Notes under the pieces: generated by a model
Databases searched by the model: none
Told to the model about the DNA's origin: nothing
Seen by the model: the letters and a program-made list of their open reading frames with translations, nothing else
Program-made: the position numbers and the translations under genes
Shown: in pieces, positions 1-41,856 of the stretch
How the letters are laid out: each line of letters starts with the position of its first letter
How positions within the stretch are numbered: position 1 is the first letter of the stretch
DNA from: Anaerolinea thermophila
GTDB lineage: Bacteria; Chloroflexota; Anaerolineae; Anaerolineales; Villigracilaceae
Assembly: GCA_020722345.1 (NCBI GenBank)
Contig: DYKZ01000005.1
Span: 1 to 41,856 of the forward strand
Reading direction: 5' to 3'
DNA: 41,856 nt

Positions 1-52
1 CCTTCGTTGCCTTTGTGTCCTTCGTGTTTAAAAAGGTTTTTGCAGTGGACTC
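1..52. mobile_element. MITE-like element, copy 1 (truncated by window edge)
   Basis: The first 52 bases are identical to the last 52 bases of the complete element at 2923-3101, including the terminal inverted repeat (ACTGCAAAAA read on the minus strand). The rest of the element lies outside the window. It sits just downstream of the 69-residue membrane-protein gene. The right target duplication would be ATGCTT at 53-58, but the left side cannot be seen. Confidence 0.85.
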
Positions 53-77
53 ATGCTTTAATTTTGGGAAAACCACC

Positions 78-96
78 GGGCGCGTTTACAGCGCCC
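78..96 (-). terminator. Possible hairpin at the end of the trmFO-hflX gene cluster
   Basis: GGGCGC and GCGCCC pair around a 7-base loop that contains the TAA stop codon of the 69-residue gene. On the minus strand it is followed by GGTGGTTTTCCC, which is only a short, interrupted T run. A Rho-independent terminator is possible but weak. Confidence 0.35.
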
Positions 97-295
97 AGGC
101 CAGCATCAGGCCAAAGATGGCAATGATGAGACCGAGGTGGAGCAGGAGGTTGCTTTCGCCGAACCAGCCGGGAACAATGAACTGGACAATGAAATTCGCC
201 ACGATCAGCGCCAGCCCAATGAGCGGCAGCAGCCCTTTGCGGGGGGCAAAATACTCGGAGGCTTTGTCAAGCAGTTTACTCAGCCATTGGATCAT
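86..295 (-). CDS. Small two-helix membrane protein, unknown function
   Basis: This 69-residue protein is not recognised as a named family. Residues 1-20 are amphipathic with charged residues, and two hydrophobic segments at about 22-42 and 50-68 should span the membrane. The C-terminus ends inside the second helix. The gene is real rather than a shadow, because a strong ribosome binding site (AAAAGGAGGA, GGAGG at 302-306) stands five to seven bases before its ATG. It overlaps the last 20 bases of hflX, so it is probably translated together with it. No catalytic motif is visible. It is the last gene of the leftward cluster and is followed by the MITE copy at 1-52. Confidence 0.75.
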   Translation of the reverse strand: MIQWLSKLLDKASEYFAPRKGLLPLIGLALIVANFIVQFIVPGWFGESNLLLHLGLIIAIFGLMLAWAL

Positions 296-1643
296 GTTCG
301 TCCTCCTTTTCGATGGGCGCGCCGGGTTTTACCTTCCAGGCGCTAAATTGCGCCGCCAGCCGGCCTGGAATTCGCCCCTTGAGGGTGACACCGCTGCGGC
401 GATGTTCGATCTGCTCCACTTGCCCGAACTCGTGGAAGAGCGAGATGAGTTGTCCCTGCTGGTAGGGGAGGTGGACGTGGATGGGGATGAGGCTGGCGTA
501 AAGGGTGTGGCGCACCAGGCCAATTAGTTCCTCCATCCCCTCGCCAGTGCGGGCGGAAATTGCCACAGCCTGTGGAAAGGCGCGCAGGGCGGCGCGGGCA
601 GACTCGGGGTCCGGCAGCCGGTCAATTTTGTTCAGGGCAACAATCACCGGGATGTGCGCCGCCCCAATTTCATCCAGCGTCTGCTGAACGGCTTCGGCGT
701 GGTTCATGGCGTTCGGGTGCGAAATGTCCACCACGTGAATGAGCAGGTCGGCCTCGGCGATTTCCTCCAGCGTGGCGCGGAAGGCGGCCACCAGCGTGGT
801 GGGCAGTTTTTGGATGAAGCCGACCGTGTCGGTGAAGAGCGCCACCTCATTGCCCGACAGTTCCACGCGGCGGGTGGTGGGGTCGAGGGTGGCAAACAAC
901 TGGTCGGCCACATAGACGTTTGCGCCGGTCAGCCGGTTGAGCAGGGTGGATTTGCCGGCGTTCGTGTATCCCACCAGCGAGACAGTGGGCAGGCGCGAGC
1001 GTTTGCGCTGGACGCGGTAATGTTCGCGGTGGGCGCAGATCTTTTCCAGTTCATCCTTCAGGCGGGAGATTTCCTTGCGGATGGCGCGGCGATCCACCTC
1101 CAACTGGGTTTCGCCGGGGCCGCGCAGGCCGACTCCGCCCACCGAGCCGGCGCGCCCGCCTCCGCCGCCCGCCTGGCGGGCGAGGTGGGTCCAACGCCCG
1201 GTGAGACGCGGCAGGTAGTATTCGTACTGGGCGAGTTTGACCTGCAACTGCCCTTCGCTGGTGTGGGCGTGCTGGGCGAAGATGTCGAGGATGACAGCCG
1301 TCCGGTCGAGGAGGCGCACGTTTTGACCGAGCGCCTCTTCGAGTTCGCGTTGGTGGCGCGGGATGAGTTCTTCGTCGAATACAATCACGTCGGCCAAGGT
1401 CTCTTCGGCCAGCGCCTTGAGTTCCTCTACTTTCCCGGAACCGATCAGGGTCTGCGGGTTGGGGCGATCCAGTTTCTGGGTCAGTTCGCCGACTACTTCC
1501 AGCCCGGCGGTATCGCACAGCCGGGACATTTCCGCCAGCGAATCATCCAAGGTAAGAATGTGATCCTGACCATGGATTTCCACACCGACCAGGAAGGCGC
1601 GCTCGCGCGGCGCTGTCGTGGGTTGGGGGGCGCGCTTGGGCAT
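276..1643 (-). CDS. hflX: GTPase HflX (ribosome-associated)
   Basis: A 455-residue HflX GTPase. In known members this protein binds the 50S subunit and splits stalled or heat-damaged ribosomes using GTP. The N-terminal HflX domain covers about 15-150, followed by the Gly-rich stretch and the GPGETQLE motif (about 174-183) typical of the family. The G domain follows: P-loop GYTNAGKST (225-233), switch II DTVGF (272-276) and NKID (338-341). The open frame extends upstream to 1958, but that part overlaps the kinase gene and is not HflX-like. The ATG at 1643 starts one base after the kinase stop codon (TGA, 1645-1647), so translation is coupled. The length is normal for the family. Confidence 0.95.
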   Translation of the reverse strand: MPKRAPQPTTAPRERAFLVGVEIHGQDHILTLDDSLAEMSRLCDTAGLEVVGELTQKLDRPNPQTLIGSGKVEELKALAEETLADVIVFDEELIPRHQRELEEALGQNVRLLDRTAVILDIFAQHAHTSEGQLQVKLAQYEYYLPRLTGRWTHLARQAGGGGGRAGSVGGVGLRGPGETQLEVDRRAIRKEISRLKDELEKICAHREHYRVQRKRSRLPTVSLVGYTNAGKSTLLNRLTGANVYVADQLFATLDPTTRRVELSGNEVALFTDTVGFIQKLPTTLVAAFRATLEEIAEADLLIHVVDISHPNAMNHAEAVQQTLDEIGAAHIPVIVALNKIDRLPDPESARAALRAFPQAVAISARTGEGMEELIGLVRHTLYASLIPIHVHLPYQQGQLISLFHEFGQVEQIEHRRSGVTLKGRIPGRLAAQFSAWKVKPGAPIEKEDEHDPMAE

Positions 1644-1644
1644 A

Positions 1645-2868
1645 TCAGTCCGTCTGCCTCGGCTCCACGTTGAACAGCCGGGCGATCTTCGGGTCGGGTG
1701 GTTCGGAACGCAGCGGCAGCAGGATGTGGAATGTGGAGCCGGGACATTCCTTTTCGTCGTAGCCTTCGGATTCGACCCAAATCGTCCCGCCGTGGGCCTC
1801 GATGATGCCGCGTGCGATGGGCAGTCCCAGGCCGGGCCCGCCGCCCTTGAATTTTGTCTTGCCGCTCGAATGGAGCAGGGTATTCCCCAACTGACCAAAC
1901 TTGCCAAAAATGATTTCCTGATTGTCGGGAGAGATGCCGATGCCGGTATCTGAAACAATCACCTCGATGAATCCTGGCAGGCTCCGCCCGGAGATGGTGA
2001 TCCTGCCTCCGTCGGGCGTGTACTTGATGGCGTTGTTGACAATGTTGCGGAAGGCCTGAAAGATCCTTTCGGTGTCGGCAAAGAACATAACGTCGCTGCC
2101 GGGGAAAGCCTCCACTTCTAGGGTCAGGCGGCGGCTCTTGACTGTCTCCTCTACTTCCTGGCGGAGAAGGTCAATGATGTGGTTGAACCATGTCGGTTGG
2201 AAGTTGAGCGAGAGCAGGTTGTTATCTATCAGCGACACGTCAATCATATCGTCAATGATCGCGCGCAGGCGCTGGATGCCGCTGTTGACTCCCTCGATGA
2301 GCGCATCCACCTGTTTGTTATTTTCGCCGCCGATCATATCCCGCATCATGGCGGTGTATCCCTCCACGAGCGTCAGGGGGGTTCTTAACTCATGCGCAGC
2401 AACCGAGATGAAACTGGATTTGCTCTGGTCGAGCCGTTCCATCTGCGACTGGACCTTTGTCAGTTCATTGGAAATATAAGCCACGTGTTTTTCCATCTCG
2501 TAGCGGGCGGCCTTTTCCAGGGCATAGGTGAAAACCGGCAGAACCGCGCCGAGCAGTTCCATGGCATCCGTTTCGCTCAGATCCTCGCGCGCAATTTCGT
2601 AGTTCGTCATCAACATGCGGTTGAGGATAGTTGACATGTTCTTTTCGCCGTTGCGCAGGTCGCTTTGCGTGGGAGTATTGGCCCACTCGTAGAGGATCGT
2701 GTCCACCCAGCCCGGGTCGCCGGTGACGACGGCCTGGGTGAGCAGGTCGTAGAAGCGCTCCAGTTGGGCTTGGAAGTTCTCGCGCACGTCTGCCCCGCGC
2801 GCCATGCTGTTGGACACGCGGCGGATCCAGGCTGGCCGAATCTCGACGAGAATATCTGAAATATTCAT
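1645..2868 (-). CDS. Soluble sensor histidine kinase, orphan
   Basis: A 407-residue histidine kinase with no membrane segment. Residues 1-145 form an all-helical region that I cannot assign; it resembles RsbR-type N-terminal sensor domains only in general character. A short coiled coil (133-150) leads to HisKA, with phospho-acceptor H159 in AAHELRTPLT. The HATPase domain follows, with an N-box containing NNAIKY, DTGIG and a GPGLGL lid. No response regulator gene adjoins it in this cluster. A ribosome binding site is not evident before the ATG; a promoter-like pair at 2876-2904 would put the transcript start at or next to the start codon. The MITE copy at 2923-3101 separates it from the peptidase gene upstream. 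Confidence 0.88.
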   Translation of the reverse strand: MNISDILVEIRPAWIRRVSNSMARGADVRENFQAQLERFYDLLTQAVVTGDPGWVDTILYEWANTPTQSDLRNGEKNMSTILNRMLMTNYEIAREDLSETDAMELLGAVLPVFTYALEKAARYEMEKHVAYISNELTKVQSQMERLDQSKSSFISVAAHELRTPLTLVEGYTAMMRDMIGGENNKQVDALIEGVNSGIQRLRAIIDDMIDVSLIDNNLLSLNFQPTWFNHIIDLLRQEVEETVKSRRLTLEVEAFPGSDVMFFADTERIFQAFRNIVNNAIKYTPDGGRITISGRSLPGFIEVIVSDTGIGISPDNQEIIFGKFGQLGNTLLHSSGKTKFKGGGPGLGLPIARGIIEAHGGTIWVESEGYDEKECPGSTFHILLPLRSEPPDPKIARLFNVEPRQTD

Positions 2869-2875
2869 TGGGACA

Positions 2876-2904
2876 AGTTTAAGTCAGGTTGCGTTTTTTA
2901 GCAA
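2876..2904 (-). promoter_or_regulatory. Candidate promoter for the soluble histidine kinase
   Basis: On the minus strand TTGCTA (2899-2904) and TAAACT (2876-2881) are separated by 17 bases, resembling -35 and -10 boxes. The -10 box ends seven bases before the ATG, so a transcript would be leaderless. This fits the lack of a Shine-Dalgarno sequence there. The boxes match consensus only partly. Confidence 0.35.
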
Positions 2905-2922
2905 TTGCATTTTGATATTATT

Positions 2923-3101
2923 GACTCTACTGCAAAAAGGTTGTTGCACCGCGCAGCAGGCGAAGACTGCCAGGAAAATGCAAAATCACAAATCATTATT
3001 CAAGATAATCTGCGTCGTGGTTCAACATTTTCAAAGCGTCCTTGAATTTCCTTCGTTGCCTTTGTGTCCTTCGTGTTTAAAAAGGTTTTTGCAGTGGACT
3101 C
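2923..3101. mobile_element. MITE-like element, copy 2 (complete, 179 bp)
   Basis: A complete non-autonomous element. Its ends are imperfect inverted repeats (GACTCTACTGCAAAAAGG on the left against GAGTCCACTGCAAAAACC read from the right, 14 of 18 matching). It is flanked by a perfect 6-bp direct repeat ATTATT (2917-2922 and 3102-3107), which looks like a target-site duplication. By eye it differs from copy 3 at about 11 of 179 positions. It encodes no transposase. The right-hand duplication contains the TAA stop of the peptidase gene, so the insertion left that protein intact. Confidence 0.85.
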
Positions 3102-3102
3102 A

Positions 3103-3984
3103 TTATTTCCCCATGATCCAAGCCTGCAATGTCCTGCCAACCGCCTCCAGGCTCTCCGGCGAAACTTTATCCGCGGTGTCTGCGCCCGTATGCCAGTAGG
3201 GATAGTCGAAGTCTATGATATCCACCGCTGGGATCCCCATTTCCAGGAACGGCAGGTGGTCGTCCAGGATGCTGTATTTTGCGGTGGGGATGAATTGAGC
3301 GTATCCCAGGCTGGCAGCCTGCGCCCAGATTTCTTCGGCCAGCGTCCGCGAGGAATTCAGTTCGATGTAAAGGTTTAAATCCGCATCGCCAACCATGTCC
3401 ACAATGACGACTGACTGCGGCTGGACGGTAAGTTGGGCGGCAAAGGCGCGCGAACCCATGATCCAGTCGCGGCCCTGGATGTTGCCGTTATCTTCGGCGT
3501 CGAAGAACACCAGCCAGACCGGCGCGCTGGCGGAGGGGAGGACGCGCGCCAGTTCCAGCAGGACGGCCACCCCCGAGGCCCCATCGTTCGCTCCCGTGAC
3601 CGGCTGGCTGCGCGCCGGACCCGAATCCTGGTCCGCGTAGAGACGGGAATCGTAGTGCGCCCCGAGCAAGACTTCCGGGGCTGCGTCCGGGTTGCCGCGG
3701 TAGGCGAGAATGTTGCGAACCGCGAAGCCATTCCATTCTGTGTCCTGGAGTTCCACGTTCCAGTGGTAGCCTTTCAATTTGCTGACGATGTAGTCCACAA
3801 CCTGGGCGTGAGCCTCGCTCCCCGGCAGGCGCGGCCCGAAGGACACTTGGGCGAGGACGTGCTCGTAGGCTTGCTCGCCGTCGAACGTGGCGGGCGGGGT
3901 CTGCCGGGCGAGGAACAATCCGAGCGCCCCGCCCACGAGCAGCAGCAACAGAAAGAAGAAAATTAATCGTCTTCGTGTAGTCAT
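3103..3984 (-). CDS. M28 family zinc peptidase / glutaminyl-cyclase-like protein, membrane-anchored
   Basis: A 293-residue protein with an N-terminal hydrophobic segment (about 7-25, after three arginines) that should act as signal anchor or signal peptide, placing the enzyme outside the membrane. The rest is an M28-type fold. Candidate metal and catalytic residues are H110 (GAHYDSR), D134 (GANDGASG), E164 and D165 (FFDAEDNG), D242 (DDHLPF) and H265 (YWHTGADT). The FFDAED and DDHLPF pattern and single-zinc layout resemble glutaminyl-peptide cyclotransferases as much as aminopeptidases, so the exact reaction stays open. Its ATG at 3984 once overlapped the trmFO stop as TAATG, before a MITE inserted at 4008-4186. 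Confidence 0.85.
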   Translation of the reverse strand: MTTRRRLIFFFLLLLLVGGALGLFLARQTPPATFDGEQAYEHVLAQVSFGPRLPGSEAHAQVVDYIVSKLKGYHWNVELQDTEWNGFAVRNILAYRGNPDAAPEVLLGAHYDSRLYADQDSGPARSQPVTGANDGASGVAVLLELARVLPSASAPVWLVFFDAEDNGNIQGRDWIMGSRAFAAQLTVQPQSVVIVDMVGDADLNLYIELNSSRTLAEEIWAQAASLGYAQFIPTAKYSILDDHLPFLEMGIPAVDIIDFDYPYWHTGADTADKVSPESLEAVGRTLQAWIMGK

Positions 3985-4007
3985 TATGATAAATCAATTC
4001 CTTTGAT

Positions 4008-4186
4008 GACTCTACCGCAAAAAGGCTATTGCACCGCGCAGCATGCGAAGACCGTCAGGAAAATGCAAAATCACAAATCATTATTCAAGACAATCTGTGT
4101 CGTGGTTCAATATTTTCAAAGCGTCCTTGAATTTCCTTTGTTACCTTTGTGTCCTTCGTGTTTAAAAAGGTTTTTGCAGTGGACTC
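4008..4186. mobile_element. MITE-like element, copy 3 (complete, inside the trmFO 3' end)
   Basis: A complete 179-bp copy with the same terminal inverted repeats as copy 2 and a perfect 6-bp flanking duplication TTTGAT (4002-4007 and 4187-4192). The right duplication is coding sequence of trmFO (codons for Ile-Lys). Removing the element and one duplication restores a trmFO frame ending in IKGIDLS, with a TAA stop that overlaps the ATG of the peptidase gene as TAATG. The element's minus strand carries an open frame containing [11 protein letters not shown], which now forms the end of TrmFO. Confidence 0.9.
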
Positions 4187-5530
4187 TTTGATGAATTCGT
4201 CGAGGCTGGCGCGGGCGCGTTCGGCGTAGAGCCGCGAGCGGTCGCGGCGGCCCAGCCGACGGTCCAGAGCGAGCGGTGGCAGGATGCCAAAGTTGGCCTT
4301 CATGGGCTGAAAGTCCTTCAATGCGGCGTGGCTGATGTAATGGCACAGCGCTCCCAGCATTGTGTCAGACGGCAGGCTAATCGGCGGCTCTCCATGGAAC
4401 AGGCGGGCGGCATTCCAGCCGGCCAATAGGCCGGTGGCAATGTTGCCCATGTAGCCTTCCACGCCGGTGATCTGGCCTGCAAAGAACAGGCTTGGCCGCG
4501 AACGGGCCTGGAGGGTGGGCAGCAATACCTTGGGCGCGGCAATGAAGGTATTGCGGTGCATTTGCCCATAGCGGACGAATTCGGCGTTTTCCAGGCCAGG
4601 AATCATGTGGAAGACGCGCTTTTGTTCCGGGTAGGTCAGGTTGGTCTGGAAGCCGACGAGGTTGTAGAGACTGCCTGCCAGGTTGTCCTGGCGGAGTTGT
4701 ACGACGGCGTGCGCGCCCCTTCCGGTGCGCGAGTCCCTGAGGCCAATCGGGCGCATGGGACCGAATGCCAGCGATTGCGCGCCGCGCCGAGCCATGATTT
4801 CCACCGGCAGGCAGCCCTCGAAGAATTTATCCAGCCCGGCGTTGACGCCCTGCTCGATCTCTGCTTCGAACTCACGCAGCGGGATGCGCTCGGCACTGAG
4901 CAGGGCTGCGACAAAGGCCTCATACTCCTCTTTGCTGAATGGACAGTTGATGTAGTCGCCGTCTTCCTGTTCGCCCGCCCCGTAGCGCGAGGCGCGGAAG
5001 GCGATATTCATGTTGATCGTGTTGGCGGCAACGATGGGGGCGATGGCGTCGAAGAAGTAGAGATGCTGCTCGCCCGTGAAATCGGCGATGGAACGGGCCA
5101 GCGCCTTGGAGGTGAGCGGACCCGAGGCCAGGACCACCAACCCGGCAGGGATTTCTGTCACTTCCTGACGGGCCAGTTCGATGTTTGGGTGACTCAGGAT
5201 GCGCTCAGTGACCAGGCAGGAGAACTTCTCACGGTCAACCGCCAGCGCGCTGCCGGCCGGCAGGGAGGCAGCCTCGGCGCATTCGAGCAGGAGCGAGCCG
5301 AGGCGGCGCAGTTCCTCTTTCAGCACGCCAGACGCCCGGTCTGGGAGGTTCGAGCCGAGCGAATTCGAACAGACCAATTCGGCGAGGTCTGCCGTCTGGT
5401 GGGCGCCGGTCGAGAGCGCCGGGCGCATTTCGTAGAGACGGACGCGCAGGCCGCGTTGGGCCGCCTGCCAGGCCGCTTCACTGCCTGCTAGCCCGCCTCC
5501 AACAATCGTTAGGTCGGGGGTGGTGTTCAC
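4085..5530 (-). CDS. trmFO: Methylenetetrahydrofolate-tRNA-(uracil-54-C5)-methyltransferase TrmFO with MITE-derived tail
   Basis: A flavoprotein that makes 5-methyluridine at position 54 of tRNA from methylenetetrahydrofolate. The 481-residue frame begins with a GTG at 5530 (MNTTPDL...) and the FAD-binding [11 protein letters not shown] (10-20). Conserved C54 (CSNSLGS) and C240 (EGCLPVE) match the two cysteines known in the family. [12 protein letters not shown] (352-363) is the second nucleotide-binding signature. Native sequence ends near residue 449; residues 449-481 (from ES, through [11 protein letters not shown], to HRLS) are translated from the MITE copy at 4008-4186. This replaced about five original residues with 33. 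The core is complete, so activity is probably kept. The start has no Shine-Dalgarno sequence but follows an extended -10 box by six bases. Confidence 0.94.
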
Positions 5531-5536
5531 ATCAGA

Positions 5537-5545
5537 ATTTTACCA
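5537..5545 (-). promoter_or_regulatory. Extended -10 promoter of trmFO, probably leaderless
   Basis: The minus strand reads TGGTAAAAT, an extended -10 element, ending six bases before the GTG start of trmFO. Transcription starting seven bases downstream would begin at the start codon itself. No -35 box is clear. The same arrangement is seen before the transketolase gene. Confidence 0.5.
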
Positions 5546-5578
5546 TTTACGCCTGATGTGAATTTGATCTTGAACTCA

Positions 5579-5670
5579 ACCACGAAGGCTCGAAGTCACT
5601 AAAAGGGGAGAGGAAAGGTTTCGACTTGAGGACATTTCCAGCCAAATTCGTGTCCCCGTGACTTCGTGGT
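5579..5670. repeat. Imperfect inverted repeat bounded by ACCACGAAG / CTTCGTGGT
   Basis: A 92-base stretch in the trmFO-kinase intergenic region begins with ACCACGAAG and ends with its reverse complement. The words cgaagtcact and gtgacttcg inside also pair partly. It resembles a degenerate intergenic repeat of the kind scattered in environmental bacterial genomes. No target duplication or second copy is present in this window. The remainder of 5531-5825 shows no gene. Confidence 0.4.
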
Positions 5671-5777
5671 AGAAATCTTTGGACTTTCTGAAGCATTTCA
5701 CATCAGATGTCATTTTGAATCCAGCCGAACGTCCGGGCTTATCGAAGGCGAAAAAGGTTTTTGGTACAGCCGAATAA

Positions 5778-5807
5778 TTGCAGAATGTTCTTCTTATGTA
5801 CTATAAT
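5778..5807 (+). promoter_or_regulatory. Candidate promoter of the GAF-kinase / OmpR operon
   Basis: A perfect -10 hexamer TATAAT (5802-5807) is preceded at 18 bases by TTGCAG (5778-5783), a partial -35 box. The ribosome binding site AAGGAG (5814-5819) and the ATG at 5826 follow directly, so the 5' leader would be only about a dozen bases. A distal start further upstream cannot be excluded. Confidence 0.45.
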
Positions 5808-5825
5808 GCCTCCAAGGAGCTCCAG

Positions 5826-8435
5826 ATGCCAAAGAGCACGTTGGAAGTTCAACTGAGCGAAACCTGTCAGTTGACGGGCGCAGAATGGGCCGTCTGGCTG
5901 GAGCGTGACAAGGAGTGGGGGGTGCGCGCCTCCTATCGCTTGGAAGGCCGCCGGCGGACTGCGCTTCTGGCCTATTTGGAACTTGCCCCGGTAAGCGGCT
6001 GGATCAACGGTTCGTTGGCCGGCAACCGGAGCCGTTCCCGTAAACTTTCCCCTCAAACGGGACTTGCAACTGAAAAACTATTCATTTTCCCCGACCAGGT
6101 GACGCAGCGGGTGATCTTAGTGGGTGCCTCGGCTTTGACAACCGCCGCGCAGCGGTTTTGGCGTGTGGTGGCGTTGGGCGGCTATCCCCAGCCCCTGCTG
6201 GACCTCGCGCCTGCCTCCGGTCCGATGGGCGCCGGGCTGGGGGCGGGTTTTCACCTGCCCGATGCACTCGACCGGATGCTGGACAGTCTCCTGCAGGCTG
6301 TCGGCAGCCCCGCCGGTTGGATGGCAATCCGCTCCGGCGATTATCTGGAGGTCAAAGCCTGTGCTGGCTGCGCCAACTACCGGCCAGGCCGTATCTCAAT
6401 TGAGACCAATTCCCTGCTGCGCGAGATCGTGCAGGAAAAGCGCGGGCGGGTGGTTGCAAAAGGGGAGCCGGCGTGGGCGCTGGTGCCGCGCGACCCCGGC
6501 CGCGCAGAGGCGCATTACTGGCTCGGCCAGCCGCTCGTCATTGGGCAGCGCATGATCGGCCTGCTGGGACTATGGTTCACGAAGGCCTTATCCAGGCAGG
6601 ATTTGGAGAGAATCAAAAAACTGGTTGCCCAGATGGCCCCCTCCGTGGAAGCCAGCGTCATCTTCTCCGATCTGTCCAGCCACCTGCGGAGGATGGCGCT
6701 GCTCAACGATTTCTTCGTCACCATTTCATCGGCGGTCAATGTCGAGAGCATCGTCCACAGGACTTTTGCGCTTTTGCAGCGCGCCTTTGAGACCGAGCGT
6801 GTTATCCTGCTCGTCATCGCGCCAGACAGCGCCGATGTGCACCAGTATTACCTGGATGATAATTCGGCCATCGTTCATCAGAACGCTTCTATGGACAATC
6901 CGTTCTTCCTGTTGCTGTCGAAAGGGGAAACCTTCCGCAGTGATTTACTTGATGCAAATGTGGCCTACAGGCCTTTTTATCCGGGGTCGCACTCGGCCAT
7001 TATCGTCCCCCTGAAATATCAACAGCGATTGATTGGCGCAGTTGGGCTGGAGAGCGCTAGGGAGAGCAATTTTACGGTCTATGACGAGCACTTGATGGCA
7101 GTCATTGCCGGCCACCTTGCCAGTTTGCTGGAGAACAGCCGCCTGCGTCAGGAGGCAGAAGCGCGGGCGCGCAATTTGGGTTTGATTCATGAGGTTGTCG
7201 AGCGGACGATTGGTCTGACCGACGTGGAGCAGGTCGCCCAAATTGCCGCCGAACTGACTGCCAAGAACTTTGCCTATGAACTGGCCGGCATCGCCTTGGT
7301 TGACCCAGACGGCAGTTTCAAACTTGCCGGTATCGGGGGCGCTGCGGCCGCAGTTGTCAAAGAGTCCCTGCGCAGCCAGGCGAGGGGGATTCGGCAAGGG
7401 ATCGTTGGGCGCGTCGTAGCCACTGGGCAAAGCATGTTGGTCAACAATGTGAAAGAGGATCCATTCTATTTACCCTTGCCTAACTGGGAGGCCTGCTCCG
7501 AGATGTGCGTTGCGCTCAAGGATGGCGAGGTCGTCCTTGGGGCAATAGATGTCGAAAGCCAAAAGACCAATGCATTCACCCAGAATGATCTGCTCCTCCT
7601 GGAAGCGCTGGCCGGCATTCTTGGCGGAGTGATTGCCAGCGCCGGACAGTACCAGAATTTGCGGGCTACGGTCAACCAGTTGCAGGCTGCCCGCATGGAA
7701 TTGCAGGAACGCATTGCTGCGCAGAAGATGGCCGAGAGCCGCCTTGTCCAGGCTGCCAAACTTGCCGCTGTGGGGGAGATGGCCGCAGGCATTGCCCACG
7801 AATTGAATAACCCCCTGACGACGGTAGCCGGGTTTACCGAACTGGCGTTGGAAGAAATCCCCGCAGACCAACCCCTTCACGCCGACCTCGAACTGGTCCT
7901 GCGCGAAACGAAACGCGCCCGCAGCGTGGTGCGCCGCCTGCTGGACTTCGCGCGCCAAAGCGAAAGCATCCGCACGCGCAGCGACTTGAATGAGATTGTG
8001 GCAGACGCCCTCGCCCTCACCCACCATCTCTTGCGCACTGGCGGCGTTGTCGTCCAGACGAATTTTGCCAAGAATCTCCCCTGGGTTTCCGTGGACCGCA
8101 ACCAGATCAAGCAGGTCATTCTGAACCTGGTCCATAATGCCCTTCATGCCATGCCGGCCGGCGGCACTCTACACATTTCAACTGCCTGCCAGAGTCGCGA
8201 CAAGCGCAACTGGGTGACCATCGTTATCCGTGATACCGGCGTGGGGATTGCACCCGAAAACATTGACCGCTTGTTCGAGCCTTTCTTTACGACGCGCTCG
8301 AAAGATGGAGGCACCGGCTTGGGGCTGTCGGTTTCATATGGAATTCTCGTTGACCATGGCGGCGATATTGATGTCAAGAGCAAAGTGGGGGAAGGTTCCA
8401 CCTTTACGATCTGGCTGCCAATCGAGGTGGAGTGA
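5826..8435 (+). CDS. Soluble multi-GAF sensor histidine kinase
   Basis: An 869-residue cytoplasmic histidine kinase. The start is the ATG at 5826, six bases after AAGGAG (5814-5819); the frame is open further up but without a ribosome binding site. Four GAF-like units precede the kinase: a divergent one at about 1-125, then about 145-275, 295-440 and 450-610. A coiled coil (615-645) leads to HisKA with H658 in GIAHELNNPLT. The HATPase follows, with NLVHNALHAM, DTGVG and GGTGLGL. This NtrB-like HELNNPL type of H box differs from the HELRTPL type of the giant kinase. The stop overlaps the next start (TGATG), so the two kinases are made together. Confidence 0.9.
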   Translation: MPKSTLEVQLSETCQLTGAEWAVWLERDKEWGVRASYRLEGRRRTALLAYLELAPVSGWINGSLAGNRSRSRKLSPQTGLATEKLFIFPDQVTQRVILVGASALTTAAQRFWRVVALGGYPQPLLDLAPASGPMGAGLGAGFHLPDALDRMLDSLLQAVGSPAGWMAIRSGDYLEVKACAGCANYRPGRISIETNSLLREIVQEKRGRVVAKGEPAWALVPRDPGRAEAHYWLGQPLVIGQRMIGLLGLWFTKALSRQDLERIKKLVAQMAPSVEASVIFSDLSSHLRRMALLNDFFVTISSAVNVESIVHRTFALLQRAFETERVILLVIAPDSADVHQYYLDDNSAIVHQNASMDNPFFLLLSKGETFRSDLLDANVAYRPFYPGSHSAIIVPLKYQQRLIGAVGLESARESNFTVYDEHLMAVIAGHLASLLENSRLRQEAEARARNLGLIHEVVERTIGLTDVEQVAQIAAELTAKNFAYELAGIALVDPDGSFKLAGIGGAAAAVVKESLRSQARGIRQGIVGRVVATGQSMLVNNVKEDPFYLPLPNWEACSEMCVALKDGEVVLGAIDVESQKTNAFTQNDLLLLEALAGILGGVIASAGQYQNLRATVNQLQAARMELQERIAAQKMAESRLVQAAKLAAVGEMAAGIAHELNNPLTTVAGFTELALEEIPADQPLHADLELVLRETKRARSVVRRLLDFARQSESIRTRSDLNEIVADALALTHHLLRTGGVVVQTNFAKNLPWVSVDRNQIKQVILNLVHNALHAMPAGGTLHISTACQSRDKRNWVTIVIRDTGVGIAPENIDRLFEPFFTTRSKDGGTGLGLSVSYGILVDHGGDIDVKSKVGEGSTFTIWLPIEVE

Positions 8436-10030
8436 TGGCAACAACGCGTCTCCTGGTAGTGGATGATGAACCCGGCATCGTCAGCCTGTGCAAGCGGCTG
8501 CTTGAACGCTCCGGCTATGAAGTCATTGCCTATACTGACCCTGCCGCTGCACTCGACTTCCTGAAACAGGAAAGGGTGGACCTGTTGCTGGTGGACATCC
8601 GCATGCCTGTAATCAGCGGCTTTGACCTGATTGCCAGGGTGCGACAGAAGCAGCCTGATATAGCCATCCTCATCATGACCGGTTTTGGCACGGTGGAGAT
8701 GGCCATCCAAGCCTTGCGGCAGGGCGTGGATGGTTTGCTCCTCAAACCATTCGAAGCCGGGAATGAACTCACCCAGGCCGTTCAGCAGGCGCTGGCCGAC
8801 AGCCAGCAGAAACGCGACATTGCCCGCATTCAGGCGCTGCGCCCGCTGTTTGATATCACCGAAACCCTGCTGGCCGAGACCCGTCCCGACCGGTTGCTGG
8901 ATCTTGTGATGAATGCGGTGCGCGGGCATCTGCGATGCAGCCATTCTGCATATTACCGATACTCCCCTGAAACCGGCGCCCTCGAACTGGCGGCCAGCCA
9001 CGGCATTGCCCCTCCACCCGGAAAAAGCGGCCTGTCTGCAGACCTCGTTGGGAGGACGGATGCGTTGTCTGCCCCTCTCTGGGTCAGCGCGGAAGGCCCG
9101 GGCGAAGCGGACCTGCAATCTGCTCTCGTTAAATGGGGCTTGTCTTCCGCCATGACAGTTCCCATCGTCCGGCAGAAAGTGCGCGGCATCCTCTTTGCCG
9201 GACGCGAGCCTGGCGCGCCTATCTTCAGGGAAGTGGACCTGGAAATGTTTATTCTTCTGTCGCGGCAAGCGGCAGTGGCAATGGAAAACGCCCTCCTTTA
9301 CGAAGAACTGCGCGATTATGTCCGCAGGGTAGAAGAATCACAGCAGGCCCTCGTCCGCGCCGAGAAACTTGCCACTGCCGGCAGGCTGACGGCTTCCATT
9401 GCCCATGAGATCAACAACCCCCTTCAGTCGGTGCAGAATTGCCTTCACCTGGCCATGCGCAAGGAGGTCACTGCTAGGAAGCGCAGCGAATTTTTACAAC
9501 TTGCCAAAACGGAACTTGAACGCCTTATGAGCACGGTGCAGCGCATGTTGGACTTCTATCGCCCCGGCGCGGTGGACCAACAACGCGTAACCGTGCACAG
9601 CCTCATCAAACACGTAATAAACCTGATGTCGTCCCAACTGGAAGAACGGAACATCCGTGTCACAACCGGCTTTTCGTCGAAGTTGCCTCCCATCATTGCT
9701 GTCAAAAGCCAGTTAGAGCAGGTTTTCATCAACATCATCCTGAACGCCTATGATGCCATGCCGCAAGGCGGAGAACTCCACATCAGCGCCCGCCCCGTGC
9801 GCGACATGGTGGAGATCATCTTTCAAGACACAGGCCCCGGCGTTCCGGCAGAAGACCGGACGCGCATCTTCGAGCCGTTCGTCAGCACGAAGGCAAACGG
9901 CACCGGGTTGGGGCTCTCGGTCAGTTATGGGATTATTTCGGCTCATGGGGGCAGCCTTGACCTGGCTCCTGGTCGCGGAAAAGGAGCCTGTTTTCGTGTC
10001 CTGTTACCGGTGAAAGGGCAAAGACAATGA
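8435..10030 (+). CDS. Response regulator-GAF-histidine kinase hybrid
   Basis: A 531-residue protein with an N-terminal REC domain (1-122; acidic pocket D10/D11, phospho-acceptor D54, K104), a GAF domain (about 140-290), a short coiled coil, HisKA with H324 in SIAHEINNPLQ, and an HATPase (NIILNAYDAM, DTGPG, GTGLGL). With REC at the front, it can receive a phosphoryl group from the preceding kinase and respond by changing its own kinase activity, which suggests a two-step relay. The ATG at 8435 overlaps the previous stop by one base; a GTG at 8432 is an alternative that adds one residue. The end overlaps the OmpR regulator by four bases (ATGA). Confidence 0.9.
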   Translation: MATTRLLVVDDEPGIVSLCKRLLERSGYEVIAYTDPAAALDFLKQERVDLLLVDIRMPVISGFDLIARVRQKQPDIAILIMTGFGTVEMAIQALRQGVDGLLLKPFEAGNELTQAVQQALADSQQKRDIARIQALRPLFDITETLLAETRPDRLLDLVMNAVRGHLRCSHSAYYRYSPETGALELAASHGIAPPPGKSGLSADLVGRTDALSAPLWVSAEGPGEADLQSALVKWGLSSAMTVPIVRQKVRGILFAGREPGAPIFREVDLEMFILLSRQAAVAMENALLYEELRDYVRRVEESQQALVRAEKLATAGRLTASIAHEINNPLQSVQNCLHLAMRKEVTARKRSEFLQLAKTELERLMSTVQRMLDFYRPGAVDQQRVTVHSLIKHVINLMSSQLEERNIRVTTGFSSKLPPIIAVKSQLEQVFINIILNAYDAMPQGGELHISARPVRDMVEIIFQDTGPGVPAEDRTRIFEPFVSTKANGTGLGLSVSYGIISAHGGSLDLAPGRGKGACFRVLLPVKGQRQ

Positions 10031-10761
10031 CAACCAAAGCGAGCATTCTTGTTGTGGACGATGAGCCTGTCGAACGCCAGACACTGACAGAAATCCTGCG
10101 CCTCGAGGGGTACTATGTGGCTTCGGCGGCGAACGGCGAGGCGGCTGTGGACTACGCTCGCCTGCATAACATTGACCTGATGATCCTCGACTTGCGCATG
10201 CCGGGCATGAGCGGTCTGGATGTCGTCAAGGTTGTCAGCCGTATCTCTCCCGATATGGAGGTCATCCTGCTCACTGCGCATGGTTCCATGGAGACGGCCA
10301 TTGATGCACTGCGCCAGCGGGTTCACGATTACCTGCTCAAACCGGCTTCCCCTACCCAAATCCTTGAAACTGTGGAAAAAGGGCTGGCGCGCCGCCGGGC
10401 CAAGTTACAGACTCGCGAAAAGTCGTCCTCGAGCGCCGACAGTGAGCGGGCGGCGGTTATCTTAACTGACGGCATTGTAATTGATTTCGGTCGCCGCCAG
10501 ATCGAAAACGGCCTGCATACGATTTTTCTGACTCCCGCTGAGGGCAGGCTCTTGCAGATATTTGTCGAAAACCCCGGGAAGGTTTTCTCGCATCGGGAAT
10601 TGGTGCTGCTCGTGCAGGGATATTCGACCACGCAACAGGAGGCCCCGGAAATCCTCCGCCCGCTGGTCAGTCGCTTGCGCCAAAAACTGGGCGAGATTCC
10701 CTCCTTGGCGCAGCGGATTGTCAGTGTGCGCGGGACAGGCTACGTTTTCGAAGCCGCCTGA
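10027..10761 (+). CDS. OmpR-type DNA-binding response regulator
   Basis: A 244-residue two-domain regulator. The REC domain (6-120) has the acidic pair D11/D12, phospho-acceptor D55 in LDLRMPG, T83 and K104. A charged linker (about 120-145) leads to a winged helix-turn-helix of the Trans_reg_C type (about 148-240), with the usual LTPAEGRLLQ, REL, and VRGTGYVFE elements. It is the only DNA-binding output in the window and the likely end of the phosphorelay made with the two kinases before it. The TTCACATCAG repeats at 5526-5706, upstream of its operon, are candidate targets. The gene ends three bases from the convergent transporter gene, leaving no room for a separate terminator. Confidence 0.93.
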   Translation: MTTKASILVVDDEPVERQTLTEILRLEGYYVASAANGEAAVDYARLHNIDLMILDLRMPGMSGLDVVKVVSRISPDMEVILLTAHGSMETAIDALRQRVHDYLLKPASPTQILETVEKGLARRRAKLQTREKSSSSADSERAAVILTDGIVIDFGRRQIENGLHTIFLTPAEGRLLQIFVENPGKVFSHRELVLLVQGYSTTQQEAPEILRPLVSRLRQKLGEIPSLAQRIVSVRGTGYVFEAA

Positions 10762-10764
10762 AAT

Positions 10765-11724
10765 CTATTGATCGCCCCCCCACGATATTTTTGTAGGATC
10801 ATCCGGCGGTTTCAGCCACCGCAGCAGGTTGCTGTTAGGGCGGCGTAATTCGGGCCGTATTTTTTCGAGGGCAATCAGGCCAATGCTTGTACCGAGGAGG
10901 ATAGCGCCGACCCATTGGAGCGGTTGCAGGGTTTCATGAAGCCATACATGGCTGACGATGATCGAAACCATTAACTCACTGATGCTCAGCAGCGCGGTCT
11001 GGATGCCGCCGAGGCGTTTGACGCCCAGAAACAATGTCAACCTCGACAGCACAGTAACAAGAGTCAGAAGGAACAGAGGATTCCAAGATGCGCCCAGACC
11101 CGGCGGTTTTTGCCCAGAGAACAGTGCAATTGGCAGGCTTACGGCGCTCATGGCGAGCAGGGTGTACATTGTGACGGTGGGCGCCGGAATATCGTACAAC
11201 ACACGTTGATTGATGGGGAGGTGGATGGCGTACAACACCGAGGCTGCCAGCATCCAGGCTACCCCTTTCCAGTCCACCTGCGCAGATTGGATGGCTGTTA
11301 GCAACACAACGCCCACCGTAGATAGGAAGAGGCGGAAATAGGTCAATCGGCTGGGCGCTTGGCGCTCGAATAGTAACCAGATAACCAGGAAGACCGGGTA
11401 GAGGGAGTAAAGCAATTGGCCGACGCTGACATCCAGTCTTTGCAGGGCCAGGTAATAGAATATTGACCCAAGACCGTTGATTGCCCCGGCCAGGCCGCAT
11501 CCCAACAACCCGGCGGGGTAAATATACAAATACGGGCGGCGAAATATGGCCACGAACAACAACAGAAAAAACGCCGCCAGGCTTGTTCGCAGCGCGACAA
11601 CCATGAGCGGAGGAAAGCCCAAGTTGATGGCTTGTTTGCCGAATATGGGGGTCAAGCCGAGGAACAGGGCAGAGGCGAGAGCAGCCCAAATACCTTCTTT
11701 GTGACTCTGCCTGCGGATTGCCAA
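10765..11724 (-). CDS. EamA/DMT family transporter (10 membrane helices)
   Basis: A 319-residue membrane protein with about ten hydrophobic helices arranged as two EamA repeats (about 12-140 and 150-290). This fold exports or imports small metabolites; members such as RhtA and RarD move amino acids or related compounds, but the substrate here cannot be read from sequence. The start is a TTG at 11724 with AGGG a few bases upstream, 17 bases after the threonine-synthase fusion gene. It is the last gene of the 14-gene operon. The cytoplasmic tail after residue 292 is polar. Its place after an amino-acid enzyme suggests transport of that product or precursor, which is inference only. Confidence 0.88.
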   Translation of the reverse strand: MAIRRQSHKEGIWAALASALFLGLTPIFGKQAINLGFPPLMVVALRTSLAAFFLLLFVAIFRRPYLYIYPAGLLGCGLAGAINGLGSIFYYLALQRLDVSVGQLLYSLYPVFLVIWLLFERQAPSRLTYFRLFLSTVGVVLLTAIQSAQVDWKGVAWMLAASVLYAIHLPINQRVLYDIPAPTVTMYTLLAMSAVSLPIALFSGQKPPGLGASWNPLFLLTLVTVLSRLTLFLGVKRLGGIQTALLSISELMVSIIVSHVWLHETLQPLQWVGAILLGTSIGLIALEKIRPELRRPNSNLLRWLKPPDDPTKISWGGDQ

Positions 11725-11741
11725 GATAATCCCTATTACAG

Positions 11742-13421
11742 TCAGCCCAGCAGGGCGCGGACTTCTTCTAGGAACTCATCGCTCAAGAAGTCGCCTTTTT
11801 GCATCAATGCTTGGATTTGACCTTTCAATTTGTTCTTTTCGTCGGCAGTGAGTTCTTTTGCGGTGGAGACAATCACCGGGATGCTGGCGGTTTGAGGTTC
11901 GGTCTTGAGCGCGTCTAGCACGGCAAAGCCATCCATCTCAGGCATCATCAGGTCTAAGATGATCAGATCGGTATTCTCTTTCTTGACGAGTTCGAGGGCT
12001 TGCTTGCCGTTCTCGGCCTCGAAGATGGTGAAGTTGCCCTGCGATTGCAGAATTCGCCGGATCAGCCGGCGCGCTTCTTCGCTGTCATCTACGATTGCCA
12101 CGCGCGGGAAGCGGGCCGGGGCAACCCGATTGAGGGCTGCAAGTAAGCCTTCTTGGGGAGAGTCTTCCAGGGAGCGCGACGGCAGGACGACACTGCTTGC
12201 CCAGTTCTCACCCAACAGGAACGGTTCGGTAGGCATGGTATGGCCGGTGCAGTTGACAACCACCACGTCGGTGGATTTGATGATCCCCGCCCGGACCAGT
12301 TTGAATAGGCCGGCAAACGCCACCGCGGCGGCCGGTTCGGCAGAGATGCCTTCCATTTTCGCCAGCACGTGCATGGCGCGGAATGCTTCTTCATCATTGA
12401 CGCTGTCGAACGTGCCGTGATTTTCTTTGGTGAGTTTGTAGAGCAGTGTATAGGTCCGGCCCGGATCGCCGGTTGCCAGCGTCTCGATGTGGGTGCGGGG
12501 GCTGATGACCGGCGAGGCTGTGTCCTTGTCCTCGTTCCAGGCTTGAGTCATCGGCGCGCATCCTTCAGTTTGGATGAGGGCTGTCGCGGGTTCCCGGTCA
12601 ATCAGGCCCATTCTGCGCAATTCCGAAAAACCTTTTATGATGCCCAACGGCCCCATTCCGCCGCTGATTGACTGGATGTACCAGTCTGGAGCCCTCCACA
12701 GCGGCTGCGACTGATTGGCGGATATCTTGGGGCTCGGACCCCGTAGAGCCGTCAGTTGTTCGGCTATTTCGTATGCAATGGTCTTCATTGCTTCGACCGA
12801 GGTGATTGTGCGCGCGCCCATATCGAGGTAAAGGTTGCGCTGGCGGGCGAACTCGGCAGCCACTTGTTTTGCCTGATCGTATGAACCGGTTACCTTAACC
12901 ACCTGGCTTCCGTAGATTGCTATCTCGCGCATTTTTACAGCCGGCACCAGGCTGGTGACAAAGGCCCACAGTTTGATCCCGGCCCGCGCCGCGTATGCCG
13001 AATAAGAGATGGCTACGTTGCCGGTGGAGGCCACCACCATTTCTGTGATACCGGCCTCTTTCAAGGCTGCAATCGTTACTGCCGCCTGCCGGTCCTTGAA
13101 CGAAGATGTCGGCCCCTGCCTTTCATCCTTGATGTAAATATTCGGGCAGCCCAGCATCATGCCCAGGTTGACTGCCTGGATGAGCGGCGTACCTCCTTCC
13201 CCCAGCGTCAGGGCCTGGTTGAGATTGCGGACGGGCAGAAGTTCGCGATACCGCCAAAGGTCGAAAGGACGGGAGGGGAGTTGCAGCGGTAGATTACTGG
13301 CTACCGTTTCTAAATCGTATTCTGCTTCACGCCACTGGCTGTTACAGCGCGGGCAACTGACAGAAGTGGGGAAGAAGGGCGCTTTGTGGCCGCAATCAAT
13401 ACAGCGAATAGTAAAAGTCAT
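11742..13421 (-). CDS. Threonine-synthase-like PLP enzyme fused to a C-terminal REC domain
   Basis: A 559-residue fusion. Residues 1-40 hold a zinc ribbon (C7, C10, C23, C26). Residues 60-425 are a fold-type II PLP enzyme of the threonine synthase family: GEGGTPL (74-80), PLP lysine K109 in SSFKDR, ASTGNVAIS (131-139) and SGGMGP (253-258). Threonine synthase converts O-phosphohomoserine to threonine. Residues 438-559 are a complete REC domain with D445/D446, phospho-acceptor D490 (ILDLMMP), S519/T520 and K542 (MQKG). Ordinary threonine synthases lack it. ATG 13421 is preferred because it begins the zinc ribbon and follows GAGAGG; a GTG at 13445 overlapping the previous stop (GTGA) is possible. 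Tight coupling to the giant kinase suggests the enzyme is its phosphorylation target. Other PLP substrates are possible. Confidence 0.88.
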   Translation of the reverse strand: MTFTIRCIDCGHKAPFFPTSVSCPRCNSQWREAEYDLETVASNLPLQLPSRPFDLWRYRELLPVRNLNQALTLGEGGTPLIQAVNLGMMLGCPNIYIKDERQGPTSSFKDRQAAVTIAALKEAGITEMVVASTGNVAISYSAYAARAGIKLWAFVTSLVPAVKMREIAIYGSQVVKVTGSYDQAKQVAAEFARQRNLYLDMGARTITSVEAMKTIAYEIAEQLTALRGPSPKISANQSQPLWRAPDWYIQSISGGMGPLGIIKGFSELRRMGLIDREPATALIQTEGCAPMTQAWNEDKDTASPVISPRTHIETLATGDPGRTYTLLYKLTKENHGTFDSVNDEEAFRAMHVLAKMEGISAEPAAAVAFAGLFKLVRAGIIKSTDVVVVNCTGHTMPTEPFLLGENWASSVVLPSRSLEDSPQEGLLAALNRVAPARFPRVAIVDDSEEARRLIRRILQSQGNFTIFEAENGKQALELVKKENTDLIILDLMMPEMDGFAVLDALKTEPQTASIPVIVSTAKELTADEKNKLKGQIQALMQKGDFLSDEFLEEVRALLG

Positions 13422-13441
13422 TGTTCGTCGAACCTCTCGTT

Positions 13442-16400
13442 TCACTGTCGTATACGTTTAAGGGCGCGCTCAAGCCTGGAAAGCAATTCCTGCTCGTTCA
13501 GCGCCCCTTTCTGTAAGAGCCCCTGGCCGAAATTGTCCAATTGTTGCTGCTGTTCCGGCGTCAGGTCCGCGCCGGAGACGACAATAACGGGAATATCTGC
13601 CAATTCCGGGCTGGAGCGCAATTTTTCCAGGATCTTGAACCCATCCAGGTCGGGCATGAACAAATCCAGGATTACGGCATCGGGCTTTTGTCTCTCTATC
13701 TCGGCCCACCCGGACTTGCCGCCTTCGCATAGGATGGGCTGGAATTGCCCGCTTTCGCTGAGCAGTTTTTGGATCAATCGCAAGTCCTTGGTCTCATCGT
13801 CAATTACCAGAACATTGCGGATATCGTTTTCGCTGTTCAGCCGGTTGAGCGCCCTTATGAGATCGTCTTCGAGGATGGGTTTTACCAGATAATCGGCGGC
13901 GCCCAGACTGAACCCTTTTTCTTCCTCTTCGAGGATGCTGCATATGATGACCGGGATGTCACGTGTTTCGACATGACTCTTCAACTCGGTGAGAACGCTC
14001 CAGCCGTCTCTGCCGGGCATCATGATGTCCAATGTGATTGCGAAGGGTTTGAGTTCGCGGGCGCGCTCCAGCGCCTTCGTTGGGTCGGTTAAAGCGATGA
14101 CTTGGTACCCCTGCGGCTGGAGATATCTTTCGTAGAGACTGATGACCTGGGTGTCATCATCTATAGCCAGGACGACCTTAACGTTTGGCGACTCAATCTC
14201 TTGGGCTTTGATTTCTTTGGCTACCTTTGGAAGTGGAAGCGTAAAGTAGAAAGTGCTGCCTTTATCAGTTTCGCTGTTGACTCCGATACGCCCTCCGTGG
14301 AGTTCGATTAGCCTGCGCGAGATTGACAGTCCCAGCCCTGTGCCGCCCGTCTTGCGTGTGGGAGAGGCATCCACCTGAGAGAACGGCTGGAACAACTTCG
14401 ACAGGTCCTGGGGCGCAATGCCAGGACCGGTATCGGCTACTTTGACCACAATTTCCGGCTGGCTGTTTTCGTTGACCTCCACACCTGCCTCGATGGTAAT
14501 TGTGCCTTGCTCGGTGAACTTGGCGGCGTTCGAGAGCAGGTTCAGCATCACCTGCCGGATTCTTGTGGCGTCTGCGCGCACAATGGGAATATTTGGCGCA
14601 ATGTTCTGAACAAGAGTGATGGGTTTGTCTTTGATCAGGCCTTTGGCTGTCGGCACAATGCTCTCGATGAGTTCGCCCAGGTTGATATCGTCGAAGGTGA
14701 GTTCCATCTTGCCGGCATCAATCTTGGAAAGGTCGAGAATATCGTTGATGAGATGTAGCAGGTGTTGGCCGGAATTGTAAATTGCATTGAGGTCCTGTTC
14801 CTGCAATTCACTGATTGGCCCATCTATGCCTTTCAGGATAACGCGCGAGAAGCCAATAATCGAGTTGAGCGGTGTGCGCAATTCGTGACTCATGTTCGCC
14901 AGGAATTGGCTCTTCAGGCGGTCGAGTTCGCGCATTTCGTTGATGGCCTGCTGAGCGAGTTCGTACGAGCGCGCGTTGTCAATGGCCACCGCCACCTGGT
15001 CGGCAAGGGTCTGCAGGACGTTGACAGCGTCCGGGCTGAAGGCATTCGGTTCGGTGGATTGGATGTCGAGAGCGCCGATAATGCGTTTGCCAATTCGCAG
15101 TGGAATGGCGGTTTCCGAACGGCTATCTGGCAACAGCGGGTTGGGGCGGTGGATCGGGTCGGTGGTGGTGTCGTTTACGACCATCGGGTTACCGGTGGCG
15201 GTGACCGTTCCAACAATCGAGCGGGATCCGACCTGTAAGGTGTGGCCCCGTTTCAGCATTTCTTCACCTGCATCGCCTGTCGCGGCTTTTACGGAAGCGT
15301 TGAAGCCCGTTTCGTCAACGATGAAGATCGAGGCGTGGTAGAACCCAAACCGGTCGCGGACCAGGTTCACGGTCCGGCTGAAGAGCGTGTTGAGATCGAG
15401 GGTGGAGGTAATGAGCCTGCCAATTTCTGCCGAAGTTGCTAGGTATTCGTTTTGTTTCTTTAGCGTCTCTTCGAAGATGCGGCGTTCGGTAACATCGCGC
15501 GCGACCCAGAATACCTGTTCCTCGCTCAGTTTGGAGACGCTTGCGTTGAACCAGTAAAGCCTGCTGTTGATTTCGAGCGGATATTCAATCGTGTTGGTCT
15601 GCCCCGTCTCCAGTGTGTCATGAATGACTTTCATGAACGGTTCGTGTAGTTCCGCCGGCAGGACTTCGGTGACCTTCTTCCCCAGCATATCTTCGGGAGG
15701 CAGGAACAGGCGCGAAGGGTTGGTGGGAGCAATGCGGATGTATCGCCCTTCTTTGTCGTAAACCAGGATAACGTCTGTGAGGGACGAAAACAGGGCGCGC
15801 AGTTCGAGTTCGGACTGTTTGCGTTCGATGGCTACCGAGATCTGATCTGCCATTGTGGCAAGGGCGTCGCGGTCGCGTTCGGTCAGGCGGATCTCTGGCG
15901 AATAGGTTTGGATTGCCAGAACGCCAAGGGTGCGCTCTCTGCTGCGCAGCGGGATACCAATCCAGTCCACCGCTGGCGTCCCGCTGGAATGAATCTCGCC
16001 GGCGGCGACCAATTGCTGGAACACCTCCGGTGTTACCAGCAGAGGGGTACCCAATCTGAGTACGTAACTGGTCAGGCCTCGACCGATTTTTTGGGGAGGC
16101 ATGGGTTTATCGAATTGGTCAACGTAGTAAGGGAATGTGAGCAGATCAACGCGCTCGTCATACAGCGCCACATACATGTTTTCTGCTGGGATTAACATTT
16201 TTATTGCCGCGTGGATGGAACTCAGCAGGCTGTACATATCTGGAGCAGCAAGAGCCGAGGCGGTAATCGTCTGCAACACTTGCTGCATCTTCTCTGACCT
16301 GCGCCGTTCGGTGATGTCTTTGTCAACCCCTCGATATCCGACCCGCTTGCCGTTCTGGTCAAGAATTGGAACGGCGCTGGTCAGTATATACCCCTTCTGG

Positions 16401-19400
16401 CCGTTCTTGAAGATTACTTCGTTCTCGATATCTACGGCTCTTCCGTCCCTGTCAATTGCTTCAATCAACAATTGGCTGAGCCGATCGGCTTCCTCGGGAT
16501 CGTAGAGGTCGTAATCTGTTCTTCCCAGTAATTCCTCCGGAGTGTAGCCGAGAATGGCCTGGACCCGGCCCGAAACATAGGTATATTTCCACTCCAGGTC
16601 GGTTTCCCAGATGTAATCGCCGAGGATTGTCGAGATGTCGCGGAAGCGGTTCTCGGAGGAGCGGATTTGCTCGAAAAGGCGGGCGTTCTGGATGGCGATG
16701 GAAACCTGGGTTAGAACGGTCTCGATGAGACGGATCTGGTCGGCGATTAGAGAGCCAACGGGATTTGTAATGTCAAAGTTGACAGTGCCGACAACCTCAT
16801 CGTTCAAGATGACCGGGAAGATGGCAATTGTATAGATTCCCGCTTGCCGAAACATCTCTTGCATTTGCGGCGGAATCGAAGGAGCATTTTGGGCATTGTT
16901 TACAACGTAGGGCTTCTTGTTCTCAATGACGTAGGCGCTGTTGGAGTTTTTATAAACAGGGATTTTTTGCCCATAGATGGATGGCGATTGAATTTTCTTG
17001 TATTCTGCAACAACACTCAGTTCCTTTTGCTTTGCATTCAGCAGAGTTCCCGTGGCTCGCCCGATGTCGGGAATGGAATCGGCAATTTCGCTGATGGTTG
17101 TTTGCAAGGCTTCGGCGATATTGAGAGAGAGCGCAACTGTGGAGACCACCCGGTTGATCAGTGCGAGTTCGTTGCTGCGCTGTTCGACATCCTGGAACAG
17201 GCGCGCGTTTTGCAAGGCGATGGCGGCCTGGGCGGCAAATGCAGAGACCAGCCTGCCCAATTCCTCGTTGTAGGCGTCCGGCTTATCGCTATCCAACGTC
17301 AGGATGCCCAATACTTCTTCGCCAGCCAAGAGAGGACAACCGATCCAGGAGCGCACGTGCTGGGTATCGGTGGTGACCGTCCAGTTCGGGTCTTGGTAGG
17401 TATCGGGGATAACGATGGGCTGCCGCGAGGCAACAATCTTGCTGATTAGCGGGTCTTCAGCCACGGGGCGCCAGAGCAGCGCCGCGCCTTCCGTTGTCGT
17501 TGCGTTCAGGTCAATTCCCCTTCCGCCGATTACAGACCGTTTTCCCTGTTTGATGGATTGGATGCAGGCAGACCTGTACGTGATCAGTTTGGCGACCTGG
17601 TCCAGGAGGATGTTGGCAATCTGGGTGATATCGAGCGTCGCGCTGACCAATTTCGCCATTTCACTCAACGCGTCTGCGATCTCGCGGCGATGCTGTTCCG
17701 CTTCGAAGAGGCGGGCGTTTTGGATGGCGATCGAAGCCTGGTTGCCAATGGCCGACAGAAGGTACTGATCATGCTCATCGTATGCGTACGGTGTGGTGTA
17801 ATTTTGGACAGCCAGCGCGCCCAGGATCTGGTCGCCGAGCAGGATCGGTACCCCCAGCCAGGATTTGGCAGGTTCGCCCACAGATTCGATGCCGTGTTCG
17901 TTCAGCCAGCCGAGGACATCCTCTTTGATAAGCACGCTGGCGCGGTTCTGGATGATGTAACCGGTGATGCCCTTGCCGGCGGGCAGACGGGTGATTTGCC
18001 CGTCAATCTGCGACTCGGTGACATTCAGGAGGAAAACATTCTCGTTCTTTTCTGCATCGTGGATTGCAATGTAAAAGTTGGTTGTATCCAGCAGGCGCGA
18101 GACGCCTCGGTAAACTTCATCCAAAACCTGGTCAAGGCTCAAACGTGAGGCTAGCGCCCGGCCGAGGTCGTTCAGGGCGGCCATTTCTTCAGCGCGCAAC
18201 TGAACTTGCGAGAATAGATAGGCATTCTCGATTGCCGCGCCGATTTGACGCCCGATTGTTTGCAAGATGGGAAGTGTGTTCTTTCCCCACGCTCCCGCCT
18301 GGTGTCTGAATCCGCACAGGGTGCCGAGCGTCTGCCCGCGCGCTTCGAGCGGGACGCCGAGATAGGAAAGGAAGCCAGCCTCGATTTCACCGCTCACATC
18401 CACTGGCGCTCCCCGACGTAAGTCTTCGATCACCATGGCCGATTTTGACTCGAACACCGCGGCGCACAGGGAATTTTCGAGCCCTTCTGCCGGGTCGGGG
18501 GGGGGTTCACCTGGCAGACCGGTGCGGACGATGCGCTCCAGTTCGCCCCGCTTCTGGTTGAACATTGTGATCAGTCCGCCGTCAAAACCTGCAACGGGAA
18601 TCACTTTTTCCAGAACGTTCTTCAGGAGTTCTTTGAGGTCCAGTGAGGCAGAGGCCGAACCGATGATCTCGTTGAGGGTCCCTAATTCCTGGTTGCGTTT
18701 GGAGGCTTCTTGGAAGAGGCGCGCGTTCTCAATGGCTACGCTTGCCTGGCTGGCGATGGAAGTCAGCAGGTTGCGGGCGTGGAAGTCGAAAGCGTGCTCG
18801 TCAGTGTAACTTTCGATTGCAATGACGCCTATCGAACGATTGCCAAGCATCATCGGCACGCCCAGCCAGCATTTGGATACGCTGCCAACCGCATCAATGC
18901 CCATGGCCTGGATTTTCTCGGCTGTGCTCTCCTCGATTAAGAGCGGCTCGCCGCGGCGCAGCAGAAACTCTGTCAGCCCATTCCCGAATTCCTTGGGAGG
19001 AATGTTGAGCCGCTTGCCTTGCTCGTAGAAAATGGGGAACGAGATTGTGTTTTCCTCTTCATCGTATAGGGCAATATAGAAACTGCTCGTATCCAGCAGT
19101 CGTGAGGCGTATTGATAAGTGCTGGTGATGATTTCGCCAATATCCAGGGAACTGGACAGCGCCCTGGCCATCTCGTTCAAAATCTCGACTTCGAAACCGT
19201 GTTTCTGGGTCTCTTCGAAGAGTTGAGCGTTTTGGATCGTGGCAGCCGCCTGGTTAGCAATCGAGGTGAGCAGGCCCAGGTGGGACTGGTTGTAAAGGCG
19301 GGCCTGAGCCGTGCTTTGCACGACGATCGCGCCCAGGACTTTATCGCCCAGAAGCAGCGGCGTTCCGAGCCAGGATAAGGGTTCCAGCCCCTTGTCAAAC

Positions 19401-20152
19401 AAGCGGTAATCGAACCCCATTTTCTTGAATGTTTCGATAACATTCTCCGGTATTAAGAGCGGAGATTTGGACTTTATGATGTAATCTGTTGGGCTGTTTG
19501 CCAGCGGGCGGTCCTCAATCAATATTGGCCTACCGCTGGAGTAAGCAACAGGGAATGACATCAGTTGTTTTTCTTCCGAATACAGGCAGAGGAAGAAAAC
19601 CTCTACCTCCATCAACTGCAATACATACTTGTAAACCGTTTCTCCCACGCCGGTCAGATTTAACTGTGTGGAGAGTTCGCGACCCATCTCATTGAGGATC
19701 TGCAACTCACTTGCCTGGCGCTGGGTTTGCTGGAACAGGCGGGCATTCTCCAGCGCCAATGAAAGTTGGTCGGTTACTTGCTTGACCAGTGTCTGTTCTT
19801 CCCGGCTCCACAATCGGTCCATATCGGGTGACTTGGCCTCCAGGGCAACCCAGTTATCCGGGCTTCTCTGGAAGGGAACCAGTAGCGTGGCAGAGGATTC
19901 CATTTCGGCAGTCTGCGTAAGCGCCTGCGGGGTCGGACCGGTGGCCTGGTCGCCTTTTCGGGAGGGGGCGCGTCGGCTGGACACTTTTCCGGCAGACGGC
20001 GCGGCAGGCTTCAGGTCCGGAGCGCTGGCGGGGAGTTGAGCCTTCTTGGGGGTGGTCTTCTGCTTCCCAGCAGGCTGTGGTGTCTTGTCCTCTGTTTGCG
20101 CCAGGTCGGAAAAAAGCTGATCAATCTTTTTCTGAATTCGTTTGTTGGACAT
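13442..20152 (-). CDS. Giant soluble hybrid histidine kinase (8 GAF, 2 PAS, HisKA, HATPase, 2 REC)
   Basis: A 2236-residue cytoplasmic kinase. Residues 1-80 are basic and Pro/Ala-rich, probably disordered. Residues 85-145 look like the C-terminal half of a GAF domain. Full GAF domains follow at about 165-315, 332-483, 500-648, 668-818, 836-988 and 1008-1160. Then come PAS 1165-1285, GAF 1300-1448, PAS 1450-1558 and an FGFYH-type GAF 1582-1732. HisKA has H1756 (MSHELRTPL); HATPase has NLLSNAAKF, DTGPG and GGTGLGL. Two REC domains end the protein: D2042 with K2091, and D2163 with K2215. GAF units are joined by ENARLF-type helical linkers. The ATG at 20152 lies within the end of the ParA gene, ten bases after GAGGAG. 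It is the only kinase of its operon, so it probably serves all eight membrane receptors. Confidence 0.93.
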   Translation of the reverse strand: MSNKRIQKKIDQLFSDLAQTEDKTPQPAGKQKTTPKKAQLPASAPDLKPAAPSAGKVSSRRAPSRKGDQATGPTPQALTQTAEMESSATLLVPFQRSPDNWVALEAKSPDMDRLWSREEQTLVKQVTDQLSLALENARLFQQTQRQASELQILNEMGRELSTQLNLTGVGETVYKYVLQLMEVEVFFLCLYSEEKQLMSFPVAYSSGRPILIEDRPLANSPTDYIIKSKSPLLIPENVIETFKKMGFDYRLFDKGLEPLSWLGTPLLLGDKVLGAIVVQSTAQARLYNQSHLGLLTSIANQAAATIQNAQLFEETQKHGFEVEILNEMARALSSSLDIGEIITSTYQYASRLLDTSSFYIALYDEEENTISFPIFYEQGKRLNIPPKEFGNGLTEFLLRRGEPLLIEESTAEKIQAMGIDAVGSVSKCWLGVPMMLGNRSIGVIAIESYTDEHAFDFHARNLLTSIASQASVAIENARLFQEASKRNQELGTLNEIIGSASASLDLKELLKNVLEKVIPVAGFDGGLITMFNQKRGELERIVRTGLPGEPPPDPAEGLENSLCAAVFESKSAMVIEDLRRGAPVDVSGEIEAGFLSYLGVPLEARGQTLGTLCGFRHQAGAWGKNTLPILQTIGRQIGAAIENAYLFSQVQLRAEEMAALNDLGRALASRLSLDQVLDEVYRGVSRLLDTTNFYIAIHDAEKNENVFLLNVTESQIDGQITRLPAGKGITGYIIQNRASVLIKEDVLGWLNEHGIESVGEPAKSWLGVPILLGDQILGALAVQNYTTPYAYDEHDQYLLSAIGNQASIAIQNARLFEAEQHRREIADALSEMAKLVSATLDITQIANILLDQVAKLITYRSACIQSIKQGKRSVIGGRGIDLNATTTEGAALLWRPVAEDPLISKIVASRQPIVIPDTYQDPNWTVTTDTQHVRSWIGCPLLAGEEVLGILTLDSDKPDAYNEELGRLVSAFAAQAAIALQNARLFQDVEQRSNELALINRVVSTVALSLNIAEALQTTISEIADSIPDIGRATGTLLNAKQKELSVVAEYKKIQSPSIYGQKIPVYKNSNSAYVIENKKPYVVNNAQNAPSIPPQMQEMFRQAGIYTIAIFPVILNDEVVGTVNFDITNPVGSLIADQIRLIETVLTQVSIAIQNARLFEQIRSSENRFRDISTILGDYIWETDLEWKYTYVSGRVQAILGYTPEELLGRTDYDLYDPEEADRLSQLLIEAIDRDGRAVDIENEVIFKNGQKGYILTSAVPILDQNGKRVGYRGVDKDITERRRSEKMQQVLQTITASALAAPDMYSLLSSIHAAIKMLIPAENMYVALYDERVDLLTFPYYVDQFDKPMPPQKIGRGLTSYVLRLGTPLLVTPEVFQQLVAAGEIHSSGTPAVDWIGIPLRSRERTLGVLAIQTYSPEIRLTERDRDALATMADQISVAIERKQSELELRALFSSLTDVILVYDKEGRYIRIAPTNPSRLFLPPEDMLGKKVTEVLPAELHEPFMKVIHDTLETGQTNTIEYPLEINSRLYWFNASVSKLSEEQVFWVARDVTERRIFEETLKKQNEYLATSAEIGRLITSTLDLNTLFSRTVNLVRDRFGFYHASIFIVDETGFNASVKAATGDAGEEMLKRGHTLQVGSRSIVGTVTATGNPMVVNDTTTDPIHRPNPLLPDSRSETAIPLRIGKRIIGALDIQSTEPNAFSPDAVNVLQTLADQVAVAIDNARSYELAQQAINEMRELDRLKSQFLANMSHELRTPLNSIIGFSRVILKGIDGPISELQEQDLNAIYNSGQHLLHLINDILDLSKIDAGKMELTFDDINLGELIESIVPTAKGLIKDKPITLVQNIAPNIPIVRADATRIRQVMLNLLSNAAKFTEQGTITIEAGVEVNENSQPEIVVKVADTGPGIAPQDLSKLFQPFSQVDASPTRKTGGTGLGLSISRRLIELHGGRIGVNSETDKGSTFYFTLPLPKVAKEIKAQEIESPNVKVVLAIDDDTQVISLYERYLQPQGYQVIALTDPTKALERARELKPFAITLDIMMPGRDGWSVLTELKSHVETRDIPVIICSILEEEEKGFSLGAADYLVKPILEDDLIRALNRLNSENDIRNVLVIDDETKDLRLIQKLLSESGQFQPILCEGGKSGWAEIERQKPDAVILDLFMPDLDGFKILEKLRSSPELADIPVIVVSGADLTPEQQQQLDNFGQGLLQKGALNEQELLSRLERALKRIRQ

Positions 20153-20906
20153 ATTGGATCAACTCCTCGGCCAGGGTGCGGTATTGCTGGGCGCCGCGGC
20201 TGTTGGGTTTATACTGAGTAATAGGGACTCCTAGGATGGGGCTTTCCCGCAGTTTGGTGTCTATCTCGATAACTGTTTTGAACAGGCCTTCACCGAACGT
20301 TCTCTCCAACTGGTCGCGAATATCGCGGTGGGTGCGGTTGCGTTGATCCAGCAGCGTGACCAGGATGCGGTAGGCGAGGTTGGGGTTGTTTTCGGCGCGC
20401 ACCTGGCGGATGACCGTCATCATGTCGCGCAGGGCGTAAGCGGAGAAATACTCCGCCTGGGTGGGGATGATGAGGAGTTGCGCGGCTGTAAGCGCGTTGA
20501 TGGTGATGGCTCCCAGCGATGGAGGGCAGTCTATCAGGACGATATCGTAGTTAAATTTGCTCGTTGCTTCAATGGCATTTTGCAGGCGGATGGCATAATT
20601 CAGGTAAACCGGCAGAATTTGCTCCGCCTGTTCCAGGCTCATGTTGGCTGGCACAAGGTCTATGCCTGGAAAGTTCGTTTGCAGGCAGATCTCTTCCAGC
20701 GGGGCAGAATTGAGCAGGATGTCGGAGGAGGCGCGCTCGATTTTGCCCGGCTCGAATCCCAATGCGAGGGTCAAGTTGGCCTGCGGGTCGAGGTCAATGA
20801 GGAGCACTTTCTGGCCGATCTCTGCCAGGGCGGCGCCAAGTGAGAGTGCGGTGGTCGTTTTGGCCACGCCACCTTTTTCGTTCGAGATTGCAATAAGATA
20901 ACTCAT
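20121..20906 (-). CDS. ParA/Soj/MinD-type ATPase without ParB partner
   Basis: A 261-residue ParA-family ATPase. The deviant Walker A box is KGGVAKTT (K11 signature lysine, K16), Walker A' is LIDLDPQ (D38, D40), and Walker B is LIDCPPSLG (D126). Such ATPases form ATP-dependent dimers on DNA or membranes and position plasmids, chromosomes, or large complexes such as cytoplasmic chemoreceptor clusters. There is no ParB, no parS-like repeat set and no replication gene nearby. The gene sits between the last receptor gene and the giant kinase, overlapping the kinase start by 32 bases. The ATG at 20906 follows GGAG by eight bases; a TTG at 20927 would add seven residues. A role in placing the receptor-kinase array is inferred from context. 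Confidence 0.9.
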   Translation of the reverse strand: MSYLIAISNEKGGVAKTTTALSLGAALAEIGQKVLLIDLDPQANLTLALGFEPGKIERASSDILLNSAPLEEICLQTNFPGIDLVPANMSLEQAEQILPVYLNYAIRLQNAIEATSKFNYDIVLIDCPPSLGAITINALTAAQLLIIPTQAEYFSAYALRDMMTVIRQVRAENNPNLAYRILVTLLDQRNRTHRDIRDQLERTFGEGLFKTVIEIDTKLRESPILGVPITQYKPNSRGAQQYRTLAEELIQYVQQTNSEKD

Positions 20907-20930
20907 GCCTCTTTCTCCATGCAGCAACTG

Positions 20931-22667
20931 CTACTGTGCGCCTTTTTGGGGCTTTTTATCTGTTCGATGCTTCTCCTGAGATGTCTTGGCCGGCGAGTAG
21001 GGGCGGAGGGTAATTTCTTTCGCACCGAGCACGCGTTTCAACTCATCTAAGGCTGTTTGGATCATCGCTTCCGGGTCTGTGTGGGAGCGGATGTTGGTGG
21101 TGATTTGAGACACGGTGCGCTCCCGCTCGGCGCGCTGGGATGTTTCTTCGAAGAGACGGGCATTTTCTGCCGAGAGCGCAATCCGCTCGGCGACCGCATT
21201 GACAATGTCAATCTGGTCCTGGCTGAGTTTGCTTTTCCCCGCCGGTCGGACAATGAGCGTGCCAATCGTCTCGCCGCGCAGATTCAGGGGAATTTTTAGT
21301 ATGGCTTGCGAGTCTCTGCCTTTCTTGGCCTGTTTCGATTTCTGTTGGGACAGCGGCAGGACGCCAAGGCCTGTGTAGCGATAGCCCGCCAGTTTCTGTT
21401 CTTCCACCAGCCGGCCCCACCCTTCGCGCAGGTTTTGGCGATACAGTGTCTCGGCTTCGGCCAGAGAGCGGTTGGTCTGCTCAAAGAGGCGGGCGTTTTC
21501 GATGGCGAGGCTGAGTTGGTTTGCCAGGATGGTGAGAGAACGAACGTCTTCCTGATCAAAGGCGTTGACTTCGGTGCTTTGCACGTCAAGCGCGCCGATG
21601 ATTTGTTCCCCAATCACCAGCGGCAGCGCTATTTCTGAACTCGTTTCGGGCAGGTCGGGGTTGTTGAAGAATACGGCATCTTCCCCCACGTTGAGCGCCA
21701 CGCGAGGAAAACCGGTTTTTGTCACGTAACCGACAATGCCCTGTCCGCCGATCAAAAGTTTGTGCTGGCGCGCAAGCATTTTTTGACCGCCAGGACTATT
21801 CGCGGCCATCAGCACAGTATGTTTGTTTTCGGCGTCGTTTAGGAAGATTCCCACATGATAAAAGCCGAATTGTTCGCTGATTACTTTAGTGACGTAGGGC
21901 AGTAATTGATCCAGTGAGCGCAGTGACATGACGGAACTGATGGTCTGGGCAATTGTCTCGAACTGGGCGGCGCGCCGGGCGTTGTTTTGGTTGGCGGCCT
22001 CCAATTCAAAGGCGCGCCGGGTGAGTTCCTCTGTGGCCGCTTTAATGCGGTCGGCGAGGTTGGCCTGTTCCTGCTGCAATTCCTGCAGGGCGCTGCCGGC
22101 CTGCTGCTGGGTCTGAACAAACTCTTTCTGAATGAGCGCCATTGCCCTCACAATCATGATCGAGAGCAGGAATGTGTACAGGACGGCTTGCAGCCAGATG
22201 TCAAACCCGCCGATTGGGCTGTTCCTCGTCCAAGGGGCGATTTGTCCGCTCAGGAACAGCCAGCCGACGAGAGCGTAGGTCCCCAGGGTAATGCCGGTGG
22301 CGGCCCATCCCGCCCGCGGCGACAGGATCATGGCAGAAAGGGCGATCCAGCCGAGGAGCAAGGCCGCCGACCCGCCGGTCAGCGCAGTGTCGAGCAGGGC
22401 GGTCAAGCCTGCGAGATAGATGAGCAGCAGGAAGATCCAGGCGCGAACCGCATAAGGAAGTTTTATGAATGTCAGCAGCAGGTAAAATACAAATAGTATC
22501 CCGATTGAAATGTTGTAGATAATGCTTTTAGATGTGACAATGTAGATCAAAACAACAACCAGCCCAATGCCGGCAGTGATGTAGAGGATCGTTTGGAGAA
22601 ACCGTTCGCGCCAGCGTTGGTACTCGAACTGGATGCTGCTCGTTGGCTCAAGGTTGGGTTGGCTCAT
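20931..22667 (-). CDS. Six-helix membrane GAF receptor (operon receptor 8)
   Basis: A 578-residue protein. About six membrane helices lie in residues 24-177 with hardly any outside loops, so it may sense the membrane or an internal signal. A long coiled coil (178-235) connects to an FGFYH-type GAF domain (245-395; GFYH at 268-271, SSE at 343-345). A linker with GYRYT (428-432) and a shorter, partial second GAF (455-505) follow. The tail (515-557) has the shape of the first helix and strand of another GAF domain, then a charged end rich in Lys and Gln. There is no kinase, cyclase or methyl-accepting domain. The gene follows AAGGT and ends 24 bases before the ParA gene. Confidence 0.85.
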   Translation of the reverse strand: MSQPNLEPTSSIQFEYQRWRERFLQTILYITAGIGLVVVLIYIVTSKSIIYNISIGILFVFYLLLTFIKLPYAVRAWIFLLLIYLAGLTALLDTALTGGSAALLLGWIALSAMILSPRAGWAATGITLGTYALVGWLFLSGQIAPWTRNSPIGGFDIWLQAVLYTFLLSIMIVRAMALIQKEFVQTQQQAGSALQELQQEQANLADRIKAATEELTRRAFELEAANQNNARRAAQFETIAQTISSVMSLRSLDQLLPYVTKVISEQFGFYHVGIFLNDAENKHTVLMAANSPGGQKMLARQHKLLIGGQGIVGYVTKTGFPRVALNVGEDAVFFNNPDLPETSSEIALPLVIGEQIIGALDVQSTEVNAFDQEDVRSLTILANQLSLAIENARLFEQTNRSLAEAETLYRQNLREGWGRLVEEQKLAGYRYTGLGVLPLSQQKSKQAKKGRDSQAILKIPLNLRGETIGTLIVRPAGKSKLSQDQIDIVNAVAERIALSAENARLFEETSQRAERERTVSQITTNIRSHTDPEAMIQTALDELKRVLGAKEITLRPYSPAKTSQEKHRTDKKPQKGAQ

Positions 22668-22685
22668 CTAGTTACCTTCCTGGGG

Positions 22686-24593
22686 CTATTTCTTGGTTTC
22701 CAGTTGGATTTCGACCTGCGAACCCGGCAGGGCGTGGCCAAGTTCTTCGACTGCCGTCTGCAAGACATTGCGGATATTGACCGAGGCGCTGATCTTTGCG
22801 GATATTTCACTAATGGCGCGTTCTTTCTGGGCGCTTAATTGCGTGCTCTTGATGAGGCGCGCGTTCTCCAGCGCCAGGGCGGCGCGATCAACGATCCTTT
22901 GCAGCACGTCAATATCTTCGTCTTTCCAAAGCCTTTCTTCTGGAAGACGAATGTTTAGGACAGCAATCGTCTCCCCACGAATTATCAAAGGTATTGCCAG
23001 GGAGGCGTTTTTGCCGGTTTTTGCCACAATAGTGCCGGTTTGCAGAGCCTGCTTGATTTCAGGGTAGGCGACAAATTCCGAAAGTTTTTCCATTCCCTGC
23101 GAGGTGTAGCGAATAGCGCGCAATTGCTGAGTTTCCAGGATACCACTCCAGCCTTTTTGCAGGAATTGTCTGTAAATGTGTTCAGCCTCTTCGAGGGCAC
23201 GGCGTGTTTCGTTGAGCAGCCGGGCGTTTTCGATTGCTATGGCTACCTGGTCGGCCAGGGTGTTGAAGATCGAAAAATCGTCTTCCTGGAAGGCGTTGGT
23301 TTCCTTGCTTTGTATGTCCAGCACACCAATCACGCGCTCCTGGACGAGCAGAGGCAGGGCCATCTCTGAGCGTGTCTCGGGTAGGTTGGGATTGTCGAAG
23401 TATACGGCGTCAATGCCCACATCGAGGGCAATGCGTGGTTTGGCGCGCTCGGCCACGTACCCTACGATCCCTTCTTTGCCAACCTTGAGGCGGTGGCCCC
23501 GCTCCAACATGCGGGCGCCTCCCTCGCTGTTTGTGGCTTTCAGGACAGCGTACTCATTGTTCTCGTCCAGCAGGAAAATGCCAACGTGATAAAAGCCAAA
23601 CCGTTCGCTGATCAGGCTGGCGATTGAGACAAGGAGGCGGTTGAGATCCTGGATCAACAAGATGGAATGCGTCACCTCGTAGATGGTCTGGAGTTGGGCA
23701 ACGCGGCGCTGGACCTGTTCGGCTGTCGCGCTCAGTTCCCGGGTCCGGGCCTCGACCCGCTGCTCGAGTTCCTGGATCAGGGCAAACTGCCGGTCAGCCA
23801 TCGAGAAAAAGGACGCGTTCAATGTTCTAATTTCCGGGACAGCAGATTTGATCACGGGGCGATAATTCAGTTCTCCGGCGGCGATTCGCGAGGCGGCCAA
23901 CGTCAAGGCACGAATGGGCCCCGCCAGGTTGTTGCCCATTAGCCAGCCGAGGAAGATGATCATTGGCAGGGTTGCCAGGAATATCCCTAAGGTGATGAAG
24001 AGCAATTGCCTTTCTCCTGCCAGGATTTTGTTGGCCGAGATATCCACGCCGATTATTCCGGTAACCTGTCCGGCGCTGTCCCGGATAGGAGCATATGCGG
24101 AAAGGAAACTGCCGTATTCATCGGAATAAATATCTTCCTCGCCGATCGGCTGCAACAGGTTGCGGTAGTTTTCCGAGAGGACAGGGCCCGGCTCGAAATA
24201 GCGGGTCCCGTAAGGGGAAAAACCGGCGCTGTTTGGGTCGCCTGCATCAACCACGAAGTAAATTCCCTCCTCGTCGAACCGCATGGTGTAAACGAAAATC
24301 AGGTCGGGGTCGGATAACAGGATTTTCGTGTTCTGGTCATGTATTTGCCAATATTCAGGGTCATCGGGCGATTGGATGGCGGCAAAAGCATCCCCGTCAA
24401 TTTGAAGAGATGCAATCGTGGCGATGTTGATTAGCCTCTGGCGAAGCGCATCGCGGAGTTGTTGCTGAAAATTCAGGAAAACAATCGTCAGGGTAATGGC
24501 CGAGGATAGGATGGCGAGCAGGATAAAACTCACCGCAACCCGTCCGCGCAGGCCGATTCCTTTGGATTGTAGGTTGAGAGATGCCGGGTTCAC
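22686..24593 (-). CDS. Membrane GAF receptor with Cache-like outside domain and HAMP (operon receptor 7)
   Basis: A 635-residue protein. Helix 17-40, an extracytoplasmic domain of about 150 residues (41-194), helix 196-218 and a HAMP region (219-270) form a classical receptor front. The outside part contains DLIFVYTMRFDEEG and ends in IGVDIS, as in Cache-type sensors. A coiled coil (270-303) is followed by an FGFYH GAF (308-460; GFYH 333-336, TRSE 407-410), a linker with IRYT, a second partial GAF (485-582) and the common tail (590-630). No output domain is present. The GTG start at 24593 overlaps the previous stop as GTGA, so translation is coupled to the dCache receptor before it. Confidence 0.86.
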   Translation of the reverse strand: MNPASLNLQSKGIGLRGRVAVSFILLAILSSAITLTIVFLNFQQQLRDALRQRLINIATIASLQIDGDAFAAIQSPDDPEYWQIHDQNTKILLSDPDLIFVYTMRFDEEGIYFVVDAGDPNSAGFSPYGTRYFEPGPVLSENYRNLLQPIGEEDIYSDEYGSFLSAYAPIRDSAGQVTGIIGVDISANKILAGERQLLFITLGIFLATLPMIIFLGWLMGNNLAGPIRALTLAASRIAAGELNYRPVIKSAVPEIRTLNASFFSMADRQFALIQELEQRVEARTRELSATAEQVQRRVAQLQTIYEVTHSILLIQDLNRLLVSIASLISERFGFYHVGIFLLDENNEYAVLKATNSEGGARMLERGHRLKVGKEGIVGYVAERAKPRIALDVGIDAVYFDNPNLPETRSEMALPLLVQERVIGVLDIQSKETNAFQEDDFSIFNTLADQVAIAIENARLLNETRRALEEAEHIYRQFLQKGWSGILETQQLRAIRYTSQGMEKLSEFVAYPEIKQALQTGTIVAKTGKNASLAIPLIIRGETIAVLNIRLPEERLWKDEDIDVLQRIVDRAALALENARLIKSTQLSAQKERAISEISAKISASVNIRNVLQTAVEELGHALPGSQVEIQLETKK

Positions 24594-27100
24594 GCGTTGC
24601 CCTCCTCCTGGGTTTTATTGAGACGACGGGGGATGCGTTCTTCGCCCTTGAACTGCAAAATAACCTCGGAGTCGGCGAATAGGCGGCCAATTTCCTGGGC
24701 GGTCGTTTCCAGGATTGTTTCGAGTTCCACTGAAGAGCCTATGTGGGTGGTGATCTCAGCAACCATGCTCTCCCGCTTGGCGCGATCCTGGATTTGCTCA
24801 TACAGGCGGGCGCTTTCCAGGGCTGCTCCAAGTTGGTCGGCCAGCGAGGTGATGACGGCGATATTTTGTGGCGTCCAGCGCGCATCATCTTTTTGTTTCA
24901 GCCTGATCACCCCAATCGGGTTCCCCAGCACTTTTATGGGGGTATAGAGCAGCCTTTCGTCTTCCGAAAGGATGGTTTTTCCTGTCTGGATTGCCTGGAG
25001 ATGTTCTGGCGAATATTCTTCAGTGGACACGGGGGCGATGTTCCCCTGGGGCAGGGCGGAGTAGCCAAGCGGCCTGAGTTTTTCCTCGAAGATTGCCTGC
25101 CAGGACATGCGGCTAATCTCGCCGTAGGCGCGCTGGACAGCCTCGAGGGATTTCTGGCTTTCTGCCAGCAGCCGGGCGTTTTCGATGGCGATGGCAATCT
25201 GGTCGGCCAGCACTCTCAGGGTGATGAGGTCTTCCTCCTCGAACGCGGCTTCGTTGGTGCTTTGCACGTCCAGGGCGCCAATCACCTGTCCGCTTGCGAC
25301 CATGGGGATGGCGGCCTCCGAACGGGTCTGTGGCAGGTCGGGGTTCTGGAAATAGACTTTGTCCTCGCCGACGTTCAAAGCAATGCGCGGCTGCCCACTG
25401 CCGGTGACAAAGCCCACAATCCCTTCCTGCCCGACCCGCAGCCTGTGGCTGCGGGCGAGCATAGCCTGCCCGCCCCTGCTGTTGGCTGCCCGCAGCACAG
25501 CAAATTCCTGGCGTTCGTCCAGCAGGAATATGCCAACGTGATAGTACCCAAAGCGCTGGGAGATCAGATGGGTGATGCGCGTCAGCAACTCTTCCAGGTC
25601 TCTCACCGATGTGGCTGCGCTTCCGACCTCCAGGGCGGCGCGCATCTGCTCGGTGCGCCGTTCCAGCGCCCGGGTCCGATCTGCGATCCTGTTTTCGAGG
25701 TTCTCGATCGTATCGCGCAGTTGCGCGGTCATGGCGTTGAAGGCGTGTGCAAGGATGCCAAGTTCACCCTGGGCGTTAATGCTTGCGCGGGCATTCAGGT
25801 TCCCGCGCTCAATCTCTTCTGCTGTTTTTGTCAGGGAAACGAGAGGCCGCGCTATGCGGTTCCCTACACCCAACATCAGGAACAACGTAATGACCAGAAT
25901 TCCAACGGTAAGCAGAATACCGACAAAGACGATGTTGCGGGTGGATTCCGCGATCTGCTGGTTCGTTGCGATCGCTTCTGCCAGCAGTTCCTGGGTGGGG
26001 ACAACAATGGCAATGCTGTAGCCCACCTCGGGTACTGGCTCGTAGACGATAAACCGCTCGACGCCGCCGATTGCCAGCGTTTCGAACCCGCTGTTGCCGG
26101 CGGCCATGTCTGAGATAAGAGCCCAAAACTCTGGGGGGACCGAAGCGGCAACCTTGGCCTCATCCAGCACTTCCCCCAAAGGTAGCAGGTCAGCGGCAAT
26201 GTTTAGGTCCTGGTATCCCAACTCAGGCATGGCGATAACCCGAAAATCCGCGTCAAGCAGAAAGGCGTAGCCGGTTTCACCAACACGAATATTGGAAACG
26301 ATGTCTGTAATGCGGGTCAACTGAATGTCCATGGCTGTAACGCCGCGGAAATTCCCCGACCCGTCAATGACCGGATAACTGCTTGTTATCACCAGACCAT
26401 TCAGCGCCGCATCCAGAATGGGATCTGACCACACAGCCTTCAATTCAGGATTTTTGCCTGGCGCGGCAGCCAGGTACCAAGGGCGCTTGGTAACATCGAA
26501 ATCCGGTGGAATAATAGCCGCTAGATCAATATTGGGGTAGTAAATTGTCTCCCCGCCCGGGCCGCCAAAGTAGATTGCCACTACATCCGGATTTGCTTCG
26601 AGCAGTGAGGGGACCAGGAAATCCAGTTGCCGGGCGGCGTTCAATTCGGTAACCAGACTTTCTGTCAGATCGTTACTGGCGGGAATGAACACGGATGCGG
26701 TTTCCGTGTTTGCATTGTCCCAACTGCCCGTTGACAGGCGGCTGAGAGATGCCGATGCATCCCAGTAGCCTCCAGAGCCGATGGTTTGCTCGTTGGAGAG
26801 CATATTTCCCAGCGCCGTTCCGATCTCTGTGATGTTGTTCTTGATTTCTATAAAGAAATTATTGAGTTGGGCTGTCTGGATTTTGCTGGTAGCGTCCAGG
26901 TTGTCCCTGGCCTGCTGATAGATGCTCTCCTCGAGTTGGGTGGTCAAGTAGTCACTGGATTGCTGGGCGCGATAATAAACATACAATCCCATGATGCTCA
27001 GAGCAATGAAAACAATCAACATATTACTCAGGATCAACCTTACCCGCGGGCTGCCCAGGTTGAGTACTCTTTTTGCCGGTTGTGTTGACATAGTGTTCAT
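24590..27100 (-). CDS. dCache-HAMP membrane GAF receptor (operon receptor 6)
   Basis: An 836-residue receptor. Helix 22-44, a large outside double-Cache domain (48-385), helix 388-411, HAMP (412-465), coiled coil, an FGYYH GAF (500-645; TRSE 592-595), a partial second GAF (715-765) and the common tail (775-815). The membrane-distal Cache pocket has R206, W208 and Y209 (RPWY), D230 and D258 (AMDIQL). These match most of the amino-acid recognition motif known for dCache_1 receptors, but the expected tyrosines are F201 and I228. It may therefore bind an amino acid or a related amine. The start may be the ATG at 27100 or, three codons later, at 27091; neither has a strong ribosome binding site. 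No output domain. Confidence 0.86.
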   Translation of the reverse strand: MNTMSTQPAKRVLNLGSPRVRLILSNMLIVFIALSIMGLYVYYRAQQSSDYLTTQLEESIYQQARDNLDATSKIQTAQLNNFFIEIKNNITEIGTALGNMLSNEQTIGSGGYWDASASLSRLSTGSWDNANTETASVFIPASNDLTESLVTELNAARQLDFLVPSLLEANPDVVAIYFGGPGGETIYYPNIDLAAIIPPDFDVTKRPWYLAAAPGKNPELKAVWSDPILDAALNGLVITSSYPVIDGSGNFRGVTAMDIQLTRITDIVSNIRVGETGYAFLLDADFRVIAMPELGYQDLNIAADLLPLGEVLDEAKVAASVPPEFWALISDMAAGNSGFETLAIGGVERFIVYEPVPEVGYSIAIVVPTQELLAEAIATNQQIAESTRNIVFVGILLTVGILVITLFLMLGVGNRIARPLVSLTKTAEEIERGNLNARASINAQGELGILAHAFNAMTAQLRDTIENLENRIADRTRALERRTEQMRAALEVGSAATSVRDLEELLTRITHLISQRFGYYHVGIFLLDERQEFAVLRAANSRGGQAMLARSHRLRVGQEGIVGFVTGSGQPRIALNVGEDKVYFQNPDLPQTRSEAAIPMVASGQVIGALDVQSTNEAAFEEEDLITLRVLADQIAIAIENARLLAESQKSLEAVQRAYGEISRMSWQAIFEEKLRPLGYSALPQGNIAPVSTEEYSPEHLQAIQTGKTILSEDERLLYTPIKVLGNPIGVIRLKQKDDARWTPQNIAVITSLADQLGAALESARLYEQIQDRAKRESMVAEITTHIGSSVELETILETTAQEIGRLFADSEVILQFKGEERIPRRLNKTQEEGNA

Positions 27101-27127
27101 AACTGTCTCTGTTTTATACGGCCAGAA

Positions 27128-28822
27128 TCATTGATCGTGTGGCGAGGCTTGGAGTCTGATTTCTGCCTCTTCCAATTCGTACGATTTTTGTATCTCGGCA
27201 ACAGCTGTCTGGAGGATTGTCTCGATATCGAACGTTTCCCGGACTTTTGTTGTGATCTGCCCGAGGACGCGTTCCTGTTCTGCGCGTTGTTGTGCGTCGG
27301 CCACAAGGCGGCTGTTTTCGAGGGCTAGGCTTACGCGTCCGGCAATTGTCTCCAGCAGGGTTATTTCGCTGGCATGCCAGACATGTTCGGGGTTTTCGTC
27401 TTCATACCCGATTACGCCTATCACGTTATCGCGCAGAATAATCGGCGCCACCAGCCGGGAGCGCGGTTTGGGGTCCGGTATCCTATACGAGGCCGCCTTC
27501 CCGCTCATTAGCAGGTCGTGCACGGGGCGTGGAAATGTTTCCCGGTACGGCAACAACTGGAGTTGGTTGTACGAATAGCCTAGCACCTGCCGTCTTTCCC
27601 ATTCTTTCCAAGCGGTTTGCGTGGCCTCTTTGGCAAGGGATTTGATCTCTCGAACCTGTTTTTGGAGTTGGTCAATCAGGCGCATATTTTCCAGCGAGAG
27701 GGCGATTTGCGCCACGATGCCGCGAAAAGTATCTGGGTCAATCTGGAGCGGTTCGGGCGAAAGGGTCTGAACATTGATGAGTCCCAACAGTTGGGAGGAA
27801 GTAACGATGGGATACGAACGGTTGGTTTTCGATTCGGCCAATGAAACCGGCTGGGAGATGAAATATGACTGTTCGCCTGCCTGACAAGCGATAACATCGC
27901 TTTCAGGAAGCGCGAAGCCAAACGCGCTGGTGGAAATCTCCAATTTGTACCCGGAGGCCAGCATCTCCCGGCCTTCTTCGCTGTTCGTTGCCAGGAGGTG
28001 GGCATGCTCGAATTGTTCGTCGGCAAGGAATATCCCTATGTGGTCAATCTTGAGTCTTGTGGATAGGAGGTGCACGATCTCTTCCAGCAAATCATCCTGA
28101 TTCTTGATTTGGGCAGAGATATGTGCGACTTCCGCGGCCATTTGAAGGGCCAGGTTTTTCTGTTCGAGAGATACAGTTTGGGTTTCCAATTCGAGGCGCT
28201 TTTGTTCGAGCAGGTTGAGATTATCCTGTGCTTTTTGTGCAGAATTTATGGATGCCTTTAATGCTCTGTTGATATTCCCAATGGCCAGGGACAACAATAG
28301 CCCAACGGCGATAAACACCATGGCATACGAAGTTAGTATCGTGGTATTGGGCTCGTAAGCGTATGGAGGCAGCCAGCCTCTATTCTCGGCCATAACGAGC
28401 AGCGCTCCTGCCAAAGCGCTCATCACCCCGTAGTAGATCCCCGCCTTGGCGCCAATTGTAAGGCTGGCAATCACAACGATGATTGCAAGGGCTGAAAAGC
28501 CGGAATTTCGCACTCCGCCGAATGTCCACATCAGGCCGACCACCAGCGCCCAAAGGGTCAGGGCCAGGAAATTGCCGACAAGTTGCACGCGGCCGCTTTT
28601 GAGCAAGGCGTACATCCCCGCCAAAATGCCTATCACACCCAGGGCGAGGTGGATTTGGGATCCTCCCTGTACAAAGATCGGATACCATGCCCACAGGAGA
28701 GTGATAACGAGCAGGGCATTCAGGATCGTATTCAGGTTCTGAGCACGCCGCGTCTTGTCCGGGTCGTCGAAAACAGGCGGCCCGAAAAATTTCTTGAAAC
28801 GGGATATCATGTCGCGCCTCAT
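27128..28822 (-). CDS. Six-helix membrane GAF receptor, divergent GAF (operon receptor 5)
   Basis: A 564-residue protein. About six membrane helices (33-52, 58-76, 80-100, 107-125, 127-145, 162-183) have short loops only. A coiled coil (185-235) leads to a GAF domain (242-385) that lacks FGFYH, having LKIDH instead and NRSY where others have TRSE. It is the most divergent first GAF of the set. The second partial GAF covers 440-505, with GYSYN (415-419) in the linker. The common tail is at 515-557. The ATG at 28822 overlaps the previous stop by four bases (ATGA). No kinase or other output. It ends 27 bases before the dCache receptor gene. Confidence 0.84.
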   Translation of the reverse strand: MRRDMISRFKKFFGPPVFDDPDKTRRAQNLNTILNALLVITLLWAWYPIFVQGGSQIHLALGVIGILAGMYALLKSGRVQLVGNFLALTLWALVVGLMWTFGGVRNSGFSALAIIVVIASLTIGAKAGIYYGVMSALAGALLVMAENRGWLPPYAYEPNTTILTSYAMVFIAVGLLLSLAIGNINRALKASINSAQKAQDNLNLLEQKRLELETQTVSLEQKNLALQMAAEVAHISAQIKNQDDLLEEIVHLLSTRLKIDHIGIFLADEQFEHAHLLATNSEEGREMLASGYKLEISTSAFGFALPESDVIACQAGEQSYFISQPVSLAESKTNRSYPIVTSSQLLGLINVQTLSPEPLQIDPDTFRGIVAQIALSLENMRLIDQLQKQVREIKSLAKEATQTAWKEWERRQVLGYSYNQLQLLPYRETFPRPVHDLLMSGKAASYRIPDPKPRSRLVAPIILRDNVIGVIGYEDENPEHVWHASEITLLETIAGRVSLALENSRLVADAQQRAEQERVLGQITTKVRETFDIETILQTAVAEIQKSYELEEAEIRLQASPHDQ

Positions 28823-31545
28823 GGGTTCGTTTCTTCCTGTTGGTCGGTGGGTAGTAGGCCAACCTGGATGAAGGTATTAGGCACGCCCAATACCCTTCCC
28901 AGTTCTCGCACAGTTTTTTGCAAGATCACTTCAAGGTCGGTGGATTGCTGGATCTGGCCGGATATGAGGTTGATCTGTTGTTCCTGGACGGCTGAACGCT
29001 GCGCATCCCGAATGAGACGCGCGTTTTCCAGCGCCAGCGACAGGCGGTTTGCCGCCTCTTCGAGGAACTGAACCGTCTCAGGGGAAATTGTTTTTGCTGT
29101 AAAACGAACGCTCAACCCGCCCAACACCTGCCCGCGCAAACGGATGGGAATCATGGCGATAGTTCCCTGTTTTGCCGTCCCGTCGGGGAGCAGGATCGGT
29201 TTATTGCTGGCCTGTTTCTTGAATTCTTCGACCTGGGAGATGTCCAGGGGTTCGAGCCTCGATCCCTCGAAGCGATATCCCCTGGGTTTGTTGTAATATT
29301 CCAGATATTCCCGCCAGGCACGAGCGGTTTGTCCCCGTAGTGTCTGCTCGATGGCGAGCGCATTCTGCTGCGATTCCTGCAACAAGCGCGTCCTTTCGAT
29401 TGCGATCGCCAATTGGTCTGTCAATATTCCCATGATGGTCAAATCATTTTCGTCAAATGCATTCGATTTTTCGCTTTGAACGTCGAGAACGCCCAGGATA
29501 TTCGAGCCAATTTTGAGCGGGATGGCCATCTCTGAACGTGTGTAGGGAAGCAGTGGGTTGCGGAAGTGAACCGCGTCCGCACCTATGTCCAATGCAATGC
29601 GCGGTTCTCCCCACTTGGCAACGTATCCCACAATTCCGGTTGTCCCGATGAGGAGTTTGTGCTTGTTCGCCAGCATTACCTGACCGGCATCCCCGGCAGC
29701 GGCGTGCAAAACGGTATATTCGTCTTTGTTGTCGTTGAGGAAGACGCCAACGTGATAGAAGCCAAAGCGGTCGCGGATCAAGCGCGCAGTCCGGTTGAGG
29801 AGATCGTCCACGTTGGAGGCGAGCGAAGCGTCGCGGGCAATTTGGGCCGCCGTCTGGAGTTCCAGGGATCGTTGTTGAAGGTCAAGGGTGCGCTCCTGGA
29901 CCTTCGCCTCAAGGTTTGCAACAAAGAATTTCAATTTGCCGGTCATCTCGTTGAATGCTTTGGCCAATATCCCAATTTCATCCTCGCTGTCTATTTCTAC
30001 GTGGGCTTCAAGATTCCCGTCTATGACTTGTTGCGACATTCGAACAAGCGTATCAATGGGGCGAGTGATTGATTGTACGATGGCCAGGGAAGCAACCACA
30101 GCCAGCACAAAAGCCGTAACGCTAATGGCTATGTTGGCGTTGATGACGCCCGGCAACTGCTGGTAGACTTCAGACTGATCCGCTTCTGCAATGATCCCAA
30201 TCTGCAGGTCTGGATTCCGGTGATAGACGCCAATTACCGGAGTCCCCTCCAGGTTTGCGTAGGAGCCGGCCCCCTCCGATAGCGTTGTCAGCGGGATTGC
30301 TCCCTCGGTCTGGATATTTTGGCTTGGCTTTCCCGCGCTGGTTGACAGGAGCATGCCATCCGCGCTAACCAAGTAAATGACCCCGCTTTGATAGTTGTTG
30401 TAAACGGGTTCGTTGATAATCGCAAGAGGGGCATCTATCGTTGCTCGCCCGCTCAATACCCCAACCACTTGCCCGGAATAATCACGTATTGGGCGGGAGA
30501 AGAAAATCGAGACCTGATCCTCGGCGGGATAATAGCGCGGGGGGATTGTGACGGGTTCAACCTTTCCCTGCCAGAAGAACTCCAGATAGCGATAATCTTC
30601 ACCGATGAGATCGCCACGCGTACTGGCGACCACATAACCGCGCCTATCCATGAGGTAGATATCCACGAGGTCGCTCTGATTTTTGACTAGGTCGAGTTCG
30701 TTTAATACTAGATTGAACTCTGCCTCGGGTGTGGCCAATCCGTTCCCGTATGCGGCAAGCACATCCAAAATACTGGAGAAAACATCGCTCTTCCTGACAA
30801 GGCTTTCCAGCCTGGCTGCCTGTTCGTCTCCCCATTCTTGAATATTATTGTTCTTCTCGGTCGCGATTTGATTGAGCAGTCTGACGGCCGCGCGGTTGTC
30901 GCCGAGTACGGAATTGTAGTATGAAATGACGCTCAATACGGCAATGGGGATGAGCACAAGCACGATTAGCGCGTTCAATATGCGCGTGAAGAGTCTGCGA
31001 TTATGAGATCCGCCTATTACAAGTTGGAACACAAAGATGCCAAAGATTGCAATGTAGGTCGGCGTGATCAGGCGCATGAACGCTAGGTCGGACGTCTGTA
31101 GTCTATCGGATATAGGGTTGTTGTTCAGCCACACCAAGATAACCGAGACGATAATGGCCGGAATGATGGCTGAGAGGCGGTGGAGCCAGGAGCGCAGATT
31201 CAGCGCCAGAAGCAGAGGCAGGATCCAGGTCCCGATGAGCAACCCGATCAGGACTTTATCCCAGAATACAACGTGAAGGATAAAATATCCCCCCCAAAAC
31301 AGACTGGCGATCAGGCTTGTCAGCGTGAGAAGCCTGTCGCGCATCAGCCGCCGGGCTACGAAGAGCAGAATGGCGCAAATAATCGCGCCGGCCGAGATAG
31401 GCAGCAACTGCGGCACGTACAGCGCAAGAAAGGCAGCCAGGTTGGCGATTGAAGTCAGAGCGGCAAAAACGGTGCTGGCGAGGAGGAGCGAATTCAGGAA
31501 TCTATTCTGCTGTCGTTTTTCGACGGATGGAGTTGATATATCCAC
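28819..31545 (-). CDS. Eight-helix membrane GAF receptor with Cache-like domain and HAMP (operon receptor 4)
   Basis: A 908-residue protein when started at the GTG at 31545, which follows GGAGG (31554-31558) by eight bases and comes one base after the previous stop. A longer frame to 31632 has no such support. Six helices (18-177) form one membrane unit. A seventh helix (188-209), an outside Cache-like domain (212-467), an eighth helix (469-490) and HAMP (491-545) form a second, complete receptor front behind it. This double front is unusual. An FGFYH GAF (578-722; GFYH 594-597, TRSE 669-672), GYRF linker, partial second GAF (780-845) and common tail (855-897) follow. No output domain. Confidence 0.86.
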   Translation of the reverse strand: MDISTPSVEKRQQNRFLNSLLLASTVFAALTSIANLAAFLALYVPQLLPISAGAIICAILLFVARRLMRDRLLTLTSLIASLFWGGYFILHVVFWDKVLIGLLIGTWILPLLLALNLRSWLHRLSAIIPAIIVSVILVWLNNNPISDRLQTSDLAFMRLITPTYIAIFGIFVFQLVIGGSHNRRLFTRILNALIVLVLIPIAVLSVISYYNSVLGDNRAAVRLLNQIATEKNNNIQEWGDEQAARLESLVRKSDVFSSILDVLAAYGNGLATPEAEFNLVLNELDLVKNQSDLVDIYLMDRRGYVVASTRGDLIGEDYRYLEFFWQGKVEPVTIPPRYYPAEDQVSIFFSRPIRDYSGQVVGVLSGRATIDAPLAIINEPVYNNYQSGVIYLVSADGMLLSTSAGKPSQNIQTEGAIPLTTLSEGAGSYANLEGTPVIGVYHRNPDLQIGIIAEADQSEVYQQLPGVINANIAISVTAFVLAVVASLAIVQSITRPIDTLVRMSQQVIDGNLEAHVEIDSEDEIGILAKAFNEMTGKLKFFVANLEAKVQERTLDLQQRSLELQTAAQIARDASLASNVDDLLNRTARLIRDRFGFYHVGVFLNDNKDEYTVLHAAAGDAGQVMLANKHKLLIGTTGIVGYVAKWGEPRIALDIGADAVHFRNPLLPYTRSEMAIPLKIGSNILGVLDVQSEKSNAFDENDLTIMGILTDQLAIAIERTRLLQESQQNALAIEQTLRGQTARAWREYLEYYNKPRGYRFEGSRLEPLDISQVEEFKKQASNKPILLPDGTAKQGTIAMIPIRLRGQVLGGLSVRFTAKTISPETVQFLEEAANRLSLALENARLIRDAQRSAVQEQQINLISGQIQQSTDLEVILQKTVRELGRVLGVPNTFIQVGLLPTDQQEETNP

Positions 31546-31546
31546 G

Positions 31547-33535
31547 TTATGATCCTCCGGTATCCTGCCCGCTGAGCGTCTCCGTTTTGGGACCGGATTC
31601 CGGCGCGAGGTACACGGAGACTTCAGCCACATTCGGGATTTGGTGCAGTTCGCGGGCGACTGTTTGCAGCAGGGAATCCGAGTCGATCGAGCGCCCCAAT
31701 TGCGCGGTGAGTTCGCTGAGCGATTGTTCCTGGAAGGCGCGCTGCTGGGCGTCTGACAGCAGGCGTGAATTTTCGAGGGCCAGCCCTACCTGGACAGCGA
31801 CCTCCTGCAACAATGCCCGGTCGGTGTCATTCCAGGCGGTGTCGGTTTTCCGAGTTAGGGTAAGATTCCCGATAGTCTGCCCATGTAGTGTGATTGGGAT
31901 GAGCAGTTTCTTTTCGTCGGTCGAGGAGGCGGCGCCTTCCGGCTCTCTTTCCTCGTGCGCGAGAACGAATGTGCCGGTGGGCGTGTAACGATAGCCGCCT
32001 TTTTGGAACATGCTTTGCCGGCGCCAGGTTTGTTTGATGTTCTCTTCGAGAATCGCCTGCAATTGTGTCAGAGTTTTCTGGCCCTCTTCGATCAACTGTG
32101 CGTTGTTGATGGCCAAGGCAATTTGGTCAGCCAGCGTCTGGAGCAATTCGATGGCATCCTGGGAAAAGGCGGCCTCTTCTGTGGATTGAATGTCCAGAAT
32201 TCCGATCACTTTTCCGTGTGCGCTTAAAGGGATTGCGGCTTCGGATTTTGTCAGGGGGAGGTCGGGATTATTGAAGTAGACCGAATCCTGTTCCACATCC
32301 GTTGCAATGTGGGGACGGTTCTGATAAGCGGCTGTGCCGACGATGCCTTGCTCTCCGACGGCAAGCCTGTGGCCGCGTTCCAGCATCCTTTGTCCGCCCT
32401 CGGAGGAGGCTGCTTGCAGGACGGCATACTCTCCCGCTGGATCGAGCAGGAATATTCCGGCGTGGTAAAAGCCCAAGCGCTCGGAGATCAGTTTTACGGT
32501 CCGGCTCAGCAGGGTTTGCACGTCACGGGTGGAAGCGGCCTCCTTGGAGATCAGCGCGATGGCTTGCAGGCGCGCTGTTCGAACATTCAAATCAGCGGTG
32601 CGCTGCTCCACTTCTTTTTCTAGGATAGATTGGGATGCCTGTAACTGGGCAAGCAGTTGATTCAATTGGGTGGTGAGGTGTTGAGTCTCGTCTGATGTCA
32701 GCACTGAGACGCGCGCCGAATAATCTCCTTTGCGGAACTTTTCCATGGCGGCGACGATCTCGCGAATTGGGTCGGTGATCGAACGTTCTAGCAGCCTGAT
32801 GATGTAGGCCACCATCACGATGAGCATGGCGCTCAGTAGAAATTGACCGGCCTGCCCTTCGACGTCTATGCCGAAGAATGAGAAGGTCATCAGAATCAGG
32901 GCAATGACGATGGTCTGGAACCGGATGCGGAGTCCGAACTTCGGGACGCCCGCCTCCTGGACGAATCTTGGGTCGAACAGGACGTTTCGCACGGGGCTGA
33001 GTGCTTTTTCCAGGAAGAGGAAGTTCTGGATCACAACCGCAGTTGCGGAGACCATTCCGCCAATCGTTATGTGGATGGCTTGGCCGGTATCCACTCCGCC
33101 TACCCAGCGCATGAACAGGACCACGGGGAGCACGACCAGGAAATATGCGGTGAGCGCCTCAGCGAGCATGTACTTCCACGACAACACGTTGACTTCATGC
33201 CAGGCGAGGGCGGCACATTCCTCCTGCGACAAGGAGTGCGGGATTGGCTTTCCTCTGTAGATTTCGTTTAGGCGGGCGCGCGCGTTCCTGGTGGCCATGC
33301 TCGTAAAAATAGGGATGATCATGTTGACAAGGGCCACGAAAGCAAAAACACTGGCGAAGAGTTCCACCACTTGGATCCGACTCAACTCGGCCCTGATAAG
33401 GATGTAGTAAATGCCAATCAACGCTGCCAGGAAGGAGATCAACTGGGTGATGGAAGGCATGCGTATCAGATAGTCTCCGGCCCAGCGAGCCAGCAGACGT
33501 TCGAGAGTTGTCTGGGTGCTGAATTTTCTCTCCAC
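31547..33535 (-). CDS. 6TM-HAMP membrane GAF receptor (operon receptor 3)
   Basis: A 662-residue protein started at the GTG at 33535, six bases after AGGAG and 14 bases past the previous stop; the longer open frame upstream overlaps the preceding gene in another frame. Six helices (about 29-48, 55-78, 125-145, 155-175, 205-222, 232-250) join HAMP (250-305), similar in layout to the 6TM-HAMP front of some class III adenylate cyclases. The motif WHEVNVLSWKY (112-122) recurs in receptor 2. An LGFYH GAF (335-482; TKSE 429-432), GYRYT linker (514-518), partial second GAF (543-595) and common tail (603-645) follow. No cyclase or kinase domain is present. Confidence 0.86.
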   Translation of the reverse strand: MERKFSTQTTLERLLARWAGDYLIRMPSITQLISFLAALIGIYYILIRAELSRIQVVELFASVFAFVALVNMIIPIFTSMATRNARARLNEIYRGKPIPHSLSQEECAALAWHEVNVLSWKYMLAEALTAYFLVVLPVVLFMRWVGGVDTGQAIHITIGGMVSATAVVIQNFLFLEKALSPVRNVLFDPRFVQEAGVPKFGLRIRFQTIVIALILMTFSFFGIDVEGQAGQFLLSAMLIVMVAYIIRLLERSITDPIREIVAAMEKFRKGDYSARVSVLTSDETQHLTTQLNQLLAQLQASQSILEKEVEQRTADLNVRTARLQAIALISKEAASTRDVQTLLSRTVKLISERLGFYHAGIFLLDPAGEYAVLQAASSEGGQRMLERGHRLAVGEQGIVGTAAYQNRPHIATDVEQDSVYFNNPDLPLTKSEAAIPLSAHGKVIGILDIQSTEEAAFSQDAIELLQTLADQIALAINNAQLIEEGQKTLTQLQAILEENIKQTWRRQSMFQKGGYRYTPTGTFVLAHEEREPEGAASSTDEKKLLIPITLHGQTIGNLTLTRKTDTAWNDTDRALLQEVAVQVGLALENSRLLSDAQQRAFQEQSLSELTAQLGRSIDSDSLLQTVARELHQIPNVAEVSVYLAPESGPKTETLSGQDTGGS

Positions 33536-33549
33536 GGGGCGCTCCTGGT

Positions 33550-35478
33550 CTATTCGATATTGATCTCGATGGTCGCTTCGTCTGCGCGCAGGGCGCGCCC
33601 GACTTCTTTTACGGTGGTGTGCAGAATGCTGTCCATGTTGGGCGAGGCCCAAATCTTGCTGATGATTTCGGCTGTCAGGCGTTCTCGCAGCGCGGATTGC
33701 TGGCTTTCTTCGAGAAGGCGGGCGTTCTCCAGAGCCAGCGCGGTTTGGGTGGCCACCGCCTCGATCAAGTTGCGCTCCTCGGGGCTCCATTCCGTCCCGC
33801 TTTCCATGGAGAGGGTGCCAATGGGCTGTTCGCGCAGCGTCAGCGGGACCTCAATCGGGTGGCCTGCCCCGCGCGCTGGATCGGATTCTCCGCCGGCTTC
33901 GTACTCGATGCGGAGGTTGTCGTGTGCGGTCTTAGACCATGCTTCTGTGACATACAGCCGGTGGGCGGCGCGCAATTCCTCCAGGCTTGCCTGGATCTGC
34001 TGGAAGAGACGGGCGTTATCCAGGGCAATCGCCACTTGGTTTGCCATGCCCTGCAGGGTGTGGATATTCTCTTCATCGAAAGCCGCTTCCTGTGTGGACT
34101 GGACATCCAAGGCGCCGACTACCCGGTCGCCGACCACGAGCGGCAGGGCGATTTCGGAGCGGGTTTGCGGAAGCAGAGGGTTGTTGAAGCGAACCGGTTC
34201 TGCGCCGACATCCAAAGCAATGCGCGCTTCCCGTTTCAAGATCGCGGCGCTGACCATGCTCTTGCCGCCGATTTCCAGACGATGGGACTGGCTTTTCAAG
34301 GCTTGGCCAGCCGCGCCGGTGGCGTCCTTGAGTTCGGCCCAGCGCCCGGTCGCATCGACCAGGAATATGGCCGCGTAGTAATAACCAAATCTTTCGGTGA
34401 TGAGATTGACAACCCTGGAGACGAGTTCGCCCGGCTCGAGGATGCTGCTGGCAACTTGCCCGACCTCGATTGTTGACCGCAGTTGTTCCGTGCGTTCCTG
34501 AACACGTTTTTCGAGGCCCAATTGCAGTTCCTCCAACCGTTCGATCATGCGGTTGAAATAGACCGCCAGTTCGCCGACCTCGCCGGTGGCGGTGATCGCC
34601 ACCCGCTGGCTGAGGTCGCCGCCCTCGACCTTCCTGAAGGTGTCCACCATACGGCCGATTGGCCGTGAGATCGAACCTGCCATCAGGGACGACAGCCCCA
34701 GCCCGATGATCAGCGCGAACAGGGTGGTAACAATGCTCTGAATTTGCAGATCGCTCAGCACCTCCAGGGAGCCGATTTCCTCGTACAACACTCTTGTCGT
34801 CTGATGGTAACCGATTGGGGCGATCGTCAGGGCGCTGACAAGGATGAGGGCAATTACAACGATGATGAACTTACTTAGCAGGCGTAAACCGGAAAAACCC
34901 GCAAGTTGGCTCTCGAACTGTGACGGAACCAGAATTTCCCGCACGGGAGCCGTCATCTGTTCGATCAACAGGACCTCGAGGATTGCCAGCCCCAGCCCCG
35001 AGGCGATGCCGGCAATAGCCGTATAGAGTTGCTGGTCCTGTGAGGCGGACATCACCGTGCGTGTGTAGAACAATACAGGCAGCAAGACAAAGATGATCAA
35101 TCCCGCCAGAGAGATGGAAATATAGCGCCACGAGAGATTCGTGATTTGATGCCAGGCGCGGAATTCTTCCTGGGAGCCTCTCTCCAGCGTCGCGCCCTTT
35201 TTCCACTTTGTCAGCCTCGATACCAAGGGACGGTTGGCGAAGTACGTGCCAATGAGCAGGAAAACGTTGCGGATCGCTATCAGCGCGAACGTGAACAATG
35301 CCAGCCTGGTCAACTCGCCGGAAGAGAATCCGGCATTATAGAACAGGATCAACGCCGCCAGCCCAATCCCCAAAGGGGTGACCACAGCCTGTGCCAGGGC
35401 CAGCGCGATGACAAGATAGTAAGGTCCTGTACGCTGCAGGAGGAGATTGAAAAACGAAGATCTAAGTTCTTTGTTCAT
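33550..35478 (-). CDS. 6TM-HAMP membrane GAF receptor (operon receptor 2)
   Basis: A 642-residue paralogue of receptor 3. Helices lie at about 20-47, 56-79, 118-138, 150-172, 202-222 and 246-267, followed by HAMP (268-320). WHQITNLSWRY (109-119) matches WHEVNVLSWKY of receptor 3, showing shared descent of the membrane unit. The GAF domain (346-492) has FGYYY, with tyrosine where nearly all the others have histidine, and TRSE at 439-442. The partial second GAF spans 535-590, and the common tail 600-640 runs to the end of the protein with nothing after it. The ATG at 35478 comes three bases after the previous stop, with a weak GGA upstream. Confidence 0.86.
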   Translation of the reverse strand: MNKELRSSFFNLLLQRTGPYYLVIALALAQAVVTPLGIGLAALILFYNAGFSSGELTRLALFTFALIAIRNVFLLIGTYFANRPLVSRLTKWKKGATLERGSQEEFRAWHQITNLSWRYISISLAGLIIFVLLPVLFYTRTVMSASQDQQLYTAIAGIASGLGLAILEVLLIEQMTAPVREILVPSQFESQLAGFSGLRLLSKFIIVVIALILVSALTIAPIGYHQTTRVLYEEIGSLEVLSDLQIQSIVTTLFALIIGLGLSSLMAGSISRPIGRMVDTFRKVEGGDLSQRVAITATGEVGELAVYFNRMIERLEELQLGLEKRVQERTEQLRSTIEVGQVASSILEPGELVSRVVNLITERFGYYYAAIFLVDATGRWAELKDATGAAGQALKSQSHRLEIGGKSMVSAAILKREARIALDVGAEPVRFNNPLLPQTRSEIALPLVVGDRVVGALDVQSTQEAAFDEENIHTLQGMANQVAIALDNARLFQQIQASLEELRAAHRLYVTEAWSKTAHDNLRIEYEAGGESDPARGAGHPIEVPLTLREQPIGTLSMESGTEWSPEERNLIEAVATQTALALENARLLEESQQSALRERLTAEIISKIWASPNMDSILHTTVKEVGRALRADEATIEINIE

Positions 35479-35481
35479 TTT

Positions 35482-38400
35482 CTATTTTTCCTGGTCGTTC
35501 TTCGACGCGCCTTCGTCGTGGGACTTGACACCCAACGTGATCTTTGCGCGGCGGGCGCCGAGTGCCTTGCTCAACTCGCTGGCGGTTGTTGCCATGATTG
35601 TCTGCATATCGGTGGAGCGGCGAATCTTGCTGGTTACTTCGTAGAGCAGTCGCTCACGGTCCACCTGGCGGCGGATTTGTTCCAGCAGGCGGGCGTTGGC
35701 GATGATGGCAGCCAGGCTGCCCCCCAGCGTACCGAGCAGTTCCTCGTCGTTCTCGCTGTATGCGCCGGGTTGATCGCTTTCGACGTTCAAAACGCCCAGC
35801 AACTCGCCGCGGTAGGAGAGGGGAATGGCCAGTTCCGAGCGGGTGTTGGAGCCGATCTCGATATAGCGTGCATCGGCTTGAACGTCGTTGATGCGCAACG
35901 GTTTCTGGTGAACCGCCACCCAGCCGGTGATGCCTTCCCCAAAGGGAATCTGCACCTTCCGGACCTCTTCCGAAAACCCGGCAACCGCCTCCACTTTGAG
36001 CGCTTTCTTGGCGCGGTCGGCCAGCAGGATGGCAACCCGGTCGCCGCCGAGCGTGACCTGGAGACCCTGCGCGGCGCTGTTGAGCGCCTCCTCGAGCGTG
36101 GTGCCAGAAGCCGCGGCCGTGGTGACGTGGTGCAGCAGGCGGTGCTGTGACAGGTGTTCCTGAGTCTCGGCGAACAGTTCCGAGTTGATTACCGCAACAG
36201 CCAGTTGGTCGGCGAGAATGCGCAGCACATTGATATCCTCGGCGCTGAAGGCATATACTTTGTTGCTCTGGACATCGAGTGCGCCGATGACGCGCGGCCC
36301 AACCTTCAGTGGGATGGCAATCTCCGAGCGCGTATCGGGCAGGAGCGGGTTGGGATAATAAGTGGCGTCCCTCCGCGTATCGTTGACAACCAAAGGCTCG
36401 CCGCTGCCGGTGACGTACCCGACGATTGATTTCGAACCAACTTTGAGTTTGTGGCTGGCGCGCTTCATTTGGGCGCCGGCCTCCCCGGTTGCTTCACGGA
36501 TGACGGCAAAGTTTCCGCTTGGGTCAATGAGGAAAATCGCCGCGTGGTAGAAGTTGAACCGCTCGCGAATGAGTGCAATGGCCTTGGCGAGCAGTTCGCC
36601 GACATCGAGCGAACCGGAGATGTCGCGGGCGATCTCGGCGGCGGTTTGCAGTTGCAGAGCGCGCTTGCGCGTCTCTTCAATCAGGCGGATGTTATAGATG
36701 GCGCCGGCCACCTGCGCCGACAGCGTTGTCAGGAAGCGCAGGTCGCTCTCGTCGAAGGCGTTTTCCCGTTCGGTGTCCTGAACGATGATGGCGCCAATGA
36801 CATCGTTGGAGACGATTAGCGGCGTGCCGAGCCACGATTTGGCGGGCTTGCCGCTCACCTTCGCTCCGAGCGCCGCGGCGCGGCGTTCTGCATCTTCAAC
36901 GAGCATGAGCGGCTGCTTCGTGCGGACCAGGATCGAGGTCAGGCCCTCGCCCAACGGGAAGGATTCGATTTCGGTCTTTTCGCTCCCCGGGGCGTTTTCA
37001 TACATGTATGGGATGTTGATCGAGTTGGTATCCGCCTCGTACAGGGCGACGATAAAAGTGATGTCGCCCATATTTTTGCGGACGTGTTCGTGCAGGACGG
37101 AAAACAGGGTTTCCAGGTCGGTGACTGAAGCCAGGGCGCGGCTGGTAATCGTGATGGCTTCCAGTTCGTTCAGCCGGCTCTCCACGGTCAATTCGCTGCG
37201 AATTCGTTCCAGCGCGGAAACGGCCAGTTCTGCCATGCTGGCGTACGGTTGAATGGCAATCGGCAGAATGGGTTGTGTCCCTTGCGTGCCAACTACCAGG
37301 ATGGCTTTCAGTTTCTCGTTGCGGCGGACAGGCAGGAGGGCAACATTCTCAAATTTCGTCCGCAGGATCGTCCGTAAAAGCGGCAATGGCAGGGTGGACA
37401 ACTGTTTCACGTCGCTGATCAGGGTGCCGGCGGCGAATACTTCCTCTAACTCCCCAGGTCGAAGGTCAATCCATTCCGGGAGCGGGTCTTTTGTGGTGCT
37501 CATGGCCACCTGTAAACCATTGTCTTCGGCGACCAGCAGGATGGCGCCGTAGGCAGACTCGGCCAGTGAGCGGCGTGTTGTCTCGAAAACATCGAACTCC
37601 GTGTTGGCCTGAGCGATTATGTGCCCGTAGCGGTAAACCTCGCTGATGCTCGCCAGGTTGACCTGCGCCGCCTCGACCAGTTGCAGGTTCTGGATGGCAG
37701 CCGCAACCTGTCCGGCAACGATTTGCAGGGCGAGCATCATGTTCTCGTCGAAGGCGCTGCTTTGCTGGCTGTGGACGTCCAGCACGCCTAACATACGCTC
37801 CTTGGTTAGGATGGGAATAGCCGCCTCTGCCTTGGTTTGCGGGAACGATTGGTTGGGCAGGTACCTCGCTTCTTCGCCTCCCTCGGTTGCCAAGCAGGCC
37901 TTGCGATTGACCAGCACCCAGCCGATAATCGTATCTTCCTCGGCCTTCAGGCGGGCAGGCAGTGTGGGTGAAGCCTGGCCTGCGCTTGCAGAGAGGACCG
38001 CTGAACGTCCCTCTGCGTCAAGCAGGTAGATCCCGGCGTGGTAGTAGCCAAAATGATCGCAGATCAGGCGGGCGGCTTTTTTCAGGATTTCCGTCACCGA
38101 ACTGGCTGAGGTGACGCTTTGCGCCACCTCAGCGGCGGCGCGGACCTGACGCGTGCGCTCCTCCACCTGTTGCTCCAGCGAGGCCTGCAAAGCCTTTAAC
38201 CGGGCGTTGGCTTCCCGCTGGGCGTCCTCATTCGCCCGCGCTTGCCGGATCGTGTTCCCCAGCAGCGTGGACACGATGACCGTCAGAATGCTGATCACAA
38301 AGAGGATTTGAACCCCCACGTAGTTATAGACCAGCCCCAGGCCGGCGGAGGAGAAAACAAAACTGTACCCGGCCACCGAGAGTGCCAGCGCAGCCAAGGG

Positions 38401-38802
38401 AGCCAGCGGGTGAAGGATGAATCCTGATAGGATAATGGGAATGACGTACACAAGCAGCAGCCGGTCGAAATCTTCCGGCAGGAAGACGAACCCCGGGATG
38501 GCAATTATGAACAGGATGAAGAAAACTCCTGCCCAGATGCTGAAGCCGGACCGGTTGAGCAACCAGAGAATGATAAAAACGACTAGCGTAACAATGTCGC
38601 TGATTAGAAACTGCCACGCGTTTGGCAGCGACCCGCTGATCACCCCCACCAGGTTGACAGTTGTAAGCATAAGCAGCAAGCCGATGATTAGGACAAGCAT
38701 GCTTGCCAGCAGGCGCCCCCGCCACTTGGCAATCCCGAAATCTGTGGAACGCTGCTTGGCATACAAAATCCATTCCAGGATGGTATTCAACCTGCTGCGC
38801 AT
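35482..38802 (-). CDS. Membrane protein with five GAF domains (operon receptor 1)
   Basis: A 1106-residue protein, the largest receptor. About six helices (31-52, 63-82, 88-108, 113-130, 135-155, 160-182) precede a coiled coil (185-225). GAF domains follow at about 228-378 (FGYYH), 385-535 (divergent), 545-708 (WLGTPL type, as in the giant kinase), 725-878 (FNFYH, TRSE 824-827) and 885-1040 (TRSE 987-990). The common half-GAF tail covers 1050-1090, then a polar end. It thus carries both GAF subtypes found in the giant kinase and looks like a bridge between receptors and kinase. No HAMP, kinase or other output. ATG 38802 follows AAGGAT by six bases; its end is three bases before receptor 2. 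Confidence 0.87.
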   Translation of the reverse strand: MRSRLNTILEWILYAKQRSTDFGIAKWRGRLLASMLVLIIGLLLMLTTVNLVGVISGSLPNAWQFLISDIVTLVVFIILWLLNRSGFSIWAGVFFILFIIAIPGFVFLPEDFDRLLLVYVIPIILSGFILHPLAPLAALALSVAGYSFVFSSAGLGLVYNYVGVQILFVISILTVIVSTLLGNTIRQARANEDAQREANARLKALQASLEQQVEERTRQVRAAAEVAQSVTSASSVTEILKKAARLICDHFGYYHAGIYLLDAEGRSAVLSASAGQASPTLPARLKAEEDTIIGWVLVNRKACLATEGGEEARYLPNQSFPQTKAEAAIPILTKERMLGVLDVHSQQSSAFDENMMLALQIVAGQVAAAIQNLQLVEAAQVNLASISEVYRYGHIIAQANTEFDVFETTRRSLAESAYGAILLVAEDNGLQVAMSTTKDPLPEWIDLRPGELEEVFAAGTLISDVKQLSTLPLPLLRTILRTKFENVALLPVRRNEKLKAILVVGTQGTQPILPIAIQPYASMAELAVSALERIRSELTVESRLNELEAITITSRALASVTDLETLFSVLHEHVRKNMGDITFIVALYEADTNSINIPYMYENAPGSEKTEIESFPLGEGLTSILVRTKQPLMLVEDAERRAAALGAKVSGKPAKSWLGTPLIVSNDVIGAIIVQDTERENAFDESDLRFLTTLSAQVAGAIYNIRLIEETRKRALQLQTAAEIARDISGSLDVGELLAKAIALIRERFNFYHAAIFLIDPSGNFAVIREATGEAGAQMKRASHKLKVGSKSIVGYVTGSGEPLVVNDTRRDATYYPNPLLPDTRSEIAIPLKVGPRVIGALDVQSNKVYAFSAEDINVLRILADQLAVAVINSELFAETQEHLSQHRLLHHVTTAAASGTTLEEALNSAAQGLQVTLGGDRVAILLADRAKKALKVEAVAGFSEEVRKVQIPFGEGITGWVAVHQKPLRINDVQADARYIEIGSNTRSELAIPLSYRGELLGVLNVESDQPGAYSENDEELLGTLGGSLAAIIANARLLEQIRRQVDRERLLYEVTSKIRRSTDMQTIMATTASELSKALGARRAKITLGVKSHDEGASKNDQEK

Positions 38803-38827
38803 TTGTTATCCTTTTTTGTTTTCTTGC

Positions 38828-39298
38828 TCAACTCATTTCCCAGACGGCCTCGCCGGAAAGGATGCGGCGGATCTGATCCGGAAACCGGTCGGGGTCAAGC
38901 GGCTTGCCGAGGAAACCGTCGAAGCCGGAGGCGCGCGCCTTGTTCATCTGCTCCACGCTTGCCTCCGCCGTGACGGCCACGATGGGGATGTCTTTCAGCC
39001 GCTCGGAAGTGCGGATCTTGCGCATGGCCCCATACCCGTCCTCGTACGGCAGGCGGATGTCCATCAGCACCAGGTCAATATGGGGCAGGGTATCGGCGAA
39101 CTCTACCACCTCGTAGCCGGAGGTCTTCCACTCGCAGTGGATGCCCATGTAGCCCAGCATACGGGCGATGAGTACAAAATTCGAGACATTGTCTTCCACC
39201 ACCAACACCGTGCAATCCTTGGAAATGCTGGGCTTGTGCGCCGCGTGCTGGTCGGAAGTCGAGTTCTTCAACGTGTCATTGGGGACGGTGGATGTCAT
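38828..39298 (-). CDS. Stand-alone response regulator (REC only)
   Basis: A 156-residue protein with a polar 28-residue N-terminal extension and one REC domain (29-150): E35/D36 acidic pair, phospho-acceptor D80 (LMDIRLPYEDG), T110 and K132 (LGKPLD). There is no DNA-binding or enzymatic domain, so it acts as a DivK/CheY/Spo0F-like messenger or phosphate sink. The start overlaps the stop of the preceding REC gene by four bases (ATGA). It leads into the receptor genes after 25 bases. The giant kinase, the only kinase of the operon, is the likely phosphoryl donor. Confidence 0.92.
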   Translation of the reverse strand: MTSTVPNDTLKNSTSDQHAAHKPSISKDCTVLVVEDNVSNFVLIARMLGYMGIHCEWKTSGYEVVEFADTLPHIDLVLMDIRLPYEDGYGAMRKIRTSERLKDIPIVAVTAEASVEQMNKARASGFDGFLGKPLDPDRFPDQIRRILSGEAVWEMS

Positions 39299-39663
39299 TT
39301 TTTCCTCAGGTAACGCAGGATTTGGTCGGGGAGCAGGTCTACGTCAACCGGCTTCTGGATGTATCCGTCGCAGCCGGCCTCTAGCGACTTTTCCCGGTCG
39401 CCGCGCATCACATTGGCCGTCAGGGCAACAATCGGGATTTCCGCGAACCCTTCGAGGGTGCGGATTCGGGCTGTTAGGGTATAGCCATCTATGTCGGGCA
39501 TGTTGATATCAATCAGGATCAAATCCGGGCGGCTGGTCTTCAGCCATTCCAGGGCGCTCCCGGCGTTTCCTGCCTCGAAAACTTCGTGCCCCTCGGCGGC
39601 AAGGATTCGACGCACCAGCATCCGGTTGTCGGAATTGTCTTCTATGTAGAGAATCGTGGCCAT
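39295..39663 (-). CDS. Stand-alone response regulator (REC only), first gene of the 14-gene operon
   Basis: A 122-residue single REC domain: E8/D9, phospho-acceptor D52 (LIDINMPDIDG), T83 and K104 (IQKPVD), of the DivK/PleD-receiver kind. No output domain. It heads the operon, with GGAGG (39676-39680) before the ATG and an extended -10 promoter at 39690-39698. Placing two diffusible REC proteins at the front means they are probably made in larger amounts than the distal genes. Confidence 0.93.
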   Translation of the reverse strand: MATILYIEDNSDNRMLVRRILAAEGHEVFEAGNAGSALEWLKTSRPDLILIDINMPDIDGYTLTARIRTLEGFAEIPIVALTANVMRGDREKSLEAGCDGYIQKPVDVDLLPDQILRYLRKK

Positions 39664-39689
39664 TATAAGGTCTACCTCCGGGTAAGGCT

Positions 39690-39698
39690 ATTTTAGCA
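39690..39698 (-). promoter_or_regulatory. Extended -10 promoter for the 14-gene operon
   Basis: The minus strand reads TGCTAAAAT, an extended -10 element, with no good -35 box. Transcription would start near 39683, giving a 5' leader of about 20 bases that includes the ribosome binding site GGAGG at 39676-39680. No other promoter-like gap of useful size exists until the end of the operon at 10765. Confidence 0.5.
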
Positions 39699-39741
39699 TT
39701 GACAAAAAATGCCCCGCATAACAGCAACCTTGCAATCTCTC

Positions 39742-39750
39742 TGGTACAAT
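39742..39750 (+). promoter_or_regulatory. Extended -10 promoter of transketolase, probably leaderless
   Basis: TGGTACAAT is an extended -10 element ending seven bases before the ATG at 39758, and there is no Shine-Dalgarno sequence in between (TTCCCCT). Transcription would begin at the start codon. A TTGACA at 39699-39704 is too far away (40 bases) to be its -35 box. Confidence 0.55.
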
Positions 39751-39757
39751 TTCCCCT

Positions 39758-41773
39758 ATGACAACCTCCAATTCCTCCCTGCAATCTGACGCCATCAACA
39801 CGCTGCGCTTCCTTTCAGCGGACATGGTCCAGCAGGCCAATTCGGGACATCCCGGCCTGCCGATGGGCTGCGCCGCCCTGGCGTACACCCTCTGGACCCG
39901 TCACCTGCGCCACAACCCCCGCAACCCGTCCTGGCCCGGGCGGGACCGTTTCATCCTTTCCGGCGGGCATGGCTGCGCCCTGTTGTACTCGCTGCTACAT
40001 CTCACCGGCTACGACCTGCCGCTGGAGGAACTGAAGCGCTTCCGCCGGTGGGACAGCCTGACGCCCGGCCATCCCGAATATGGCCGCACCCCCGGCGTGG
40101 AGGTGACCACCGGTCCGCTGGGGCAGGGCTTCGCCAACGGCGTGGGTATGGCCATCGCCGCCGCGCATCTGTCCGCTGAATTCGACCGCCCCGCTTTCGG
40201 CCTCTTCGACAACTTCATTTATGCCATCGTCACCGACGGCGACCTGATGGAGGGCGTCACCGCCGAAGCCGCCTCGCTGGCCGGACACCTGAAACTGGGC
40301 CGCCTTATCTACCTCTACGACGACAACCGCATCTCCATTGACGGTCCCACCGGCATCGCTTTCACCGAAGACCGCCCCGCGCGTTTTGCATCGTATGGCT
40401 GGCAGGTGCTGCATGTGGAGGACGGCAATGACGTGCAGGCGATAGACGCGGCGATTGCCTCTGCCAAAGCCGATCCGCGTCCGTCGCTCATTGTCTGCCG
40501 CACGACCATCGGATTTGGAGCGCCGACCCGGCAAGGAACGAACAAGGCGCACGGCGAGCCGCTCGGCGACGAGGAACTGGCCGCCGCCAAACGCGCCCTC
40601 GGCTGGCCCGTGGAGCCGCGCTTCTACATCCCGGAGGATGTGCTGGCGCATTTTCGCCAGGCGGCAGAAAAAGGCCGCCAAGCAGAAGCAGGCTGGAGGT
40701 CCCGCCTCGAGGCGTACGGGCGGGCTTACCCCCAACAGGCCGCCGAGTTGACTCGCCGCCTCAGCGGGAAACTGCCCGAGGGCTGGCAGTCTGCCCTGCC
40801 CGTCTTCCCCGCCGATGAGAAAGGCATGGCGACCCGCGTGGCCTCTGGGAAGACACTCGATGCGCTGGCCGGGAAACTCCCCGAACTGATGGGCGGCTCG
40901 GCGGACCTGGCTCCCTCTACGAAGACCTGGCTGGGCGGCTTGCCGGCTTTCCAGGCCGAGACTCCTGAGGGGCGCAATTTTCACTTCGGGGTGCGTGAGC
41001 ATGCTATGGGGGCGGTTGTCAACGGGATGGCTGTCTTCGGCGGAGTGATTCCCTACGGCGCGACCTTCCTGACTTTTGCCGATTATATGCGCGCGCCGAT
41101 CCGGCTTTCGGCGCTTTCGGGTTACCCGAGCATCTGGGTCTTCACCCACGATAGTGTGGGGGTGGGGGAGGATGGCCCGACCCACCAACCGGTGGAACAC
41201 CTGACCTCGCTGCGCGCCATTCCCAATCTGGTGGTGCTGCGCCCGGCAGACGCCAACGAGACGGCCGCGGCCTGGAAAGTGGCTATTGAGCGGCGCGGCG
41301 GGCCGACGGTTCTGGTGCTGACGCGGCAAAACGTCCCGACCTTGGACCGGAACCTGTTCGCGCCCACCGCCGGACTGGCGCGCGGGGCGTATGTTTTGGC
41401 CGACCTGGGGGAGGGCGATCCGGAAATCATCCTGATGGCTTCTGGTTCGGAGGTGGGCTTGGTGGTGGAGGCTGGGCTGCGTCTGGCGGCGGAGGCGGTG
41501 AGCGTGCGCTTGGTCTCGTTTCCGTCTTGGGAATTGTTTGCGGCGCAGACGCAGGAGTACCGCGAGTCGGTGCTGCCGTCGTTCATCCGCAAGCGGCTGG
41601 TGGTGGAGGCCGGGGTGACGCTCGGCTGGGAACGCTGGGTGGGGGAGGGGGGCGCGGCATTGGGGGTGGATCGCTTTGGCGTTTCAGCCCCTTACCAGGC
41701 TATTTACCGCGAATTTGGGCTGACGGTGGAGAGGGTTTTAGAAAGGGCGCTGGCGCTGTTGGGGAGGCGCTAA
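39758..41773 (+). CDS. tkt: Transketolase
   Basis: A full-length 671-residue transketolase, which moves two-carbon ketol units between sugar phosphates in the pentose phosphate or Calvin pathways using thiamine diphosphate and Mg2+. Seen features: H31 ([10 protein letters not shown]), H71 (SGGHG), the cofactor motif D160-G-D162 with N190 ([10 protein letters not shown]), the catalytic glutamate E414 in GVREHAMG, and the phosphate-binding [16 protein letters not shown] region. The ATG at 39758 lacks a ribosome binding site and fits leaderless expression. It is divergent from the receptor operon, and nothing suggests shared function. The TAA stop (41771-41773) lies within the 29-bp footprint of the last, degenerate CRISPR repeat. 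Confidence 0.96.
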
Positions 41774-41856
41774 TCTCAACGTGTGTGGGGACAGTGCTAC
41801 GCGGGCAAAGCGGTGTGTCTAACCGCTCGGTTCATCCCCACGTGTGTGGGGACAGT
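41767..41856 (-). CRISPR. Trailer end of a type I-E-like CRISPR array (continues beyond the window)
   Basis: One intact 29-bp repeat (41828-41856) and one degenerate repeat (41767-41795) flank a 32-bp spacer (41796-41827). On the minus strand the repeat begins ACTGTCCCCAC and ends GGGGATGAACCG, which is the crRNA-sense form of type I-E repeats with a short stem (CCCCAC/GTGGGG); 29 + 32 is the type I-E period. The left repeat keeps its first half in this orientation but has decayed in its 3' half, as expected for the last repeat at the trailer end. Leader and cas genes should lie to the right, outside the window. Confidence 0.85.

Follow-up and report, generated by a model that had tools for sequence, protein, structure and literature searches.

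A PLP-dependent enzyme fused to a receiver domain and encoded beside a histidine kinase in Chloroflexota: a likely response regulator that is probably not a threonine synthase

Receiver (REC) domains joined to standard metabolic enzymes have been described in bacteria and archaea, and a KaiC-like ATPase, a glycosyltransferase, a thioredoxin reductase, and a pyruvate phosphate dikinase are given as REC-fused outputs in the section on enzymatic output domains of PMC5847659. The protein examined here, denoted PALP-REC, is similar to these response regulators in that REC is carried on a metabolic enzyme whose activity is presumed to be under signal control. Its output is, however, a fold-type II PLP enzyme, which is not listed in that section, and it occurs over much of a phylum with a constant kinase neighbor, whereas the cases given there belong to one family or genus. 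The literature searched, which did not extend to the main bacterial census papers, contained neither a PALP-REC response regulator nor a threonine synthase (ThrC) under a receiver. Response regulators with enzymatic outputs are an established class, to which PALP apparently adds a new output domain, and PALP-REC represents a widespread, conserved case of a two-component system apparently acting directly on a metabolic enzyme. The nearest solved structures of PALP-REC by both sequence and fold are threonine synthases (TIGR00260, NF006050; PDB 2zsj, 2d1f, 1uim, 2c2b; Z 33–39), followed by the cysteate synthase CapA2 (TIGR03844; PDB 9k3c; Z 36), which is of the same fold family but has no REC. 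ThrC and PALP-REC have in common the SFKDR motif of the PLP lysine and a C-terminal TGH segment, and a zinc ribbon is also present in some ThrC. PALP-REC differs from ThrC in its glycine loop (SGGMGPLG versus VGNAGN), an invariant Q112, and the C-terminal REC.

The fusion gene is located at 11742..13421 (coding sequence without the stop codon) on the minus strand of the window, which is the whole 41,856-nt stretch of Anaerolinea thermophila DNA that was analyzed. Its reading frame runs from ATG 13421 to a last codon at 11742 with no internal stop, and is translated into a protein of 559 residues. The zinc-ribbon cysteines C7, C10, C23, and C26 (13344..13403, minus) are followed by the PALP domain of residues 72–392 (12246..13208, minus; PF00291, E = 1.1e-62), which contains the PLP lysine K109 within SSFKDR, and by the REC of residues 441–542 (11796..12101, minus; PF00072, E = 4e-22), which carries D445/D446, D490, S519/T520, and K542. 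The original prediction of a PLP enzyme with a zinc ribbon and an SSFKDR lysine, fused in frame to a complete REC, was thus confirmed by Pfam and by the named residues. ATG 13421 is conserved in relatives, is preceded by GAGAGG, and lies 20 nt past the TGA stop codon of the upstream kinase gene. A start at GTG 13445, with which alone a 4-nt overlap with the kinase gene arises, is unlikely, as it has no ribosome site and its context is not conserved in relatives. The translational coupling to the kinase that had been proposed is consequently only plausible given the 20-nt gap left by the conserved ATG, while a shared operon is well supported. A predicted structure of PALP-REC (mean pLDDT 75) gave no usable contacts between REC and the PLP domain; no such contact is demonstrable in it because the linker region was modeled in low-confidence blocks (pLDDT 34–50).

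Among 61 genomes, which comprise 60 relatives and the window's own genome, a full-length fusion in a single frame was found in 47. PALP-REC fusions form two paralogous clades, A, which includes the window's copy, and B; clade A is present in 46 of these genomes, and one more has clade B only. Twenty-five Chloroflexota loci with the fusion (L041–L065) were further detected in a collection of named genomes, some of which are probably the same organisms as genomes among the 60 relatives. Sampling of 400 Chloroflexota genomes showed full-length fusions to be distributed across Anaerolineae and to occur in two families outside this class, several of them within single-contig genomes (G017, G165, G261, G388). 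The window's genome also has a second copy, which is clade-B-like and of which the end is present where contig C67 breaks off, and several genomes of the same genus, some of them incomplete, showed no match above the fusion level. REC genes are plentiful around the locus, which would lend itself to an assembly artefact or a frameshift fusing two adjacent genes; nevertheless, the identical one-frame fusion recurs in dozens of genomes that were assembled independently, some of them into a single contig, so that the chance of such an error is negligible. Separate genes in relatives would have been the sign of a frameshift or chimera, and this explanation was ruled out because most relatives carry the orthologue at full length in one frame; the fusion is genuine. 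Outside Chloroflexota, the phyla of L074 (149 genomes), L071 (199), and L083 (299) yielded no match at the threshold; these are weak absences because only 4–9 candidates were scored per genome and receiver domains may crowd the candidate list.

Residue conservation was evaluated on an alignment of 80 fusions (60 of clade A and 20 of clade B). C7, C10, C23, C26, K109, D446, D490, and K542 are invariant in all 80, position 445 is occupied by D or E, and positions 392 and 520 are always T or S. The acidic pair, the phospho-acceptor Asp, the Thr/Ser, and the Lys of a REC are accordingly found in 80/80 sequences. On the PLP side, K109, the SGGxGP loop (kept with one exception, A at 255), T/S392 facing the ring nitrogen, the Pfam match, and the fold match assign the output to the fold-type II PLP enzymes. 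Such conservation of catalytic and receiver residues suggests that selection probably acts on both halves, on the first for its enzymatic function and on the second for phosphorylation of the receiver.

The enzyme had originally been described as threonine-synthase-like, with O-phosphohomoserine as the substrate to assay; that it is a threonine synthase acting on this compound is not supported. PALP-REC scored 248 bits against a cut-off of 303 for NF006050 and 152 against 167 for TIGR00260, and passed neither of these ThrC models. It also reached only 105 of the 325 bits demanded by TIGR03844, by which an identity as cysteate synthase is unsupported. In a quick tree of 83 rows, in whose table three fused rows (L211, L214, L215) are unlabelled, PALP-REC and its unfused relatives from the cyanobacterial phylum constitute one supported clade, within which the fused proteins group, and which is distinct from the Thermus-type and NF006050-type ThrC and from the other ThrC-like groups. 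The three aligned solved ThrC and the Thermus-type ThrC rows contain NSxNPxR before EGQKT, corresponding to residues 154–160 of Thermus ThrC (numbering matched to the alignment), which we take to be the site of the substrate phosphate in that enzyme. None of the PALP-REC rows or the unfused relatives has this segment; in its place, the PALP-REC rows carry a DMGARTITS- or DRGASSIPA-type segment. Because the phosphate-recognition segment differs from that of threonine synthase, the substrate of PALP-REC is probably other than O-phosphohomoserine, as far as can be judged from sequence. Furthermore, the window's genome possesses a separate ThrC scoring 579 bits against the cut-off of 303, and a Thermus-type ThrC with the motif is encoded besides PALP-REC in four genomes that are complete or nearly so (G017, G165, G388, G163); threonine supply therefore does not seem to need PALP-REC. 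A genuine threonine synthase on O-phosphohomoserine placed under phosphorylation control would agree with the best PDB matches by sequence and fold, with the intact PLP machinery and zinc ribbon, and with a TIGR00260 score close to the cut-off, which one unfused relative passes; against the replaced motif and the additional ThrC genes, however, we regard it as unlikely. Members of the family would in most cases be annotated as threonine synthase and probably are not, so that such annotations may mislead. Another ThrC-like protein of the window's genome (L010:4983-6281, plus; ASLKDRAS, GYNPFTAEGKKT, loop SVGDGN), whose gene adjoins ABC transporter genes, groups apart from both PALP-REC and the solved ThrC.

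The unfused relatives were obtained from 146 genomes of the cyanobacterial phylum, in which four relatives of the PALP domain, approximately 50% identical and without REC, were present (among them L194:9072-10286, L196:9310-10506, and L197:9197-10459). They are likely annotated as threonine synthase. Their gene neighborhoods differ and give no hint of a substrate.

Directly upstream of the fusion in the window lies the gene of a 2236-residue hybrid histidine kinase (13442..20152, minus), for which Pfam identified GAF repeats, PAS, HisKA, HATPase, and two RECs. Of 78 loci, 74 (48/52 in clade A and 26/26 in clade B) have a GAF-type histidine kinase gene at this position and in the orientation of the fusion, usually within about 50 nt of it; L042, whose upstream gene encodes a double REC detached from such a kinase, was counted as kinase-adjacent. 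These and the following gene-order counts are approximate because they are based on blastp labels from the window's domains and on mechanical ORF calls. The four clade-A copies with no adjacent kinase are L065, L135, L170, and L183, the last of which (G446:C7) is a second clade-A copy in its genome and also has no adjacent EamA gene. On the other side, an EamA (DMT family) transporter is encoded 17 nt downstream of the window's fusion (10765..11724, minus; Pfam), and it is the next gene in 42 of 50 clade-A loci. In clade B the next gene encodes a stand-alone REC (22/26 loci), and the proteins of L062 and L167 have the organization PALP-REC-REC. Most kinases of clade A carry one or two C-terminal RECs, whereas those of clade B have none. 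A ThrC gene lies within two genes downstream in 9 of 26 clade-B loci, which would accord with PALP-REC serving as a regulatory partner of canonical ThrC or another enzyme through mixed oligomers, its own catalysis being secondary. We consider this very unlikely, as all catalytic residues are retained and no ThrC gene was found near the copies of the commoner clade A among the loci examined.

Fusion of PALP with REC and a kinase gene almost always upstream suggest a direct phosphorylation switch of a metabolic enzyme, not one operating via gene expression. Together with the conserved PLP and REC residues, the gene order makes it most likely that PALP-REC is a response regulator with a PLP-enzyme output, which would be phosphorylated by the upstream kinase and thereby switched in activity. 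Direct two-component control of a PLP enzyme, as the original prediction had it, consequently stands as the likeliest reading of the sequences, given the phylum-wide conservation of the fusion, of its kinase neighbor, and of the invariant phospho-acceptor residues, apart from its threonine-synthase component. The GAF-rich kinase would sense a cytoplasmic or relayed cue and phosphorylate D490 of the fused receiver; in clade B, the partner REC would join the relay. The switch of the receiver may then be transmitted via the linker (residues 400–438) to alter the activity of the PLP enzyme without new transcription. The enzyme is predicted to act on an amino acid, by β/γ-type replacement or elimination. 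The phosphate route from kinase to PALP-REC is ambiguous, because two RECs are present on the clade-A kinase and an HPt was not detected. This ambiguity, and the location of the locus among many sensor proteins, would also suit a PLP domain that acts as a sensor, in which a bound amino acid gates the (de)phosphorylation of its own REC to provide a metabolite-controlled phosphate sink. Such a role is distinctly unlikely, however, since the whole catalytic set is invariant, PLP lysine included, and the unfused relatives occur as free-standing enzymes. On the response-regulator reading, the product of clade A or its derivative may be moved by the co-encoded EamA transporter, an export that we guess from gene order. 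It is speculative and on balance improbable that the phosphorylation-gated enzyme has a new activity next to that of ThrC and makes a small amino-acid-like compound exported by EamA, with which the kinase would directly control an extracellular signal or metabolite.

The surroundings of the operon are also rich in signaling genes. A ParA/MinD-like ATPase is encoded upstream of the kinase (20121..20927, minus), is present in 26 of 42 clade-A loci, and might position a signaling cluster. Beyond it, eight consecutive genes at 20931-38802 (minus) encode GAF proteins, several of them with MASE11, HAMP, or dCache, in which Pfam detected neither a kinase nor any other output domain; these proteins could be partner sensors of the kinase. 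On the opposite side, a second, convergent two-component set (5778-10761, plus) consists of a GAF kinase, a REC-GAF kinase, and an OmpR-type response regulator, and is kept beside the clade-A locus; the OmpR-type gene (10027..10761, plus), the convergent neighbor, is frequently conserved. Two tandem stand-alone receiver proteins are encoded at the distal end of the sensor cluster (38828-39663, minus).
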